The notes below the pieces were generated by a model. The model was not told the DNA's origin and ran no database searches. It was given only the letters and a program-made list of their open reading frames with translations. From contig CAKTOH010000003.1 in assembly GCA_934589705.1 (NCBI GenBank), positions 101,608 to 165,607 of the forward strand: DNA of 64,000 nucleotides, written 5' to 3'. Source of the stretch: an uncultured Oscillospiraceae bacterium. Lineage in GTDB: Bacteria > Bacillota > Clostridia > Oscillospirales > Oscillospiraceae. The position numbers and the translations under genes are program-made. Of the stretch, positions 1 through 64,000 are shown one piece after another (the stretch's first letter is position 1; every line of letters begins with the position of its first letter).

Positions 1-1235
1 GGAATGGTAATCTGGAAGTTCTTGCCGTTAAAATCCCCGGAGAAGGGGTGCTCCTTGCCGCCGATGCCGTCCCAGGCGTCCGTAATTTCAATGTTCTGGG
101 TCAGCTGGAAGTAAAGGCCCGCCTGGTCTTCACCCGCCGTGACCCACTCGTCCAGCAGGAACAGGTCTTCCTGGCTGGTCAGGAGATAGGGGTTGCTCCG
201 GGAGCCGTCGCCTTCCAGGCCGGAGACCCGGACTTCGATCTGGGCGGTGGCGTCCGCGTATTGAACGGTGACGGCGGTGTCCGCCGCGGTGAGTTCTTCG
301 GCAGGGGAGAAGGTCAGCTCCTCGGCCTTGGGCACCAGGGTGGTGCCGTCGGACAGGGTGACTTTGACCTCCAGGCCCGTGGGGTCGAAGGCTTCGCCGG
401 ACTGGTACTCGGTTTTTTCCGGCAGCTGGGTGATTTCCAGAGCCTGGGCCGTGGGAGTCAGAACCAGGGACAGGGTGTATTCGTCCTCATCGTAGAGACT
501 CTTGCCCAGCAGTGTCAGCTTCAGCTGATAAAGATTCCGGGAATCCCACTGGGGGGTGAAGGTGTATTGGTTATCTTCCAGAACGGTGCCGTTTACATAA
601 ACCTGATAATCCACGGCGGGCTCCAGGGTCAGAGTCAGCTCACCGTCCGCCGGAATCTGCACTCCGTAGGTATGACAGTTGGGGGTGAATTCCGGGGTCA
701 GGGCCAGGACATTTCCCTGGGCGTCGGACAGAGACATGGCCTCCAGAGCGCTGTCCTCTTCCATGAGCCCCAGGAACTCCTGGATCATCTCCCACAGGGT
801 CTTCTTGGGGGGCTCTTCTTCGGCAGGCTGGGTTTCTTCGGTGGCCTCCGTGACCTCGGTAGCCTGGGTGGGGGCTTCGGTTGCGGGATGCGTCTCCGGC
901 TCGGTTACGGGAACCGTCTCAACGGGGGAGGTGCTGACGGTTGCGGAGGTAGTTTCCGGGGGCATCGTTTCCTCCGTGGGAGAGGTGATATCGGCGGCTT
1001 CCGTGGAAGCGGTTTCCTCGGTGGCGGGGGTGGTTTCCGCCAGGGTGTGCTCCGTGGCCTCCGTGGCCTCCGTGGTAGGCTGGGTGGTCTCTTCCGCAAT
1101 CGTCACAGGAACCGTGGCCTGGGCGGCAGACTCCGGCAAAACGCCGACGGCGGTCTCAGCCGCATTGACCGAAACCGTAAGTACGGGCCCTAACAGCGTC
1201 AAAGCCGCCAGAAAACTTGCTAACCATCTTCTCAT
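1..1235 (-). CDS. Large secreted adhesin-like surface protein (N-terminal part; runs off the window)
   Basis: About 411 codons are inside the window and the C-terminus lies beyond base 1. The start at 1235 gives a clear Sec signal peptide (MRRWLASFLAALTLL..., predicted cleavage near residue 26), with a GGAG Shine-Dalgarno about 9 nt upstream. Next comes a low-complexity Thr/Glu/Pro/Ala spacer (about residues 35-125), typical of a wall-spanning stalk. It is followed by a cadherin-like beta-sandwich segment, an Ig-like segment of Big_3 type (TEYQSGEAFDPTGLEVKVTL) and the start of a beta-helix-like region (PFSGDFNGKNFQI). The same order (stalk, FSG-x-x-NGK motif) occurs in the neighbouring giant protein, so the two look like relatives. 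Transcription starts behind a cobalamin riboswitch, so B12 status probably controls it. No enzymatic motif is visible; an adhesin or ligand-binding role is inference. Confidence 0.85.
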   Translation of the reverse strand, partial: MRRWLASFLAALTLLGPVLTVSVNAAETAVGVLPESAAQATVPVTIAEETTQPTTEATEATEHTLAETTPATEETASTEAADITSPTEETMPPETTSATVSTSPVETVPVTEPETHPATEAPTQATEVTEATEETQPAEEEPPKKTLWEMIQEFLGLMEEDSALEAMSLSDAQGNVLALTPEFTPNCHTYGVQIPADGELTLTLEPAVDYQVYVNGTVLEDNQYTFTPQWDSRNLYQLKLTLLGKSLYDEDEYTLSLVLTPTAQALEITQLPEKTEYQSGEAFDPTGLEVKVTLSDGTTLVPKAEELTFSPAEELTAADTAVTVQYADATAQIEVRVSGLEGDGSRSNPYLLTSQEDLFLLDEWVTAGEDQAGLYFQLTQNIEITDAWDGIGGKEHPFSGDFNGKNFQITI

Positions 1236-1255
1236 TGGGCAAACTCCATTCTTAG

Positions 1256-1331
1256 GGAAGCTCTGATTCAATCGGCAAGAGCTGGCAGCGAGAGATTTTG
1301 TTCTCACGCAGACGATTTATTCAGAGTTTCC
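1256..1331. mobile_element. MITE-like element, family A, short copy (76 bp)
   Basis: The ends are imperfect inverted repeats: GGAAGCTCTGATTCAATCG on the left and the complement of CGATTTATTCAGAGTTTCC on the right. TTAG flanks both sides as a target-site duplication. A longer copy with the same ends and the same TTAG flanks lies at 14371-14531. The 4-bp YTAR-type target and GGAA..CTCTGA ends resemble IS5-group elements; that assignment is inference. There is no coding capacity. It sits in the 5' UTR between the riboswitch terminator and the ribosome binding site of the surface-protein gene. Confidence 0.75.
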
Positions 1332-1342
1332 TTAGGTCAAAG

Positions 1343-1370
1343 AAAAACGCACTGGCTCAACACCAATGCG
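1343..1370 (-). terminator. Intrinsic terminator acting as riboswitch expression platform
   Basis: Read on the minus strand, CGCATTGG pairs with CCAGTGCG (one wobble) and is followed at once by TTTTTC. It lies about 65 nt downstream of the cobalamin aptamer and ahead of the surface-protein start, which suggests transcriptional OFF control when B12 is bound. Confidence 0.7.
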
Positions 1371-1435
1371 ACCGTCTGTTTTCGCTCCCAGGCTGCCATC
1401 CGCCGCACGGCATACAGTGCAGCTTCCGGATTCGA

Positions 1436-1622
1436 TCATGGCCGGTCTTCTGGCTCGCGCGTGGTAACGTCTGTGCCCTGCCTTCCCAGTTTCCCAGTGA
1501 CCGGATCGCTCCGAAGGGGCACAGGCTCCGCGCCTACAGCATCGGGATATGCTCCGGAATCTGACCGGATTTTCTGATCACCGCACCTGCCCGGGGTGGG
1601 AGCAGCGTGGGTGACGCCATGC
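1436..1622 (-). promoter_or_regulatory. Cobalamin (B12) riboswitch upstream of the surface-protein gene
   Basis: On the minus strand the conserved core CACTGGGAAACTGGGAAGGC (about 1480-1500) is followed by the typical 3' segment GCGAGCCAGAAGACC. Upstream is a GATGCTGTAGGCG-type segment and an AATCCGGTCAGATTCCGGA helix. A possible P1 stem pairs CATGGCG (1615-1621) with GGCCATG (1437-1443). This matches the family layout: cobalamin box, kissing-loop region, then a downstream terminator. Confidence 0.9.
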
Positions 1623-1660
1623 AGCGTATTTGATTTGCGGGAGTATCTGTAAGTACCAGT

Positions 1661-1689
1661 ATTTTAACCTTTTTTTATCGATTTGTCAA
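1661..1689 (-). promoter_or_regulatory. Sigma-A type promoter for riboswitch and surface-protein gene
   Basis: On the minus strand TTGACA (1689-1684) is followed by a 17-bp spacer and TAAAAT (1666-1661), placed just upstream of the B12 aptamer. Confidence 0.8.
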
Positions 1690-1769
1690 CGGATATTCGG
1701 GGAAAAGGTGAGAATCTCAGGGAGGATTTCCCGGGAAAATGTGACATTATGAACGAGTCCCCTTAGATG

Positions 1770-2085
1770 TATGTCATTGCGAACCAGTGGTGCTCCGCGC
1801 AGCGAATCTAAAATAACAATGACTGCCAGTGGCAGTCATACCTTAATTTAGCGCAGCACTGGTGTGGCAATCCGTATTCTCTTGGCTCCCACTCTGGGGG
1901 AGCTGTCAGCGAAGCTGACTGAGAGGGAGAAGGGCTCCCTTCCCAAGAGAGGAGCGCAAGGCCCTCATCCGTCACGGCTTTGCCGTGCCACCTTCCCCGG
2001 AGGGGAAGGCTTTGGGGAACGGATTGCCACACCATCCTGCGGGATGGTTCGCAATGACATGCGTTATACGACAGCATGCTTTGAC
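1770..2085. repeat. Composite intergenic repeat, copy 1
   Basis: This block contains the outer pair GTCATTGCGAACCAGT (about 1773) and GGATTGCCACACC...GGTTCGCAATGACATGCG (ending about 2062). Inside are internal hairpins (ATGACTGCCAGTGGCAGTCAT) and the module reading GGCCCTCATCCGTCACGGC...CCTTCCCCGGAGGGGAAGG. Related copies occur at about 12640, 17125, 21400, 25697, 39455 and 42733. No gene is visible in it; short open frames across it are repeat sequence. Confidence 0.8.
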
Positions 2086-2092
2086 AAAGAAG

Positions 2093-2130
2093 AACCCAGC
2101 CGGCTCCCCGGAGGGAGTCGGCTGGGTGGT
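2093..2130 (-). terminator. Intrinsic terminator of the giant surface-protein gene
   Basis: On the minus strand ACCCAGCCGACTCCC pairs with GGGGAGCCGGCTGGGT and is followed by TCTTCTTT, about 20 nt after the stop codon at 2153. Confidence 0.85.
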
Positions 2131-2152
2131 CAGGAATTTGCGCCTGAAGCGA

Positions 2153-5100
2153 TTACAGCTTCGGGGGAGTCTCGTCGGTCTCGACGATCTTCAAGGTGAC
2201 GAAAGCGGACTTGTTCGTGCCGTCGGCGGCAGTGCAGGTGATTTTTACCTTGCCGGCCTTGATGGCGGTGACAACACCGTTTGCGTCCACGGCAGCGATC
2301 TTCTCATTGCTGCTCTTCCAGGTATAGGTGCCTGCGGTGCCCGCAGGCTCGCTGGAAGCGGTCAGCTCCAGTGTAGTGTCCACAGAGATGGAAGCGGGCA
2401 GCTCGCCGTCCTTGGCGGAGATGGTGACCTTGGTGGTAGCGGGGTAGACGGTAACCTTGCAGGTCGCCTTCACGTCGCTGCCGTCCTGAGCGGCGGCCGT
2501 CACGGTGACGGTCACGGGCTCGGTCACGGCCTTGGTGGTGAGCTTACCGGAAGCATTGATCTTGATGCCGTACTCGTTCTCGGACACGGACCAGGTCAGC
2601 TTCTTGTTGGTGACGTCGGTGGGGCCAATGACGGGCTTCAGGGTAACGGACTTGCCGCCTGCCACGCTGGTGTCCGCCAGTTCCAGAGACTTCATCAGCT
2701 TGATGACCTGAATCTTGAAGGAGGCCTTCTTGCCGGAGCCATCGTTTGCGGTGGCGGTGATGGTCACGGAGCCTGCCTTCAGGAAGGTGATCTTGCCGGT
2801 TTCGTCAATGGCAGCGACCTTCGTGCTGGAGGACTTCCAGGTCACAGACTGCTCGGCGGTCAGGGGGTAAACCTTGGCACTCAGCTGCATGGTGTCGTTG
2901 CCATCAGCAGCCATATCCCAGACCAGGGTGGTGTTCTCGGAAGAGTTGGGACGCTTGATCTCCACGCCGTAGGACAGGGGGTTAACGGTGATGTCCTGCT
3001 CGGCGGTGACGCCGGAGCCGTCCTTGGCGGCAGCCTGAACGGTGACGGTGACAGGCACAGTCAGGTTCTTATTGGCGGTAACCACACCGGAAGCGGAGAT
3101 CTTGGCGTATTCGCTGCCTTCGGTGATTGTCCAGGTGACAGCCTTGCTGGCGGCCTCAGCGGGAGCCACGGTGGCGGTCAGGTTCAGCTTCTTGCCGGAG
3201 GCCACATTGAAGGAACCGGTCTTGCTGGTGATGGTCAGGCTCTCAACCAGCGTAGTGACGCTGACGGTGACAGTTGCCTGCACCTTGCCGTCCACCAGAG
3301 CGGAGATGGTAGCCTTGCCCTTGGCCAGGCACTTGACAACACCGTTCTCGACAGTGGCGACCTTCTCGCTGGAGGACTTCCAGGTCACGTTCTCGGCGGG
3401 AATCTCATCGGTGCCATCCAGCGTGTAGGCTTCCAGAGTGACGGTGTTGCCCACATTGCGAACCAGGGTGGTCTTGGTCACATAGTCCTCGCCGGCCTTC
3501 AGGATCAGGCTCTGATCATTCTTGGGCAGGATGGTCAGAGTGATGGGCGCGCTTTCAACCTTGGCAGCGTCCTTGCTGACGGCCACGACCTGGACGGCGT
3601 GAGGCTCGTTGACGGTCTTGGCAGTGACCTTGCCGCTGGCGGCTACGGTGGCGTAAACGCTGTCGGCGCTGTTCACCAGCCGGAAGGTGACACCGGAGAC
3701 GGTGGGCTTCTCAGGCTCGGTGGTGGCCTTCAGGGTCAGGGACTTGCCGGAGCGCAGAGTGGTTGTCTCAGGCTCGGTAATGGTGACGCTCTGGGTCAGC
3801 AGACCGACCTGAACCTTCACGGAAGCGGACTTCTTGCTGCCGTCGTTTGCGGTGGCGGTGACGGTGACAGTGCCGGTGCCGGCCACGTACTTGGCGGTGC
3901 CGTCCTCAACGGTGAGCACCTTGGTGTTGGAGGACTTCCAGGTGATGCCTTCCTTGGCATCGGTGGGATAAAGCTTCGCGGTGAGGTCAAGCTCGGCACC
4001 CTCCACGCCGTTCAGGTACAGAGTCTTGCCGGTGACGACATTGCCGCCCTCCAGGATATCGACCTGACCCACGGCGGGGTAGATGGTGATGGTGTGCTTG
4101 ACGTAGCCGGAGTAACCGTTGCGCAGAGTGCCGATGAAGGTCACATTGTGCTTGGAAGCGACAACGTAGGTCTTCACGACGCCGGCGGCGGTGACGGTGG
4201 CGTAAGCCGCGTCATCGGGGTTCTCCAGAGCCCAGGTGATGGAGGAGGCGGGGATGGTCTTGCCGGTTTCCACGTCCACGGCGGAGAGCTTAGTGGACTT
4301 GCCGCCGATCAGCTCGGAATCCACGGTTTCGGGAACGGAGCCGCCGGAGGTGTTGCACATGGTGTAGGCATCCGCGCCCAGGATGTCGTCGGTGCGGTTC
4401 AGGTTCCGCTGCCACCAGCTGTAGCCGGAAACAGTGGGGAACTTGCCGGAGCTGGAATCGAAGTAGACCTGGCCGATCACAGTCTCGTGCTCGGCAGCAC
4501 TGGTATCCACATAACCGACCCGACCGATGGGAGGCAGGGACTTGGTGTAGGAGGTGTTGCCGTAGATGCGGTCGTAGGCGTTCAGGCCTCTGTAGTAGCC
4601 AACGATGGAGCCGACGATGGGATCTTCCGTATTGGTAGCGGAGACCTTGCCGCGGAACACGTTGTTGGCCAGGGTGTTGGGGGTACGGGCGTAGGTCTGG
4701 ATGACGACGGAATCGCCGCCCTGGATACCGCCGACCTTGTTCTCACCGGTGATGGTGCCGGTGACGGTACAACCCGTGATGTTGGGCCGCATGGCGTTAT
4801 CCGCCCAGCCGCCGATGTAGCCGCTGCCGATGATACCGCCGGCCTCTTGTCCGCTGGCCACCACGGTGCCGTGGAACTCACAGCCGGTGACCTTGAAGGT
4901 GGTCATGGAGTTGTCCTCGTTGCCCACGATACCGCCGACGCTGTCTACGCCGTAAACGGTAGCGTAGCTGACGCAGTTCTCAATGGTACCGATGAACCGA
5001 CCGGCGAAGGAACCGATCTTGGACTGGGTGCCGTCGTAGCCGATGACAACGCCTTCCTCCGCCACACAGTTGCGGATGGTGACGAGGTAGCTGCCGGAGC

Positions 5101-8100
5101 ATCCGGCAAAGCCGTTGGCCTTGGTCAGGTAAGTGCCAATCAGGCCGGACTTCAGGGTCTGGGTGCCGGACTTCAGGGTCACATGGTCAATGGTGACAGC
5201 GTTGCCGCTCAGGCCCACGCCCTCGTAGTTGTTGACCAGGCCGTAGCCCTCAATCCGGGTGCCGTAGATGTTCAGGTCGCTGACATAAGCGTCCTTGACG
5301 TAGCCGAACAGAGGCAGTCCGCCCTCGGGCACGGTCAGGGTGTTGCCCTTGCCGTTCAGATGGCCGCTGAAGGCGCGCATGTTCTTGCCACCGTTGATGT
5401 GTCCGACGCTGGGATCGATCAGCACACCGATGGGCTCCCAGCCCTCGGGCAGGGTCACGTCTTCGGTCTGGGCCAGGTACTCGCCGGAGAAGGAGTAGCC
5501 GTCCTTGACCATCTGGGCAACGAAAGCGTAATCCTCGCCGGAGGTGATCTCATAAGGATCATTTTCGGTGCCGGTACCGGTCAGGTTCTCATGGATGATG
5601 TCCTTATCGGTCTTGACGGTGATGGCAGCCACGTCGGAGTTGACGCTGTACTGGCTGACCACGGCGTTGGTGACGGTGCAGAAGTAGTATTTGGTGCCGC
5701 CGTTCACGGCCTTGCCCAGCTCGTAGGTTGCCTCGGTAGCACCCTCGATGGCGGTGGCACCCTCAATGGGCTGGCCCTCCACGGGAGCTGCGTCGGTAAC
5801 GTACCACTGGTAGCTGAGCTTCTTGTAGGTGCCTTCGACCTCAGCTTCCACACGCAGCGCGGTCATGTCATCGCCCACCCGGTAGGTGGCGGACACGGGC
5901 TGGGTGGTGATCACGGGCAGATCGGCCTCGGTGCTCTCACGGCTGGTGAGTCTCAGCAGGCAGATGGTGGGCTCCATGTCGCCGGACTGGACAATGACAC
6001 GGACCGGGGTGTTGTCCTCGGTGATGTCAATGGCCTTGGTGGCGGCATCGGAGGCGATACGCTGATCGTTGACGTAGATGTTCTCCGCGCCGCCGGCGAC
6101 AGAGATGGACACGGACTTCATGGGCAGGGTCAGCTCATAGGTCTGCTGGCCGGCCACGGGAGTCAGGGTGTAGTTGGTGGTGCCGTCGGAGAAGGTGATG
6201 GCGGTGGGAGCGGAGGTCTTGCCAACAGGCGCGCCGGTGGAGGTGGCCCGATAGACCTTGGCAACCTCGGTGGACTTCTCGTTGAAGGCACCGGCCATGA
6301 CGTTGGCGGCGGCGACGACCTTCACATAGTGGAAGGACATGCCATTGACGTTCACGGGGATGCCGCTTGCGTCAACGGCCCAGGCCAGATCGAAGCCGGA
6401 GCTCTTCAGCGCCAGATCATCGTTGGCCAGGTAGGGGTTCTCTTCACCGTTGGGCGTTGCGTCAACGTAGCCGAAGGAAGTGCCGGTGATCCAGCTGGCG
6501 GTGGTGTTGTCACCGATCATGCCCTTGATACTGGGGATCAGGACGCCGGTCACAGTGTAGGTGCCGCTGGCAGCGACATCGTTCATGGAATAGTAGGAAG
6601 GCTGAGGCCAGTTGAAGGTTTTGCCATGGTCAGCGTCGGTGTGACCATAGTTATCCTTCCAAGAGGTACCGGTGCCGTTCTTGGTGTAGGTGATGGTGTA
6701 GTCCCAGATGGCGTTGGTGTAGTGCTGAGAGCCAGCCAGGGCGTACCAGGTGTTGCCGTCCTCGGAAACCCAGACCTGGCCAGGCTCGGGGAAGCTTCCG
6801 CCGGCGTTGGAGTTGCCGGTGATGTAGAAGTCAACGCCGTACTGGTTGGAGGGGTCGTTCTGCAGGCCGTTCTCGAAGTAGAAGGTGGCGTAGCCGCCAA
6901 AGCTGCCCAGGGTCTTGAGGGTGCCGGACAGCATGCCCTCAGGATTGACACCAAAGCCGCCCCAGCCTGCGCCGTTGATGTACTGGGTATTGATGGCCAG
7001 GTAGTCAACCAGCTTGTCCGCACCGTTCTTGATCCGCTTGGAGGCGGCAAAGTCGTAAACCCGGGTCAGGCTGCCCAGGGTCACGTTCAGCTTCTGAGAA
7101 GCGGTGGTGAGCTTCAGGGTGTAATTGCCTTCCTCATCGGCGGTCAGAGCCTTGGAGCCCAGCTTGACGGTGCAGCCCTCGGCGACGGTGAAGGTCACGG
7201 TGGGAAGCTCGTCCTCCTGAGCGATGCTCAGACGGTAGGAAACGGAATTGTCGTTGAACGCAGGATACCAGTCGCCGCCGTCAGAGGTGGCGGTGAGGAT
7301 CCTGGGCTCGCCGGTGGCAGGCAGCTGCTCAACCCAGAAGGTGTAAGTCGTGCCGACCTGAGTGCCATTGAGCATCAGCTTTTCATTGCTGGCGGTCATC
7401 TCGGGGAAGGCGCTGCCCGCGTCGGTGTAAGCCTGGTCAGTAACGACCTGGACAGTGAGCTTGACTTCCGCGTTGGCGCCCTCGGCGGCCTCGGGGAAGG
7501 CAATGGCCTCGGTGGTGCCGCCGCCCTGAGGCAGTTCCTTCCAGGTAGCGCCGCCATCGACAGAGTAGCGGATGTGGGTGTAAACGGTGTTGCCCTTCAC
7601 AGTGGCCGTAAAGTCGGCGCGGCCGTTCTGCATGAAGGCGCGGTAGTAGTAGCTGGAGTTCGTCCAGCCGTAGGTGCTGTTCTTCACACCGGCATTGCTG
7701 GCGCGGAACAGATAACCCTCGGCCTGAGACAGGTACTGGGTGGAGGACAGAGCCTCACCGTTGCCGCCTGCCAGAGCCATACCGGCGGAGTAAGCCAGGT
7801 TCTTGGTGGTGTCTCTGGGACGGGTGACTTCCAGGGTGTACTCGGACTTAACGTCCTTGTTCTCCTTGTCGGTCAGGGTCAGCTTGACGACCGTGGTGCC
7901 GAAGGGGAACCCGGGCAGCTGGGTCAGAGTAGCGGAAGGAATCGCGATGCTGACAGCCTCGCCATCGGCGTTGGTGTAGGTGGCGACGCAGTCCAGCTTC
8001 TTGCTGTCGTACAGGCTGTCCTTGCTGACAGTCAGGATGGTGGTGCTGTAGGAGCTCAGCTTGATGCCGGTGTAATCCTTCTGACCGGCGTTGTACTTGA

Positions 8101-11100
8101 AGGTAGAGGAGGAGATACCGGTCAGGGCCAGCTTCTCGAAGGTGGGGTTCTGAGCGTCGGTGACGACAACCAGAATACCGCCCTTGGTGCCCTTGTCATC
8201 GGCGACGGTGATCTGGGAGGTGCCTACGGCATGGGCGGTGACAACACCGTTTTCGTCCACGGTGGCCACGGCCTCATTGGCGCTCTTCCAGGAGGCCACG
8301 GTGCGGCCTTCCTCGGTGAGGGCCTTCAGCTGCATGGTGGGGGCGGCGTTCTCGGAGGTCAGCTCCAGATAAGCCTTGCCCAGTTCGCCGTTGGCATTCT
8401 CAACGGCCACACCGGTGACGGTGACGGTAGCCTTGTCGGTCAGAGGCGCGTCTGCGGGGCCCACGTCCAGGGTCATGGTGACTTCCACCTTGCCGGGACG
8501 CAGAACATCCATTCGAATGTTGTTGGGCTTCGTGCTCAGGTCAGAGGTGACCTTGGCCACGCCGTCGGGAATCTTCACATCCCAGACAGTGTGTCCGGCG
8601 GCACCGCCGTACAGGGAGGCGGTCTTCACAGACTGACCATCCACGGACAGCTTCACAGTGGGCGCGTTGTCGCTGAACTTAAAGAAGGCAACGTCAAGGG
8701 CCTTGTTGTTGGGGGTGGACACGCTGGGATCCAGGGTGGAGGTAGCGGTCAGGTAGCTGTAGCTGGTGGAATTGACGGTGTAGGTGCCGGTTTCGGCATC
8801 GAACCTACCGCCGTAGCACTGGGCTGCCCAGGTGACGGGTGTCTTCTCGCCGTTCTCGTCCACAGCCCATACATGGAACTGGGTGCCCTGGTTCGCGATG
8901 AGGGTCACGCCGCCGATTGCCATGGAGGAGGTGCTGGGAATGGTGTAGGCGTAATCGGTGACGATGGACAGGCTCTTGGGCACCGCCTTGACGGTGACTT
9001 CCACGATCTTGCTGGTGGCGGATTCCAGACCGGTGCTGGAAGCCACGGCGTAATAGTAGAAGGTGCCCAGGGTATCGCTGGGGACGGTCAGGGTGGCTTC
9101 GGTAGCACCGGCCACGGCCTTGCCGCCCTCGGTGGAGGCGGTGGTGTTCACATACCACTGATAGCCGATGGCGGGGGAGTCGGTCACATCCTTGGTGTAG
9201 TCGGCTTCCACGGTCAGGGTATGGTTGGCGGTGTTCTGACCGATGGTCAGAGCGTCTTCGGTCAGGTCAGTCTTCCACAGCAGAGCCTTGCCCTTCTCCA
9301 TGGAGACGGTGATGGTGTAGGTCTTGTCAAAGCCGCCATCAGCCTTGGAGGTCAGAGTCAGGACGCTGGCCTCCGCACCGGGAACCAGCTTGTCAAGACG
9401 CACCCACTTGCGGTTCTGCTCCGCGGTGAGAGTCTTGGTGACGCCGTGGAAATTGAAGCCCGCGGTGCAGTAGTCGATGTACTCCACCTTGACCCACAGA
9501 CGCCGGGCTGCTGCTTCTTCCACGAAGTCCAGAGGCTCCACGGTGTAGTCCATGGTATCGTGGACAAATGTGGGATTCAGGGTCAGCTCCCGGATGGTAT
9601 TCTCGGAGCTGCCGATGCCCAGGTGAACCTCAACCAGATCGGTCTCCTTCACGACGTTGCCGACCTTGAACACGTTCAGGGCGGTCATCGCCTCATCCAC
9701 GCCGGTGATGACGAAGCAGGAGGTCTTGTTGGCTACGTTCTCGCTGATATGAAGGGAGATCTTGCCGTCCTTGTCGGAAATCTTTCCGGTGATGGCTTCC
9801 ACCTTGCCGGTCTTCATATCCATGGTGGCCAGCTGCGCACCCTCAACGACCTCGACGGGGTCGCCGTAGGCGGCGTAGTTGCTCTTGACGACCAGGTCAA
9901 GATCGGTGTTCGCGTAGAAGGTCTGGCCGGTCAGGGGCTTTCCGTCGGCGGTTTCCAGCCAGACGTACTTGTCCAGATAATAGGCGGCATCCTCATACAC
10001 GCCAAAGGTGACATAGTCGCCGTCTGCTACCTTGGTCTGGTTGACGAACAGACCCTTGCCATCCTCGCCGGCGGCCTGCTTGCCATTGACCAGGATGGCC
10101 AGATTGGTGGATTCCTCGCCCATGCGCTTGGTGATCCAGTTGGCATCACTGATGGCCAGGAAGTCCGTAGCGTTCTCGGGGGTGAACTGATCGAAGAAGG
10201 TCAGCTCATGGGCCCGGACCAGCACGTCCAGAGCGGACACGCCGTCCTCAACCAGGTCCCTGTAGCCGTAGCTCTCGGCCAGGTTGCTGGCAATCTTCTC
10301 GTCGAAGGCGAAGACCTCCTGATTGCCCGCTTCCTGATAGCTGAAGGTCACGGTGGCGTAGGTCACAACGGAACCGGTGACGGTGACCACACAGTAGGGA
10401 GCGGTCAGAGGTGCGTTCACGGTAATGGTTTCATTGCCGTTGCCGCCGCCCCAGTTGGCAATCTCGGTCTGAACCTCGCCGGAGGCGGAGATGATGTAGG
10501 TACCGGCCTTGTTCAGCGTCAGGCTCACGTTGCCGTTTTTGTCGGTAACGGCACCGTCAATGGCGGTGAACTTGCCGTCTTTCCAGATGCCCACCTGGGC
10601 ACCGGCCAGATTGCCGGGGTTATAGCCGTCCACGGCCATGGAGGAGCCGCCCTGAAGATTCAGGGTGAAGGCCTTTCCGGCCTGGGCGGTGACGGCGGTC
10701 TGGGTGAAGTAGCTGACCGCGTCAGAATAGTTTTTCTCATCGGTAAAGACGCAGCAGTACAGCTTGTCGCCCTGAGCCACAACGTTGGACTCGTCGGCTA
10801 CACCCTTATGCGGATCCACGTTGTTCTTCAGGAAGTAGTAGCTGCCCTTGGGGCTGGTCTGGACATTCCAGAGGTTGTGAACCATGGTGCCGCTCAGCTC
10901 ATAGCCGCCGGGACAGTAGGCCTCATGCAGAGCGATCAGAGCCTCGTGGTAGGTCAGAACGCCGTCCTTGTTCACGTCCTTGACGGTGACGGGCAGTCCA
11001 ATGGCGGCCTTGCCGTCGGAGGTGGTGGCCAGAACGCCCTTGACACTTACGGTGAAGAACACCTGGGCTTCCTTCGTGGGCTGCACGGAGCTGCCCTTGA

Positions 11101-12091
11101 CGGTGACGATGCAGTAAGGCGCGGAGACGGGGCAGTCAACATCATAGGTGTCGAAGCCGTCGTCCGCCTCGCCGGGCAGGGTGCCGCTGGCAGTGACGAT
11201 GTAGGTACCGGCCTCAGAGAAGCTCAGGGTCACGGTGCCGTTAGTAGCGGTCTTGGCACCGGTGATGGCCTTGAAGCTGCCCTTTTCCCAGGTGCCTACG
11301 GAAATGCCGTAAGCATTCAGCGCACTGTAATTGCTGCCGCTGAAGTATTCGCCGGCGGCCTTCAGGGTCAGGGTGAATTCCTTGCCCTCATCGACGGTGA
11401 CCTCGGTCTTGTCGAAGTAGCTCAGGCAGTCGGAATAATCCTCCGTGTCCTTGATGGAAGCGGCATACAGCTTGTCGCCCTCGGCCACAGTGCTGGTTTT
11501 CCAGTTGACGGCCTTCTCCAGAATCTTGTTGTTCTTGGCGACAATGGGAGCGGTGACTTCACTGCCCCAGAGCTTTCTCACGGAGTTGCCGTTCAGGGCG
11601 TAGCCGTCCGGGCAATACGCCTTGTGGAGGGCAACCAGCGCCTCGTCAAAGGTCAGGATGCCGTCGGAGTTGACATCCGTTACGGTAACGGGCAGCTCAA
11701 CAGCTGCTTTGCCGTCGGAGGTCTTCGCCAGCACGCCTTTTTCACTGACGGTGAAGGAAACCTTCACAGGGTCGGCGGGGGTGTTCTCCTCCATTACGTC
11801 CAGAGCTTCCTCGGTTTCCTCGGTGGGAGCCTGGGTCTCGGGAGCCTCCGTAGCGGGAGCCTCGGTTTCCGGGGCCTGCGTAGGGGCCTCCGTTTCGGGG
11901 GCCTCCGTCTCGGGAGCCTCCGTTACCGGCGGCTGTGTCTGGGGTGCTTCCGTCTCAAGGACAGGAGCCTCCGCCTCCTCCACAGGCGCCGATATGGTTT
12001 CCTGCGCCGCTTCGTCCGCAAAGACGCTGGTGGGGATCATACCGACCAGCATCACGAGGGTCAGCAGCAGTGCCAATATCCGTCGTTTCAT
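2153..12091 (-). CDS. Giant secreted multidomain surface protein (3312 aa), B12-riboswitch controlled
   Basis: The start at 12091 is chosen because GGAAGGGAAG precedes it and it begins a Sec signal peptide (MKRRILALLLTLVMLVGM...). An upstream in-frame extension to 12160 lacks both. Segments: a Pro/Thr/Glu stalk at about residues 30-100; two related modules at about 105-335 and 340-575, each with an EF-hand-like loop (DVNSDGILTFDEAL, DVNKDGVLTYHEAL) and an AEGDKLY-type strand; and a third, divergent module at about 577-800 with DGVSALDVLVRAHE. These resemble DUF4430, the transcobalamin-like C-terminal fold. The middle holds Ig/cadherin-like sandwiches and a GLUG/beta-helix-like region (about 2180-2575). 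Residues 2600-3312 are about seven Big_2-type repeats, four of them with a WKSS core (e.g. TWKSSNTKV). No LPXTG or other sortase signal, SLH domain or C-terminal membrane segment is seen, so retention at the cell is unexplained. Corrinoid capture is inference from the riboswitch plus the fold resemblance. Confidence 0.9.
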   Translation of the reverse strand: MKRRILALLLTLVMLVGMIPTSVFADEAAQETISAPVEEAEAPVLETEAPQTQPPVTEAPETEAPETEAPTQAPETEAPATEAPETQAPTEETEEALDVMEENTPADPVKVSFTVSEKGVLAKTSDGKAAVELPVTVTDVNSDGILTFDEALVALHKAYCPDGYALNGNSVRKLWGSEVTAPIVAKNNKILEKAVNWKTSTVAEGDKLYAASIKDTEDYSDCLSYFDKTEVTVDEGKEFTLTLKAAGEYFSGSNYSALNAYGISVGTWEKGSFKAITGAKTATNGTVTLSFSEAGTYIVTASGTLPGEADDGFDTYDVDCPVSAPYCIVTVKGSSVQPTKEAQVFFTVSVKGVLATTSDGKAAIGLPVTVKDVNKDGVLTYHEALIALHEAYCPGGYELSGTMVHNLWNVQTSPKGSYYFLKNNVDPHKGVADESNVVAQGDKLYCCVFTDEKNYSDAVSYFTQTAVTAQAGKAFTLNLQGGSSMAVDGYNPGNLAGAQVGIWKDGKFTAIDGAVTDKNGNVSLTLNKAGTYIISASGEVQTEIANWGGGNGNETITVNAPLTAPYCVVTVTGSVVTYATVTFSYQEAGNQEVFAFDEKIASNLAESYGYRDLVEDGVSALDVLVRAHELTFFDQFTPENATDFLAISDANWITKRMGEESTNLAILVNGKQAAGEDGKGLFVNQTKVADGDYVTFGVYEDAAYYLDKYVWLETADGKPLTGQTFYANTDLDLVVKSNYAAYGDPVEVVEGAQLATMDMKTGKVEAITGKISDKDGKISLHISENVANKTSCFVITGVDEAMTALNVFKVGNVVKETDLVEVHLGIGSSENTIRELTLNPTFVHDTMDYTVEPLDFVEEAAARRLWVKVEYIDYCTAGFNFHGVTKTLTAEQNRKWVRLDKLVPGAEASVLTLTSKADGGFDKTYTITVSMEKGKALLWKTDLTEDALTIGQNTANHTLTVEADYTKDVTDSPAIGYQWYVNTTASTEGGKAVAGATEATLTVPSDTLGTFYYYAVASSTGLESATSKIVEVTVKAVPKSLSIVTDYAYTIPSTSSMAIGGVTLIANQGTQFHVWAVDENGEKTPVTWAAQCYGGRFDAETGTYTVNSTSYSYLTATSTLDPSVSTPNNKALDVAFFKFSDNAPTVKLSVDGQSVKTASLYGGAAGHTVWDVKIPDGVAKVTSDLSTKPNNIRMDVLRPGKVEVTMTLDVGPADAPLTDKATVTVTGVAVENANGELGKAYLELTSENAAPTMQLKALTEEGRTVASWKSANEAVATVDENGVVTAHAVGTSQITVADDKGTKGGILVVVTDAQNPTFEKLALTGISSSTFKYNAGQKDYTGIKLSSYSTTILTVSKDSLYDSKKLDCVATYTNADGEAVSIAIPSATLTQLPGFPFGTTVVKLTLTDKENKDVKSEYTLEVTRPRDTTKNLAYSAGMALAGGNGEALSSTQYLSQAEGYLFRASNAGVKNSTYGWTNSSYYYRAFMQNGRADFTATVKGNTVYTHIRYSVDGGATWKELPQGGGTTEAIAFPEAAEGANAEVKLTVQVVTDQAYTDAGSAFPEMTASNEKLMLNGTQVGTTYTFWVEQLPATGEPRILTATSDGGDWYPAFNDNSVSYRLSIAQEDELPTVTFTVAEGCTVKLGSKALTADEEGNYTLKLTTASQKLNVTLGSLTRVYDFAASKRIKNGADKLVDYLAINTQYINGAGWGGFGVNPEGMLSGTLKTLGSFGGYATFYFENGLQNDPSNQYGVDFYITGNSNAGGSFPEPGQVWVSEDGNTWYALAGSQHYTNAIWDYTITYTKNGTGTSWKDNYGHTDADHGKTFNWPQPSYYSMNDVAASGTYTVTGVLIPSIKGMIGDNTTASWITGTSFGYVDATPNGEENPYLANDDLALKSSGFDLAWAVDASGIPVNVNGMSFHYVKVVAAANVMAGAFNEKSTEVAKVYRATSTGAPVGKTSAPTAITFSDGTTNYTLTPVAGQQTYELTLPMKSVSISVAGGAENIYVNDQRIASDAATKAIDITEDNTPVRVIVQSGDMEPTICLLRLTSRESTEADLPVITTQPVSATYRVGDDMTALRVEAEVEGTYKKLSYQWYVTDAAPVEGQPIEGATAIEGATEATYELGKAVNGGTKYYFCTVTNAVVSQYSVNSDVAAITVKTDKDIIHENLTGTGTENDPYEITSGEDYAFVAQMVKDGYSFSGEYLAQTEDVTLPEGWEPIGVLIDPSVGHINGGKNMRAFSGHLNGKGNTLTVPEGGLPLFGYVKDAYVSDLNIYGTRIEGYGLVNNYEGVGLSGNAVTIDHVTLKSGTQTLKSGLIGTYLTKANGFAGCSGSYLVTIRNCVAEEGVVIGYDGTQSKIGSFAGRFIGTIENCVSYATVYGVDSVGGIVGNEDNSMTTFKVTGCEFHGTVVASGQEAGGIIGSGYIGGWADNAMRPNITGCTVTGTITGENKVGGIQGGDSVVIQTYARTPNTLANNVFRGKVSATNTEDPIVGSIVGYYRGLNAYDRIYGNTSYTKSLPPIGRVGYVDTSAAEHETVIGQVYFDSSSGKFPTVSGYSWWQRNLNRTDDILGADAYTMCNTSGGSVPETVDSELIGGKSTKLSAVDVETGKTIPASSITWALENPDDAAYATVTAAGVVKTYVVASKHNVTFIGTLRNGYSGYVKHTITIYPAVGQVDILEGGNVVTGKTLYLNGVEGAELDLTAKLYPTDAKEGITWKSSNTKVLTVEDGTAKYVAGTGTVTVTATANDGSKKSASVKVQVGLLTQSVTITEPETTTLRSGKSLTLKATTEPEKPTVSGVTFRLVNSADSVYATVAASGKVTAKTVNEPHAVQVVAVSKDAAKVESAPITLTILPKNDQSLILKAGEDYVTKTTLVRNVGNTVTLEAYTLDGTDEIPAENVTWKSSSEKVATVENGVVKCLAKGKATISALVDGKVQATVTVSVTTLVESLTITSKTGSFNVASGKKLNLTATVAPAEAASKAVTWTITEGSEYAKISASGVVTANKNLTVPVTVTVQAAAKDGSGVTAEQDITVNPLSYGVEIKRPNSSENTTLVWDMAADGNDTMQLSAKVYPLTAEQSVTWKSSSTKVAAIDETGKITFLKAGSVTITATANDGSGKKASFKIQVIKLMKSLELADTSVAGGKSVTLKPVIGPTDVTNKKLTWSVSENEYGIKINASGKLTTKAVTEPVTVTVTAAAQDGSDVKATCKVTVYPATTKVTISAKDGELPASISVDTTLELTASSEPAGTAGTYTWKSSNEKIAAVDANGVVTAIKAGKVKITCTAADGTNKSAFVTLKIVETDETPPKL

Positions 12092-12184
12092 AGAATACTT
12101 CCCTTCCGCCGGACACCCCAAGAGAAATGCCCGGCTGATATATGTCACGGCTTTCGCCATTGACTACGAACTGCGCAGAGACGC

Positions 12185-12223
12185 AAAAACGGCGATACTC
12201 TCCCATAACGAGAATATCGCCGC
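12185..12223 (-). terminator. Intrinsic terminator acting as riboswitch expression platform
   Basis: On the minus strand CGGCGATATTCTC...GAGTATCGCCG forms a stem of at least 8 bp followed by TTTTTGCG. It lies between the B12 aptamer and the giant-protein start, consistent with premature termination when the ligand is bound. Confidence 0.8.
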
Positions 12224-12245
12224 AACCATTTCCAGCAACTCTCTG

Positions 12246-12446
12246 ACGAAACAGTAGGTCTCCCGACTCGCGCCTCCGGCAAACGCAGCCCTGCCTTCTC
12301 AGGTTTCCCCAATGACCGGCTTTCGCCGACGGGCTGAATTCTAAGCGCACACGGTATTGGTCAATGCGGGGCTTGTCCCCATTTCCTTGTTAAGCCCCTG
12401 CGCCTGACGGGATAACCGCCTTTGCGAACGCAGTGCCTCTGCTCGT
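12246..12446 (-). promoter_or_regulatory. Cobalamin (B12) riboswitch upstream of the giant surface-protein gene
   Basis: On the minus strand the order is AACAAGGAAATGGGGACAAG, then CATTGGGGAAACCTGAGAAG with GC following, then GCGCGAGTCGGGAGACC, which is the canonical cobalamin-box layout. A P1 stem can form between ACGAGCAGAGG (12446-12436) and CCTACTGTTTCGT (12258-12246). An extra strong hairpin (TTGCCGCC/GGCGGCAA, about 12463-12484) precedes the aptamer. Confidence 0.88.
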
Positions 12447-12507
12447 ATTTGGTCAGGCCTTGCCGCCCAATCGGCGGCAAGACCCAAATCTACCCATAGA
12501 TATAGAT

Positions 12508-12536
12508 AGTATAATACCGATTAACGGATTTGTCAA
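12508..12536 (-). promoter_or_regulatory. Sigma-A type promoter for the giant surface-protein gene
   Basis: On the minus strand TTGACA (12536-12531), a 17-bp spacer and TATACT (12513-12508), upstream of the riboswitch. Confidence 0.85.
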
Positions 12537-12639
12537 TGCCGGGGTTCCCGTCCATTGGACTTTTTGCGGATAATTACCAGAAGAGGGAAAATGCTGCCCC
12601 GATAAGGACAGCACTCGATGAAAAGAAGCAGGTGAGAAA

Positions 12640-12940
12640 TAGAATGTCATTGCGAACCAGTCTGCGGACTGGTGTGGCCCCCTCCGTGGATTCCCTCCGG
12701 TCACAATCCGTACTCCCAAAGCCTTCCCTTGGGGGAAGGTGGCTCGCGCGTCCCCCGCAAGCGCGAGACGGATGAGGGCCTTGCCTCTCCCTGTGGGAGA
12801 GGTGCCGGAGGCGGAGAGGGCTTTGTTTTACCCTCTCAGTCGGCTTCGCCGCCAGCTCCCCAAAAGGGGGAGCCAAGGGGGACGGATTGCCACGCCAGTC
12901 TGCGGACTGGCTCGCAATGACATGCGTTATACGATGGTTC
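12640..12940. repeat. Composite intergenic repeat, copy 2
   Basis: Starts with ATGTCATTGCGAACCAGTCT and ends with GACTGGCTCGCAATGACATG. Between them are the CTTCCCTTGGGGGAAGGTGG and GGATGAGGGCCTTGCC modules. It fills the gap after the ATP-grasp gene. A weak hairpin with a T-run on the minus strand (about 12588-12618) could be that operon's terminator. No gene is seen in 12541-12959. Confidence 0.8.
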
Positions 12941-12959
12941 TTGACAACGGGGAAGAGCC

Positions 12960-13901
12960 TCAGCGGTTGCCCGCCAGCAGCCCGGAAATATCCAGCATTT
13001 CTCCCATTTTCCGGTCGCCGTCGCCGTAGTTCAGATCCGGCTTCAGCCCGGCGGAGGGGGTGAAGGTCAGCTCACCGATTTGCAGCTTTCCGTTGTTGAC
13101 GAAAAAGTCCAGGCGCAGATAGGGAAAGTGCGGGGCAATGATCCGGCAAATCCGAACCATGTCCGCCAGCAGCTCCGGCTGGATTTCCAGGTCGGTCTTC
13201 TGAGGGTACTTTCCGAAGTTCAGAGGGTGGCCTTCCATATTATAATAGACGGATTCTTTCCCGTGGGCCATCCGGTCGCTGATGACCTGCAAAACCTTGG
13301 GCTCGCCGTTCATGCAGTGGATTTTGTAGTCCACCGGCAAAAAATGGGCGCTTTCAATGTATTTTTCACACAAAATCCGCTTTTTCCCCAGCTCATAATG
13401 GGGCTCGGCGTTGTAGCGGCCAAAGTGGGTGCGCTGCCACTGACGAAGCAGAGCCTTGGCGTTTTTCTCGTCTAAGTGGGATTTGTCCTTGCAGATAATG
13501 TTGTGGCCGCAGCCGTTGGAATCTTTCAGGGCGAATTTTTCGGGCAGGGCGTTCCAGTCGATTTCCTCCGGGGTGTCCCAGACTCCCACAAGCTCCGACA
13601 GGTAATCACCCAAGCCCAGACCTTCCAGGAAGCTCCGGACGGCGTATTTGTCGCTGCACTGGATGATCTGCTCGTTGTTCGGGCAGTAGCAGAGCTTGTA
13701 CCAGTTGATCTTTTCGGTAAAGGTCTGAGGATTCCTGAGATTCAGGGGCCTGCCCATGGAGATCCGGTAATAAATTTTCGACATCGTTTTGGGCCCCAGG
13801 AGCACATAGGCCGCCGACTGGCAGCCCCGGCGCAGCCGGTAGCTCAGGTTCCCCTTGGAGGTCACCGCCACATAGTCATTGCAGATTTTTGATTGCCGCA
13901 T
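12960..13901 (-). CDS. TupA-like ATP-grasp family protein
   Basis: 313 residues. The sequence matches the TupA-like ATP-grasp family, named after a teichuronopeptide biosynthesis protein: NPQTFTEKINWYKL near the N-terminus, DKYAVRSFLE, FALKDSNGCGHNIICKDKS (ATP-binding loop), CEKYIE, DYKIHCMNGEP and a C-terminal LRLDFFVNNGKLQIGELTF with acidic metal-binding residues. Such proteins probably ligate an amino acid or sugar acid to a cell-envelope polymer; the substrate here is unknown. ATG 13901 is preferred because it lies about 11 nt from AAGGAAGG; a GTG three codons upstream is too close to that site. The XRE regulator gene lies just upstream on the same strand, suggesting joint transcription. 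Confidence 0.82.
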   Translation of the reverse strand: MRQSKICNDYVAVTSKGNLSYRLRRGCQSAAYVLLGPKTMSKIYYRISMGRPLNLRNPQTFTEKINWYKLCYCPNNEQIIQCSDKYAVRSFLEGLGLGDYLSELVGVWDTPEEIDWNALPEKFALKDSNGCGHNIICKDKSHLDEKNAKALLRQWQRTHFGRYNAEPHYELGKKRILCEKYIESAHFLPVDYKIHCMNGEPKVLQVISDRMAHGKESVYYNMEGHPLNFGKYPQKTDLEIQPELLADMVRICRIIAPHFPYLRLDFFVNNGKLQIGELTFTPSAGLKPDLNYGDGDRKMGEMLDISGLLAGNR

Positions 13902-13920
13902 GAAACCCACAACCTTCCTT

Positions 13921-14220
13921 TCAAACGGAGAATCCGTTTTTCTTTTTCAGAATTTCCACCATGCCGCAGACCACCGCGGCCTCCTGGTCGCTGAGGGCAG
14001 AGATGTCCAGAAAGCGCTTGTCCTCCCGGCACAGCAGATAGTCCACCGTCACGCCGAACAGGTCGGCGATGCGCAGCATGACTTCGAAGGAGGGCAGGCG
14101 GATGTCGGTCTCGTAGCTGGAAACCATGGACGGCGTGACACCGATGCGCTCGGCAACCTGCGCCTGCGTCAAATGCTTTTCCAGTCTCAATTGCTTTAAT
14201 CGGAGCGAAAAGTCAACCAT
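13921..14220 (-). CDS. XRE-family helix-turn-helix regulator
   Basis: 99 residues with an N-terminal Cro/C1-type helix-turn-helix at about residues 8-62 (LRLEKHLTQAQVAERIGVTP then SMVSSYETDIRLPS). A short C-terminal tail follows (SALSDQEAAVVCGMVEILKK). A strong AAAGGAGG precedes the ATG. It lies 19 nt upstream of the ATP-grasp gene on the same strand and probably regulates that unit. An AACTA-N7-TAGTT inverted repeat about 60 nt upstream of the start could be an operator (inference). Confidence 0.85.
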   Translation of the reverse strand: MVDFSLRLKQLRLEKHLTQAQVAERIGVTPSMVSSYETDIRLPSFEVMLRIADLFGVTVDYLLCREDKRFLDISALSDQEAAVVCGMVEILKKKNGFSV

Positions 14221-14339
14221 AAGCCAGAAACCTCCTTTCCCATAGTGTACACGGTTTCTGTTTTCTGATAGAAATATTAACTACTTATATTAGTTGACTT
14301 CCGGAAAATGGAGAAAAGGAAGCAAAAAGCGCGCAAAAA

Positions 14340-14371
14340 AAAGACCACTGACTTTCATCAGTGGCCTTAGG
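14340..14371 (-). terminator. Intrinsic terminator of greA-lysS, displaced by a MITE
   Basis: On the minus strand GGCCACTGA TGAAAG TCAGTGGTC is followed by eight T residues. It lies about 180 nt beyond the lysS stop, with the MITE in between. Confidence 0.85.
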
Positions 14372-14531
14372 GAAACTCTGAATAAATCGTCTGCGGCTGG
14401 ATAGCGGATCTTTTTCCCTATCCGTGCAGGTTCAAAAGCGGGAAATACATACAGTATTCCTCCACTTTTGAAGCCTTTGGCTAGAGAAAAATCTCTCGCT
14501 CCCAGCTCTTGCCGATTTAATCAGAGCTTCC
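14371..14531. mobile_element. MITE-like element, family A, long copy (161 bp)
   Basis: Ends are GGAAACTCTGAATAAATCG and the complement of CGATTTAATCAGAGCTTCC; both sides carry TTAG. The sequences next to the ends (ATCGTCTGCG, CTCGCTCCCAGCTCTTGCCG) recur in the short copy at 1256-1331, showing the short copy is an internal-deletion form. No open frame is present, so it would need a transposase in trans. Confidence 0.8.
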
Positions 14532-14547
14532 TTAGGAAAATATGCAA

Positions 14548-16485
14548 TTAGTACATCTTCGCACCGGCGGGAATGTGGCCATCCAGCATCAGCAGGTGGA
14601 GCCGTTCCTCGCCTTCCTCATGGTGGACGGCGGAAATCAGCATACCGCAGGAGTCGATGCCCATCATCTTTCTGGGGGGCAGGTTGGTGATGGCAACGCA
14701 GGTCTTGCCCACCAGCGCTTCCGGCTCATAATACTCGTGAATGCCGCTCAAAATCGTCCGATTTGTGCCCGTTCCATCGTCTAGGGTGAACTTTAAGAGC
14801 TTCTTGGACTTTTTGACAGCCTCGCATTCCAGAACCTTCACAGCCCGGAAATCGGACTTGGAGAAGGTGTCAAAGTCCACGTAGTCTGCAAACAGCGGCT
14901 CAATTTCCACGTTGGAAAAGTCAATTTTTTCCTCAACCTTGGCAGGAGCGGAAACTGTCTCATTTTCGGGCTTTTCAGCGGGCTTTTCCGTCTTGGGCAG
15001 GTCCGTGGGCTTCATGGTGGGGAAGAGCAGCACGTCCCGGATGGAGGCGGAGTCCGTCAGCAGCATGACCAGCCGGTCAACGCCGAAGCCCAGACCGCCC
15101 GTGGGGGGCAGGCCGTATTCCAGGGCGGTGACGTAATCGTAATCCACCTGAGCCCGGCTTGCGGGATCCACTGCCAGCCGATCGGCCACCTGCTTTTCAA
15201 ACCGGGCCTTCTGATCGATGGGGTCGTTCAGCTCGGAGAAGGCGTTGCCGAACTCCGTGGCGTTAATGAAATATTCAAACCGCTCGGTGAAGGCAGGATC
15301 ACCCGGCTTGCGCTTGGCCAGGGGGCTGTTCTCCACGGGATAGTCATAAATAAAGGTAGGCTGAATCAGATTCTCTTCCACAAAGGCGTCGAAGAACTCG
15401 GCAAGGATTGCTCCCTTAGTGGGGATTTCCGGCAGCTCCACCTTGTGCGCCTTTGCGGCGGCGATGGCTTCCTCGTCAGAAGAAATGGCAGCGAAGTCCA
15501 CGCCGGAGTACTTCTTGACGGCCTCGATCATGGTCATCCGCTCCCAGTGGCTCAGGTCGATGTCCTTGCCCTGGTAGGTGATCTGCAGGGTGCCGCAGAC
15601 CTTCATGGCTACGGTCTTCATCATTTCCTCCACCAGATCCATCATGCCGTGGAAATCGGTGTAGGCCTGGTACAGCTCAATGGAGGTAAACTCCGGGTTG
15701 TGGGTGGGATCCATGCCCTCATTGCGGAAAATCCGGCCAACCTCGTAGACCCGATCCATACCGCCCACAATCAGCCGCTTCAGGTACAGCTCGGTCTCAA
15801 TGCGCAGCACCATGTCGATGTCCAGGGTGTTGTGATGGGTATAGAAAGGACGGGCGGAGGCACCGATTTCAAAGGGAGTCAGAATGGGGGTATCCACTTC
15901 CAGGAAGCCCTTGCCGTCCAGGAAATGCCGCAGCTCCCGGAGAATCAGACTCCGCTTGACGAAGGTGTCCTTCACCTCGGGATTCACGATCAGGTCAACA
16001 TAACGCTGACGGTACCGGGTTTCCCGGTCGGTCAGACCGTGGAACTTTTCAGGCAGAGGCAGAAGGGACTTGCTCAGCAGCGTGGCCTCGTGGACACGGA
16101 CGGAGATTTCGCCCCGCTCGGTTTTGAACACGTCGCCCACCACACCGACGATGTCGCCGATGTCGTTCTTCTTGAACCGCTGGAAGGAGGCCTCCTCCAT
16201 TTCGTCGAACTTCACATACAGCTGAATCCGGCCGGTGCTGTCCTGCAAATCGCAGAAGGACACCTTGCCCATGCCCCGCTTGCTCATGATACGGCCGGCC
16301 AGACGGACGGACTTGCCCGCCATGGCATCGTAATTTTCTTTGATGGCGGCGGAGTCGGCGGTCACCTCAAACTTGGTCTGGACGAAGGGGTCGAAGCCGT
16401 CGGCACGCAGAGTATCCAGCTTTTCCCGACGCACCCGAACCTGATCGGACAGGGGCATTTCCGCCTGGGGTACAAACTTTGCCAT
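14548..16485 (-). CDS. lysS: Lysyl-tRNA synthetase (class II) fused to a C-terminal tRNA-binding domain
   Basis: 645 residues; charges tRNA-Lys. An N-terminal OB-fold anticodon-binding domain (about 55-165; RLAGRIMSKRGMGKVSF) precedes the class II catalytic core: motif 2 FRNEGMDPTHNPEFTSIELY and motif 3 GLPPTGGLGFGVDRLVMLL. Ordinary bacterial LysRS ends near residue 500. Here a charged Lys/Glu/Pro linker (about 500-530) leads into a domain of about 110 residues of the Trbp111/EMAP-II type (FRAVKVLECEAVKKSKKLLK, GIHEYYEPEALVGKTCVAI, MGIDSCGMLIS), like the MetRS tail. It starts 3 nt after the greA stop on the same strand, so the two form one operon. Confidence 0.95.
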   Translation of the reverse strand: MAKFVPQAEMPLSDQVRVRREKLDTLRADGFDPFVQTKFEVTADSAAIKENYDAMAGKSVRLAGRIMSKRGMGKVSFCDLQDSTGRIQLYVKFDEMEEASFQRFKKNDIGDIVGVVGDVFKTERGEISVRVHEATLLSKSLLPLPEKFHGLTDRETRYRQRYVDLIVNPEVKDTFVKRSLILRELRHFLDGKGFLEVDTPILTPFEIGASARPFYTHHNTLDIDMVLRIETELYLKRLIVGGMDRVYEVGRIFRNEGMDPTHNPEFTSIELYQAYTDFHGMMDLVEEMMKTVAMKVCGTLQITYQGKDIDLSHWERMTMIEAVKKYSGVDFAAISSDEEAIAAAKAHKVELPEIPTKGAILAEFFDAFVEENLIQPTFIYDYPVENSPLAKRKPGDPAFTERFEYFINATEFGNAFSELNDPIDQKARFEKQVADRLAVDPASRAQVDYDYVTALEYGLPPTGGLGFGVDRLVMLLTDSASIRDVLLFPTMKPTDLPKTEKPAEKPENETVSAPAKVEEKIDFSNVEIEPLFADYVDFDTFSKSDFRAVKVLECEAVKKSKKLLKFTLDDGTGTNRTILSGIHEYYEPEALVGKTCVAITNLPPRKMMGIDSCGMLISAVHHEEGEERLHLLMLDGHIPAGAKMY

Positions 16486-16488
16486 GGC

Positions 16489-16965
16489 TCAGCCCTCACG
16501 GGTGACGCTGACCACCTTCATGGTGAAGGAGCCGGCAGGGGCGTTGACGGTGAAGGTTTCGCCGGCGGCCTTGCCTACCACGCTCCGGCCGAAGGGAGAG
16601 TCGTCGGAGAGCTTGCCCTCCATGGGGTTGGCTTCCTGGGAGCCGGTGATCCGGTAGGTGGACTGAACGCCCTTCTCATTCTCGACGACCACGGTGCAGC
16701 CCAGGCCTACCCGGCCGGTGGCCTCGTTCTCGTCTTCAATGATAACGGCGTGGGACAGGATGTCCTCGATTTCGGCAATCCGGCCGTAGAGCTTGGCCTG
16801 CTCGTTTTTGGCGGCGTCGTACTCGGAGTTTTCGGACAAGTCGCCGTAGGAACGGGCTTCCGCGATCATGGCGGCAACCTCACGCTCCCGGGTGGTCTTC
16901 AGATAGTTCAGTTCCTTTTCCAGGTCGGCAAGACGCAGACTGGTAATCTTAAATTCTTTTGCCAT
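16489..16965 (-). CDS. greA: Transcription elongation factor GreA
   Basis: 158 residues, the usual size. GreA rescues backtracked RNA polymerase by stimulating transcript cleavage. The N-terminal coiled coil (about 10-75) carries the tip motif ARSYGDLSENSEYDAAK with the catalytic acidic pair. The C-terminal FKBP-like domain includes SPFGRSVVGKAAGETF. The start at 16965 is preceded by AAAGGA at a good distance; a TTG two codons upstream is less likely. It is first gene of greA-lysS, behind a consensus promoter. Confidence 0.96.
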   Translation of the reverse strand: MAKEFKITSLRLADLEKELNYLKTTREREVAAMIAEARSYGDLSENSEYDAAKNEQAKLYGRIAEIEDILSHAVIIEDENEATGRVGLGCTVVVENEKGVQSTYRITGSQEANPMEGKLSDDSPFGRSVVGKAAGETFTVNAPAGSFTMKVVSVTREG

Positions 16966-17007
16966 ATTCAAAATCCTTTCTCAGAAATAAATTCCATAGT
17001 CCCAAAC

Positions 17008-17036
17008 ATTATAGTGGATGATTCCCCAACCGTCAA
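17008..17036 (-). promoter_or_regulatory. Promoter of greA-lysS
   Basis: On the minus strand TTGACG (17036-17031), a 17-bp spacer, TATAAT (17013-17008), about 40 nt upstream of greA. Confidence 0.85.
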
Positions 17037-17124
17037 GGAATTTTTCGGGAAATCGATGGATTTCCGAAAGAAAGGGGAGCTGAAAGGAACGACGGCGTTG
17101 TAAAAGCGCAGAAGCCTGAAAATT

Positions 17125-17245
17125 AGACGGTCATTGCGAACCAGTCCGCAGACTGGTGTGGCAATCCGTTCTCAGCTTTATAGGAGCGACCTCATCCGGC
17201 TCTTCGAGCCACCTTCCCCTCCCAGGGGAAGGCTTGGGCACTGCC
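17125..17245. repeat. Composite intergenic repeat, copy 3
   Basis: GTCATTGCGAACCAGTCCGC...GGTGTGGCAATCCG followed by CCTCATCCGGCTCTTCGAGC, then CACCTTCCCCTCCCAGGGGA. It lies between the greA promoter and the SdpI-like gene end. Confidence 0.75.
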
Positions 17246-17257
17246 GTGTTGCGCAGG

Positions 17258-18274
17258 TCACTGTGCGGTAGTATGCGCCAGCAACTGGCTATAGATATCT
17301 TGGGTTTCCGCCTTGTCTTTCCCGCTGAGCACCAGAACCTTTTCGCCCATGCGCACCACGACGCAGGCTTCCGGCTTGTAATAGGTATAGCGGGTGTAAG
17401 TGCCGAATTCTTCATTCCGGAAGGTACCCAGAAGCAGCCGGTAGCTGCCTACGCCGAAAACCCGGCTGCCGGGAACGTCCCCGTCCCGAAGTTCCACCGA
17501 ATCCACATCCCCGTAGGCAACGGTCTGGCTGCCGTAGTAGCTTCCCCGGACGGTGAAGGAATCGTCCCCAAAGGTGGTTTCCACCTTGCCGGAAAACAGC
17601 ATCACGACCACAAAAACCAGAATTGCGGCGGTCACGGCGGCGGAAATCTTCCAATAGCGGGAGGACGTGGCGGGAAGGGCTTTCAGCTCCTCGCCCCGTG
17701 CCAGCTGCCCCTTGTAATAGCGGTAGGAGTAGACAGTCGGAATCACAGAAATGACCACCGCTCCCAACACGGCGGCGAAAACGGTCCAGCCCTCAGGCAG
17801 CAGGGCGGCCAGCATCATGGCGACACCGCCGATGACCCAGACCTTCCCGGCGAACCGATGGGTGGCGTTCCAGTTTTCATCGCTGGCAAGGGCCCAGGTT
17901 ACCTTGATGCCGATGGTGTAGTTCCGGCGGCATTTGGGCAGGTAGTTGCCGATGGCGGCGAACATCAGTCCCAGGCAAAGGGTAGTGATCCGGCCAACGG
18001 AGAGGGAAATCCCAGCGCTCAGGGCATAGAACAGACCGGCGCACAGCAGGGAAAGAATGGGCATAATCCACAGCACCAGCCGCAGGGGCTTTTCGTTTCT
18101 GCCCCGGTTTCCCGGATCGGCGGCGGAAATGAGGAAGCACAGCCACTGACCGGCCAGCAGGCTCAGGCACAGCAGCCACAGGGAATGCAGCTCTGGAACC
18201 CAAAGAGATACAAAGGCGGGCAGCAGGATCACAATGGAAGAAACCATCAGTTCTTTTTGATACTTGGCAATCAT
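17258..18274 (-). CDS. SdpI-family membrane protein
   Basis: 338 residues with about seven hydrophobic segments. The signature NYTIGIKVTWALASDENWNA then THRFAGKVWV (about 117-146) is diagnostic for the SdpI family (Bacillus immunity protein against the SdpC toxin). The C-terminal third (about 230-338) is an extracytoplasmic or PH-like beta-rich region beyond minimal SdpI. The ArsR-type regulator gene lies 18 nt upstream on the same strand, reproducing the sdpRI arrangement. No SdpC-like toxin gene is seen nearby, so it may protect against foreign peptides or envelope stress. Confidence 0.85.
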   Translation of the reverse strand: MIAKYQKELMVSSIVILLPAFVSLWVPELHSLWLLCLSLLAGQWLCFLISAADPGNRGRNEKPLRLVLWIMPILSLLCAGLFYALSAGISLSVGRITTLCLGLMFAAIGNYLPKCRRNYTIGIKVTWALASDENWNATHRFAGKVWVIGGVAMMLAALLPEGWTVFAAVLGAVVISVIPTVYSYRYYKGQLARGEELKALPATSSRYWKISAAVTAAILVFVVVMLFSGKVETTFGDDSFTVRGSYYGSQTVAYGDVDSVELRDGDVPGSRVFGVGSYRLLLGTFRNEEFGTYTRYTYYKPEACVVVRMGEKVLVLSGKDKAETQDIYSQLLAHTTAQ

Positions 18275-18292
18275 AAAATACCTCCAAAACAG

Positions 18293-18571
18293 TTAGTTTT
18301 CGGCAGATTCTTCGCCCTTCAGGTTGGAAATCCAGAGAAGAATTTCCTCCAGAACCGAGGCGTTCAGCTCGTAAAAGATAAATTTTCCATCCCGGGTGTC
18401 CGTCACCAGGTCGGCATCCTTCAGCACCGATAAGTGCCGGGATACAGCGGCGGCGGAAATGTCGAACTGCTCAGAAATTTCTCCGGCGGAATGTTTTCCG
18501 TCCTTGAGAAGATTCAGGATTTCCCGCCGGGTGGGGTCAGCCAGTGCTTTCAGGGTTTGCTGTAAGCCCAT
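18293..18571 (-). CDS. ArsR/SdpR-family transcriptional repressor
   Basis: 92 residues with a winged helix: LADPTRREILNLLKDGKHSA, EISEQFDISAAAVSRHLSVL and the wing DTRDGKFIFYEL. No metal-binding ELCVCDL-type motif is seen, which fits the SdpR/non-metal branch. ATG 18571 is preferred because it is about 10 nt from AAGGAGG; the ATG three codons earlier is only about 2 nt away. The neighbour SdpI-like protein suggests it represses its own operon until the membrane protein sequesters it, as in Bacillus (family knowledge). Confidence 0.88.
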   Translation of the reverse strand: MGLQQTLKALADPTRREILNLLKDGKHSAGEISEQFDISAAAVSRHLSVLKDADLVTDTRDGKFIFYELNASVLEEILLWISNLKGEESAEN

Positions 18572-18604
18572 ATGGGGCATTCCTCCTTATTTAACAATTA
18601 ACTG

Positions 18605-18674
18605 AAATGTTAAATGAATGATAGCATGGGAAGGAAAGATTGTCAAGAGAATATTTCATAAAAATGTTAAATGA
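18605..18674. promoter_or_regulatory. Direct-repeat candidate operator between sdpR-like and larE genes
   Basis: AAATGTTAAATGA occurs twice in the same orientation, at 18605-18617 and 18662-18674. The two copies bracket the sdpR-like promoter, and the second sits just upstream of the larE promoter. A related TTTAACAATTAAC lies at about 18590. Binding by the SdpR-like repressor is inference. Confidence 0.45.
18618..18646 (-). promoter_or_regulatory. Promoter of sdpR-sdpI-like operon
   Basis: On the minus strand TTGACA (18646-18641), a 17-bp spacer, TATCAT (18623-18618). Confidence 0.8.
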
Positions 18675-18681
18675 GAAAAGA

Positions 18682-18710
18682 TTGCGCATCGTTTTTAACT
18701 GTGCTATAAT
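18682..18710 (+). promoter_or_regulatory. Promoter of the lar operon
   Basis: TTGCGC (18682-18687), a 17-bp spacer and TATAAT (18705-18710), about 30 nt before the larE start. Confidence 0.7.
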
Positions 18711-18738
18711 GGCGAAAATCCCGGAAGGAGGGAAAATC

Positions 18739-19485
18739 ATGACTTTGAACGAATTCTGGAAGGAGAATCCCAAGGCCGCCATTGCCTTTTCCGGCGGGGT
18801 GGATTCCTCTTATTTATTGTATACGGCTGTGAAGGCCGGGGCGAAGGTGACGGCCTACTATGCGGACAGCGCCTTTCAGCCGGCCTTTGAGGGGGAGGAC
18901 GCTTTGCGCCTTGCCAAGGATGTGGGGGCGGAGCTGAAAATCCTGCCGCTGTCCGTGCTGGAGGTGCCCAAGGTAGCGGAAAATCCGGCAAACCGCTGCT
19001 ATTACTGCAAACGGGCGATTTTCTCCGCCCTGATTGCCGCCGCCGCTGCCGACGGCTACGACCTGATTCTGGACGGCACCAACGCCTCCGATCCGATTTC
19101 CGACCGGCCGGGGATGGAGGCTCTGCGGGAGCTGTCCGTCCGGTCGCCTCTGCGGGAGTGCGGCCTGACCAAAAGCGAAATCCGGGAATTGTCCCGGCAG
19201 GCGGGGCTTTTCACCTGGGATAAGCCCGCCTATGCCTGCCTGGCTACCCGTGTGCCCGCGGGAGAAACTATCACCGCCGAAAAGCTGGAAAAAACGGAAA
19301 AGGCCGAGGACTATCTTCGCTCCCTGGGTCTGCGGGATTTCCGGGTGCGGCTTCTGAAGGGCTGCGCCAGGATTCAGGTGCCGGAAGGGCAGCTGGAGCT
19401 GGTGCTCCGGAACCGGGAGACCATTCTGGAGCAGCTGAAGCAGTGGTATACCGGCGTGGTGCTGGATTTGGAGGTGCGGCCGTGA
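18739..19485 (+). CDS. larE: LarE, ATP-dependent sacrificial sulfur transferase
   Basis: 248 residues. LarE adenylates the pyridinium dicarboxylate intermediate made by LarB and donates sulfur from its own cysteine during synthesis of the nickel-pincer nucleotide (NPN) cofactor. The PP-loop motif FSGGVDSSYLL is at about residues 15-25, with a cysteine cluster NRCYYCKRAIF and ACLATRVPAGE further on. ATG 18739 follows GGAAGGAGGG; an earlier in-frame ATG has no ribosome binding site and overlaps the promoter. It overlaps larB in a GTGA arrangement, so larE-larB-larC is one transcript. Confidence 0.93.
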   Translation: MTLNEFWKENPKAAIAFSGGVDSSYLLYTAVKAGAKVTAYYADSAFQPAFEGEDALRLAKDVGAELKILPLSVLEVPKVAENPANRCYYCKRAIFSALIAAAAADGYDLILDGTNASDPISDRPGMEALRELSVRSPLRECGLTKSEIRELSRQAGLFTWDKPAYACLATRVPAGETITAEKLEKTEKAEDYLRSLGLRDFRVRLLKGCARIQVPEGQLELVLRNRETILEQLKQWYTGVVLDLEVRP

Positions 19486-20237
19486 ATTCCGATATGCGAA
19501 AGCTCTTAGAGCAGGTCAAGGACGGAACCGTTTCCGTGGACGATGCCATGCTGAAGCTGAAAATCTCCCCCTTCGAGGACATCGGCTACGCCAAGGTGGA
19601 TCTGCACCGGCGAATCCGTCAGGGGGCGGCAGAGGTGATCTACGGAGCCGGAAAGACCCCGGAGCAGATTCTGGGGATTATGCAGACCATGATGCGCAAC
19701 GGCCAGAGCCGGATCCTCATCACCCGGATGTCTCAGGAAGCGGCGGATTTCGTATCAAAAACCCTGCCTCTGGACTACCGGAAAGAGGCCAAGGTGGGCA
19801 TCGCCGGAGGCTTCCCGGAGCCCGACGGCATCGGCAAAATCGTCATCGCCACCGGCGGCACCAGCGACATTCCCGTGGCGGAGGAAGCGGCTCTGACCGC
19901 GGAAATCCAGGGAAACGAAGTGGTGCGGCTGTACGATGTGGGGGTGGCCGGGGTGCACCGGCTGCTGGCTCACATGGATCTGGTTATGGAGGCCAGCGTG
20001 GTCGTTGCCGTGGCGGGCATGGAGGGGGCACTTGCCAGCGTGATCGGCGGCCTGGCGGACTGCCCGGTGATTGCGGTGCCTACCAGTGTGGGCTACGGTG
20101 CCTCCTTCGGCGGGGTGTCCGCCCTGCTGAGTATGCTCAATTCCTGTGCCAGCGGGGTCAGCGTGGTAAACATCGACAACGGCTTCGGCGCGGGGTTCCT
20201 GGCCGGGCGCATTAACCACATGGAGGTCAGAAAATGA
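19482..20237 (+). CDS. larB: LarB, pyridinium-3,5-biscarboxylic acid mononucleotide synthase
   Basis: 251 residues from a GTG start that overlaps the larE stop; GGAGGTGCGG sits just upstream. LarB carboxylates and hydrolyses nicotinate adenine dinucleotide, the first step of NPN cofactor synthesis. The C-terminal half is PurE-like (ATGGTSDIPVAEEAALTAE, VAGMEGALASVIGGL, PTSVGYGASFGGVSALLSML). The N-terminal part (VDLHRRIRQGAAEVIYGAGK) is LarB-specific. The ATGA overlap with larC indicates translational coupling. Confidence 0.94.
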   Translation: MNSDMRKLLEQVKDGTVSVDDAMLKLKISPFEDIGYAKVDLHRRIRQGAAEVIYGAGKTPEQILGIMQTMMRNGQSRILITRMSQEAADFVSKTLPLDYRKEAKVGIAGGFPEPDGIGKIVIATGGTSDIPVAEEAALTAEIQGNEVVRLYDVGVAGVHRLLAHMDLVMEASVVVAVAGMEGALASVIGGLADCPVIAVPTSVGYGASFGGVSALLSMLNSCASGVSVVNIDNGFGAGFLAGRINHMEVRK

Positions 20238-21397
20238 GAACGCTCTATCTGGACTGCGGCATGGGCGCGGCAGGGGATATGCTGACGGCGGCTCTGCTGG
20301 AGCTGCTGCCGGAGCCGGAAAGCTTTGTGGCGGAACTGAACGGCCTGGCCATTCCGGGCGTGGAATTTTCTGCCGAAAAATGCCAAAAATGCGGCATTTC
20401 CGGAACCCATATGGCGGTGAAAGTTCACGGACAGGAGGAAGGAGAGGCGCACCCGCACACCCACGGAAGTCTTCACGACATCCGAGCCGTTGTGCAGGCG
20501 CTGCCCATTCCTACCATGGTCAAGCTGGATATCCTGTCGGTTTACGAGGAAATCGCCCAGGCGGAAAGCCACGTCCACGGAGTACCGGTGAATCAGATTC
20601 ACTTCCACGAGGTGGGCACTCTGGACGCGGTGGCGGACGTGACGGCGGTGTGTCTGCTGCTCCGCCGGCTGGCACCGGAACAGATTCTGGCTTCGCCGGT
20701 GCATGTGGGCAGCGGCACGGTAAAGTGCGCCCACGGCATTCTGCCGGTGCCCGCCCCGGCCACGGCTTACCTTCTGCGGGGAATCCCCATGTATGGCGGG
20801 GAAATTTCCGGGGAGCTGTGCACCCCCACCGGGGCGGCGCTGCTCCGGCATTTTGTGACGGAATTCGGGGAAATGCCCCCTATGCGGGTGGAATCCATCG
20901 GCTACGGCATGGGAAAGAAGGATTTTCCCAGAGCCAACTGTGTCCGGGCCCTGCTGGGGGAAACCCAGGAGGCCGGGGATGAAATTGCTGAGCTGCGCTG
21001 CAACTTAGACGACATGACCGGGGAGGACATCGGCTTTGCCATGGAAGCCTTGCTTTCCGCCGGGGCGCTGGACGTGTTCACCACCCCCATCGGCATGAAA
21101 AAATCCCGCCCCGGAGTGCTGCTGACGGTGCTGTGCCGTCCGGCGGAGCAGGAAAAAATGGCAAAGCTGCTGTTTGCGAATACCACGACTTTAGGCGTCC
21201 GGTCGGGGCTGTGCAGCCGGTTTACCCTCCGGCGTTCGGAGGAAGTGACACAGACCCCCTATGGCTCGGTGCGCCGGAAAATCAGCCGGGGCTACGGAGT
21301 CTGCCGGGAAAAGCCGGAGTATGAGGATTTGGCGGCCATTGCCAGAGCACAGGGGAAGTCTCTGACCCAAGTCCGGGAGATGCTGAAGGAAGAATGA
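20234..21397 (+). CDS. larC: LarC, nickel insertion protein for the NPN cofactor
   Basis: 387 residues in one uninterrupted frame. LarC inserts nickel into the pincer nucleotide in a CTP-dependent reaction. Seen: DCGMGAAGDMLTAALLEL at the N-terminus, a His-rich loop (EEGEAHPHTHGSLHDIRAVV) suited to nickel binding, HFHEVGTLDAVADV, LCTPTGAALL and the C-terminal CNLDDMTGEDIGFAMEALL. In some lactobacilli the gene is split by a programmed frameshift; no frameshift is needed here. No larA (lactate racemase) homologue is in the window, so the cofactor's client enzyme lies elsewhere. Confidence 0.94.
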   Translation: MRTLYLDCGMGAAGDMLTAALLELLPEPESFVAELNGLAIPGVEFSAEKCQKCGISGTHMAVKVHGQEEGEAHPHTHGSLHDIRAVVQALPIPTMVKLDILSVYEEIAQAESHVHGVPVNQIHFHEVGTLDAVADVTAVCLLLRRLAPEQILASPVHVGSGTVKCAHGILPVPAPATAYLLRGIPMYGGEISGELCTPTGAALLRHFVTEFGEMPPMRVESIGYGMGKKDFPRANCVRALLGETQEAGDEIAELRCNLDDMTGEDIGFAMEALLSAGALDVFTTPIGMKKSRPGVLLTVLCRPAEQEKMAKLLFANTTTLGVRSGLCSRFTLRRSEEVTQTPYGSVRRKISRGYGVCREKPEYEDLAAIARAQGKSLTQVREMLKEE

Positions 21398-21399
21398 CA

Positions 21400-21575
21400 A
21401 AACGCACTGGTGCGGGAGCACCACCCTTGGTCAGCAAGGGGAGCCTTTGCCCTCATCCGCCCTCGTTCCTCGGGCACCTTCCCCCAAGGGAAGGCTTTGG
21501 GTTACGGATTGTGACCGGAGGGAATCCTTGGAAAGGGCCACACCAGTGTTGCGACACTGGTTCGCAATGACAACG
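21400..21575. repeat. Composite intergenic repeat, copy 4
   Basis: Contains GCCCTCATCCGCCCTCGTTC, then CTTCCCCCAAGGGAAGGCTT, and ends GACACTGGTTCGCAATGACA. It lies between larC and its apparent terminator. Confidence 0.75.
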
Positions 21576-21604
21576 TATTTTTCGGACTCTTTTGACATAC
21601 TGAA

Positions 21605-21635
21605 CGGGGCGGCCATCTGGCCGCCCCGCTGTTTT
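21605..21635 (+). terminator. Intrinsic terminator, larC side
   Basis: CGGGGCGGCC ATCT GGCCGCCCCG followed by CTGTTTTT on the plus strand, between the convergent larC and ridA genes. Confidence 0.8.
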
Positions 21636-21642
21636 TATGTAC

Positions 21643-22011
21643 TTACTTAATCGCGATGGCCTCGATCTCGCACAGGACGCCCTTGGGCAGGGTTTTCACT
21701 GCCACGCAGCTTCTGGCGGGCTTGGAGACAAAATACTGGGCGTAGACCTCGTTGAAGGCGGCAAAGTCGTCCATGTCAGCCAGGAAGCAGGTGGTCTTGA
21801 AGACCTTGTCCATGCTCACCCCGGCAGCCTCCAGAATGGCGGCTACGTTCTTGCAGCTTTGCTCACACTGGGCGGCGATGCCCTCGGGGATGGCGCCGGT
21901 GGCGGGATCCACGGGAATCTGACCGGAGGTGAAAACCAGGCCGTTGACTGCGTAGCCCTGGCTGTAGGGGCCGATGGCGGCGGGAGCCTTCTGAGTGTGG
22001 ATGATATTCAT
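21643..22011 (-). CDS. ridA: RidA family 2-iminobutanoate/2-iminopropanoate deaminase
   Basis: 122 residues. RidA hydrolyses reactive imine intermediates released by PLP enzymes. Seen: APAAIGPYSQGYAVNGLVFT, SGQIPVDPATG and KPARSCVAVKTLPKGVLCEI with then EAIAI; the Arg in PARSC matches the catalytic Arg105 of E. coli RidA. ATG 22011 has AGGAGG 8 nt upstream; the longer frame starts without such a site. Single gene behind its own promoter. Confidence 0.94.
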   Translation of the reverse strand: MNIIHTQKAPAAIGPYSQGYAVNGLVFTSGQIPVDPATGAIPEGIAAQCEQSCKNVAAILEAAGVSMDKVFKTTCFLADMDDFAAFNEVYAQYFVSKPARSCVAVKTLPKGVLCEIEAIAIK

Positions 22012-22048
22012 AGGGGAACCTCCTAAGAATGGATTTTGTTCTTCCTTC

Positions 22049-22077
22049 ATTATATACGGCGTTTCCCTTTTTGGCAA
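22049..22077 (-). promoter_or_regulatory. Promoter of ridA
   Basis: On the minus strand TTGCCA (22077-22072), a 17-bp spacer, TATAAT (22054-22049). Confidence 0.75.
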
Positions 22078-22099
22078 GGACAAAAATCGGCAAATGCGG

Positions 22100-22128
22100 T
22101 TGCCTTTTTCCGGAGACTGTGATATCCT
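22100..22128 (+). promoter_or_regulatory. Probable promoter of the Nudix gene
   Basis: TTGCCT (22100-22105), 17-bp spacer, TATCCT (22123-22128), divergent from the ridA promoter. Confidence 0.5.
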
Positions 22129-22163
22129 GAAGCACAGGAAGAAGGAAAGGAAGGGCCCGGTCT

Positions 22164-22682
22164 GTGGAGTGGAACGACATTTATGACGAGAACCGACAGC
22201 CTACCGGCAGGGTTCACTGCCGGGGAAGCGGCTGGAAGCCCGGGGAATACGGTCTGGTGGTCTGCGTCTGGGTCTATGATGGGGCGGGGCATGTGCTGCT
22301 GACCCGCCGAGCCAAGGAGAAAAGCTTCGCCGGAACCTGGGAAAATTCCGGCGGCGCGGCTCAGGCCGGGGAAACCAGCCGCCAGGCCGTGGCACGGGAA
22401 CTGTACGAGGAAACGGGCATCCGGGCGGAGGAAGAGGAGTTTGAGCTTCTGGGTTCGGATCTGGATCGGAATATTTTCTATGACCATTACTGTCTGCATC
22501 GGGCGGTGCGGCTGAAGGACATCGTGCTGCAGCCGGGGGAGACCGACGCCGTTATGTGGGCAAGCTTCGGCAAGGTGCACTGGATGATGCGCACGGGCAG
22601 GATCTGCAAAATCATTGCGGGTCAGTTTCGCCGTCAGGAAAAGGCTCTGCGTTTGCGCAATATCAACAAGAGAAGAGGCTGA
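22164..22682 (+). CDS. Nudix hydrolase
   Basis: 172 residues from a GTG start. The Nudix box fits GX5EX7REUXEEXGU exactly (GAAQAGETSRQAVARELYEE then TGI). The N-terminus (EWNDIYDENRQPTGRVHCRG) resembles IDI-like Nudix proteins that act on unknown diphosphates, so the substrate cannot be named. It is followed by a new promoter for the phosphoribosyltransferase gene and is probably monocistronic. Confidence 0.85.
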   Translation: MEWNDIYDENRQPTGRVHCRGSGWKPGEYGLVVCVWVYDGAGHVLLTRRAKEKSFAGTWENSGGAAQAGETSRQAVARELYEETGIRAEEEEFELLGSDLDRNIFYDHYCLHRAVRLKDIVLQPGETDAVMWASFGKVHWMMRTGRICKIIAGQFRRQEKALRLRNINKRRG

Positions 22683-22711
22683 ATTTTGGCGAGCAATTAG
22701 ACAGAATGCAC

Positions 22712-22740
22712 TTGCGATTTCTCTTTTTTCAGGTTATAAT
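22712..22740 (+). promoter_or_regulatory. Promoter of the phosphoribosyltransferase gene
   Basis: TTGCGA (22712-22717), 17-bp spacer, TATAAT (22735-22740). The expected transcription start is near 22747, at the end of an A7 tract. Confidence 0.75.
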
Positions 22741-22748
22741 GAAAAAAA

Positions 22749-22799
22749 GCGTTTTGAAAGCCCGGTGAAAACGCTGATGCCGGGGCAAAACGTTTTTTC
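22749..22799 (+). promoter_or_regulatory. Attenuator-like leader with mutually exclusive hairpins
   Basis: GCGTTTT (22749-22755) can pair perfectly with AAAACGC (22768-22774). Alternatively CGTTTT (22750-22755) pairs with AAAACG (22787-22792) around a GCCCGG/CCGGGGC inner stem, giving a terminator followed by TTTTTT. The two folds share the same 5' strand. It begins at the predicted 5' end of the transcript. No known riboswitch consensus is recognised. Confidence 0.6.
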
Positions 22800-22831
22800 T
22801 TTTTAACCCACAAATAACGGAGGAATGCACC

Positions 22832-23467
22832 ATGATCCAGCTTGTAAAACTGCCTGTAAAGCGGGGCAACGCGCCGCTGCGAATTGCCAAGGGACATTTT
22901 GTGACCAACCATTCCCATATCAACTACTATGTGGACATCACCTATCAGAAGACCCGTCTCAGCGAGGCCCGGGACAGTGCCTATCAGCTGGTTTCCAGCT
23001 TTGTCAATGACGTGCCTGTGGATACGGTGCTGTGTCTGGACGGTACCGCGGTGCTGGGCACCTGCATCGCCGAGGAGCTGACCAAATCGGGCTTCCGTAC
23101 CATCAACGCCCATGAGACCGTCTATGTGGTGGAGCCGGAATACAATGCCAATTCTCAGATCATCTTCCGGGAGAACATTCAGCCCATGATCCGGGGCAAG
23201 CATGTGCTGGTGCTGATGGCCTCCGTTACCACGGGCTTTACCGCCAAGCGGTCTATCGAGGCCATCGAGTACTATGGCGGCAAGGTCAGCGGAGTGGCGG
23301 CTATCTATCGGGCGGTGGACGAGGTGGCAGGCTATCCTGTGAAATCCGTCTATTCCGTGCAGGATCTGCCGGACTACAGAAGCTATGATTACCACGACTG
23401 CCCCTACTGCAAGGCGGGCAAGAAGGTGGACGCTCTGGTCAACAGCTTCGGCTATTCCTCTTTGTAA
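22832..23467 (+). CDS. Phosphoribosyltransferase family protein (orotate PRTase-like)
   Basis: 211 residues. A type I PRTase fold is suggested by VDTVLCLDGTAVLGTCIAEE and the PRPP-loop-like HVLVLMASVTTGFTAKRSIE followed by AIEYYGGKVSGVAAIY. Clostridial relatives are often labelled orotate phosphoribosyltransferase, but the classical DDVxTxG acidic pair is replaced by MASVTTG, so the reaction is uncertain. A C-terminal CPYCKAGKKVDAL pair of cysteines could bind metal. The ribosome binding site is CGGAGGAATG-like. The attenuator-like leader implies metabolite or nucleotide control. Confidence 0.75.
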   Translation: MIQLVKLPVKRGNAPLRIAKGHFVTNHSHINYYVDITYQKTRLSEARDSAYQLVSSFVNDVPVDTVLCLDGTAVLGTCIAEELTKSGFRTINAHETVYVVEPEYNANSQIIFRENIQPMIRGKHVLVLMASVTTGFTAKRSIEAIEYYGGKVSGVAAIYRAVDEVAGYPVKSVYSVQDLPDYRSYDYHDCPYCKAGKKVDALVNSFGYSSL

Positions 23468-23480
23468 ATCTGCATAAGCC

Positions 23481-23510
23481 GCACCGGCGGGGAATTTTCC
23501 CCGCCGGTGC
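23481..23510 (+). terminator. Hairpin after the phosphoribosyltransferase gene
   Basis: GCACCGGCGGGGA ATTT TCCCCGCCGGTGC, a 13-bp perfect stem, followed by the weak tract TTCATTCT. Confidence 0.7.
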
Positions 23511-23647
23511 TTCATTCTGCCCAAAGAGCGGCAGGGGGGAGCTTTCAAAATTTGTGCCGTTTTTCGGAAAAAAATCTGTCAGTTTCTTTGAAATTATGGT
23601 ATAATACCGGTTTGTGAGAAAACAACCATTCTTTGGAGGTGCGACCT

Positions 23648-25648
23648 TTGAATCGAGATACATGGAAGCCGCGGCTGGCGGCGGCACTGCCGGTTATTTA
23701 TTGGACGCTGGCGCTGCTTTACTGGGAACTGCTGCTGAGCGGGGCGGTGTTTCACAAGCTTGGGCTGGCGGCCTACGCGGTGGGATTCACCCTGACGGCG
23801 GCGCTGCTTCTGAGCCTGGTGCTGTCCTTCCTGAAACGGAGGCGGTTTGCCGCAGAAATTGGGCTGACGGTGATATTTGCCCTGCTCTACGGCAGCCAGA
23901 TTGTCTATCATTTCATTTTCGGCACGCTGTATTCCGTGGCTATGGTATCCCAGGGCGGGGAGGCCATGACCAACTTCTGGCGGGAGCTGCTTGCCGCCAT
24001 GGGAGATCATTTTCCCTGGCTCATTGCGCTGATGGTACCCCTGGCGCTGCGGATTTTCCTGAGAAAGGGGCTGAAAGGGGAGCTTCGGGCAAAGGGACGG
24101 ATTGCGCTGCTGGTGCTGGCGGTTGCCCTGTTTGCCCTGACCCGGGCAGGCATCCGGCAGACGGGCACGGAAATGTTCTCCGATGAGGACTATTACCGCA
24201 GCGGAGAAATTGCCACCAACCAGACCACCCAGCGATTTGGCCTGCTGACGACCATCCGGCTGGAGCTGACCCGCCATGCCAAAACGGAGGAGCAGGACTA
24301 TTATATTCCGGAGGAGACCCAGGGGGAGAACCAGGCCCAGGAGCCGGCCGAGGTCAAGTACAACGTCATGAACATTGACTTTGATGCCCTGAACGCCATG
24401 ACCGAGGACAAAAAGCTGCTGGCCATCGACGACTACTGTTCGAAAGTAACCGGAACCAATCAGAACGAATACACCGGAATGCTGAAGGACTATAATCTGA
24501 TCGTCATGTGCGCGGAGAGCTTCTCGCCCGCTGCCATTGACAAGGATCTGACCCCCAATCTGTACAAGCTGACCCAGCAGGGAATCATCTTCAACAACTA
24601 TTACAATACCTTCCCCAATACCACCACCGACGGCGAGTACGCCCTGATGCAGGGCCTGTATCCGGATGCCGGGCGGAGCAAGGCGGTGTCCAGCCTGTAT
24701 GCCTCCCGGAACAGCTACCTGCCCTTCACGCTGGGCAATGTGTTTCAGTCTCAGCGGGGGGTGGAAAGCTTCGGCTATCACAACTATCGGGGCAGCTATT
24801 ACGGTCGGAATGAGTCTCACCCCAACATGGGCTACACCATGAAATTCGCCGGGGACGGCATGACCTTCACCACCAACTGGCCTGCCTCCGACCTGGAAAT
24901 GATGGAGCAGTCCATTGACGATTACATCGGAAAAGAGCCCTTCCACGCCTACTACATGACCTTCTCCGGCCACTATAAATACGACACCGGAACCAACGAA
25001 ATGGCCAAGCGGAACTGGGATCAGGTAAAGGATCTGCCCTATTCCAGCAACGCCATCAAGGCATACCTGAGCTGCAACATCGAGTTTGACAAGGCCATCG
25101 GCTACCTGATGGAGCGGCTGGAGCAGGCAGGGGTGGCAGACAGAACCGCCATTGTCATTGCCGGAGATCATTTCCCTTACGGCCTGAAGGACAGCGAGTA
25201 TGCCGAGCTGATCGGCCACGACATCGACGGCTTCTCCAAGTACAAGTCCACCCTGATTTTCTGGGTGGGAGGCCTGGAAGAAAACATCGTGGTGGACGAA
25301 TACTGCTGCAATGTGGACGTTCTGCCTACGATCCTGAACCTGTGGGGCTTTGAGTACGACTCCCGGCTGCTGGCGGGGACGGACGTGTTCTCCGACGGCA
25401 CTCACGCGGCGGTGCTGGTGGACAAGAGCTTTCTGACGGACAAGGTTTGGTTTAACGCCAGCACCGGGGAAATCCGGTACCAGGTGCCGGAAAGCGAAAT
25501 CCCGGAAGGATATGTGGAGAATATGAACCAGCTGATCGCCACCCGGTTTTCCATTTCCGCCGACATCCTGAACAGTGCGTACTATAACTTCGTCTTTGAC
25601 AAGGGTAAGGTGTATGTGAACCGGCTGGGGTGGAACAGTAAGAAATAA
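23648..25648 (+). CDS. LtaS-like membrane phosphoglycerol transferase / sulfatase-fold protein
   Basis: 666 residues from a TTG start, chosen because GGAGGT lies 7 nt upstream. Four to five transmembrane helices occupy about residues 10-175, followed by an extracellular alkaline-phosphatase/sulfatase-fold domain: NLIVMCAESFSP (metal ligand Glu), NTFPNTTTDGEYALMQGLYP with the nucleophile Thr, and AIVIAGDHFPYGL with the Asp-His metal ligands. This is the lipoteichoic acid synthase layout, moving glycerol-phosphate from phosphatidylglycerol to an envelope glycolipid; the exact polymer is not determined. A short Glu-rich linker (YYIPEETQGENQAQ) separates membrane and catalytic parts. Confidence 0.9.
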   Translation: MNRDTWKPRLAAALPVIYWTLALLYWELLLSGAVFHKLGLAAYAVGFTLTAALLLSLVLSFLKRRRFAAEIGLTVIFALLYGSQIVYHFIFGTLYSVAMVSQGGEAMTNFWRELLAAMGDHFPWLIALMVPLALRIFLRKGLKGELRAKGRIALLVLAVALFALTRAGIRQTGTEMFSDEDYYRSGEIATNQTTQRFGLLTTIRLELTRHAKTEEQDYYIPEETQGENQAQEPAEVKYNVMNIDFDALNAMTEDKKLLAIDDYCSKVTGTNQNEYTGMLKDYNLIVMCAESFSPAAIDKDLTPNLYKLTQQGIIFNNYYNTFPNTTTDGEYALMQGLYPDAGRSKAVSSLYASRNSYLPFTLGNVFQSQRGVESFGYHNYRGSYYGRNESHPNMGYTMKFAGDGMTFTTNWPASDLEMMEQSIDDYIGKEPFHAYYMTFSGHYKYDTGTNEMAKRNWDQVKDLPYSSNAIKAYLSCNIEFDKAIGYLMERLEQAGVADRTAIVIAGDHFPYGLKDSEYAELIGHDIDGFSKYKSTLIFWVGGLEENIVVDEYCCNVDVLPTILNLWGFEYDSRLLAGTDVFSDGTHAAVLVDKSFLTDKVWFNASTGEIRYQVPESEIPEGYVENMNQLIATRFSISADILNSAYYNFVFDKGKVYVNRLGWNSKK

Positions 25649-25657
25649 AGGAATGCG

Positions 25658-25693
25658 ATTGCGCACCGATGACATTGGTCATCGGTGCGCAAT
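25658..25693 (+). terminator. Long hairpin after the LtaS-like gene
   Basis: ATTGCGCACCGATGAC ATTG GTCATCGGTGCGCAAT, a 16-bp perfect stem ten bases after the stop codon. T-rich tract is poor (TTGTGCG). Confidence 0.65.
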
Positions 25694-25696
25694 TTG

Positions 25697-26035
25697 TGCG
25701 TCCCTTGGCTCCCACTCTGGGGGAGCTGTCACGAAGTGACTGAGAGGGCAAAAACGCCCTCTCCACCCAGTGCTGCGGCACTGGGCACCTCTCCCAAAGG
25801 GAGAGGCAAGGCCCTCATCCGTCACGGCTGCGCCGTGCCACCTATACATTATTGTGCAATTGCCACTGGCAATTGTTAGATTTTGATTCGCTGCGCGGAG
25901 CACCACCCCGAAGGGGAAGGCAAAGGGGAACGGATTGCCACACCAGTCTGCGCGACATTATGGTATGACTGCCACTGGCAGTCATTAGGATTTTGATTCG
26001 CTGCGCGGAGCACCACTGGTTCGCAATGACATGCG
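25697..26035. repeat. Composite intergenic repeat, copy 5 (largest)
   Basis: Includes the modules GGCTCCCACTCTGGGGGAGC, GAGGCAAGGCCCTCATCCGT and GGGAACGGATTGCCACACCA, plus two near-identical short hairpin units (ATTGCCACTGGCAAT and ATGACTGCCACTGGCAGTCAT) each followed by GATTCGCTGCGCGGAGCACC. It ends with GGTTCGCAATGACATGCG. No gene seen between 25649 and the rpoB promoter. Confidence 0.8.
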
Positions 26036-26061
26036 TATACCGTCAGCTTGAATGTATGAAT

Positions 26062-26096
26062 CCCGCCGGTCTGAAATCACAGACCGGCGGGGTTTT
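26062..26096 (+). terminator. Intrinsic terminator upstream of the rpoB promoter
   Basis: CCCGCCGGTCTG AAATCA CAGACCGGCGGG followed by GTTTTG. Isolates rpoBC from upstream transcription. Confidence 0.75.
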
Positions 26097-26173
26097 GACA
26101 GGGCAGGGGCGGAAATTAGCGAAAAGGGCATAAAAAAACGAGGCGGAAGCCCCGGAATTGTGGAAATTATTCA

Positions 26174-26202
26174 TTGACAGAATTTACCCGCCATGCTATA
26201 AT
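26174..26202 (+). promoter_or_regulatory. Consensus promoter of rpoB-rpoC
   Basis: TTGACA (26174-26179), exactly 17 bp, TATAAT (26197-26202): a perfect sigma-A consensus about 155 nt before rpoB. The intervening leader has no gene. Confidence 0.9.
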
Positions 26203-26358
26203 GATTGTCCATACTGTGATACTATGCCTATCTGCGGACTTCCTTCCTTACCAGGTCATTTTAACACAGTAGCGGGCGGCTGTCAAGTAGGAACTTTGTG
26301 AAAATTGACAACCGCACGGGGCGTATCATAAGCAACACAACTCGAAAGAAAGGCTGTG

Positions 26359-29300
26359 ATGATCCATATGGCAATGGTCAAGGACGTAATGTTCGGCAAG
26401 ACCATGCGTAAATCTTACGCGAAGTATGAAGAGATCCTGGAGATCCCCAACATGCTGAAAATCCAGAAGGACTCCTATCAGTGGTTCCTGGATACCGGCT
26501 TGCGGGAGGTCTTCAAGGACGTAGGCACCATTACCGACTTCTCCGGCAAGCTGGAGCTGTCCTTCCTGGATTACACCATGGAGGATAAGGCCAAGTACAC
26601 CATTGAGGAGTGCAAGGAGCGGGACGCTACCTACGCCAAGCCCATCAAGGTGCGGGTTCGCCTGCGCAACACGGAGACCGACGAAATCAAGGAGCAGGAG
26701 ATCTTCATGGGAGATTTCCCTGTGATGACCAACGGCGGTACCTTCGTCATCAACGGCGCGGAGCGGGTTATTATCACCCAGATCGTCCGTTCTCCCGGCA
26801 TGTACTACGGCCATGAGGTGGACAAGGCTGACCAGCATACCTATACCGCTACTGTCATCCCTTACCGGGGCGCCTGGCTGGAGTATGAAACCGACAACTC
26901 CGATGTGTTCTGGGTCCGGATCGATAAGAACCGGAAGCTGCCCATCACCTGCCTGATCCGGGCACTGGGCGTGCAGACCGACGAGCAGATCAAGGCCATG
27001 TTCGGCGAGGATCCCCGGATCCTGGCTACCATTGACAAGGATCCCTGCAAGACCAGAGAAGAGTCTTTGCTCGAAATCTACCGCCGGCTGCGTCCCGGTG
27101 AGCCTCCTACGGTGGAGACTGCCACCGCCCATCTGGAGGGCCTGCTGTTCGACTACCACCGCTACGACGTGAGCAAGGTGGGCCGGTATAAGTTCAACAA
27201 GAAGATGGACATCTGGAGCCGGCTGTCCGGCCAGGAAGCCGTAGAGCCCATTGCCGATCCCATGACCGGTGAAATTCTGGTCATGCCCGGCGAGTTCATC
27301 TCCCGCGCCCAGGCACACGAGCTGAGCCGGAAGGGCGTCAACGAGGCGGTCATCAAGATCGGCGACTACAACGTCAAGGTCTTCTCCAACAACATGGTGG
27401 AGATGGCAGGCTTCGTGGACTTTGATCCCAAGCAGTACGGCATCACCGAGAAGGTTTACTTCCCCGTGCTGAAGGAAATGCTGGAAACCGTTCCCGCGGA
27501 CGGCTGGAAGGACGCCATTGCCGAGCGTTACACCGACCTGATTCCCAACCACATCATTGTGGATGACATCATGGCCTCCATCAACTATCTGAACTGCGTG
27601 GCCATGGGCGTGGGCACTCCTGACGACATTGACCACCTGGGCAACCGCCGTCTGCGCTGCGTAGGCGAGCTGCTTCAGAACCAGTTCCGGATTGGCTTTA
27701 GCCGTCTGGACCGGGTGATCCGGGAGCGGATGACTGTTCAGGACCTGGATACCGTAACCCCTCAGAGCCTGATTAACATCCGGCCTGTTACCGCGGTTAT
27801 CAAGGAGTTCTTCGGCTCCTCCCCTCTGAGCCAGTTCATGGATCAGAATAACCCCCTGTCCGAGCTGACCCACAAGCGCCGTCTGTCCGCTCTGGGCCCC
27901 GGCGGTCTGAGCCGTGACCGGGCTTCCTTCGACGTCCGGGATATTCACTACACCCACTATGGCCGGATGTGCCCCATTGAGACCCCTGAAGGCCCCAACA
28001 TCGGCCTGATTAACTACTTGGCCACCTTTGCCAAGATCAACGAGTACGGCTTCGTGGAAGCTCCCTACCGGAAGGTGGACAAGGCCACCGGCTTTGTCAC
28101 CAAGAACGTGGAGTATATGACCGCCGATGTGGAGGACGACTACTACATCGGCCAGGCCAATGAGCCGCTGGACGAGAACGGCTGCCTTGCCAACGCCCGT
28201 ATCACCTGCCGTCACCGCAACGAGATTATCGAGGTCGACCGGGGCATGATCGACTATATCGATGTGTCCCCCAGAATGATGATCTCCATCGCTACCTCTT
28301 TCATTCCCTTCCTGCAGAACGACGACGCCAACCGCGCGCTGATGGGCGCGAACATGCAGCGTCAGGCCGTGCCTCTGCTGACCACCGAGCCGCCCATCGT
28401 TGCCACCGGCATCGAGCACAAGGCCGCCGTGGACTCCGAGGTCTGCGTGAAGGCCAAGGGCCCCGGCGTGGTCACCGCCGTGTCCGCTTCCTCCATTACC
28501 GTCAAGTATGACAGCGGCGAGACCTGCACCCACGCCCTGATTAAGTTCTCCCGCTCCAACGCCGGTACCTGCATCAACCAGCGGCCTATCGTGGTGGTGG
28601 GCGAGCGGGTGGATACCGAGCAGATCATTGCCGACGGCCCCTCCTGCTCCGGCGGCGAGGTTGCCCTGGGCAAGAACGTGCTCATCGGCTTCGTCACCTG
28701 GGAAGGCTACAACTACGAGGACGCCATTCTGCTCAACGAACGTCTGGTTCGGGAGGATGTGTTCACCTCCATCCACATCGAGGAGTACGAGACCGAGGCC
28801 CGGGACACCAAGCTGGGCCCGGAGGAAATCACCCGGGATATCCCCAACGTAGGCGAGGACACCCTGAAGGATCTGGATGAGAACGGCATTATCCGCGTCG
28901 GCGCGGAAGTCCACGCCGGTGATTACCTGGTTGGCAAGGTCACCCCCAAGGGCGAGACCGAGCTGACCCCCGAGGAGCGCCTGCTGCGGGCCATCTTCGG
29001 CGAGAAGGCAAGAGAAGTCCGGGATACCTCCCTGAAGGTGCCCCACGGTACCTCCGGCATCGTGGTGGACGTGAAGGTCTTCACCAAGGAGAACTCCGAT
29101 GAGCTGGCGCCCGGCGTCACCAAGTCCGTCCGTGTGTATCTTGCCCAGAAGCGGAAGATCGGCGTGGGCGATAAGATGGCCGGCCGTCACGGCAACAAGG
29201 GCGTTGTTTCCCGGGTTCTGCCCGAGGAGGATATGCCCTTCCTGCCCGATGGCACCCCCCTGGACATCGTGCTGAACCCCCTGGGCGTGCCTTCCCGTAT

Positions 29301-30033
29301 GAACATCGGTCAGGTGCTGGAAGTCCATCTGGGCTATGCCGCCAAGGCTCTGGGCTGGCATGTTGCCACCCCCGTCTTCGACGGCGCCAACGAGAAGGAC
29401 ATCCGGGAGACCCTGAAGCTGGCGGGCCTCCGGGAGGACGGCAAGACCATCCTGTATGACGGCCGTACCGGCGAGCCCTTCGACAACCTGGTCACTGTCG
29501 GCTATCCCTACTATCTGAAGCTCCATCACCTGGTTGACGATAAGATCCACGCCCGTTCCACCGGCCCCTATGCCCTGGTCACCCAGCAGCCTCTGGGCGG
29601 CAAGGCTCAGTTCGGCGGACAGCGTTTCGGCGAAATGGAAGTCTGGGCTCTGGAGGCTTACGGCGCGGCCTATACCCTCCAGGAGATCCTGACCGTCAAG
29701 TCCGATGATGTGACCGGCCGTGTGAAGACCTACGAGGCCATCGTCAAGGGCGCCAACATTCCCAAGCCCGGCGTGCCCGAGTCCTTCAAGGTTCTGATCA
29801 AGGAGCTCCAGGCTCTGTGTCTGGATATCCGGGTTCTGGACGAGAACGGCGACGAGATCGAGCTGAAGGACGAGGACGATGACGACGAGATCGTCTACAC
29901 CGCCGACTCCGGAAATGACACGGTGGTTGGCTCTACCGATGAGGTGCTGGACGCTGGCTTCGTCATCGACGAGGACAGCCCTGAGGATATTATGGATGTA
30001 TTCGGCGATATGGATGCCGACAACGAAGAATAA
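26359..30033 (+). CDS. rpoB: DNA-directed RNA polymerase subunit beta
   Basis: 1224 residues. It forms, with RpoC, the active cleft of RNA polymerase. The rifampicin-binding region is intact ([20 protein letters not shown] then [15 protein letters not shown], about residues 487-520). Conserved blocks [40 protein letters not shown] and [20 protein letters not shown] are present. ATG 26359 has AAAGG 5 nt upstream; a GTG just before and an ATG at 26368 are alternatives. The C-terminus carries an acidic extension ([18 protein letters not shown]...) of about 60 residues, common in Clostridia. rplJ/rplL are not upstream as they are in many genomes. Confidence 0.98.
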
Positions 30034-30044
30034 GGAGGCTACAC

Positions 30045-33000
30045 ATGGCAGATGCCACCTTTGATGCCATTAAAATTGGTATTGCGTCCCCGGAGATGAT
30101 CCGGCAGTGGTCCTACGGCGAGGTCAAGAAGCCGGAAACCATCAACTACCGTACCCTGAAGCCCGAACGGGACGGACTGTACTGCGAGCGGATTTTCGGA
30201 CCCACCAAGGACTGGGAATGCCACTGCGGCAAGTACAAGAAAATCAAGTATAAGGGCAAGATCTGCGACCGCTGCGGCGTCGAGGTCACCAAATCCAAGG
30301 TGCGCCGGGAGCGCATGGGTCACATTGAGCTGGCCGCTCCCTGCAGCCATATCTGGTATTTCAAGGGCATTCCCTCCCGGATGGGTCTGGTGCTGGACAT
30401 CAGCCCCAAGATTCTGGAGAAGGTGCTGTACTTCGCGGCCTATATCGTCACCGATCCCGGTGACGCGCCCCTGGCCCGGAACCAGGTGCTCACCGAGAAG
30501 GAATACCGGGACATGCGGGAAAAGTACGAGGACGACTTCAAGGCCGGTATGGGCGCCGAGGCCGTCAAGGAGCTGCTGGAGCAGATCGACCTGGATCAGC
30601 TGTCCGAGCAGCTGAGAAACGAGCTGAAGACCGCCTCCTCCCAGAAGAAGCTGCGCATTGTCAAGCGTCTGGAGGTGGTGGAGGCCTTCCGGGAGTCCGG
30701 CAACAAGCCCAGCTGGATGATCATGGACGTGCTGCCCGTGATTCCTCCCGATATCCGTCCTATGATTCAGCTGGACGGCGGCCGGTTCGCAACCTCCGAC
30801 CTGAACGATCTGTACCGCCGGGTCATCAACCGGAATAACCGTCTGAAGCGGCTGGTTCAGCTCCACGCCCCTGACATCATCGTCCGCAACGAAAAGCGGA
30901 TGCTCCAGGAGGCTGTGGACGCGCTGATCGACAACGGCCGCCGGGGCCGTGCCGTCACCGGCGCCAACAACCGGGCGCTGAAGTCTTTGTCTGACATGCT
31001 CAAGGGCAAGCAGGGCCGGTTCCGTCAGAACTTGCTTGGCAAGCGTGTTGACTACTCCGGACGTTCCGTTATCGTGGTCGGCCCTGAGCTGAAGCTCTAT
31101 CAGTGCGGCGTGCCCAAGGAAATGGCCATTGAGCTGTTCCGGCCCTTCGTTATGAAGAAGCTGGTTTCCGACGGCCTGGCCAACAACATCAAGTCCGCCA
31201 AGAAGATGATCGACAAGGGCAAGACCGAGGTCTGGGATGCTCTGGACGACATCATCAAGGATCGGCCCGTTATGCTGAACCGGGCGCCTACCCTGCACCG
31301 TCTGGGCATTCAGGCCTTCGAGCCGGTGCTGGTGGAGGGTCGGGCACTGAAGCTGCACCCCCTGTGCTGCACCGCCTTCAACGCGGACTTCGACGGCGAC
31401 CAGATGGCCATTCACGTTCCTCTGTCCCCGGAGGCTCAGGCGGAAGCCAGAATGCTGATGCTCTCCGCCAACAACCTGCTCCGTCCTCAGGACGGCAAGC
31501 CTGTTACCGTGCCGACCCAGGATATGATTCTGGGTGCCTACTATCTGACCTATACCCGTCTTGGCAAGGCGGAAAAGGGCTCCGAGACCGTGTTCGTCAC
31601 CGACGCGGGGGAGACCGGACTGACTGCCGGTGTGGTAGTGGATGCCGATGACTTCGTGGCTGCCAACAAGCAGGCCAAGAAGGAAGGGAAGAAGGAAGCC
31701 AAATTCCGTCCCATCCACGCCTATTCCTCCACCGAGGAGGCCATTGCCGCCTATGCTGACGGTGCCATCGGCCTGCACGCGCCGATTCTGGTGCGCTACG
31801 GCAAGGAAGTGGACGGGGAAATGCGGTATCAGATGATCAACGCCACCGTGGGCCGCCTGATTTACAACGAGCCCATCCCCCAGGATCTGGGCTTCGTAGA
31901 CCGCAGCGATCCCGCCCATGCCTTCGATCTGGAAATTGACTTCCTGGTTGGCAAGAAGCAGCTGGGCAAGATCATCGACAAGTGCATCCGGGTTCACGGC
32001 TTCACCATCGCCACCGAAATGCTGGATCGGATCAAGGCTCTGGGCTACAAGTACTCCACCAAGGGCGCTATCTCCGTGTCCATTGCGGATATGGAGGTTC
32101 CCGCCATCAAGTACGAACTGGTCAAGGCCGCCGAGGGCAAGGTGGTAGAGATTGAAAACTACTTCCGCCAGGGCTATATCACCAACGACGAGCGTTACCG
32201 TCTGGTGGTTCAGCAGTGGGAGCAGACCACCAAGGAAGTTACCGATGCCCTTCAGGGCAACCTGGATGAGTTCAACCCCATCTACATGATGGCCGACTCC
32301 GGCGCCCGTGGCTCCATGGCTCAGATTCGTCAGCTGGCAGGTATGCGCGGCCTGATGGCAGATACCGCCGGCCGTACCATCGAGATTCCCGTTAAGGCAA
32401 ACTTCCGTGAGGGCCTGTCCGTTCTGGAGTACTTCATCTCCTCCAGAGGCGCCCGTAAGGGCATGACCGATACCGCCCTTCGTACCGCCGACTCCGGTTA
32501 CCTGACCCGCCGAATGGTGGATGTGTCCCAGGAGGTCATCATCCGTCAGCACGACTGCGGCACCGAGAACGGTATCTGGGTGGGCGCGGTCTACGACAAG
32601 AACGGCGACATTATCGATACCTTCGGCAACCGGATCCGGGGCCGTTATCCCGTCCACGATGTGGTGGATCCCGCTACAGGTGAGCTGCTGCACTCCAAGG
32701 ACGTGATGATGATGCCTGAGGATGCCGCTAAGTTCGAAGCCCACGGCATCAGCAAAATCTATATCCGCACCATTCTGGCCTGCCGGGCCCGGGTGGGTGT
32801 CTGCGCCAAGTGCTACGGCATGAACCTGGCTACCTCCAAGGAGGTTGACCTGGGCGAGGCCGTCGGCATCATCGCCGCCCAGTCCATCGGTGAGCCCGGT
32901 ACGCAGCTGACCATGCGTACCTTCCACTCCGGCGGCGTTGCCGGTGACGATATCACCCAGGGTCTTCCCCGAGTGGAAGAGCTGTTCGAGGCCCGCCGGC

Positions 33001-33752
33001 CTAAGAAGATGGCTCAGATTTCCGAGATCACCGGTGTGGTGTCCATCGACGATACCCACCGTACCGCTCTGCGTAACATTACCGTTACCGCGGAGGACGG
33101 CGAGGTGAAGGTCTATCAGGTGCCCTACTCCGTAGGCCTGAAGGTTGCCCACGGCAAGGTCGTGGAGAAGGGTCAGCCCATCACCGACGGCGCGCTCTAT
33201 CCCCAGGACGTGCTGCGGATCTCCGGCGTGGAGGCCGTTCAGGATTATCTGGTTCAGTCTGTTCAGGCGGTGTACCGCCAGCAAGGCGTGGAAATCAACG
33301 ATAAGCACATTGAGGTCATCATCCGTCAGATGATGCGCAAGGTGCGCGTTGAGGATCCCGGCGACACCGAGCTGCTGTCCGGCAGCGCGGTGGACACCTT
33401 CGAGTTCGAGGATGCCAACGCCGCCATTCAGGCTCGGATTGACGCCGGTGAGACCGAGCTGCGCAAGGCCGAGTCCAGCGCCATGCTGCTGGGCATCACC
33501 AAGGCCGCTCTGGCCACCGATTCCTTCCTGTCCGCCGCCTCCTTCCAGGAGACCACCAAGGTTCTGACCGATGCCGCCATCAAGGGCAAGGTTGACCACC
33601 TGGTCGGTCTGAAGGAGAACGTGCTGATCGGTAAGCTGATCCCCGCAGGCTCCGGCCTGATGGCTTACCGGGATTATCAGCCCGGCATCACCCCCGAGGC
33701 TCGGATGCCTGAGGAGATGGAAGAAGCCGCCATCGAAGGCAAACAGGTGTAA
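30045..33752 (+). CDS. rpoC: DNA-directed RNA polymerase subunit beta-prime
   Basis: 1235 residues, 11 nt after rpoB with TAAGGAGG as ribosome binding site. The N-terminal zinc-binding segment has two Cys pairs ([20 protein letters not shown], about 60-80). The catalytic magnesium triad is in [14 protein letters not shown] (about 447-460), the bridge/trigger region in [20 protein letters not shown], and the second zinc site in [13 protein letters not shown]. Length is typical for Firmicutes lacking large lineage inserts. Confidence 0.98.
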
Positions 33753-33764
33753 GTTCCTGATTTC

Positions 33765-33798
33765 CCCTCCGCGCGTATTGCGCGGAGGGGATTTCCTA
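33765..33798 (+). terminator. Intrinsic terminator after rpoC
   Basis: CCCCTCCGCGC GTATT GCGCGGAGGGG followed by ATTTCCT, 12 nt after the rpoC stop; moderate U-tract. Confidence 0.7.
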
Positions 33799-33816
33799 TC
33801 ATTTCAAGGAGAATTC

Positions 33817-34182
33817 ATGACCTTTTACGAAAAAATGCGTCTTGTCTGTCTGGCAATTCCGGAAGGCACGGTGGCTACCTACGGCCAGATTGCCATGCTC
33901 TGCGGCAAGCCGAAAAACTCCCGGCAGGTAGGCTACGGCCTTCGGGAGGGGCTGGCAGGGGAGGGGATCCCCGCCTTTCGGGTGGTGAACAGCAAAGGCG
34001 AGCTCAGCGGGGCCAGAAGCTTTCTGACTCCGGATTTGCAGCACGCCCTTCTGGCGGACGAGGGCGTTCCCTCCCGGTGGAACGGCCGATGCTGGCAGGT
34101 TGATCTGAAAATTTATGGCTGGAAGACTACCCAGAAGGATATTTCCCGCTTTGCGAAGGCCTTTGCCTCCGGGGAAGATTAG
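33817..34182 (+). CDS. Alkyltransferase-like protein (MGMT/ATL DNA-binding family)
   Basis: 121 residues. It has the C-terminal MGMT DNA-binding fold (YEKMRLVCLAIPEGTVATYG, QIAMLCGKPKNSRQVGYGLR), but the active-site PCHR motif is replaced by IPAFRVVNSKGELSG, with no cysteine. It is therefore an alkyltransferase-like protein that may flag bulky O6-alkylguanine lesions for nucleotide excision repair, not repair them itself. The start is preceded by AAGGAG. It interrupts the usual rpoC to L7Ae order of the str region. Its stop codon lies in the boundary of a MITE (see findings). Confidence 0.85.
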   Translation: MTFYEKMRLVCLAIPEGTVATYGQIAMLCGKPKNSRQVGYGLREGLAGEGIPAFRVVNSKGELSGARSFLTPDLQHALLADEGVPSRWNGRCWQVDLKIYGWKTTQKDISRFAKAFASGED

Positions 34183-34344
34183 GGTCTATCTGAAAACCGT
34201 CAACACGCCCAAACAGCGGGTCTTTTCCACCTGCTGGGCACCATTTTTTCTTGCAATACGCAGAGTATTCCTGCAAAAAAATGGCTTCATCAGGCGGAAA
34301 ATCCCTCGCCGTTGGTCATATTCCCGGTTTTCAGATAGACCCTA
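34180..34344. mobile_element. MITE-like element, family B, copy 1 (161 bp plus TA flanks)
   Basis: Perfect 18-bp terminal inverted repeats GGGTCTATCTGAAAACCG, with TA on each side. A second copy of the same length lies at 59612-59776 and differs at only a few positions. The TA target is the hallmark of IS630/Tc1-mariner type elements (family knowledge); no transposase is present. Confidence 0.85.
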
Positions 34345-34347
34345 AGA

Positions 34348-34382
34348 CAGACCCCGGCAGGAAAGACATCCGGCCGGGTCTG
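34348..34382. terminator. GC-rich hairpin downstream of MITE B
   Basis: CAGACCCCGGC and GGCCGGGTCTG pair around a 13-nt loop. There is no T-tract on the plus strand. It may be the original terminator of the alkyltransferase-like gene, now displaced by the MITE. Nothing else is seen in 34383-34476. Confidence 0.4.
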
Positions 34383-34476
34383 CCATCTGCTTGCGAACAA
34401 GTGCGTGTAAGCTGCGGACAAGGAGAAAACGGCAAGGCAGAAGGGCAGAATCACAAAAAATTATGGAATAATTTTG

Positions 34477-34504
34477 TTGACTTTTTTCGGAAAATGCGTA
34501 TAAT
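34477..34504 (+). promoter_or_regulatory. Promoter of the L7Ae-like gene and downstream str genes
   Basis: TTGACT (34477-34482), 16-bp spacer, TATAAT (34499-34504), only about 10 nt before the first ATG of the next gene. Confidence 0.8.
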
Positions 34505-34514
34505 ATAGTCTCGT

Positions 34515-34820
34515 ATGGATAGGAAGCAAAAAGGTAAAATACCGGAATGCGGCGATTTGCCGGACATTTCCCGGGATTCCCTGGCCGTCGGTGCCAAGCA
34601 GCTGAAAAAAGCTGTCCGTGCCGGAAAAGCCGCCCGGGTATATCTGGCGGAAAACGCCGACCCCGCTCTGACCCAGCCTCTGGCGGAGCTGTGCGGGGAA
34701 TATCAGATCCAGATCACCTGGGTAGCCGACATGGCAGACCTGGGGCGCGCCTGCGGCATCGAGGTGGGCGCGGCGGCTGCGGCCGTTCTCAAGATTCTAC
34801 CGGAAAATTCCGTAGAATAA
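34515..34820 (+). CDS. L7Ae/L30e-family RNA-binding protein (YbxF-like)
   Basis: Up to 101 residues. A ribosomal L7Ae-type K-turn binding fold is indicated by [45 protein letters not shown] and [16 protein letters not shown]. This small protein conventionally sits between rpoC and rpsL in Firmicutes and binds K-turn RNA. The start is uncertain: ATG 34515 lies about 11 nt from the -10 box, so the message would be almost leaderless. A TTG near 34556, behind CCGGAATG, is an alternative that would remove about 14 residues. Confidence 0.85.
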
Positions 34821-34861
34821 ATACCCGTCATTTGACGAGAACCAAAGAAAGGAGAAAACAA

Positions 34862-35287
34862 ATGCCTACTTTTAATCAGCTGGTTCGTTCCGGCCGTCAG
34901 CAGGTCAGCTACAAGTCCACCGCTCCCGCTCTGCAGAGAGGTCTGAACACTCTGGAGAACAAGGCTACCAACCTGCCTTCCCCCCAGAAGCGCGGCGTGT
35001 GCACTGCTGTGCGTACCACCACCCCCAAGAAGCCTAACTCCGCCCTGCGGAAGATCGCCCGTGTGCGTCTGACCAATGGTATGGAAGTTTCCGCTTACAT
35101 TCCCGGTGTTGGCCACAACCTGCAGGAGCACTCTGTGGTTCTGATCCGCGGCGGTCGTGTTAAGGACCTTCCCGGTGTGCGTTACCACATCATCCGCGGC
35201 ACTCTGGATACCCAGGGCGTGCAGAACCGGATGCAGTCCCGTTCCAAGTACGGTGCCAAGCGTCCCAAGGCCGGCAAGAAGAAGTAA
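34862..35287 (+). CDS. rpsL: 30S ribosomal protein S12
   Basis: 141 residues. S12 lies at the decoding centre; the universally conserved [18 protein letters not shown] (streptomycin-site lysine) and [20 protein letters not shown] are present. The start is preceded by AAAGGAGA. An upstream in-frame open region is overlap with the L7Ae-like gene and not part of S12. Confidence 0.98.
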
Positions 35288-35385
35288 TTTTTCTGCTGCC
35301 AAACTTTAACTGACTCCATGCCCTTTCGCAAGGCATCGCCTTGCCAAGAAGGTTTTATATAGATGAAACCTCTGGCCAGGCACAA

Positions 35386-35402
35386 CGAAAGTTACACTTT
35401 CG
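35386..35402 (+). promoter_or_regulatory. Small hairpin in the rpsL-rpsG spacer
   Basis: CGAAAGT TAC ACTTTCG, within an unusually long 156-nt spacer between rpsL and rpsG. It could be an S7 autoregulatory site or part of an internal promoter (TATAAT at about 35420); neither is shown. Confidence 0.35.
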
Positions 35403-35443
35403 AGTACCGATGAAATCATTATAATATGAAGGAGGGAAGCAAA

Positions 35444-35914
35444 GTGCCCAGAAGAGGTAATGTTCCCAAGAGAGAGGTCCTTCCGGATCCTAATTACAAT
35501 TCCGTTCTGGTTACCAAGCTCGTAAACAGCATCATGCTGGACGGCAAGAAGGGTGTTGCCCAGAAGGTCGTTTATGGTGCGTTTGAAATTGTCGAGAACA
35601 AGACCGGCAAGAACGGTCTGGAAGTCTTCCAGCAGGCCATGGAAAACATCATGCCCGCTGTGGAGCTGAAGGCCCGCCGGGTGGGCGGCGCCACCTACCA
35701 GGTGCCCATCGAAGTCCGCCCCGACCGTCGTCAGACCCTGGGTCTGCGGTGGATCACCCTGTACAGCCGGAGCCGCAGCGAGAACACCATGAAGGAGCGG
35801 CTGGCCGCTGAGATCATGGACGCCGCCAACAACACCGGCGCGTCTGTGAAGAAGCGCGAGGACGTCCACAAGATGGCCGAAGCCAACAAGGCCTTCGCCC
35901 ATTTCCGCTGGTAA
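35444..35914 (+). CDS. rpsG: 30S ribosomal protein S7
   Basis: 156 residues from GTG, preceded by AAGGAGG. S7 nucleates the 30S head. The sequence [40 protein letters not shown] and [20 protein letters not shown] is standard. An in-frame ATG six codons upstream overlaps the ribosome binding site and is unlikely. Confidence 0.97.
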
Positions 35915-35929
35915 TCAAGGAGAGAATCA

Positions 35930-38008
<2,079 letters not shown>

Positions 38009-38081
38009 TGTGATTCCCTGGCGGGGAGAGTTCTTCCCGCCGGAATTACAGATATTTTCCGGGAAATTTCAAAAATTTCTC

Positions 38082-38110
38082 TTGTGTTTCCGCGGCAATT
38101 GTAGTATGAT
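38082..38110 (+). promoter_or_regulatory. Separate promoter of tuf
   Basis: TTGTGT (38082-38087), 17-bp spacer, TATGAT (38105-38110), in the 179-nt fusA-tuf spacer. Confidence 0.65.
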
Positions 38111-38187
38111 GTACTCAATGTGCGGGATGGCACAAACCTAAGTTGTTAATTAAACTTTACAATCATTAACTAGGAGGAATATTTCAA

Positions 38188-39390
38188 ATGGCAAAGCAGA
38201 AGTTTGAGAGAAATAAGCCCCACGTTAACATTGGCACCATCGGCCACGTTGACCACGGCAAGACCACTCTGACCGCCGCTATCACCAAGTATCTGGCTCT
38301 GAAGGGTCAGGCCGCCTTCGAGGACTACGCTTCCATCGATAAGGCTCCCGAAGAGAAGGCTCGTGGTATCACGATCAACACCGCTCACGTTGAGTACGAG
38401 ACCGACAAGCGTCACTACGCTCACGTTGACTGCCCGGGTCACGCTGACTATATCAAGAACATGATCACCGGTGCTGCTCAGATGGACGGCGCTATCCTGG
38501 TTATCGCTGCTACCGACGGCCCCATGGCTCAGACCCGTGAGCACCTGCTGCTGGCCCGTCAGGTCGGCGTGCCCTATATCGTTGTGTTCCTGAACAAGTG
38601 CGATCAGGTTGACGATGAGGAGCTGCTGGAGCTGGTCGAGATGGAAGTCCGCGAGACCCTGAACGAGTACGACTTCCCCGGCGACGACACCCCCATCATC
38701 AAGGGTTCCGCTCTGAACGCTCTGGTTTCCGAGTCCAAGGATCCCGAGGCTCCCGAGTATGCCTGCATCAAGGAGCTGATGGACGCTGTTGACTCCTATA
38801 TCCCCACTCCTGACCGTAAGGCTGACCAGCCCTTCCTGATGCCCGTTGAGGACGTGTTCACCATCTCCGGCCGTGGCACCGTTGCTACCGGTCGTGTGGA
38901 GCGTGGTATCGTCAAGAAGAACGAGCCCGTTGAGATCGTTGGCCTGAAGGAAGAGAAGACTCCCACTGTCGTTACCGACATTGAGATGTTCCACAAGCTG
39001 CTGGACTACGCAGAAGCCGGCGACAACATCGGCGCTCTGCTGCGTGGTGTTGACAAGAAGAACGTGGAGCGTGGCCAGGTTCTCTGCAAGCCCGGTTCCA
39101 TCCATCCTCACACCAAGTTCTCCGGCCAGGTTTACGTCCTGTCCAAGGAAGAAGGCGGCCGTCATACTCCCTTCTTCAACAACTATCGTCCTCAGTTCTA
39201 CTTCCGTACCACTGACGTGACCGGCATCATCTCCCTGCCCGAAGGCGTTGAGATGTGCATGCCCGGCGATAACGTTGTGATGAACGTTGAGCTGATCACC
39301 CCCATCGCTATCGAGAAGGGTCTGCGTTTCGCTATCCGCGAGGGCGGCCGTACCGTCGGTTCCGGTGTTGTCACCGAGGTTGCTGAATAA
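38188..39390 (+). CDS. tuf: Elongation factor Tu
   Basis: 400 residues; delivers aminoacyl-tRNA to the ribosome. G1 [14 protein letters not shown], switch [22 protein letters not shown] and NKCD are present, as are [15 protein letters not shown] and the C-terminal [13 protein letters not shown] strong TAGGAGGA ribosome binding site precedes the ATG. Codon choice is strongly biased, as expected for a very highly expressed gene. Only copy seen in the window. Confidence 0.98.
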
Positions 39391-39416
39391 TTTTCAGTCG
39401 CTTTTTGACACAATTG

Positions 39417-39446
39417 CGCCCCAGGCTTTTGCCTGGGGCGTTTTTT
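39417..39446 (+). terminator. Intrinsic terminator after tuf
   Basis: CGCCCCAGGC TTTT GCCTGGGGCG followed by TTTTTT; ends the str transcription unit. Confidence 0.92.
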
Positions 39447-39454
39447 GCGTGCTC

Positions 39455-39584
39455 AAGCCTTCCCCTGAGTGGGAAAGGCGGCTCGAAGAGCCGGATGAGG
39501 TCGCTGTGTTGATCCTTCATATAGCCACCACATAACGCATGTCATTACGAACCAGTGACCGATGTCACTGGTGTGGCAATCCGT
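39455..39584. repeat. Composite intergenic repeat, copy 6
   Basis: AAGCCTTCCCCTGAGTGGGA then GGCGGCTCGAAGAGCCGGAT, then CATGTCATTACGAACCAGTG and ending TCACTGGTGTGGCAATCCGT. Lies between tuf and rnpB. Confidence 0.75.
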
Positions 39585-39632
39585 CCTCTTTTCTCATGCC
39601 GAAAGTGAGCAGTGAAGAGTGAATTGTGAATA

Positions 39633-39679
39633 GTTGCCAAAAAGCACCCCATCGGTAGGATGGGGTGCTTTTTGGCAAC
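39633..39679 (-). terminator. Intrinsic terminator of rnpB (bidirectional)
   Basis: GTTGCCAAAAAGCACCCC and its complement form an 18-bp stem around a 11-nt loop; A and T runs within the stem make it functional on either strand. It directly abuts the 3' end of rnpB. Confidence 0.85.
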
Positions 39680-40014
39680 GCAGGTCTATAAGCCGGGTTC
39701 TGTCTTGACAGCCATCTATCTAGCCCCGCGGTTGCCCGCGGGATCAAGCCGCCTCCTCGGGACGGTCGGGCGAACCTATGTCCCTCCACGGCGTTGCTCC
39801 GGGATAGAGTTTACAGCACCCACATGTCTCCATGGGGCGGGTGCGCTCTTACCGCACCTTTTCACTATGACCGGCAAGCCGGCTACATCTCTCTGTTGCA
39901 CTTGTCCTGAGGTTACCCTCGGCGGGCGTTACCCGTTATCCCTGCCCTGTGGAGCCCGGACTTTCCTCATCCGCAGCCTTTCGGCTTGCGTCCGCGGCTG
40001 TCCGACCTGGTCGC
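39680..40014 (-). ncRNA. rnpB: RNase P RNA (bacterial class A)
   Basis: About 335 nt on the minus strand; the catalytic RNA that matures tRNA 5' ends. Landmarks: GATGAGGAAAGTCCGGGCTC near the 5' end (P4 5' strand region), CGAGGGTAACCTCAGG, GTGAAAAGGTGCGGTAAGAG with CGC following, GGGTGCTGTAAACTC, and the 3' block ACAGAACCCGGCTTATAG. The 5' end is set by a consensus promoter with predicted start near 40014; the 3' end is set by the adjoining terminator and is approximate by a few bases. Confidence 0.96.
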
Positions 40015-40020
40015 GGGGAT

Positions 40021-40049
40021 ATTGTAACCCATGAAGAGCGAATTGTCAA
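40021..40049 (-). promoter_or_regulatory. Promoter of rnpB
   Basis: On the minus strand TTGACA (40049-40044), 17-bp spacer, TACAAT (40026-40021). Confidence 0.88.
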
Positions 40050-40055
40050 ATACCC

Positions 40056-40084
40056 TTGAAAAATCTTTTGGAAGTCGCTATACT
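40056..40084 (+). promoter_or_regulatory. Promoter of murD-ispD-ispF
   Basis: TTGAAA (40056-40061), 17-bp spacer, TATACT (40079-40084), divergent from the rnpB promoter with -35 boxes only 6 bp apart. Confidence 0.8.
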
Positions 40085-40117
40085 GTAGATAATCTTTGAT
40101 TAAGCGAGGAATGGCAA

Positions 40118-41479
40118 ATGTCAGATCGGTTTACGCAGTATTTTCACTCTCTGATGGACAAAAAAATCGCGGTGTTAGGTTTGGGGGTCAGCAATCGGCC
40201 TCTGGTGCGGCTGCTGCTGGATTTCGGCTGTCAGGTCACAGGCTGTGACAAAACCCCCCGGGAAAAGCTGGACGGGGAGGTGCTGGAGCTGGAAAAGGCG
40301 GGCTGTGCTCTGCATGTCGGGGAAGATTACCTGGACGGCGTGGAGGCGGACGTGGTTTTCCGCACCCCGGGAATGCACCCGGCGAACCCGGCCATTCAGG
40401 CTCTGGTCAGCCGGGGCGCTCAGGTCACCAGCGAGATGGAGGTTTTCTTCGAGGTCTGCCCCTGTACCATCCTGGCGGTGACCGGCTCCGACGGAAAAAC
40501 CACCACCACCACCCTGGTCTCCGAAATGCTGAAAGCCGAGGGGAAAACCGTCTGGCTGGGGGGCAACATCGGCACGCCCCTGCTGCCTCTGGCGCGGCAG
40601 ATGAAGCCCTCGGATTTTGCGGTGGTGGAGCTCAGCTCCTTCCAGCTCATGGACATGAAGCGCAGTCCCGCCCGGGCGGTGATTACCAATCTGGCTCCCA
40701 ATCACCTGGATATCCACAAGGACATGGCGGAATATATCCAGGCGAAAACCAACATTTTCCGCTATCAGGATGAAAACGGCATCCTGATTCTCAACGCCGA
40801 CAACCCCATCACCGCCGCCTTCCGGGGCAACGGCAAGACGCTCTTCTTCTCCCGGCAGAAGGAAGCGGACGTGTGCCTGACAGACGGTGTGATCTGCCGC
40901 CATGGGGAAAAAGTGCTGAAGGCTTCGGAGATCCTGATTCCCGGAGTACATAATGTGGAAAACTACATGGCTGCCATCGCCATGGTGGACGGCCTGGTAA
41001 GTGACGAGACCATCCGGCAGGTGGCGAGAACCTTTGGCGGCGTGGAGCATCGGATTGAGCTGGTGCGCGTTAAGGACGGGGTGCGGTTCTATAACGACTC
41101 CATCGCCTCCAGCCCCAGCCGTACCATTGCCGGTCTGCGCAGCTTCCCCGAGAAGGTGATTCTCATTGCCGGCGGCTACGACAAGCACATTCCCTATGAC
41201 GTGCTGGGGCCGGAGATCTGCGCCCATGTGAAGAAGCTGTTCCTGGGCGGCGCTACCGGGGAAAAAATCCGGCAGGCGGTGATTTCCTGCCCGGAGTACG
41301 ACCCCAATACCCTGGAAATCACGGACTGCGGCAGCTTTGAGCCGGCGGTTCGGGCGGCGGCAGCGGCGGCAAAGGCAGGGGATGTGGTGCTGATGAGCCC
41401 CGCCAGCGCGGCCTTTGATCAGTTCAAGAACTTTATGGTTCGGGGCGATTTCTACAAGAAACTGGTGAAGGAGCTGTGA
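40118..41479 (+). CDS. murD: UDP-N-acetylmuramoyl-L-alanine:D-glutamate ligase
   Basis: 453 residues; cytoplasmic peptidoglycan precursor synthesis, adding D-Glu with ATP. N-terminal Rossmann-type domain (KIAVLGLGVSNRPLVRLLLD), Mur-ligase P-loop VTGSDGKTTTTTLVSEML (about 120-137), NLAPNHLDIHKDMAEYIQAK and the C-terminal domain with VRFYNDSIASSPSRTIAGL and GGYDKHIPYDVL. Overlaps the region before ispD, so cell-wall and isoprenoid supply are co-transcribed. Confidence 0.96.
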   Translation: MSDRFTQYFHSLMDKKIAVLGLGVSNRPLVRLLLDFGCQVTGCDKTPREKLDGEVLELEKAGCALHVGEDYLDGVEADVVFRTPGMHPANPAIQALVSRGAQVTSEMEVFFEVCPCTILAVTGSDGKTTTTTLVSEMLKAEGKTVWLGGNIGTPLLPLARQMKPSDFAVVELSSFQLMDMKRSPARAVITNLAPNHLDIHKDMAEYIQAKTNIFRYQDENGILILNADNPITAAFRGNGKTLFFSRQKEADVCLTDGVICRHGEKVLKASEILIPGVHNVENYMAAIAMVDGLVSDETIRQVARTFGGVEHRIELVRVKDGVRFYNDSIASSPSRTIAGLRSFPEKVILIAGGYDKHIPYDVLGPEICAHVKKLFLGGATGEKIRQAVISCPEYDPNTLEITDCGSFEPAVRAAAAAAKAGDVVLMSPASAAFDQFKNFMVRGDFYKKLVKEL

Positions 41480-41481
41480 GT

Positions 41482-42204
41482 ATGGACGTGACGAAACTGA
41501 CCCGCCCGGCCCGGAAGCTTCTGCCCCTGAAAACCTGCGGGGCGGTGATCGTGGCCGCAGGCAGCGCCTCCCGGATGGGGGGCATCGACAAGGTGATGGC
41601 ACCTCTGGGAGGCGAGCCCATGATCGTCCGTACCGTCCGGGCTTTCCAGAACTGCGATGCCATTGCTTCCATCGTCATTGTCACCCGGGAGGATTTGATT
41701 CGACCCATTTCCGGCCTGTGCCGGGACATGAGCAAGGTCACCGCCGTGGTCTGCGGGGGAAGCAGCCGTCAGGAGTCGGTGCATCTGGGGCTGAACGCTC
41801 TGCCCAAGGGCACCAAGCTGGCCGCCGTCCACGACGGGGCCCGGCCTCTGGTTTCCTGGCAGGTCATTGACCGGGTCGTCCGGGCGGCCAACACCTACGG
41901 CGGGGCGGCTCCGGCCATTGCGGTGAAGGACACCATCAAGGTGGTGAAGGGCGGCCTGGTGGAATCCACCCCCGATCGGGCCAGCTTACAGGCGGTGCAG
42001 ACCCCTCAGGTTTTCGACTTTGACCTGCTCCGGGGTGCCCTGAAAAAGGCGGAGGAAGACAAGACGCAGGTCACTGACGACTGCTCCGCCGTAGAGCGGC
42101 TGGGCATGAAAATCAAAATCGTGGAGGGGGACGAGCGGAATCTGAAGGTCACCACCCCCATGGATTTGAAAATTGCGGAGCTGCTATTGGAGGAAACAAA
42201 ATGA
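41482..42204 (+). CDS. ispD: 2-C-methyl-D-erythritol 4-phosphate cytidylyltransferase
   Basis: 240 residues. Third step of the MEP isoprenoid pathway (MEP + CTP to CDP-ME). Nucleotide-binding [20 protein letters not shown], then [20 protein letters not shown] and the C-terminal [22 protein letters not shown] 41482 lies 8 nt from AAGGAG; a GTG at 41476 overlapping the murD stop is the alternative. The gene ends in an ATGA overlap with ispF. Confidence 0.95.
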
Positions 42205-42674
42205 GAATCGGACACGGATATGACGTACACCGGCTGGTGGAGGGACGGGACCTGATCCTGGGCGGGGTAAAAATCCCTTACGAGAAGGGCCTGCTGGGAC
42301 ATTCCGACGCGGATGTGCTGCTCCATGCGGTGTCCGATGCCCTGCTGGGGGCGGCGGGCCTGGGGGATATCGGCCGCCATTTCCCGGATACCGACCCCCA
42401 ATACAAGGGGGCGGACTCTTTGGAGCTTTTGCGGCAGGTGTACCGGAAAATTTCGGAAAAGGGCTACCGGGTGGGGAACATCGACGTGACCATGATCGCC
42501 CAGAGGCCGAAATTGAAGGATTATATTCCGCAGATGCAGGCGAATATCGCCGCCGCTGTGGGGACGGCACCTGACCGGGTGAACGTGAAGGCCACCACCG
42601 AGGAAAAGCTGGGCTTCACCGGCACCGGCGAGGGCATGTCCTGCCACGCGGTGTGCTTATTGGAGGAAATTTGA
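42201..42674 (+). CDS. ispF: 2-C-methyl-D-erythritol 2,4-cyclodiphosphate synthase
   Basis: 157 residues, standard length. Cyclises CDP-ME 2-phosphate. [10 protein letters not shown] (zinc ligands Asp/His), [32 protein letters not shown] and [20 protein letters not shown] are all conserved. Translationally coupled to ispD; ispE is not nearby. Confidence 0.97.
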
Positions 42675-42675
42675 G

Positions 42676-42706
42676 AAAAGGCGCAGGGGAGACCCTGCGC
42701 CTTTTT
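42676..42706 (+). terminator. Intrinsic terminator after ispF
   Basis: AAAAGGCGCAGGG GAGA CCCTGCGCCTTTTT; classic A-stem-T form directly after the stop. Confidence 0.92.
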
Positions 42707-42732
42707 CGTATGTTAGAAAGTCTGGGAATACC

Positions 42733-42862
42733 TTGTCATTGCGAACCAGTGACCGATGTCACTGGTGTGGCAATCCGCATCTCCATAAAATGGTCTGAAA
42801 ATAAGTATTTTTAGGAAAACGGATTGCCACACCAGCGTGCGCGCTGGTTCGCAATGACGGCA
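42733..42862. repeat. Composite intergenic repeat, copy 7 (simple inverted form)
   Basis: CTTGTCATTGCGAACCAGTG...CACTGGTGTGGCAATCCG, then GGATTGCCACACCAGCGTGC...GCTGGTTCGCAATGAC. This copy shows the basic unit as two facing half-elements without the GGGAAGG module. Confidence 0.78.
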
Positions 42863-42970
42863 TTTTTGTAAGCCTGCCCCATTCCTCAAAAGCCTTAAAG
42901 AGGGTAGATTTGTCTGCCCGCACACGAAATATGCCGGAAAGACATACACTGGCTCAGGGAGGGAATGGGA

Positions 42971-43219
42971 ATGCGAGTATATTATCTTTCGTTCCGGTCT
43001 GTGACCTTCGGGCAGCAGGCGGAACGGCTGCTGCGAAGCGCCGGGTTTTCCTGTAGTCTCCGGCGGTCGCCCCGGTGGATGGAGGAGCAGGGCTGCGGGT
43101 ATGCCCTGCGTCTGCGGACAGAAGAGATCGACCCGGTGACCCGGCTTCTGCGGGATCGTCAGATCCCCATGCGCCGGGTGTACGTCCAGAGTGCCGACGG
43201 GAAAATGGTGGAAGTATGA
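42971..43219 (+). CDS. DUF3343 family protein (putative Se/S carrier-like)
   Basis: 82 residues. Matches the small DUF3343 family: RVYYLSFRSVTFGQQAERLL, AGFSCSLRRSPRWMEEQGCG, YALRL. The conserved mid-protein CGYALRL cysteine is proposed in this family as a sulfur/selenium relay (family knowledge). ATG 42971 is about 9 nt from AGGGAGG; ATG 42965 is too close. It overlaps the next gene (ATGA), a cysteine desulfurase-like enzyme, a pairing that supports chalcogen transfer. Confidence 0.85.
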   Translation: MRVYYLSFRSVTFGQQAERLLRSAGFSCSLRRSPRWMEEQGCGYALRLRTEEIDPVTRLLRDRQIPMRRVYVQSADGKMVEV

Positions 43220-44319
43220 TCTATCTGGATTATGGAGCCACCTCCTTTCACAAGCCAGCCGCCGTTTACCGGGCAGTGGAGCGGGCCATGCGCACCTGCG
43301 CCAATCCCGGTCGGGGCGGCTACGAGCCTGCCATGCGGGCTGCGGAAACGGTGTACGACTGCCGGGAGGCGGCGGGAAAGCTGTTTTCCTGCAAGCCGGA
43401 GCAGGTGGTGCTCACCACCTCCTGCACCCACGGACTGAACCTGGCTATCCGGTCGATCGTCAAGCCCGGGGACACGGTGGTGGTCACGGGCTTTGAGCAC
43501 AACGCGGTGATGCGCCCCCTGTACGCCCTGAATGCCCAGGTGCGCATTGCCGGACGGCGGCTGTTCGACTGGGACGATACCCTGACCCAGTTCGAAAATG
43601 CCTTGCAGGGGGCGGACGCGGCGGTGTTCACCCATGTGTCCAACGTGTTTGGTTATATCCTGCCGGTGGGGGAGATGGCGGCCATGTGCCGGAGCCGGGG
43701 AATCCCCTTCGTTCTGGACGCGGCGCAGTCTGCCGGCACGCTGCCGGTGAATTTCCGGGAGCTGGGGGCGGATTTCGTGGCCATGCCCGGTCACAAGGGG
43801 CTGCTGGGCCCCCAGGGAACGGGACTGCTGCTGTGCGGCCGGCCGGGAACGCCCTTGCTCTACGGCGGAACCGGCACGCAGTCACTATCCCGGGAAATGC
43901 CGGAGGAGCTGCCGGAGCGGCTGGAGCCGGGAACCCTGAATGTGCCGGGTTACGCGGGTCTGACCCAGGGTCTTCGCTACCTGAACCGGGTGGGAACCGA
44001 AGGAGGCTTCCGGCGGGAGCAGGGTCTTGCCGAGCGCTGTGCCCACGGCTTGATTCGCCAGGGCTTCCGGGTCTTTGCCGGGCCTCACCAGGGAGCCACG
44101 GTGTCCTTTGTGCCGTCCGTGGACTGCGAGACGGGGGCGGAGATTCTGGCCGGGCAGGGCTTTGCCCTGCGGGCCGGGCTGCACTGCGCCCCTCTGGCCC
44201 ACGAAAGCGCGGGGACCCTTTCCACCGGCACGATCCGGGTGAGCCTGGGGTACGACACCACCCCGGGGGAAATCGATGGTTTTCTCCGGGCAACAGCCAA
44301 AATCCGAGGAAATCGGTAA
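43216..44319 (+). CDS. Class V aminotransferase, cysteine desulfurase/selenocysteine lyase-like
   Basis: 367 residues. PLP enzyme that would release sulfur or selenium from (seleno)cysteine as an enzyme persulfide. MIYLDYGATSFHKPAAVYRA at the N-terminus, TSCTHGLNLAIRSI, the Schiff-base lysine in MPGHKGLLGPQGTGLLL, and the catalytic cysteine loop RAGLHCAPLAHESAGT (CsdA/SufS type). ATG 43216 overlaps the DUF3343 stop. No selD, selA or yedF is nearby, so sulfur versus selenium cannot be decided. Confidence 0.88.
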   Translation: MIYLDYGATSFHKPAAVYRAVERAMRTCANPGRGGYEPAMRAAETVYDCREAAGKLFSCKPEQVVLTTSCTHGLNLAIRSIVKPGDTVVVTGFEHNAVMRPLYALNAQVRIAGRRLFDWDDTLTQFENALQGADAAVFTHVSNVFGYILPVGEMAAMCRSRGIPFVLDAAQSAGTLPVNFRELGADFVAMPGHKGLLGPQGTGLLLCGRPGTPLLYGGTGTQSLSREMPEELPERLEPGTLNVPGYAGLTQGLRYLNRVGTEGGFRREQGLAERCAHGLIRQGFRVFAGPHQGATVSFVPSVDCETGAEILAGQGFALRAGLHCAPLAHESAGTLSTGTIRVSLGYDTTPGEIDGFLRATAKIRGNR

Positions 44320-44342
44320 TAAAATTTTTACAGAAATGTCTA

Positions 44343-44371
44343 TTGCCATCGGCGGAACAATCCGCTATAAT
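44343..44371 (+). promoter_or_regulatory. Promoter of the cdaA operon
   Basis: TTGCCA (44343-44348), 17-bp spacer, TATAAT (44366-44371), about 75 nt upstream of cdaA. Confidence 0.75.
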
Positions 44372-44447
44372 AGAACAGATAATAGGTAAGTGTACGGTGC
44401 GGAGTATGTCCGCGGCGAATTTGCGCAAAAAGGGGCTTGATGGGAAG

Positions 44448-45311
44448 ATGAATCTGATTTCGCAGATACAGGGGATGAAATGGTCAGACTACCTGGATAT
44501 TCTGGTCGTGGCGTTCCTGGTCTATAAATTGCTTCCGCTTCTCCGGACGCCCCACATCATGCGCCTGGCACGGACGGTGGTTGCGCTGGTGGCAATTTCC
44601 TGGGTCACCAGCCTGCTGAAGCTGTACACGGTGAACTGGATTCTCAATCAGTTCCTGGCCATCGGCCTGCTGGCCTTCGTGGTGCTGTTCCAGCCGGAGC
44701 TGCGGCGGATGCTGGATCACCTGGGGAACGTAAAGCTGTCGAAGTTTTTCGGAACCACCCGGCCGGTGCAGGAAATCCAGACGGTGGTTTCCCAGACCGT
44801 GAAGGCCTGCGAGATCATGAGCCGGGAGAAGGTGGGGGCGCTGATCGTCTTTGCCCGGGAGCAGCGGCTGGATGATTACGGGAAGACCGGCACCACCATT
44901 GATGCCCAGGTTTCCGACCAGCTGATCCGGAATATTTTCTTCAAAAATTCCCCGCTCCACGACGGCGCCATGATCATCCGGGACGACCGGATCGCGGCAG
45001 CCGGCTGTGTGCTGCCCCTGAGCAGCAATGAGAAGCTGCCCCCGGAGCTGGGCACCCGACACCGGGCGGGCGTTGGCATGAGCGAGGCAACGGATGCCTT
45101 GGTCATTATCGTGTCCGAGGAGAGCGGCGACATTTCCGTGGCCAAGGGCGGTATGCTCAAGCGGTCTTTGGAGGTAGCTACTCTGGACAGGCTCCTGCGC
45201 CAGGAGCTGTGCGACAACACCCAGCCGCCGATGGAGGACAATTTCCCTGCCCAGATGCTGAAGAAGCTCTCCGGCAAGGCAAAGGAGGAGAAGGGCTATG
45301 GGAAAAAATAA
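44448..45311 (+). CDS. cdaA: Diadenylate cyclase CdaA (c-di-AMP synthase)
   Basis: 287 residues. Makes the essential second messenger c-di-AMP, which governs potassium and osmotic balance. Three membrane helices (about 15-85) precede the DAC domain with KNSPLHDGAMIIRDDRIAAA (DGA motif) and LGTRHRAGVGMSEATDAL (RHR motif). ATG 44448 follows AGGGGCTTGATGGGAAG; a longer upstream frame runs back into the desulfurase gene and is not used. It overlaps cdaR by 14 nt. Confidence 0.95.
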   Translation: MNLISQIQGMKWSDYLDILVVAFLVYKLLPLLRTPHIMRLARTVVALVAISWVTSLLKLYTVNWILNQFLAIGLLAFVVLFQPELRRMLDHLGNVKLSKFFGTTRPVQEIQTVVSQTVKACEIMSREKVGALIVFAREQRLDDYGKTGTTIDAQVSDQLIRNIFFKNSPLHDGAMIIRDDRIAAAGCVLPLSSNEKLPPELGTRHRAGVGMSEATDALVIIVSEESGDISVAKGGMLKRSLEVATLDRLLRQELCDNTQPPMEDNFPAQMLKKLSGKAKEEKGYGKK

Positions 45312-46536
45312 GCTGTATTCCATGGTACTGTCCCTGGCGGTTGCCATGTGCCTGTGGCTGTACGTGTCCCAGAACGTGAGCATTGAGGAGGACAATACCT
45401 TTTCCAATATCCCGGTGGTAATGGAGGGCGAGTCCGTTCTGAACGAGCGGAACCTGATGGTCACGTCCCTGTCGAATTCCACCGTATCTTTGCATCTGAC
45501 CGGTGTCAGAAGTGAGCTGAGCAAGCTGGATTCCAGCAAGCTGGCGGCGAAGGTGGATCTTTCCCAGATCACCGAGCCCGGGGAGCGGATCGCCCTGAGC
45601 TATACCATTTCCTATCCCAGCGACGTGTCCGCCTCCTCCTTTACGGTCGGCTCCAAGAATCCCAGCGCGATTTTCGCCAATGTGGACTATCGTCGGGTGG
45701 CAGAGGTTCCCGTGGTCATCAAGTGGACGGGCAACCGTTCCGAGGATTACATTTACGATACGGAAAACGCGGTGCTGGACAACAACACCGTGACCATCAG
45801 CGGCCCGGCGGCGGTGGTGGATACCATCGACCATGCCACCGTGGAGATTGACCTGACCGATCAGGTGGGCTCCATCAGCCAGAATTACCGCTACTCCCTG
45901 TGTGATGCCGATGACAACCCGGTGGATGCCAGCAAGATCATCACCAATGTGGAAGAGGTTCGGCTGGATATGCAGATTCAGAAGATCCGGGAGCTGAAGC
46001 TGGTGGCGGATGTGGTCTACGGCGGCGGTGCCAACGAGCGCAACACCACGGTTTCCATTTCTCCCGAGACCATCCGGGTCTCCGGCGGCGAGGCGGTGCT
46101 GGCGGAGCTGGGGGACACCCTGACCATCTGCTCGGTGAACCTGGCGGACTTGGAGAAGAGCAGCAACGAGCTGAAGTACGCCATTACCCTGCCGGAGGGC
46201 GTGACCAACCAGACCGGCGTCAGCGAGGCCACGGTTTCCGTCCGGTTCACGGGACTGAAAACCAAGGAGCTGACCATTGACCGGATCGAGGCCGCCAACG
46301 TGCCCGAGGGCATGAAGGCAGATATCATCAATGCCAACCTGACGGTGAAGGTTCGGGGGCCGGAGGGAGAGATTGCCGCCCTTGAGGATAAAAATGTCCG
46401 GGCGGTGGTGGATTTTGCCAACGCGGAAATCGGCACGGCCACCTACAAGGTAAGCCTGATTTTCGACGACGCCTTCCCCAATGTGGGCGCGGTGAAGAGC
46501 ACCTCCGTGTCGGCCACGGTACAGGCGGTGAGCTGA
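45298..46536 (+). CDS. cdaR: CdaR/YbbR-domain regulator of CdaA
   Basis: 412 residues. A single N-terminal membrane anchor (LYSMVLSLAVAMCLWLYVSQ) is followed by about four YbbR beta-domains outside the membrane (repeating pattern such as PVVIKWTGNRSEDYIYDTE, VTISGPAAVVDTIDHATVEI, IRVSGGEAVLAELGDTLTI). YbbR proteins bind and modulate CdaA. glmM, the usual third gene of this operon, does not follow; an RseC-like gene does. Confidence 0.92.
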   Translation: MGKNKLYSMVLSLAVAMCLWLYVSQNVSIEEDNTFSNIPVVMEGESVLNERNLMVTSLSNSTVSLHLTGVRSELSKLDSSKLAAKVDLSQITEPGERIALSYTISYPSDVSASSFTVGSKNPSAIFANVDYRRVAEVPVVIKWTGNRSEDYIYDTENAVLDNNTVTISGPAAVVDTIDHATVEIDLTDQVGSISQNYRYSLCDADDNPVDASKIITNVEEVRLDMQIQKIRELKLVADVVYGGGANERNTTVSISPETIRVSGGEAVLAELGDTLTICSVNLADLEKSSNELKYAITLPEGVTNQTGVSEATVSVRFTGLKTKELTIDRIEAANVPEGMKADIINANLTVKVRGPEGEIAALEDKNVRAVVDFANAEIGTATYKVSLIFDDAFPNVGAVKSTSVSATVQAVS

Positions 46537-46982
46537 TGGAGCAGACGGTGCGTGTCCGGCGGCTTCTGGAAAACGGAAACGCCGAGGTTGTCCATGTCCG
46601 GGAGAGCGCCTGTTCCGGGGACTGCCACAAGTGCAGCGGCTGCGGCGCGGCCAAGGAGGCGGTGCTCTTCACCGCCCGGAACCTCATCGGAGCCAGACCC
46701 GGGGAGCTGGTGCGGGTGGAATCCTCCACCGCGCCGGTGCTGAAGGCGGCGGTGGTGCTGTATGTGCTGCCTCTGATTCTCTTCTTCCTGGGCTATTACC
46801 TGGGAACCCTGCCGGGAAGCTTCGGCGCTCTGGGGGGCTGCCTGGGCTTTGTGCTGGGGGTGGTCATCGTGATTGCCTATGACCGGCTGGTTGCCCGGAA
46901 GGCAAATCTGACCTATACCATTACGGCATATGCGGAAAGTGTGCCGAATCTGATCGGAAAAGAGGAAGATATCCATGGTTAA
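46536..46982 (+). CDS. RseC/MucC-family membrane protein
   Basis: 148 residues. Cysteine cluster ESACSGDCHKCSGCGAA (about 24-40) followed by two membrane helices (AAVVLYVLPLILFFLGYYLG; GGCLGFVLGVVIVIAYDRL). This matches the positive regulator RseC/SoxR-reducing RsxC-associated family, thought to handle redox or Fe-S signals at the membrane. Its start overlaps the cdaR stop (TGATG) and its end overlaps yicC. Confidence 0.82.
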   Translation: MEQTVRVRRLLENGNAEVVHVRESACSGDCHKCSGCGAAKEAVLFTARNLIGARPGELVRVESSTAPVLKAAVVLYVLPLILFFLGYYLGTLPGSFGALGGCLGFVLGVVIVIAYDRLVARKANLTYTITAYAESVPNLIGKEEDIHG

Positions 46983-47853
46983 GAGCATGACCGGCTATGG
47001 CCGGGCAGTGGAAACCGTCAACGGCCGGGAGTACACCGTGGAGCTGCGCTCCGTTAATAACCGATACTTAGACTGCACGGTGAAGCTGCCCAGAACCCTG
47101 TCCTTCGCGGAAGACGCGGTGAAGCAGGCGGTGAAGGCCACCATTTCCCGGGGCAAGGTGGATGTGTTCATCTCCCTGCGCGCCGAGGGTGCCCAGGATG
47201 TGCAGGTGACCCTGAATGCTCCCGTGGTGGAGGGGTATCTGGCCGCCATGCGCCAGATGGTGGATGCCTATGGCGTCCAGGATGACATCAGTGTCAGCAC
47301 CATTTCCCGGCTGCCGGACGTGTTCACCGTGGAAAAGCCTGAAGTGGATGAAGAGGCGCTCCGGGCCGACCTGATGGGCGTGGTGGACAAGGCTCTGGTT
47401 CAGTATGATGCCATGCGCTCTGCCGAAGGCAAAGCCCTGGAAAACGACCTCCGCGGCCGGGGGCAGACCATTCTGGAACTGGTTTCCCAGGTGGAGGCCG
47501 GAAGCGGCCAGACCGTCATCGATTACCGCACCCGGCTGGAAAACAAGCTGAAAGAAGTCCTGGCAAATACCGCCATCGACGAAAGCCGGATCCTCACCGA
47601 GGCGGCGATTTTCGCCGACAAGGTGGCGGTGGACGAGGAAACCGTCCGCCTGAGAAGCCACCTGGATCAGATGAATCATATGCTCACCGCCGGCGGTGCC
47701 ATCGGCCGGAAGCTGGACTTCCTGCTTCAGGAAATGAACCGGGAGAGCAATACCATTGGCTCCAAGTGTTCCGATGTGCGGCTGGCCCGGATTGTGGTGG
47801 AGATCAAGGCGGAGCTGGAAAAAATCCGGGAGCAGACCCAGAATATTGAGTAA
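46975..47853 (+). CDS. YicC/YloC family endoribonuclease-like protein
   Basis: 292 residues, usual size. Conserved N-terminus KSMTGYGRAVETVNGREYTV with then ELRSVNNRYLD, and C-terminus HLDQMNHMLTAGGAIGRKLD, FLLQEMNRESNTIGSKCSD. YicC proteins are ribonucleases or RNase adaptors in E. coli and Bacillus (family knowledge). The gene precedes remA and gmk, the usual Firmicutes order. Confidence 0.93.
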   Translation: MVKSMTGYGRAVETVNGREYTVELRSVNNRYLDCTVKLPRTLSFAEDAVKQAVKATISRGKVDVFISLRAEGAQDVQVTLNAPVVEGYLAAMRQMVDAYGVQDDISVSTISRLPDVFTVEKPEVDEEALRADLMGVVDKALVQYDAMRSAEGKALENDLRGRGQTILELVSQVEAGSGQTVIDYRTRLENKLKEVLANTAIDESRILTEAAIFADKVAVDEETVRLRSHLDQMNHMLTAGGAIGRKLDFLLQEMNRESNTIGSKCSDVRLARIVVEIKAELEKIREQTQNIE

Positions 47854-47865
47854 GCGGGAGGTTCC

Positions 47866-48129
47866 ATGAAGCTGATCAACATCGGATTCGGCAGCATGGT
47901 TGCGGCAAACCGGCTGCTTGCCATTGTGGCTCCGGATTCCGCCCCTATCAAACGGGTGATTCAGGAGGCCAGAGATCGGGGAATGCTGATTGACGCCTCC
48001 TTCGGTCGGAAGACCAAGGCGGTGATCCTGATGGACACGGATCATGTGATCCTGTCCGCCATTCCCGCGGAAACAATCTGCGCCCGGTGGTCTGGCCACG
48101 GGGAGCCGGAAAGAGAGGAAGCAGAATGA
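47866..48129 (+). CDS. remA: RemA-like DUF370 DNA-binding protein
   Basis: 87 residues: [60 protein letters not shown]. RemA forms ring-shaped DNA-binding oligomers and activates biofilm matrix and osmoprotection genes in Bacillus; the role here is unproven. ATGA overlap with gmk. Confidence 0.9.
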
Positions 48130-48674
48130 AGAAAGGGAAGCTCATCGTGATTTCCGGTGCCTCCGGAGTTGGAAAGGGCACGGTTTTGGGTATTATGATG
48201 GAGAAGCGGAAGGATTTGTCCTTCTCCGTGTCCGCAACCACCCGTCCTCCCAGACCCGGGGAGATTGACGGGGTACACTACTACTTCATCACCCGGGAGA
48301 AATTTGAGGCCATGATTGCCGCCGGAGAATTCCTGGAATACGATGCCCATGCGGCAAACTACTACGGCACGCCCAGAGCCCAGGCGGAAGAAAAGCAGTC
48401 CCACGGGCCGGTGCTGCTGGATATTGAGCCCAAGGGCGCAAAGCAGGTGAAGGAAAAGGCTCCGGATGCGGTTCTGATTTTTATCATGCCCCCTTCCGTC
48501 CAGGAGCTGGAACGCCGTCTGCGGGGCCGGGGGGACACCTCGGAAGAGCAGATTCAGATGCGTATGGAGCGAGCCACCTGGGAAATGGAGCAGCGGGTCT
48601 GGTATGACCATGTGGTGGTCAACGACGACCCCAACCGGTGCGCCCAGGAAATTTTGAAAATTATCGCTGAATAA
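48126..48674 (+). CDS. gmk: Guanylate kinase
   Basis: 182 residues. GMP to GDP phosphorylation. P-loop [57 protein letters not shown] and [20 protein letters not shown] are conserved. ATG 48126 overlaps the remA stop; an upstream frame extension is discarded for lack of a ribosome binding site. Confidence 0.97.
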
Positions 48675-48719
48675 GCGTTAACTTTACCATTTTACTTTCG
48701 ATTTTGGAGGAATTTGATT

Positions 48720-48926
48720 ATGCTGTACCCCCCTGTTGCAGAACTGCTGGAGCATGTGGATAGCCGTTATCTGCTGGTGAATGTGGTGGCCCACCGGGCT
48801 CGCCAAATCGCCGCTGAGGCCGAGGCCTTCCAGGAAGAGCTGCCGGAAAAGCCGGTGACTCTGGCCATTGAAGAGGTTGCCGACGGCGAGCTGTCCGCTA
48901 CCATCAAGGACGAATATAAATACTGA
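48720..48926 (+). CDS. rpoZ: RNA polymerase subunit omega
   Basis: 68 residues: MLYPPVAELLEHVDSRYLLV, NVVAHRARQIAAEAE, EKPVTLAIEEVADGEL. Omega assists RpoC folding. ATG 48720 has GGAGG 10 nt upstream; a TTG two codons earlier is possible but too close. Its place after gmk is typical. Confidence 0.94.
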   Translation: MLYPPVAELLEHVDSRYLLVNVVAHRARQIAAEAEAFQEELPEKPVTLAIEEVADGELSATIKDEYKY

Positions 48927-48946
48927 TTTTTGGAGGAACTGGGGCT

Positions 48947-51388
48947 ATGATTGGAAAAATTGCTGTTTCCGCGGCAAATTTTGCCATCGATAAGCCCTAT
49001 TCCTATCGAATCCCACAGGATATGACCCTTGCGCCCGGGCAGCGGGTGATGGTTCCCTTCGGTCGCGCCAACCGGCGCACGGAGGGAATTGTCCTGACTG
49101 TGGAGCCGGACAGTGAGGACAAGCTGAAGCCGGTGGAAAGCTGCCTGGATGACAACCCGATTCTCACCGAGACCCAGCTGCGGCTGGCGGCCTTCCTCCG
49201 GGAGCGGTATTTCTGTACCTTTTTCGATGCCATTCGGGTAATGCTTCCGGCGGGACTCTGGTTCCGAACCCGGCTCACCGTCTCTTTGACGGAAGAACGG
49301 TGCTGGAAGGACAAGACCATCCGCAAGGAGGGGGCGGCAGAGCTGCTGGAGCTGCTGGAAAACCTGGGCGGCACTGCCCAGGAGGAAGCGCTGCGGAATC
49401 TCATCTCCGACGAGGACACTCTGCGGGAGGTGCTCAGCTACCTTCGTCAGAAGAAGTGGATCACCTGCCAGACGGATTTTCTGCGGAAAACCCAGGATAA
49501 GTCGGAAAAAATTGCCACCCTTGCCCAGTCTCCGGAGGAGACCATGGCTTATGCCGCCAGCCGTCCCAGATCTGCCGCCATGCAGCGGCAGGTGTTGGAA
49601 CTGCTGTGCAGCGTCGGCAGTGCGGCGGTGAAGGATCTGTGCTATTTCACCGGGGCCTCCACGGCCACGGTGAACCGGCTGGAAAAGCTGGGCTATCTGA
49701 CCCTGTCCCAGCGACCGGTGCTTCGCTGCCGGGAGATTCGCCCGGCGAAGCTCTCGGGCCCACTGGTGCTGAATGAGGAGCAGCAGGCCTGCTTTGAAGG
49801 CCTGGCTTCCCGGATGGCGCAGGAAGAGCCGGGGACGGCTCTTCTCTACGGCGTTACCGGCTCCGGAAAAACCAGCGTGTATATCCGGCTGATCCAGACC
49901 AGCCTGGAGAAGGGGAAAAGCGCCATGCTCCTGGTTCCGGAAATTGCCCTGACGCCCCAGCTGCTGGGAATTTTAGCAGCCTATTTTGGCACCCAGGTGG
50001 CGGTGCTGCACAGCAGCCTGTCCGCCGCCGAGCGGTACGACCAGTGGAAGCGGGTGAAGAGCGGGGATGCCCGGGTGGTGGTGGGCACCCGCAGTGCGGT
50101 ATTTGCTCCCTGCACCCCCGGCCTCATCATCCTGGATGAGGAGCAGGAGCATTCCTATAAATCCGAAAGCGCGCCCCGGTACGATGCCAAGGAGGTTGCC
50201 ATCTGGCGTGGTGCCAGAGAGGGTGCGCTGGTGGTTCTGGGCTCTGCCACACCAAGCATTGAGAGCATGTATCGGGCGAAAAACGGCCTGTATCGGCTCT
50301 ATACCCTGCATCAGCGCTACAACGGCCGCCCCTTGCCGGAGGTGGAGATCGTGGACATGCGGGAGGAGCTAAAGCTGGGAAACGACACCAGCCTGAGCAT
50401 CCCCCTGCGCCAGCGAATCTTAGAGACCCGTCAGGCCGGAAAGCAGACCATTCTGCTGCTGAACCGCCGGGGCAACAGCCGGGCTCTGGTGTGCATCGAC
50501 TGCCGCCAGACGCCGGAGTGTCCCCGATGCAGCGTTCACCTGACCTACCACAGTGCCAACAGCCGCCTGATGTGCCACTACTGTGGCTTTTCCATGGCCG
50601 CACCGGATCGGTGCCCTGCCTGCGGCGGACCCCTGAAAGCCATCGGCACCGGCACCCAGAAGGTTCAGCAGGAGCTGGCTGCCCTGTTTCCGGATATGGA
50701 AACCAGCCGGATGGATGCGGATACGGTCAGCGCGGTGAATACCCACGAGAAAATTCTGGAGCACTTCCAGAAGGAAAACGTCCCCGTGCTTTTGGGAACC
50801 CAGATGGTTGCCAAGGGACTGAATCTGCCGAATGTGACCCTGGTGGGAGTGCTGGACGGGGATTTAAGCCTCTATTCCGGAGGCTTCCGGGCAGGGGAGA
50901 CCACCTTCAATATGCTCACTCAGGTGGTGGGTCGGGCAGGACGGGGCGACAGCGCCGGTCGGGCGGTGATTCAGACTCTTCAGCCGGAGCATCAGGTCAT
51001 CGGCCTTGCGGCAAAGCAGGATTACGATGGGTTTTATGATTTGGAAATCCGCCTGCGCCAGGCTCAGGCGGCGCCGCCCTTCGGGGATTTCGCCCTGGTC
51101 ACCTTCTCCGGTCAGGAGGAGGGACAGGTACTCCGGGGAGCCGCGGTGTTCCGGGACAGCCTGAACGCCTGGCTGCGTCAGGTTCCGGAGGAAAAATGCA
51201 GCGTGCTGGGCCCGGCTCCCTGCGTGGTGCCCAAGGTCAACTACAACTACCGCTATCAGCTGACCCTGCGCTGCCGTATGACGCGGCCCCTGCGCCAGCT
51301 GCTGGCCGCGCTGCTGCGTAAATTCAGTCAGGACAAAGCAAACCGGGGCGTCAATGCCTATATTGATGTCAACGGCTATGATATGTAA
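48947..51388 (+). CDS. priA: Primosomal replication restart helicase PriA
   Basis: 813 residues. Reloads replisomes at stalled forks. N-terminal DNA-binding domain (KPYSYRIPQDMTLAPGQRVM, VPFGRANRRTEGIV), helicase Walker A LLYGVTGSGKTSVYIRLIQ (about 300-318), Walker B LIILDEEQEHSYKS, and a zinc-binding insert with eight cysteines (CIDCRQTPECPRC; CHYCGFSMAAPDRCPACGG). Then GTQMVAKGLNLPNVTLVGVL and VVGRAGRGDSAGRAVIQTL. Confidence 0.96.
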   Translation: MIGKIAVSAANFAIDKPYSYRIPQDMTLAPGQRVMVPFGRANRRTEGIVLTVEPDSEDKLKPVESCLDDNPILTETQLRLAAFLRERYFCTFFDAIRVMLPAGLWFRTRLTVSLTEERCWKDKTIRKEGAAELLELLENLGGTAQEEALRNLISDEDTLREVLSYLRQKKWITCQTDFLRKTQDKSEKIATLAQSPEETMAYAASRPRSAAMQRQVLELLCSVGSAAVKDLCYFTGASTATVNRLEKLGYLTLSQRPVLRCREIRPAKLSGPLVLNEEQQACFEGLASRMAQEEPGTALLYGVTGSGKTSVYIRLIQTSLEKGKSAMLLVPEIALTPQLLGILAAYFGTQVAVLHSSLSAAERYDQWKRVKSGDARVVVGTRSAVFAPCTPGLIILDEEQEHSYKSESAPRYDAKEVAIWRGAREGALVVLGSATPSIESMYRAKNGLYRLYTLHQRYNGRPLPEVEIVDMREELKLGNDTSLSIPLRQRILETRQAGKQTILLLNRRGNSRALVCIDCRQTPECPRCSVHLTYHSANSRLMCHYCGFSMAAPDRCPACGGPLKAIGTGTQKVQQELAALFPDMETSRMDADTVSAVNTHEKILEHFQKENVPVLLGTQMVAKGLNLPNVTLVGVLDGDLSLYSGGFRAGETTFNMLTQVVGRAGRGDSAGRAVIQTLQPEHQVIGLAAKQDYDGFYDLEIRLRQAQAAPPFGDFALVTFSGQEEGQVLRGAAVFRDSLNAWLRQVPEEKCSVLGPAPCVVPKVNYNYRYQLTLRCRMTRPLRQLLAALLRKFSQDKANRGVNAYIDVNGYDM

Positions 51389-51403
51389 AGAGAGGAACCG
51401 GAA

Positions 51404-51883
51404 ATGGGACTGCGGAAGATTTTAACGGATAAGGATCCGGCACTGCACAAGGTGTGCAGACCGGTGGAAAAATTTGACGGACGGCTGCACAAGCTGCTGG
51501 ACGACATGAAGGAGACGCTGATCGATGCCAACGGCGTGGGCCTGGCGGCGCCCCAGGTGGGGATTCTGCGTCGGGTGGTGCTGGTGGATACCGGCGATGA
51601 GGTGCTGGAGCTGATCAACCCCAGCCTGCTGGAAACCTCCGGGGAACAGGTGGGAGCCGAGGGTTGCCTCAGCGTCCCCGGCAAGTACGGCCTGGTGAAG
51701 CGTCCCAATTACGCCAAGGTTCGGGCGCAGGATCGGAACGGCAACTGGTTTGAGGCCGAGGGAGAGGAACTGATTGCCCGGTGCTTCTGCCATGAGCTGG
51801 ATCACCTGGACGGCATTCTCTACACCGAGGTCATGGAGCGGTTCCTCACCGAGGAAGAGCTGGAAGCCCAGGAAGAAGAGTAA
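51404..51883 (+). CDS. def: Peptide deformylase
   Basis: 159 residues. Removes the N-formyl group from nascent proteins. All three motifs: NGVGLAAPQVGILR (GxGLAAxQ), EGCLSVPGKYG (EGCLS) and CFCHELDHLDGILY (HExxH). Followed by fmt, giving the familiar priA-def-fmt order that couples formylation and deformylation. Confidence 0.97.
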   Translation: MGLRKILTDKDPALHKVCRPVEKFDGRLHKLLDDMKETLIDANGVGLAAPQVGILRRVVLVDTGDEVLELINPSLLETSGEQVGAEGCLSVPGKYGLVKRPNYAKVRAQDRNGNWFEAEGEELIARCFCHELDHLDGILYTEVMERFLTEEELEAQEEE

Positions 51884-51903
51884 TCCGATAAGGGGGAAAA
51901 ACC

Positions 51904-52815
51904 TTGCGAGTTGTGTTTATGGGCACGCCGGACATTGCGGCGACCTGCCTGAAAAAGATTTTGGCCGACGGCTTTGAGGTGGTCGGCGTCTATACCCAGC
52001 CCGACCGTCCCAAGGGTCGGGGCATGAAGCTGGTGGCCTCTCCCGTGAAGGAGGTGGCACTGAGCGCAAACATCCCCGTATTCCAGCCGGAAAATTTCCG
52101 GGAGGAAGCGACGGTGGAGACCCTGCGGGCATTGAAGCCGGATATCTGCGCGGTGGTTGCCTACGGCCGGATTTTGCCTCAGAAGGTGCTGGATGTGCCG
52201 ACTTTGGGCTGCATCAACATTCACGCAAGTCTGCTTCCCAAGTACCGGGGCAGCGCTCCCTATCAGTGGGCGGTGCTGGACGGCTTGAGCGAAAGCGGTG
52301 TCACCGCCATGTATCTGTGCCGGGAGATGGACGCGGGGGACATCATCGACGTGTCCAAGACCCCCATCGGGGAAAACGAGACCGCCGGAGAGCTTCTGGA
52401 TCATCTGGCGGTGCTGGGAGCGGAACTGCTGAGCAAGACGCTCGGTCGTTTTCAGAAGGAAGGAAAGCTTCCCGGAACCCGGCAGGATGCGTCTCAGGTG
52501 TCCTACGCTCCCATGCTGGATAAAACCATGTGCCCCATCGACTGGAATAAGACTGCCTGGCAGGTGCACAACCAGGTTCGGGGTCTGCACCCCTGGCCGG
52601 TGGCTACCATGGTTTTGCAGGGCAAAACCTTCAAGGTTCACGACACCCGGGTGGTGGAGGGCACCGGCAAGCCCGGGGAAATTCTGGGACTGACGAAAAC
52701 CGGTCTGCGGATCGCCTGCGGTGAGGGTGCCGTGGAGATCACCTCCCTCCAGGCCGAGGGAGGAAAGCGGATGGCCGCGCCGGACTACTTCCGAGGCCAC
52801 CCTCTGGAAGCCTGA
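51904..52815 (+). CDS. fmt: Methionyl-tRNA formyltransferase
   Basis: 303 residues from a TTG start (AGGGGG upstream). MGTPDIAATCLKKILADG, SCINIHASLLPKYRGSAP-type catalytic block (here CINIHASLLPKYRGSAPYQW with Asn/His) and CREMDAGDIIDVSKTPIGEN are present. The end overlaps rsmB (TGATG). Confidence 0.96.
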   Translation: MRVVFMGTPDIAATCLKKILADGFEVVGVYTQPDRPKGRGMKLVASPVKEVALSANIPVFQPENFREEATVETLRALKPDICAVVAYGRILPQKVLDVPTLGCINIHASLLPKYRGSAPYQWAVLDGLSESGVTAMYLCREMDAGDIIDVSKTPIGENETAGELLDHLAVLGAELLSKTLGRFQKEGKLPGTRQDASQVSYAPMLDKTMCPIDWNKTAWQVHNQVRGLHPWPVATMVLQGKTFKVHDTRVVEGTGKPGEILGLTKTGLRIACGEGAVEITSLQAEGGKRMAAPDYFRGHPLEA

Positions 52816-54128
52816 TGGGGGCCCGGGAAACCGCGCTGAACGCGCTGATTGCCTGCCGCCGGGAGGATGCCTGGCCAAACGCCGTGCTGAAAACGGCCAT
52901 CCGCCGGGATGGGCTGGATAGCCGGGACGCGGCACTGGCAACGCGGCTTTGCTACGGAGTCTCCCAGAACCGGGAGAAGCTGGATTTTTACCTCAAGCAG
53001 CTACTCCGGGGCAGTGTGAAGAGTCTGCACCCGGTGGTGCGGGATATCCTCCATCTGGGGCTCTATCAGCTCTACGAGCTGGACAAAATCCCGGACAGCG
53101 CGGCGGTGAACGAATCCGTTGCCCTGACAAAAAAATACTGCAAAAATCCCAAGGCGGCCTCCCTGGTCAACGGTGTTCTGCGAAACGCCGTGCGCACCCG
53201 AGGGCAGCTGGAAGAGCCAACTTCCTACGCTGATAAGTACAGCCATCCGGATGCCCTGATTTCGCTGCTCAAGCAGAACCTTCCCAAGGGCACTCTGGAG
53301 CCTATGCTCATTGCGGACAACGGCGTTCCGGAGACCACGGTGCAGGTCAATCCCCTTCGGATTCCCACGGAAGCTCTGAAAGAGAGACTGGAAGGGGAGG
53401 GGGTTACGGCCTCCTGCCATCCCTGGATGCCGGACTGCCTGATTCTTTCCGGTACAGGCGACTTGGAGCGGCTGCCGTCCTTCCGGGAGGGGCTGTTCTA
53501 CGTCCAGGATCCGGCGGCAAAGCTCAGCGTCCTGTGCGCTCAGCTTCCCCAAGAGGGGGCGCGCATTCTGGACTGCTGCGCGGCCCCCGGCGGGAAAAGC
53601 TTCGCCGCCGCCATCGCTATGGGGGGCCGGGGAGAGATCATCTCCTGCGACGTGCACCCCCACAAAACCGAGCTGATTGCCAGGGGCGCGGCTCGGCTGG
53701 GACTGAAGCACATTACATCGAAACTACAGGACGCTTCCGCTTTCGTCCCGGAATGGGAAAGCACCATGGACGCGGTGATTGCGGACGTGCCCTGCTCCGG
53801 CCTGGGCATCATCCGGAAGAAACCGGATATCCGGTATAAAAATCTGAAAGAAACGGAAGATTTACCGGCTTTGCAGCTGTCCATTCTGGAAAATCAGAGC
53901 CGGTATGTAAAGCCCGGCGGACTGCTGCTCTACTCCACCTGCACGGTGCTTCGCCGGGAAAATGAGCAGGTGGTGGAGGCCTTTCTGAAAAACCACGAAG
54001 ATTTTGTCACGGAGCCTTTGCCCCTGCCGGAAATCTTCCCCAAAAACAAAACCGGGATGCTGACGCTGATTCCCGGACAGTACGACACCGACGGCTTCTT
54101 CATCTGCCGTCTTCGGAGGAAAGCATGA
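52815..54128 (+). CDS. rsmB: 16S rRNA (cytosine-967-C5)-methyltransferase RsmB
   Basis: 437 residues. An N-terminal NusB-like domain (about 1-140; LHPVVRDILHLGLYQLYELD) is joined to a SAM methyltransferase: ILDCCAAPGGKSFAAAIAM, ADVPCSGLGIIRKKPDIRY with the PC catalytic motif, and LLYSTCTVLRRENEQVVEAF with the second cysteine. Overlaps rlmN (ATGA). Confidence 0.95.
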   Translation: MGARETALNALIACRREDAWPNAVLKTAIRRDGLDSRDAALATRLCYGVSQNREKLDFYLKQLLRGSVKSLHPVVRDILHLGLYQLYELDKIPDSAAVNESVALTKKYCKNPKAASLVNGVLRNAVRTRGQLEEPTSYADKYSHPDALISLLKQNLPKGTLEPMLIADNGVPETTVQVNPLRIPTEALKERLEGEGVTASCHPWMPDCLILSGTGDLERLPSFREGLFYVQDPAAKLSVLCAQLPQEGARILDCCAAPGGKSFAAAIAMGGRGEIISCDVHPHKTELIARGAARLGLKHITSKLQDASAFVPEWESTMDAVIADVPCSGLGIIRKKPDIRYKNLKETEDLPALQLSILENQSRYVKPGGLLLYSTCTVLRRENEQVVEAFLKNHEDFVTEPLPLPEIFPKNKTGMLTLIPGQYDTDGFFICRLRRKA

Positions 54129-55153
54129 ATCTCAAATCCCTGACCCAGCCGGAGCTGGCGGACATCTTAAAACAGCTGGGTCAGCCGGCTTTCCGGGCAA
54201 AGCAGGTATTTTCCTGGCTCCATAAGGGCGTTCGCTCCTACGAGGAGATGACGAACCTGCCCAAGGCCCTTCGGGAGGCGCTGGCACGGGAATATCCCCT
54301 TTACGCCCCTACGGCGGTTCGCAGACAGGAGTCGCAAAAGGACGGCACCATCAAGTATCTCTGGCAGCTTTCCGACGGAAACTGCGTGGAGACGGTGCTC
54401 ATGCGCTACCGCTACGGCAACACCGTGTGCATTTCCACGGAGGTGGGCTGCCGGATGGGCTGCGCCTTCTGCGCCTCCACCCTGGGCGGTCTGGTGCGGC
54501 GGCTGGAGCCGGCGGAAATGCTGGATCAGGTGCTTTTTACCCAGGTGGATTCGGGGCTGCCCATTTCCCACATTGTGCTGATGGGCATCGGCGAGCCGCT
54601 GGACAATCTGGACAATGTCTTACGCTTTTTAGAGCTGGTAAACAGCCCGGAGGGCATGAACATTTCCATGCGGCACATCAGCCTGTCCACCTGCGGCCTG
54701 GTTCCGAAAATCGATGAGCTGGCAGAAAAGAAGCTGCAAATCAGCCTGGCTATTTCCCTCCATGGCCCTAATGATGAAATCCGGGATCAGATCATGCCGG
54801 TGAACAAGGCCTATCCCATTGAGGAGCTGATGGAGGCTGTCCGCCGGTACTACGACGCCACCGGGCGGCGCATTCACTTCGAGTACGCCATGATTGACGG
54901 GCTCAACGACACCCCGGCCTGTGCCCAGGAGCTTTTGCGGCGGCTGAAGGGCCTGGGAGCCCATGTGAATCTGATCCCGCTGAACCATGTGGAGGAAAGC
55001 CCCTTAGAGCCCAGCTCCCGGGAGACGGTAGCCCGGTTTCAGAAGATTCTGGAAGACGGCGGCGTCACGGCTACGGTTCGCAGAACTTTGGGCGGGGACA
55101 TTGATGCCTCCTGCGGGCAGCTGCGCAGGAAATACGAGAAAAAGCACGAGTAA
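54125..55153 (+). CDS. rlmN: 23S rRNA A2503 / tRNA A37 C2-methyltransferase RlmN
   Basis: 342 residues. Radical-SAM enzyme with the CX3CX2C cluster in EVGCRMGCAFCASTLGGLVR (about residues 105-120) and the C-terminal catalytic cysteine in DIDASCGQLRRKY. MGIGEPLDNLDNVLRFLEL is the glycine-rich SAM segment. Usual length. Confidence 0.96.
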   Translation: MNLKSLTQPELADILKQLGQPAFRAKQVFSWLHKGVRSYEEMTNLPKALREALAREYPLYAPTAVRRQESQKDGTIKYLWQLSDGNCVETVLMRYRYGNTVCISTEVGCRMGCAFCASTLGGLVRRLEPAEMLDQVLFTQVDSGLPISHIVLMGIGEPLDNLDNVLRFLELVNSPEGMNISMRHISLSTCGLVPKIDELAEKKLQISLAISLHGPNDEIRDQIMPVNKAYPIEELMEAVRRYYDATGRRIHFEYAMIDGLNDTPACAQELLRRLKGLGAHVNLIPLNHVEESPLEPSSRETVARFQKILEDGGVTATVRRTLGGDIDASCGQLRRKYEKKHE

Positions 55154-55173
55154 AGAAGAGAGGTGCTGGGACG

Positions 55174-55905
55174 ATGCAGAGCTGGGGACTTACGGATCCC
55201 GGATGCGTGCGCAAGCAGAATCAGGATGCCTACCGAATTGAACGGCTGGACAAGGAGACCCTGCTGGGCGTGGTCTGCGACGGCATGGGCGGCGCCAAAT
55301 CCGGCAACATTGCCAGCACCCTGGCGGTGGAGGTCTTTGTGGAGGAAATCCGCCGGAGTTGGCTGCCGGGGATGGAGTCTGACCGGATCGATCAGATGCT
55401 CCGCAGCGCAGTGAAGCTGGCCAATTTCACGGTTTACGACCAGGCGGCGCAGTTCGAGGAATTTGACGGCATGGGCACTACCCTGGTTGCGGTGCTGGTG
55501 CGCCGGGATCGGGCAACCGTAGTCAATGTGGGCGACAGCCGGGCCTATGGCATCAGCCGGACGGGAATCCGTCAGATCTCCAAGGATCATTCTCTGGTGC
55601 AGATGATGGTTGACCGGGGAGACATCCCCGCCGAGGCGGCAAAGACCTACCCGGGCAAGAACTATATCACCCGGGCGGTGGGCACGGAGCCTGTGCTCAT
55701 CTGCGACATTTTCCACGTCAGCGTGAGCAAGGGCGACTTCCTGCTGCTGTGCTCCGACGGACTGAGCAATCTGATGGACGACCAGGAAATTCTCTTCGAG
55801 GTCGCCCACGGCGTGAACAAGCACCACTGCTGCAAGCGGCTGCTGAACATCGCCAAAAGCCGGGGCGCGCCGGACAATGTGACCAGCGTGCTCATTCAGG
55901 TTTAA
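55174..55905 (+). CDS. prpC: PP2C-family serine/threonine phosphatase PrpC
   Basis: 243 residues. Manganese-dependent phosphatase that counteracts PrkC. Motifs: TDPGCVRKQNQDAYRI, VCDGMGGAKSGNIAS, MGTTLVAVLVRRDRATVVNV with then GDSRAYG, LLCSDGLSNLMDDQEI and APDNVTSVLIQV. 23 nt before prkC; the pair monitors cell-wall status. Confidence 0.95.
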   Translation: MQSWGLTDPGCVRKQNQDAYRIERLDKETLLGVVCDGMGGAKSGNIASTLAVEVFVEEIRRSWLPGMESDRIDQMLRSAVKLANFTVYDQAAQFEEFDGMGTTLVAVLVRRDRATVVNVGDSRAYGISRTGIRQISKDHSLVQMMVDRGDIPAEAAKTYPGKNYITRAVGTEPVLICDIFHVSVSKGDFLLLCSDGLSNLMDDQEILFEVAHGVNKHHCCKRLLNIAKSRGAPDNVTSVLIQV

Positions 55906-55928
55906 CCAAAGGCAGGAAAGGAGCTTAT

Positions 55929-58007
55929 ATGGATCAATATATTGGACGGCTTCTGGACGGTCGGTACGAGATTCTTGAGGTCATCGGTACCGGCGGCATG
56001 GCCGTTGTTTATAAAGCTCGCTGCCATCGGCTGAACCGATTGGTCGCGATCAAAATTCTGAAAGACGAATTTTCCAGGGATGAGGAGTTCCGCCGCCGGT
56101 TCCGGGCGGAGGGCGAGGCGGTTGCTATGCTCAGCCATCCGAACATCGTTCAGGTCTATGACGTTTCCTCCTCCGACGGGGCGGACTACATCGTCATGGA
56201 GCTGATTGACGGCATTTCCCTGAAGGAATATATGGAGAAAAAGGGCATCCTCAACTGGAAGGAGACCCTGCATTTCTCCCTGCAAATCGCCAAGGGTCTG
56301 GAGCACGCCCACAGCCGGGGCATCGTCCACCGGGACATCAAGCCTCATAACGTGATGGTGCTGAAAAACGGCTCCGTGAAGGTCATGGACTTCGGCATCG
56401 CCCGGGTGATGAATAAGAGCAACACCCTGACCAAGGAAGCCCTGGGCAGCGTTCACTACATTTCCCCGGAGCAGGCCAAGGGCGGCCACACGGACAACCG
56501 GTCTGACCTGTACTCTCTGGGCGTTGTGATGTACGAAATGATGGCCGGTCGGCCGCCTTATGACGGAGAGTCCGCGGTTTCCGTGGCCATCCAGCATATC
56601 AACGGCGGCGCGCCCCTGCCCTCAACCTATAACCCTAACATTCCCACAGGCCTGGAGCAGATCATTATGAAGGCCATGGCACTGGAAGTCCGGGATCGGT
56701 ACGTTTCCGCCACGGAAATGCTTCAGGATATGGAGGAATTCCGGAAAAATCCCGCCATTGTCTTCGATTATCACACCCTGATGGACGATGCCACCCGGAA
56801 AATTCCCACGGCGGGGATGCCCCTGACCACTGCGGAAAAGAAGGTTCAGGCCAGAACCGGCGAGCGTCCCTCTACTTCCTTGCCCAGAAACAGCGCGGTG
56901 ATGGCTCATTCCGGCACGGCTTCCAGGTCTACCGCCAGCCGGGAGGCCAGCCATACGGAAAGCCGCCGGAGGCGGCGTCGGGAGGCCGAGAAAAAGAAGA
57001 ACACCGAGCGCAGTCGGATCGCCACCACCGCCGTGGTGGTTTGCAGCGCGGTGGCGGTGTTTGCCATTATCCTGTTCCTCATCGCCCTGTTCAACGGAGC
57101 GCTCCTGAACCAGGAGAAGGACATGGTGGAGGTGCCCTACCTCACCGGCGGCACCTACAGCGAGGAGCTGGCGGCGGCGCATGATGAATTCAATTTCCGA
57201 CTCCGTCCCCAGGAGTACAGCGAAAACCACCCGAAAAACGAGATCATCAGCCAGGAGCCGGTGGGCGGTACCAAGGTGCAGCGGGGCTCGGATATCTGGC
57301 TGACGGTGAGCATGGGCCCGGAGCCCGCGGTGAAGAAGCTGGATAACTTCGTCGGCGCGGACGCGGAAGAGGCCTGCAAGCTGCTGGAAAGCCAGGGCTT
57401 CAAGCCGCTCAAAAAGAAGGAAGCCAGCTATGTCTACCAGCCCGGCGAGGTGACCCGGACGGATCCTTCCGCCGAAAGCGAGGTCACCGAGGGTCAGACC
57501 ATCTATATTTATGTCAGCACCGGCCCGGATATCGTGGAGAATTCCATGCCCAACGTAGTGGGGCTGGAACTGAACCGAGCCAAGGAACTGATGACCCAGC
57601 TTGGCTTTACCAACGTGCGCTATGAGCCGACGGAAAGCTCCCGCCCGGAAAACGAGGTGGTCTACCAGTCGGTGGACAAGGACGAGACCCTGGATGTTTC
57701 TTCCGAGATCATCATCCAGTATTCCAGCGGCGTGGCGGAAACCCAGCCCACCCAGGCTACCGCCCCTCAGGAGACCGAGCCGGACAATTCCGTGCTCATC
57801 AGCGTATCCTGGGTGGTGCCGGAGAGCGCCGAGGAGGCAAGGCTGGACGTATGTCTGGGAGGCACCCGGGACGTGATCGTCTCCAAATCCATTGCCCCCG
57901 GGGCAAAGACCGTGCTGCTGGATCTGACGGGCACGGGCACCGTGTCCTATGACCTGTACCTGAACGGCCAGTTCCTGGAAACCAAAACATTGGAGTTTAC
58001 GAAATGA
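55929..58007 (+). CDS. prkC: PASTA-domain Ser/Thr protein kinase PrkC
   Basis: 692 residues. A cytoplasmic Hanks-type kinase (about 10-270: GTGGMAVVYKARCHRLNRLV, IVHRDIKPHNVMVLKNGSVK, VMDFGIARVMNKSNTLTKEA) is followed by a basic Ser/Thr-rich juxtamembrane region, one membrane helix (about 365-392) and three PASTA domains (about 400-605: VPYLTGGTYSEELAAAHDEF; LDNFVGADAEEACKLLESQG; MPNVVGLELNRAKELMTQLG) that sense muropeptide or lipid II. A Thr/Pro linker and a roughly 70-residue beta-rich tail end the protein. AAAGGAGC precedes the ATG. Overlaps rsgA. Confidence 0.95.
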   Translation: MDQYIGRLLDGRYEILEVIGTGGMAVVYKARCHRLNRLVAIKILKDEFSRDEEFRRRFRAEGEAVAMLSHPNIVQVYDVSSSDGADYIVMELIDGISLKEYMEKKGILNWKETLHFSLQIAKGLEHAHSRGIVHRDIKPHNVMVLKNGSVKVMDFGIARVMNKSNTLTKEALGSVHYISPEQAKGGHTDNRSDLYSLGVVMYEMMAGRPPYDGESAVSVAIQHINGGAPLPSTYNPNIPTGLEQIIMKAMALEVRDRYVSATEMLQDMEEFRKNPAIVFDYHTLMDDATRKIPTAGMPLTTAEKKVQARTGERPSTSLPRNSAVMAHSGTASRSTASREASHTESRRRRRREAEKKKNTERSRIATTAVVVCSAVAVFAIILFLIALFNGALLNQEKDMVEVPYLTGGTYSEELAAAHDEFNFRLRPQEYSENHPKNEIISQEPVGGTKVQRGSDIWLTVSMGPEPAVKKLDNFVGADAEEACKLLESQGFKPLKKKEASYVYQPGEVTRTDPSAESEVTEGQTIYIYVSTGPDIVENSMPNVVGLELNRAKELMTQLGFTNVRYEPTESSRPENEVVYQSVDKDETLDVSSEIIIQYSSGVAETQPTQATAPQETEPDNSVLISVSWVVPESAEEARLDVCLGGTRDVIVSKSIAPGAKTVLLDLTGTGTVSYDLYLNGQFLETKTLEFTK

Positions 58008-58891
58008 CCCAGACATTGCAGGGGCGGATTCTGCGCTCCATCAGCGGCTTTTATGACGTGCAGACCGAGTCCGGCCTCATTCCCTGCCGGGCCAGAGGCA
58101 TCCTTCGCCGTGAGGGAAATTCGCCCCTGACCGGGGATCTGGTGGAGATCTCCGTGGAGAAGGGCAAGGGCATGGTGGAGAAGATTCTCCCCCGGAAAAA
58201 TGCCTTCGTCCGTCCGGCGGTTGCCAACGTAGATGCCCTGGTGGTCTTCGCCGCCAACGTCAATCCGGTGACGGAGCCCTTTCTCATCGACCGGGTGGCG
58301 GCCATTGCGGGAGATCAGGGAGTGCCGGTGTATCTGGTGGTCAACAAGTGTGACCTGGATCCGGCCGCCAACCTGGTGCGCATCTATGAACACGCCGGTT
58401 TCCCGGTGATCTGCACCAGCGCGGAAACCGGGGAAGGGGTGGAGGCGCTGAGGACGCTTCTCACCGGAAAGCTCACCGCCTTCACCGGAAATTCCGGCGT
58501 GGGCAAGAGCAGTGTCCTGAACCGTCTGGCACCGGAACTGGCTCTGGAAACCGGGGAGGTTTCCGAGAAGCTGGGTCGGGGGCGGCATACCACCCGGCAT
58601 GTGGAGCTTTACCGCCTTGGGAAAGACACCTATGTGGCGGACACCCCGGGCTTTTCCTCCTTCGATACCGACCAGATGGAAATTATCCTCAAGGAGAACT
58701 TACAGTATTCCTTTCCGGATTTTGAGCCCTACCTGGGCAAATGCCGATTTGACGACTGCTCCCACCGGAAGGAGCCGGACTGCGCCGTCCGGGGTGCGGT
58801 GGAGGCCGGGGAAATCGAGGCCAGCCGCTACGACAGCTACCTGCGGCTTTACGAAAAGTCCAGCCAGGTGAAGCTCTGGGAAATCAAATAA
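58004..58891 (+). CDS. rsgA: Ribosome small subunit-dependent GTPase RsgA
   Basis: 295 residues. Late 30S assembly factor with circularly permuted GTPase order: G4 VNKCDLDPA, then G1 FTGNSGVGKSSVLNRL, then G3 ADTPGFSSFD. N-terminal OB-fold, and a C-terminal zinc site CRFDDCSHRKEPDCAV. Placement after prpC-prkC is the standard Firmicutes order and closes this long operon. Confidence 0.96.
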   Translation: MTQTLQGRILRSISGFYDVQTESGLIPCRARGILRREGNSPLTGDLVEISVEKGKGMVEKILPRKNAFVRPAVANVDALVVFAANVNPVTEPFLIDRVAAIAGDQGVPVYLVVNKCDLDPAANLVRIYEHAGFPVICTSAETGEGVEALRTLLTGKLTAFTGNSGVGKSSVLNRLAPELALETGEVSEKLGRGRHTTRHVELYRLGKDTYVADTPGFSSFDTDQMEIILKENLQYSFPDFEPYLGKCRFDDCSHRKEPDCAVRGAVEAGEIEASRYDSYLRLYEKSSQVKLWEIK

Positions 58892-58989
58892 CAAAGCACG
58901 CCGCGAAAAAGGTGGGTGTCCGTAAAACAGTAATTCCATGAATTATTTATTACGTCATCTGTCAGGAAGTGCCACTTGGAGACACTTTA

Positions 58990-59370
58990 ATGAAACGATT
59001 TGATATGATGCAAACTGCGAAGAAGCTGACCCGTTTCTTAAAATCATACTTCCCCCTCTCTTCCTCCTATCATTTCCTCTACGGAGTCTTGGAAGTCTTT
59101 CTGATCTACAACGGTTTTGCTCTGGAGCCTGTCTTAAATGCCCACAGAGGACTGGTTGTGATGGTGGCGCTGGTATCCCTGCTGCCGCTGATACTGATTC
59201 CACGGTTCGGCGGGAAAAAATACTCGGTTGGCAGCGGAAACTGGATGGTGCTTGGAATGTTTACAGCTTTGATGGTCGCGGCTAGTTTCGGGTGGTTGGA
59301 GATACATCTGGCACTGCTTGTAATCGCCTTTGTATTGGGTGGTATTTTGTTTAAAAAGTTCAGAAAGTAA
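58990..59370 (+). CDS. Small membrane protein of unknown function
   Basis: 126 residues, not recognised. A basic amphipathic N-terminus (MKRFDMMQTAKKLTRFLKSY) is followed by about four hydrophobic segments (LYGVLEVFLIYNGFAL; GLVVMVALVSLLPLILI; WMVLGMFTALMVAASFGWL; ALLVIAFVLGGILF). GGAG lies 9 nt before the ATG. It is AT-richer than its neighbours and next to an IS remnant, so it may be acquired. Function cannot be assigned. Confidence 0.6.
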   Translation: MKRFDMMQTAKKLTRFLKSYFPLSSSYHFLYGVLEVFLIYNGFALEPVLNAHRGLVVMVALVSLLPLILIPRFGGKKYSVGSGNWMVLGMFTALMVAASFGWLEIHLALLVIAFVLGGILFKKFRK

Positions 59371-59561
59371 TGAAATTGATATAAAAATACAGGAATTCTA
59401 TTTGCTTCAAATGCCCCTATTCATTTTCAAGCCATCAAGCACTTCGTTACTCTGCTGCAATTGCTAAGGGAATATGATGGAATTAAAAATACCGGCTCGA
59501 AAGTGAAGTGACCCCCCAAAGCTAGACAAATATTTCTAACTCAAATTGCGCAAGCATCCGA

Positions 59562-59602
59562 AAGGGCTTGCTGTCTGCGAACCGCAGGCGGCAAGCCCTT
59601 AA
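59562..59602. other. Hairpin inside the IS3 remnant
   Basis: AAGGGCTTGC and GCAAGCCCTT form a 10-bp stem with an inner CTGC/GCAG stem. It falls in the transposase C-terminal codons, so it is likely coding symmetry or the element's own terminator. Confidence 0.5.
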
Positions 59603-59611
59603 GTCTTGCCG

Positions 59612-59776
59612 TAGGGTCTATCTGAAAACCGTCAACACGCCCAAACAGCGGGTTTTTTCCACCTGCTGGGCACCATTTTTTCTTGCAATACGCAGAGTAT
59701 TCCTGCAAAAGAATGGCTTCATCAGGCGGAAAATCCCTCGCCGCCTCTCATATTTCCGGTTTTCAGATAGGCCCTA
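59612..59776. mobile_element. MITE-like element, family B, copy 2 (161 bp plus TA flanks)
   Basis: Near-identical to 34180-34344 and the same length; one mismatch in the right terminal repeat (GATAGGCCC in place of GATAGACCC). TA on both sides. Inserted inside the IS3 remnant coding sequence. Confidence 0.85.
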
Positions 59777-59878
59777 ATTCGTCTGTTGTAGTAATCTATG
59801 TAATCAATACTGTCTTACGAACACCCCACAAAACGCGGCGGGCTTTTGTAACCTTTCGGCCTGCCCGATTGTATTCTA

Positions 59879-59896
59879 TCTGAAAGGCCTTTCAGA
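59879..59896. promoter_or_regulatory. Perfect 18-bp palindrome, candidate operator of the ECF sigma gene
   Basis: TCTGAAAGGCCTTTCAGA is fully self-complementary and lies about 37 nt before the sigma-factor start. Function is inference. Confidence 0.45.
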
Positions 59897-59932
59897 AAAT
59901 CAACAATCCCCAAACAGAAAGAGGGAATGCCC

Positions 59933-60418
59933 ATGAGAATGGAAACCCAGGTGCTGGCGGAAGCCTACCGGGACAGGCTCTACGCGGCGGCCTTCCAGGT
60001 CTGCAAAAATCCCGCGGATGCGGAGGATGCCGCCCAGGAAGCTCTGCTGCGCTATCATGTCAGCACAAAAGAATTTGAATCCGAGGATCATATCCGCTTC
60101 TGGCTGCTGCGGGTGGCCATCAACTGCGCGAAAAACGCGGGCAGCTCCTTCTGGCGGCGGAAAACGGTGCCGCTGGAGGACTACATGGATACCCTGGAAT
60201 TTCCCACCGGGGAATCCCGGGAGCTGTTCGCCGCGGTGATGGCTCTGCCGGAAAAGTATCGGCTGGTGATCCACCTTCATTATTATGAAGACGAATCCGT
60301 GGCACAGATCGCCAGGCTTCTGAATCTGACGGAAAGCAACGTCAAGGTGCGGCTGAGCCGGGGCAGGGGAATGCTCCGGGAAAAACTACAGGAGGAATGG
60401 GACAATGACGAACCGTGA
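59933..60418 (+). CDS. ECF-type RNA polymerase sigma factor
   Basis: 161 residues. Region 2 is LAEAYRDRLYAAAFQVCKNP with then ADAEDAAQEALLRY, and region 4 is ALPEKYRLVIHLHYYEDESV with AQIARLLNLTESNVKVRLSRGR as the DNA-binding helix pair (split here as AQIARLLNLTESNVK and VRLSRGR). ATG 59933 is 8 nt from AGAGGGA; ATG 59927 is too close. It overlaps the next gene by 14 nt, which is typical of a sigma/anti-sigma pair. Confidence 0.9.
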   Translation: MRMETQVLAEAYRDRLYAAAFQVCKNPADAEDAAQEALLRYHVSTKEFESEDHIRFWLLRVAINCAKNAGSSFWRRKTVPLEDYMDTLEFPTGESRELFAAVMALPEKYRLVIHLHYYEDESVAQIARLLNLTESNVKVRLSRGRGMLREKLQEEWDNDEP

Positions 60419-60968
60419 AAAATACAAGCAGGCCTTTTCCGTGCTCCACGCTTCCGGCGGGGAAGACTGGGACGCGCTGGCCGGGAAGAGAAAGCCGAAA
60501 GGGAAGACGGCGGCCAGACTGGTGCTGCTGGCGGCTGTAATCTGCCTTCTGTCGGTGACGGCCTCTGCCGACAGCCTCCGGCAGATTTTCGGCTGGGGCG
60601 GAAATCTGGAGGTGCGGCAAACCGATGCCGGGTCGGAGGTTTGTGTGCACACGGACAATCTGAGGTCGCCGGTGGAACTCCGGGAGGGACGGCTGTACTT
60701 TGTGGTCAACGGGGAGAACCTGGACATTACCGACCGGGTATCCCAAACCGAAAGCTTTACCTATGAGTATGCGGACGAGCAGCAGGTTACCCATTACTGG
60801 GTGGTAGGGCTGAACAGGGACACCCTGGACAGCTACGGCTATGGCGAGTATCTGAAAACGGATACCTGGATCGGCGGCTATTCCGCTCGGGTGAACATTC
60901 ACGAGGACGGCAAAACCGATGCCCGGTGGCTGGAAACCTGGAAAGCGGAAAACAATTGCCCCTGGTAG
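60405..60968 (+). CDS. Single-pass membrane protein, probable anti-sigma factor
   Basis: 187 residues. A short cytoplasmic N-terminus (about 1-36) is followed by one membrane helix (AARLVLLAAVICLLSVTASA, about 36-56) and an extracytoplasmic region of about 130 residues with no recognised motif. This layout and the overlap with the ECF sigma gene suggest membrane anti-sigma control. No zinc HxxxCxxC anti-sigma motif is seen, so direct sigma binding is inference. Confidence 0.7.
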   Translation: MTNREKYKQAFSVLHASGGEDWDALAGKRKPKGKTAARLVLLAAVICLLSVTASADSLRQIFGWGGNLEVRQTDAGSEVCVHTDNLRSPVELREGRLYFVVNGENLDITDRVSQTESFTYEYADEQQVTHYWVVGLNRDTLDSYGYGEYLKTDTWIGGYSARVNIHEDGKTDARWLETWKAENNCPW

Positions 60969-61005
60969 AAAAAAGGGCAGGGCTGACGGAACCCGTCAGC
61001 CCTGC
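60969..61005 (-). terminator. Convergent intrinsic terminator
   Basis: GCAGGGCTGACGG and CCGTCAGCCCTGC form a 13-bp stem. The minus strand continues CCTTTTTT, so it ends the XRE gene; the plus strand (TTATTCG) is weaker but may serve the anti-sigma gene. Confidence 0.82.
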
Positions 61006-61212
61006 TTATTCGTTGTCCTCCTGGTATTCGGCGATGTCCTCCAGTCGGCAGTGAAGAATCCGGCACAGCCGATCCAGGGTGCCCACCTCCACATTCCGGT
61101 TGTGCTTGAGCCGGTTGATGAGGGAGCGATTGAAATTGTAATGGGTGTAAAGGTCGTATTGGGTTACGCCCCGTTCCTTCATGGTCTGCCAAAGCCGGTC
61201 GTAGGTTATCAT
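61006..61212 (-). CDS. Small XRE-family HTH regulator
   Basis: 68 residues: ITYDRLWQTMKERGVTQYDL, YTHYNFNRSLINRLKHNRNV, EVGTLDRLCRILHCRLEDIA. A stand-alone Cro/CI-type domain. ATG 61212 has GGAGGG upstream; a longer upstream frame has no ribosome binding site. Divergent from the small open frame at 61321. Confidence 0.85.
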   Translation of the reverse strand: MITYDRLWQTMKERGVTQYDLYTHYNFNRSLINRLKHNRNVEVGTLDRLCRILHCRLEDIAEYQEDNE

Positions 61213-61242
61213 GGGCTCTGCCCCTCCCTCCAAAGAATCTTC

Positions 61243-61271
61243 TTGATTTTTCCCTATTATCGCAGTAAAAT
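61243..61271 (+). promoter_or_regulatory. Probable promoter of the 66-residue gene
   Basis: TTGATT (61243-61248), 17-bp spacer, TAAAAT (61266-61271), about 50 nt upstream of the next gene and within the upstream region of the divergent XRE gene. Confidence 0.5.
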
Positions 61272-61320
61272 AAACCGAGGAATAGTGTCCGTATAAATAC
61301 ACTACTCACGGGAGGGAGCC

Positions 61321-61521
61321 ATGGAAGAGCTGATCGCCGCGATTACGCGCGCCAACGAGGACGAAATCGAAAAAATTCTGCGCACCGCCATTTGCCGCAA
61401 GCGGGAGCTGTATCCCGGCTGGGATATCGAATACCGGGCCCGGCTGAAGGGACAGGGCGAGAATCTGAAACCGGGAAAGGCGAAAAAGGCAAGGCGCAGA
61501 TTGCACGAAAAGAGCGAATAA
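61321..61521 (+). CDS. Small charged hypothetical protein
   Basis: 66 residues, not recognised. The N-terminal half is an acidic helix (MEELIAAITRANEDEIEKIL); the C-terminal half is very basic (RARLKGQGENLKPGKAKKAR). GGGAGG lies 8 nt before the ATG and a promoter-like element is upstream, supporting expression. Divergent pairing with the XRE regulator suggests it may be regulated by it. Confidence 0.55.
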   Translation: MEELIAAITRANEDEIEKILRTAICRKRELYPGWDIEYRARLKGQGENLKPGKAKKARRRLHEKSE

Positions 61522-61548
61522 TTTTTGTGATTTTTCCTGAAATTTTCC

Positions 61549-61577
61549 TTGACAAAAGGGAAAACAGGTGGTATCAT
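61549..61577 (+). promoter_or_regulatory. Promoter of the S10 ribosomal operon
   Basis: TTGACA (61549-61554), exactly 17 bp, TATCAT (61572-61577). Confidence 0.88.
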
Positions 61578-61583
61578 ATTTGA

Positions 61584-61850
61584 GCGCGTGTAGGGAAAGA
61601 CTGCGCGTGCAATGCGATGATGCAGGAGATTGCGCCGGAAGGCGGTAACTTCTGCGGAGTATGTCCGGTCATCGGGCGGCTGAACTGCCTTGTGTGCGCT
61701 TGCGTATATCGCTGCGCCTATGGGAATGGGTCGGCCTCGGTCGGCCATTTTTCATGGCTTAGAGTGATACGCACGGCGGCGCGGACAAGATAGTTCGACC
61801 GTACCCAGCCACTACGCAAACTGAGTACGACATTCAAGGAGGAAAACAAA
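61584..61850 (+). promoter_or_regulatory. Long untranslated leader of the S10 operon
   Basis: About 265 nt between the promoter and rpsJ with no convincing gene. It is GC-rich with several short self-complementary segments (for example GGTCGGCCTCGGTCGGCCAT near 61730). No known leader motif is recognised. Confidence 0.5.
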
Positions 61851-61852
61851 CC

Positions 61853-62161
61853 ATGGCAAACCAGATGATCCGCATTCGGCTGAAGGCTTACGATCACCAG
61901 CTGATCGACTCCAGCGCGGCAAAGATCGTGGAGACCGCAAAGCGCAACGGCGCCCAGGTTTCCGGCCCCATCCCCCTGCCCACCAAGAAGGAAGTTGTTA
62001 CCATCCTTCGGGCTGTCCATAAGTACAAGGACTCCCGTGAGCAGTTCGAGCGCAGAACCCACAAGAGACTGATCGATATCCTCAACCCCAGCCAGAAGAC
62101 CATTGAGGCTCTGATGAGCCTGGATCTGCCCGCCGGCGTTGAGATTGAGATAAAGCTGTAA
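61853..62161 (+). CDS. rpsJ: 30S ribosomal protein S10
   Basis: 102 residues, standard. [40 protein letters not shown] and the C-terminal [25 protein letters not shown] upstream of the ATG. S10 also acts as NusE in antitermination. Confidence 0.97.
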
Positions 62162-62189
62162 TTATACGTAACAACGCAATTGCAGCAGC

Positions 62190-62253
62190 CCGCACTGTCT
62201 GGCATCGGGCGGACGGGTCATGTCGGTAACCGTCCCAATGCGGTAAGCCGACC
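62190..62253 (+). promoter_or_regulatory. Structured rpsJ-rplC intercistronic region
   Basis: The 122-nt spacer can form a GCCCG/CGGGC hairpin (about 62188-62210) and a longer GTCGGTAACCG/CGGTAAGCCGAC hairpin (about 62222-62253). The decamer CATCGGGCGG is shared with the rpsJ leader at 61670-61679. A ribosomal-protein binding site is possible but unproven. Confidence 0.4.
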
Positions 62254-62283
62254 AATAACCTATAAAAAAGGAGAACCAAACAC

Positions 62284-63003
62284 ATGCAGAAAGCAATCAT
62301 CGGCAAAAAAGTGGGTATGACCCAGATCTTCGATGAGAGCGGCAAGGTGATCCCTGTTACCGTTGTGGAAGCAGGCCCCTGCACCGTCACTCAGAAGAAG
62401 ACCGTCGAGACCGACGGCTACACTGCCGTCCAGCTTGGCTTTGAGGACATCAAGGAGTCCAAGCTGACCAAGCCTGAGGCTGGCCACCTGAAGAAGGCCG
62501 GCGTCGAGGCAAAGAAGCACCTGAAGGAATTCAAGCTGGACGGCGCTGCCGGCATGAACGTCGGCGACGTTGTGAAGGCGGACACCTTCGCCGCCGGAGA
62601 CATGATCGATGTCACCGGTATTTCCAAGGGCCACGGCTACCAGGGCGTTGTCAAGCGTCATGGCGCGGGCCGTACTCCCATGACCCACGGCGGCGGCCCT
62701 GTGCACCGTCACGCAGGCTCCATGGGCGCTTCCTCTCATCAGTCCCGTATCTTCCCCGGTAAGATCGGCGCTGGTCAGATGGGCAACGAGCAGGTCACCA
62801 TCGAGAACCTGGAGGTTGTGAAGGTTGACGCTGAGCTGAACATGATCGTTATCCGCGGCGCCATCCCCGGCCCCAAGGGCGGTCTTGTCTACCTGCGGAA
62901 CACCGTCAAGAACAACAAGGTCAAGAACGTGGAGACCGGCATCAGCAAGAACCCGCAGAAGGCTTCCGGCAGAAACCCCCAGAAGGCTTCCGCAAGAGGC
63001 TAA
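62284..63003 (+). CDS. rplC: 50S ribosomal protein L3
   Basis: 239 residues. QKAIIGKKVGMTQIFDESGK at the N-terminus and GRTPMTHGGGPVHRHAGSMG in the central loop near the peptidyl transferase centre. The C-terminus extends beyond the usual about 210 residues with a duplicated NPQKAS unit (NPQKASGRNPQKASARG). AAAGGAG precedes the ATG. Confidence 0.97.
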   Translation: MQKAIIGKKVGMTQIFDESGKVIPVTVVEAGPCTVTQKKTVETDGYTAVQLGFEDIKESKLTKPEAGHLKKAGVEAKKHLKEFKLDGAAGMNVGDVVKADTFAAGDMIDVTGISKGHGYQGVVKRHGAGRTPMTHGGGPVHRHAGSMGASSHQSRIFPGKIGAGQMGNEQVTIENLEVVKVDAELNMIVIRGAIPGPKGGLVYLRNTVKNNKVKNVETGISKNPQKASGRNPQKASARG

Positions 63004-63022
63004 GGAAAGGAGACTCTGACTT

Positions 63023-63646
63023 ATGCTTAAGACAAATGTTTATGATATGTCCGGCAAGCAGGTTGGCGAGGTCGAACTCTCCGAAGCTGTTTTCGGCATT
63101 ACCCCGAATGAGGCTGTGGTCCATGAGGCTGTCAAGCATCATCTGGCCGCTCTCCGGCAGGGCACTCAGAGCGCTCTGACCCGCGCCGAGGTTTCCGGCG
63201 GTGGCCGCAAGCCCTGGCGTCAGAAGGGAACCGGCCGCGCCCGTCAGGGCAGCACCCGTGCTCCCCAGTGGACCCATGGCGGCATCGTGTTTGCTCCCAA
63301 GCCCCGGGATTATACCTTCGCCATGAACAAGAAGGCGAAGCGGCTGGCTCTGAAGAGTGTTCTGTCCGCCAAGGCTTCCGAGCAGAATGTGGTCGTCATT
63401 GACGCAATCAAGATGGCTGCACCCAAGACCAAAGAGTTCGCGGCGTTCCTGAATGCCGTGGGCTGCACCGGCAAGACTCTGGTCGTCACCGCTGCTGCGG
63501 ATCAGAACGTGGTTCTGTCCGGACGCAACATCGCCGGCTGCAAGGTCACCTTTGCAAACCTGCTGAACACCTACGATGTGGCGCATGCCGACAAGCTGGT
63601 GGTCGATCAGGCTGCACTGGCCCGGATCGAGGAGGTATTTGCGTAA
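63023..63646 (+). CDS. rplD: 50S ribosomal protein L4
   Basis: 207 residues. The exit-tunnel loop is intact (GGGRKPWRQKGTGRARQGST, then RAPQWTHGGIVFAPKPRDY), the region where macrolide resistance changes occur. GAAAGGAGA precedes the ATG. Its stop overlaps the rplW start (TAATG). Confidence 0.97.
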   Translation: MLKTNVYDMSGKQVGEVELSEAVFGITPNEAVVHEAVKHHLAALRQGTQSALTRAEVSGGGRKPWRQKGTGRARQGSTRAPQWTHGGIVFAPKPRDYTFAMNKKAKRLALKSVLSAKASEQNVVVIDAIKMAAPKTKEFAAFLNAVGCTGKTLVVTAAADQNVVLSGRNIAGCKVTFANLLNTYDVAHADKLVVDQAALARIEEVFA

Positions 63647-63942
63647 TGAAGAATGTTTATGACATCATCCGCCGCCCGGTGATCACCGAGCAGTCCATGG
63701 AAGGCGTTGCCGATAAGAAGTACGTATTCATGGTGGATGTGGATACGGACAAGACCGAGATCAAGGCTGCTGTCGAGCAGGCCTTCGGCGTCAAGGTCGC
63801 CAAGGTCAATACCGTCCGGATGCAGGGCAAGATGAAGCGCAGCGGTGCTTATCCCATGGGCCGCCGTGCCGCCTATAAGAAGGCAGTCGTTACCTTGACC
63901 GCTGATTCCAAGACCATCGAGTTCTTCGAGGGCATGGTCTAA
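63646..63942 (+). CDS. rplW: 50S ribosomal protein L23
   Basis: 98 residues: YDIIRRPVITEQSMEGVADK, YVFMVDVDTDKTEIKAAVEQ, AFGVKVAKVNTVRMQGK. L23 lies at the polypeptide exit and docks trigger factor and SRP. Confidence 0.96.
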   Translation: MKNVYDIIRRPVITEQSMEGVADKKYVFMVDVDTDKTEIKAAVEQAFGVKVAKVNTVRMQGKMKRSGAYPMGRRAAYKKAVVTLTADSKTIEFFEGMV

Positions 63943-63971
63943 ACCAATCTCAATAAAGGAGAGAAACGCTA

Positions 63972-64000
63972 ATGGCTATCAAAACTTTCAAGCCTTACAC
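63972..64000 (+). CDS. rplB: 50S ribosomal protein L2 (first codons only)
   Basis: The window ends after MAIKTFKPYT, the conserved L2 N-terminus. AAAGGAGAG is 8 nt upstream. Position after rplW matches the S10 operon. Confidence 0.93.

Follow-up and report, generated by a model that had tools for sequence, protein, structure and literature searches.

Capture of B12 at the cell surface has been worked out for Bacteroides. According to PMC8941943, BtuH2 touches mainly the corrin ring and the nucleotide loop. Homologues of btuH have been published for three Firmicutes species, in a passage that leaves out their architecture; the main text of that paper mentions neither DUF4430 nor transcobalamin. 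DUF4465/BtuJ proteins are described in PMC13398666 as another riboswitch-linked class of extracellular B12 binders with some members in Bacillota. Our literature searches returned no account of B12 collection ahead of the importer in Gram-positive gut bacteria, save one discussion passage. We analyzed a 64,000-nucleotide stretch of DNA from an uncultured Oscillospiraceae bacterium (the window), in which a BtuH-type domain and a set of repeats encoded by one gene, behind B12-type RNA switches, point to a Gram-positive system that scavenges B12 extracellularly. BtuH homologues in Firmicutes are already known, and new here is the giant form.

Gene A (2153..12091, minus strand) is an open frame for a giant secreted protein. 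The first-pass annotation had placed its start at 12160; with the Shine-Dalgarno-like GGAAGGGAAG upstream and MKRRILALLLTLVMLVGMIPTSVFA downstream, the ATG at 12091 is the most likely start, giving a product of 3312 amino acids. A signal peptide and a Thr/Pro/Glu stalk (11786..12091, minus strand, assigned by eye) precede three repeats, a BtuH-type domain, a Gly-rich repeat region and a C-terminal array of Ig-like domains. The BtuH-type domain (6236..7093, minus strand; alignment A2) belongs to a family whose profile matches BtuG1 (PDB ID 8BLW, E 8e-29, profile positions 16-275 of 279) and BtuH2 (PDB ID 7BIZ, E 1e-24, profile positions 16-273 of 279), and the homology covers the C-terminal B12-binding domain of BtuH2/BtuG1. 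Two of the eight BtuH2 contact residues taken from PMC8941943 (Gln-333 and Asn-399; Q333, N399) align with conserved family residues, and gaps surround three of the other six in the alignment. Since six contacts have no conserved counterpart, the binding site may be a different one or may have disappeared. In the full-length alignment, the invariant columns fall within the BtuH-type domain and the stretch directly after it. An AlphaFold model of the domain built from eight sequences (pLDDT 34.3) was discarded.

Repeat R1 (11375..11779, minus strand) is predicted to adopt a fold like the transcobalamin β-domain. Its AlphaFold model (pLDDT 86.8, pTM 0.81) finds haptocorrin, transcobalamin and intrinsic factor as best structural matches at 10-16% identity; the top Z is 11.6, only 1.5 above that of a ubiquitin-like protein (4hro, 10.1). 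R2 (10685..11071, minus strand) is a sister of R1 (phmmer 3.3e-39) and matches R3 (9983..10366, minus strand) at 96% in profile-profile comparison. R3, a divergent DUF4430-like domain, in turn matches the main DUF4430 set of the relatives at 94.9% and their small N-terminal set at 12%. Direct comparison with DUF4430 gives 16% for R1 and 30% for R2. As modelled for R1 and extended through these comparisons, R1-R3 appear to share the DUF4430/transcobalamin β-domain fold. The Pfam DUF4430 model has no match in gene A at E ≤1 (a model made from the relatives reaches E 0.5), and we therefore term the repeats DUF4430/transcobalamin-β "like" and not members. A seed search found no α/α-toroid in gene A.

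The remainder of gene A is rich in repeats. A Gly-rich region (4481..5608, minus strand) has counterparts in gene B and in one relative (L001), and Big_2 domains (PF02368, eight stretches, E 1.3e-48) fill the C-terminal part (2183..4303, minus strand); the boundaries of both were set by eye. The C terminus carries no LPXTG motif, and there is one internal LPATG string. In Pfam searches at E ≤1, the gene A protein did not match SLH, and neither gene A nor gene B matched DUF4465. Other weak Pfam matches in the two genes (HL_N-beta, DAAD, Shr-like_HID and others) lie below the cut-off and were discarded.

Gene B (1..1235, minus strand) starts at an ATG at 1235 with a signal peptide and Thr/Pro/Glu stalk, recognized by eye, followed by a Big_3 domain (PF07523, E 4e-8) and the first part of the repeat region that it shares with gene A. 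The first-pass annotation spoke of two giant proteins: giant size is shown for gene A alone, with its 3312 residues, as gene B leaves the window after 411 amino acids. A protein search with gene B returned three homologues (P0220-P0222), all short or broken off, and in P0222 the repeat region seen in gene B continues. The FSG-x-x-NGK strings that had been noticed in both genes are confirmed (FSGHLNGKGN in gene A, FSGDFNGKNF in gene B) and sit in a repeat region common to both protein families. Pfam detects no B12-related domain in the visible part of gene B, which has adhesin-like domains only. Such repeats also make up much of gene A, and together with the six non-conserved BtuH2 contacts they would suit a reading of both proteins as adhesins (Big_2/Big_3, Gly-rich repeats), with B12 merely a niche signal and the ligand of the BtuH-type domain lost or changed. 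We consider this very improbable: the invariant columns lie in and just after the BtuH-type domain, and a pure adhesin would hardly be expected to be linked to a riboswitch and to DUF4430 and ECF genes.

Each gene has its own leader. That of gene B contains a promoter-like site (TTGACA-17-TAAAAT, 1661..1689), cobalamin riboswitch 1 (1424..1636) and, between aptamer and gene, an intrinsic terminator-like hairpin from the terminator scan (1348..1370), all on the minus strand. The gene A leader repeats this order, also on the minus strand, with TTGACA-17-TATACT (12508..12536), riboswitch 2 (12236..12442) and a terminator-like hairpin of 14 pairs followed by a T run (12189..12223). The scans observed one promoter-like site against 0.4 expected and five terminator-like sites against 1.2 for gene B, and two against 0.4 and one against 1.0 for gene A, so that these calls lean on position more than on rarity. 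Riboswitch 1 passes the curated Rfam cut-off of RF00174 in the window (60.2 bits versus 31.5, E 2e-12), whereas riboswitch 2, matched by Rfam at 12236-12435, stays below it (27.9 bits versus 31.5, E 6e-5 with 1.1 kb searched) and is absent from the whole-window scan at curated cut-offs. We trained a covariance model on 16 riboswitches of relatives, none of them from the window. Searched against the window, it finds riboswitch 1 at 96.3 bits (E 1.8e-23) and riboswitch 2 at 79.8 bits (E 3.3e-19), its only matches at E ≤1; these E-values are rough, as the model was made from a MAFFT alignment with only 28 pairs in its RNAalifold structure. It is on the relatives' model, and not on the look of the motifs, that we name riboswitch 2 a diverged cobalamin riboswitch. 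The promoter, aptamer, terminator, signal peptide and stalk units noted at first for two adjacent minus-strand genes are thus present in both, and the aptamers withstand the covariance check.

We compared the locus with those of relatives. A cobalamin riboswitch lies upstream of the BtuH-like gene in 28 of 32 loci; the misses are three genes whose 5' end is lost at a contig end (L004, L005, L024) and one short contig with no match (L016). At least one open frame separates the riboswitch from the BtuH-coding segment in L027, L029, L030, L031 and L032. A search with RF01482 (AdoCbl) in nine genomes confirmed the switch of L030 and gave a sub-threshold match at the L009 gene, and permissive Rfam searches of L002, L009, L011, L013 and L015 gave matches only at L011 and L013. 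The riboswitch locus of relatives also holds, with the BtuH-like gene, an SLH-bearing α/α-toroid protein, a DUF4430 protein that has a hydrophobic segment at its N terminus, an ECF transporter and, in some cases, a corrinoid adenosyltransferase. L008 and L021 have both DUF4430 and toroid partners, and L019 belongs to Chakrabartyella piscis BP5G, whose genome is complete. DUF4430 matches occur in 21 of 26 proteins scanned, and five of 25 relatives combine BtuH-type domain, DUF4430 and α/α-toroid in a single chain. The toroid profile of the relatives matches squalene-hopene cyclases, not transcobalamin (E 6.5e-7), and we take its link to transcobalamin to be one of fold class alone. A PDB search with one DUF4430 partner did not match transcobalamin.

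A DUF4430 protein and an EcfT-like gene adjoin the BtuH-like gene in at least 13 of 32 loci, a floor since several contigs stop soon after that gene. In L020 only part of the EcfT-like gene is present, and L027 has its ECF cluster upstream of the BtuH-like gene. Seeds for ECF, toroid and DUF4430 found no match in the window, the DNA downstream of gene B falling outside it. The last result, the signal peptide without a recognized wall anchor and the very long Ig-like tail would all be compatible with gene A encoding a released B12 sponge, which denies corrinoids to competitors, or holds them in solution in the gut, without feeding its own cell. The ECF-type neighbors in 13 of 32 loci, the SLH domains in 13 of 26 proteins scanned and a predicted riboswitch repression that fits uptake make such a sponge quite improbable. 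The linkage also bears on the ligand, which could be a corrinoid precursor, another cobamide or cobalt and not cobalamin itself: the contacts of BtuH2 (PMC8941943) center on the corrin ring and nucleotide loop, six of the eight differ in the clostridial site, and the EcfT-like protein weakly matches the CbiQ family (E 0.00084, below cut-off). We regard this as rather unlikely; CobA/BtuR adjoins the transporter in L015 and L017 and, like the cobalamin riboswitches, indicates corrinoids and not free cobalt.

Among the further genomes searched, four had already been counted (G001, G004, G002, G015), one is the genome of L024 (G864) and one is cut by a contig end (G751). Nine of the remaining 11 are riboswitch positives, including one below the Rfam cut-off (G988), one with two open frames in between (G724) and one weak match (G362, E 0.0013); G376, G878 and G988 were counted on the riboswitch alone, whatever frames separate switch and domain. 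In G399 the operon is present with no riboswitch detected upstream, and G358 has a weak riboswitch match only (E 0.1) and none of the partner genes. The G724 and G362 sites, both found by local search, are absent among the matches listed for the whole-genome search with the relatives' model. The expected co-occurrence of the gene pair with riboswitches in relatives holds for A-type genes (28 of 32 loci); an A-like gene side by side with a B-like gene was not found in the loci compared. Among 291 genomes we found no near relative of the source (lysine-tRNA ligase at best 71% along its whole length and 72% along part of it), and the family of this best match (four genomes) has no BtuH-like gene. 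In the order of G003 (28 genomes) the gene occurs in G003 alone, and the family of G028 has only distant versions (11 of 400). A scan of genome contigs gave 53% identity for the best relative, and one weak row of 55% over 65 residues.

Capture of corrinoids, the role proposed in the first-pass annotation, is well supported for gene A as a B12-controlled function outside a Gram-positive cell: its BtuH-type domain is related to solved B12 binders, R1 has a predicted transcobalamin-β-like fold, and relatives link such genes to riboswitches (28/32) and DUF4430/EcfT-like genes (13/32). The visible part of gene B shows no B12-related domain, and a role of the two proteins as partners or alternates, also proposed there, would be conjectural. 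We infer from sequence that the product of gene A is a very long protein that a Gram-positive gut bacterium secretes to capture corrinoids. Outside the membrane, its BtuH-type domain, and perhaps also R1-R3, would bind B12 or corrinoids related to it, with the Ig-like array as a putative spacer. Genes A and B would be transcribed from separate promoters, each through its own riboswitch. At high intracellular B12, the aptamer would bind the vitamin and the terminator hairpin would halt transcription; when B12 is scarce, both proteins would be made. The corrinoid would likely pass from the wall protein to the membrane-bound DUF4430 protein, the ECF importer and the cytoplasm, and the source genome presumably encodes its ECF part outside the window. 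We hold this explanation as a whole, with gene A as binder, riboswitch control of A and B and ECF handover, to be probable. More tentatively, and short of probable, gut Clostridia may run an extracellular B12 relay in which the BtuH module known from Bacteroides is combined with counterparts of both halves of the animal B12 carriers, transcobalamin-β-like and α/α-toroid domains, on wall and membrane proteins encoded together with an ECF importer in a single cobalamin-riboswitch operon, gene A being an extreme multi-site form with the β-like domain multiplied (R1-R3). If so, bacterial and vertebrate B12 carriers would have a common origin or design. The locus and its relatives supply a list of parts that can be tested (BtuH-type wall protein, toroid, DUF4430, ECF, adenosyltransferase, one RNA switch), suggest that intrinsic factor and transcobalamin have a counterpart in bacteria, and bear on competition for B12 in the gut.

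Compared with known systems, genes A and B differ from DUF4465/BtuJ in domain, with no DUF4465 match. The predicted fold of R1 is closest to the β-domain of transcobalamin, haptocorrin and intrinsic factor (DUF4430; PMC4350170), but gene A differs from these carriers in its lack of a toroid, in its low identity (10-16%) and in repeats too diverged for the DUF4430 model. The Firmicutes btuH homologues, likened here by their partial description and not by sequence, probably represent a system of this kind. Bacteroides BtuH2, of about 64 kDa, is predicted to be a lipoprotein and is a partner of the TonB-dependent BtuBG, whereas gene A encodes a 3312-residue signal-peptide protein of a Gram-positive; its family further differs in the ECF genes of relatives and in six of eight ligand contacts. 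Gene A nonetheless contains a domain homologous to BtuH2 (BT_1956) and to the H-domain of BtuG1 (BT_1490) of Bacteroides thetaiotaomicron (PMC8941943; PMC10404256), with which it has in common secretion, Ig-like domains in the same chain and cobalamin riboswitch control, and its relatives, like BtuH2/BtuG1, lie in a cobamide-transport-like neighborhood.

The window resembles a GC-rich member of the Clostridia, judging from an S10-Clostridia leader (61609-61682) and a class A RNase P RNA (39672-40013). It contains two consecutive minus-strand units, each running from a promoter through a cobalamin aptamer and a terminator to a secreted protein (gene A, 2153..12091, and its neighbor gene B, 1..1235, which is cut by the window edge). 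The leaders of both genes carry TTGACA-17-TAnAnT and a T-tailed hairpin located between aptamer and start codon, a layout that we take to be that of a transcription-terminating riboswitch. The first-pass annotation had proposed both units. The Rfam cobalamin riboswitch model RF00174 recovers the gene B aptamer (1424-1636, minus strand, 60.2 bits), but the gene A aptamer (12236-12435, minus strand) scores 27.9 bits, under the cut-off of 31.5. A covariance model trained on 16 riboswitches from relatives, and none from the window, matches the gene B and gene A aptamers with E values of 1.8e-23 and 3.3e-19, respectively; at E up to 1, the same model finds no further riboswitch anywhere in the 64 kb.

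A MITE-like intergenic element of about 280-290 bp with the ends TGTCATTGCGAACCAG is present at 1771-2060 and 12644-12923, one copy with inverted ends upstream of each promoter. Further ends are found at 17129, 21557, 26016, 39540, and 42734-42859, and the end sequence has 10 matches in the window (≤2 mismatches; 0.14 expected). Elsewhere, a 645-residue lysine-tRNA ligase (14548-16485, minus strand) has a C-terminal extension, which presumably resembles a tRNA-binding OB domain; many of the Clostridia matches listed for it stop near residue 496. Three adjoining plus-strand genes at 18640-21397 (PF01969 nickel insertion, E 6.6e-141; AIRC, E 5.9e-15) look to us like larE, larB, and larC of nickel-pincer cofactor synthesis.

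Gene A most likely starts at ATG 12091, giving 3312 residues; the residue numbers used here are counted from an upstream ATG at 12160 (protein P0001), and 23 is subtracted for ATG 12091. A signal peptide and a stalk are followed by two similar repeats, R1 (residues 128-262) and R2 (364-492), and a third repeat, R3 (599-726). Beyond further beta-rich regions recognized by inspection lie a BtuH-type domain (about 1690-1975), a Gly-rich repeat region that contains FSG-x-x-NGK, and eight stretches of Big_2 domains. Among the candidates scored, 326 metagenome proteins match the N-terminal part and 396 the BtuH part (E up to 0.001), and homologues of both are thus common there.

A profile built from eight close BtuH-type sequences matches 8BLW (BtuG1 from Bacteroides thetaiotaomicron, E 6e-15), which is not matched by a single BtuH-type sequence as query. 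The profile of A2, an alignment of 28 diverse members of the domain family, covers nearly the whole domain and retrieves 8BLW at 8e-29 and BtuH2 (7BIZ) at 1e-24; both entries are identified in excerpts of PMC10404256. Excerpts of PMC8941943 report that BtuH2 binds B12 very tightly, in the picomolar range (a value that the authors qualify because of instrument limits), provides a fitness benefit, and contacts B12 through eight residues. Two of these, Q333 and N399, align with residues invariant across the 28 A2 sequences. F401, H476, Y510, W511, W577, and L578 have no conserved equivalents in this alignment, which contains gaps near Y510, W511, and H476. With profile matches to 8BLW and 7BIZ and only two of eight contacts aligned, we thus regard common ancestry of the gene A domain with those of BtuH2 and BtuG1 as shown, and B12 binding as predicted.

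A search of genome contigs with the family alignment A1 yielded 32 loci, whose record titles name Clostridia and other groups, all of which we take to be Bacillota. At Rfam cut-offs, 22 of the 32 have a riboswitch upstream on the same strand (cobalamin in 20, AdoCbl in 2). Six more, L002, L009, L011, L013, L014, and L015, come from permissive Rfam searches and the relatives' model (the weakest being L009 at E 1.9e-4 and L014 at E 3.9e-5), giving 28; the four loci counted as lacking one are three cut by contig ends and one short contig. Other open frames separate riboswitch and BtuH-like gene in 5/28 (L027, L029-L032). Similar 194-residue genes occupy this position in L015 (303-887) and L017 (3339-3923). 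The BtuH-like gene of Syntrophaceticus schinkii Sp3 (L029, 2959-9114), with a riboswitch upstream, is interrupted by six stops in the matched stretch (one frame), which may reflect sequencing error or gene decay. Spurious frames with recurring PPRGGVDRN-like strings in L002 (113-3900) suggest a CRISPR array that would lie some kilobases upstream of its BtuH-like gene.

Two separate profile searches found the BtuH-type domain in 7/394 and 11/400 genomes, and it is thus uncommon in those groups. Among 11 new genomes with a readable upstream region, RF00174 matches upstream in seven (G988 under cut-off), and the relatives' model adds G724 (E 3e-9) and G362 (E 0.0013); G358 reaches only E 0.1 with the latter model, and neither model finds a riboswitch upstream of the BtuH-like gene in G399. 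Exactly one RF00174 match is listed genome-wide in 11 genomes (5/15 at E up to 0.001 and 6/13 at E up to 0.01), and this lone match precedes the BtuH-like gene in nine of them, the exceptions being G358 and G399. These genomes measure about 2 to 3.4 Mb, and it is very unlikely that chance would put the match no more than a few kb from a single gene nine times. The large B12 regulons of G012 (locus L025; 26 RF00174 matches) and G878 (20 matches) may hold further capture genes.

In 13 of the 32 loci, the BtuH-like gene has as neighbors an EcfT-like gene and a gene for a DUF4430 protein, together with an ECF ATPase in 12 of these, and the pair recurs in 6/8 further loci. The order in L008 and L010 is BtuH-like giant, toroid protein (about 530-550 residues, with an alpha/alpha-toroid region), DUF4430 protein with an N-terminal hydrophobic segment, EcfT-like protein with a weak CbiQ match, and a fused EcfA-EcfA-S protein (ABC_tran twice plus ECF S-component families). 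In L008, the toroid protein scores 26.4 bits for PF00432 (cut-off 26.5) and clearly above cut-off for SLH, and the third gene matches DUF4430 at E 2.9e-17. L017 (E 1.6e-44) and L015 (93% identical) also encode a CobA/CobO/BtuR adenosyltransferase. In 26 full proteins scanned, gene A included, DUF4430 is found in 21, Cadherin-like in 18, and SLH in 13; BtuH-type, DUF4430, and toroid domains share one chain in 5/25 relatives (L006, L007, L009, L018, L021). ECF, toroid, and DUF4430 seeds have no match within the 64-kb window, and the DNA past gene B lies outside it.

Gene B, with a riboswitch of its own, encodes a stalk and a Big_3 domain (E 4e-8) as well as the beginning of a repeat region. This region matches gene A homologues at about 31% over 73-85 residues and L001 at 33% over 128, and it continues in the gene B homologue P0222. 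The first-pass annotation's proposal of corrinoid capture at the surface is supported, and for gene A the BtuH-type domain provides it with a specific biochemical footing. No B12-related domain is seen in the part of gene B within the window; the description that fits gene B best is that of a B12-regulated companion.

The evidence best supports corrinoid capture outside the membrane: the gene A protein, perhaps anchored there, would bind corrinoid, would be made only when B12 is low, and would hand its ligand over to feed an importer, with gene B as a possible participant. Titles and abstract openings in the open-licence literature (cobalamin riboswitch, BtuH, DUF4430, ECF, SLH, transcobalamin) gave no account of such an arrangement; DUF4465 is treated in PMC13398666. 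Excerpts of PMC8941943 mention three Firmicutes species that have BtuH homologues, with one homologue lying near an ECF-like transporter, and the broad kind of system is thus already known.
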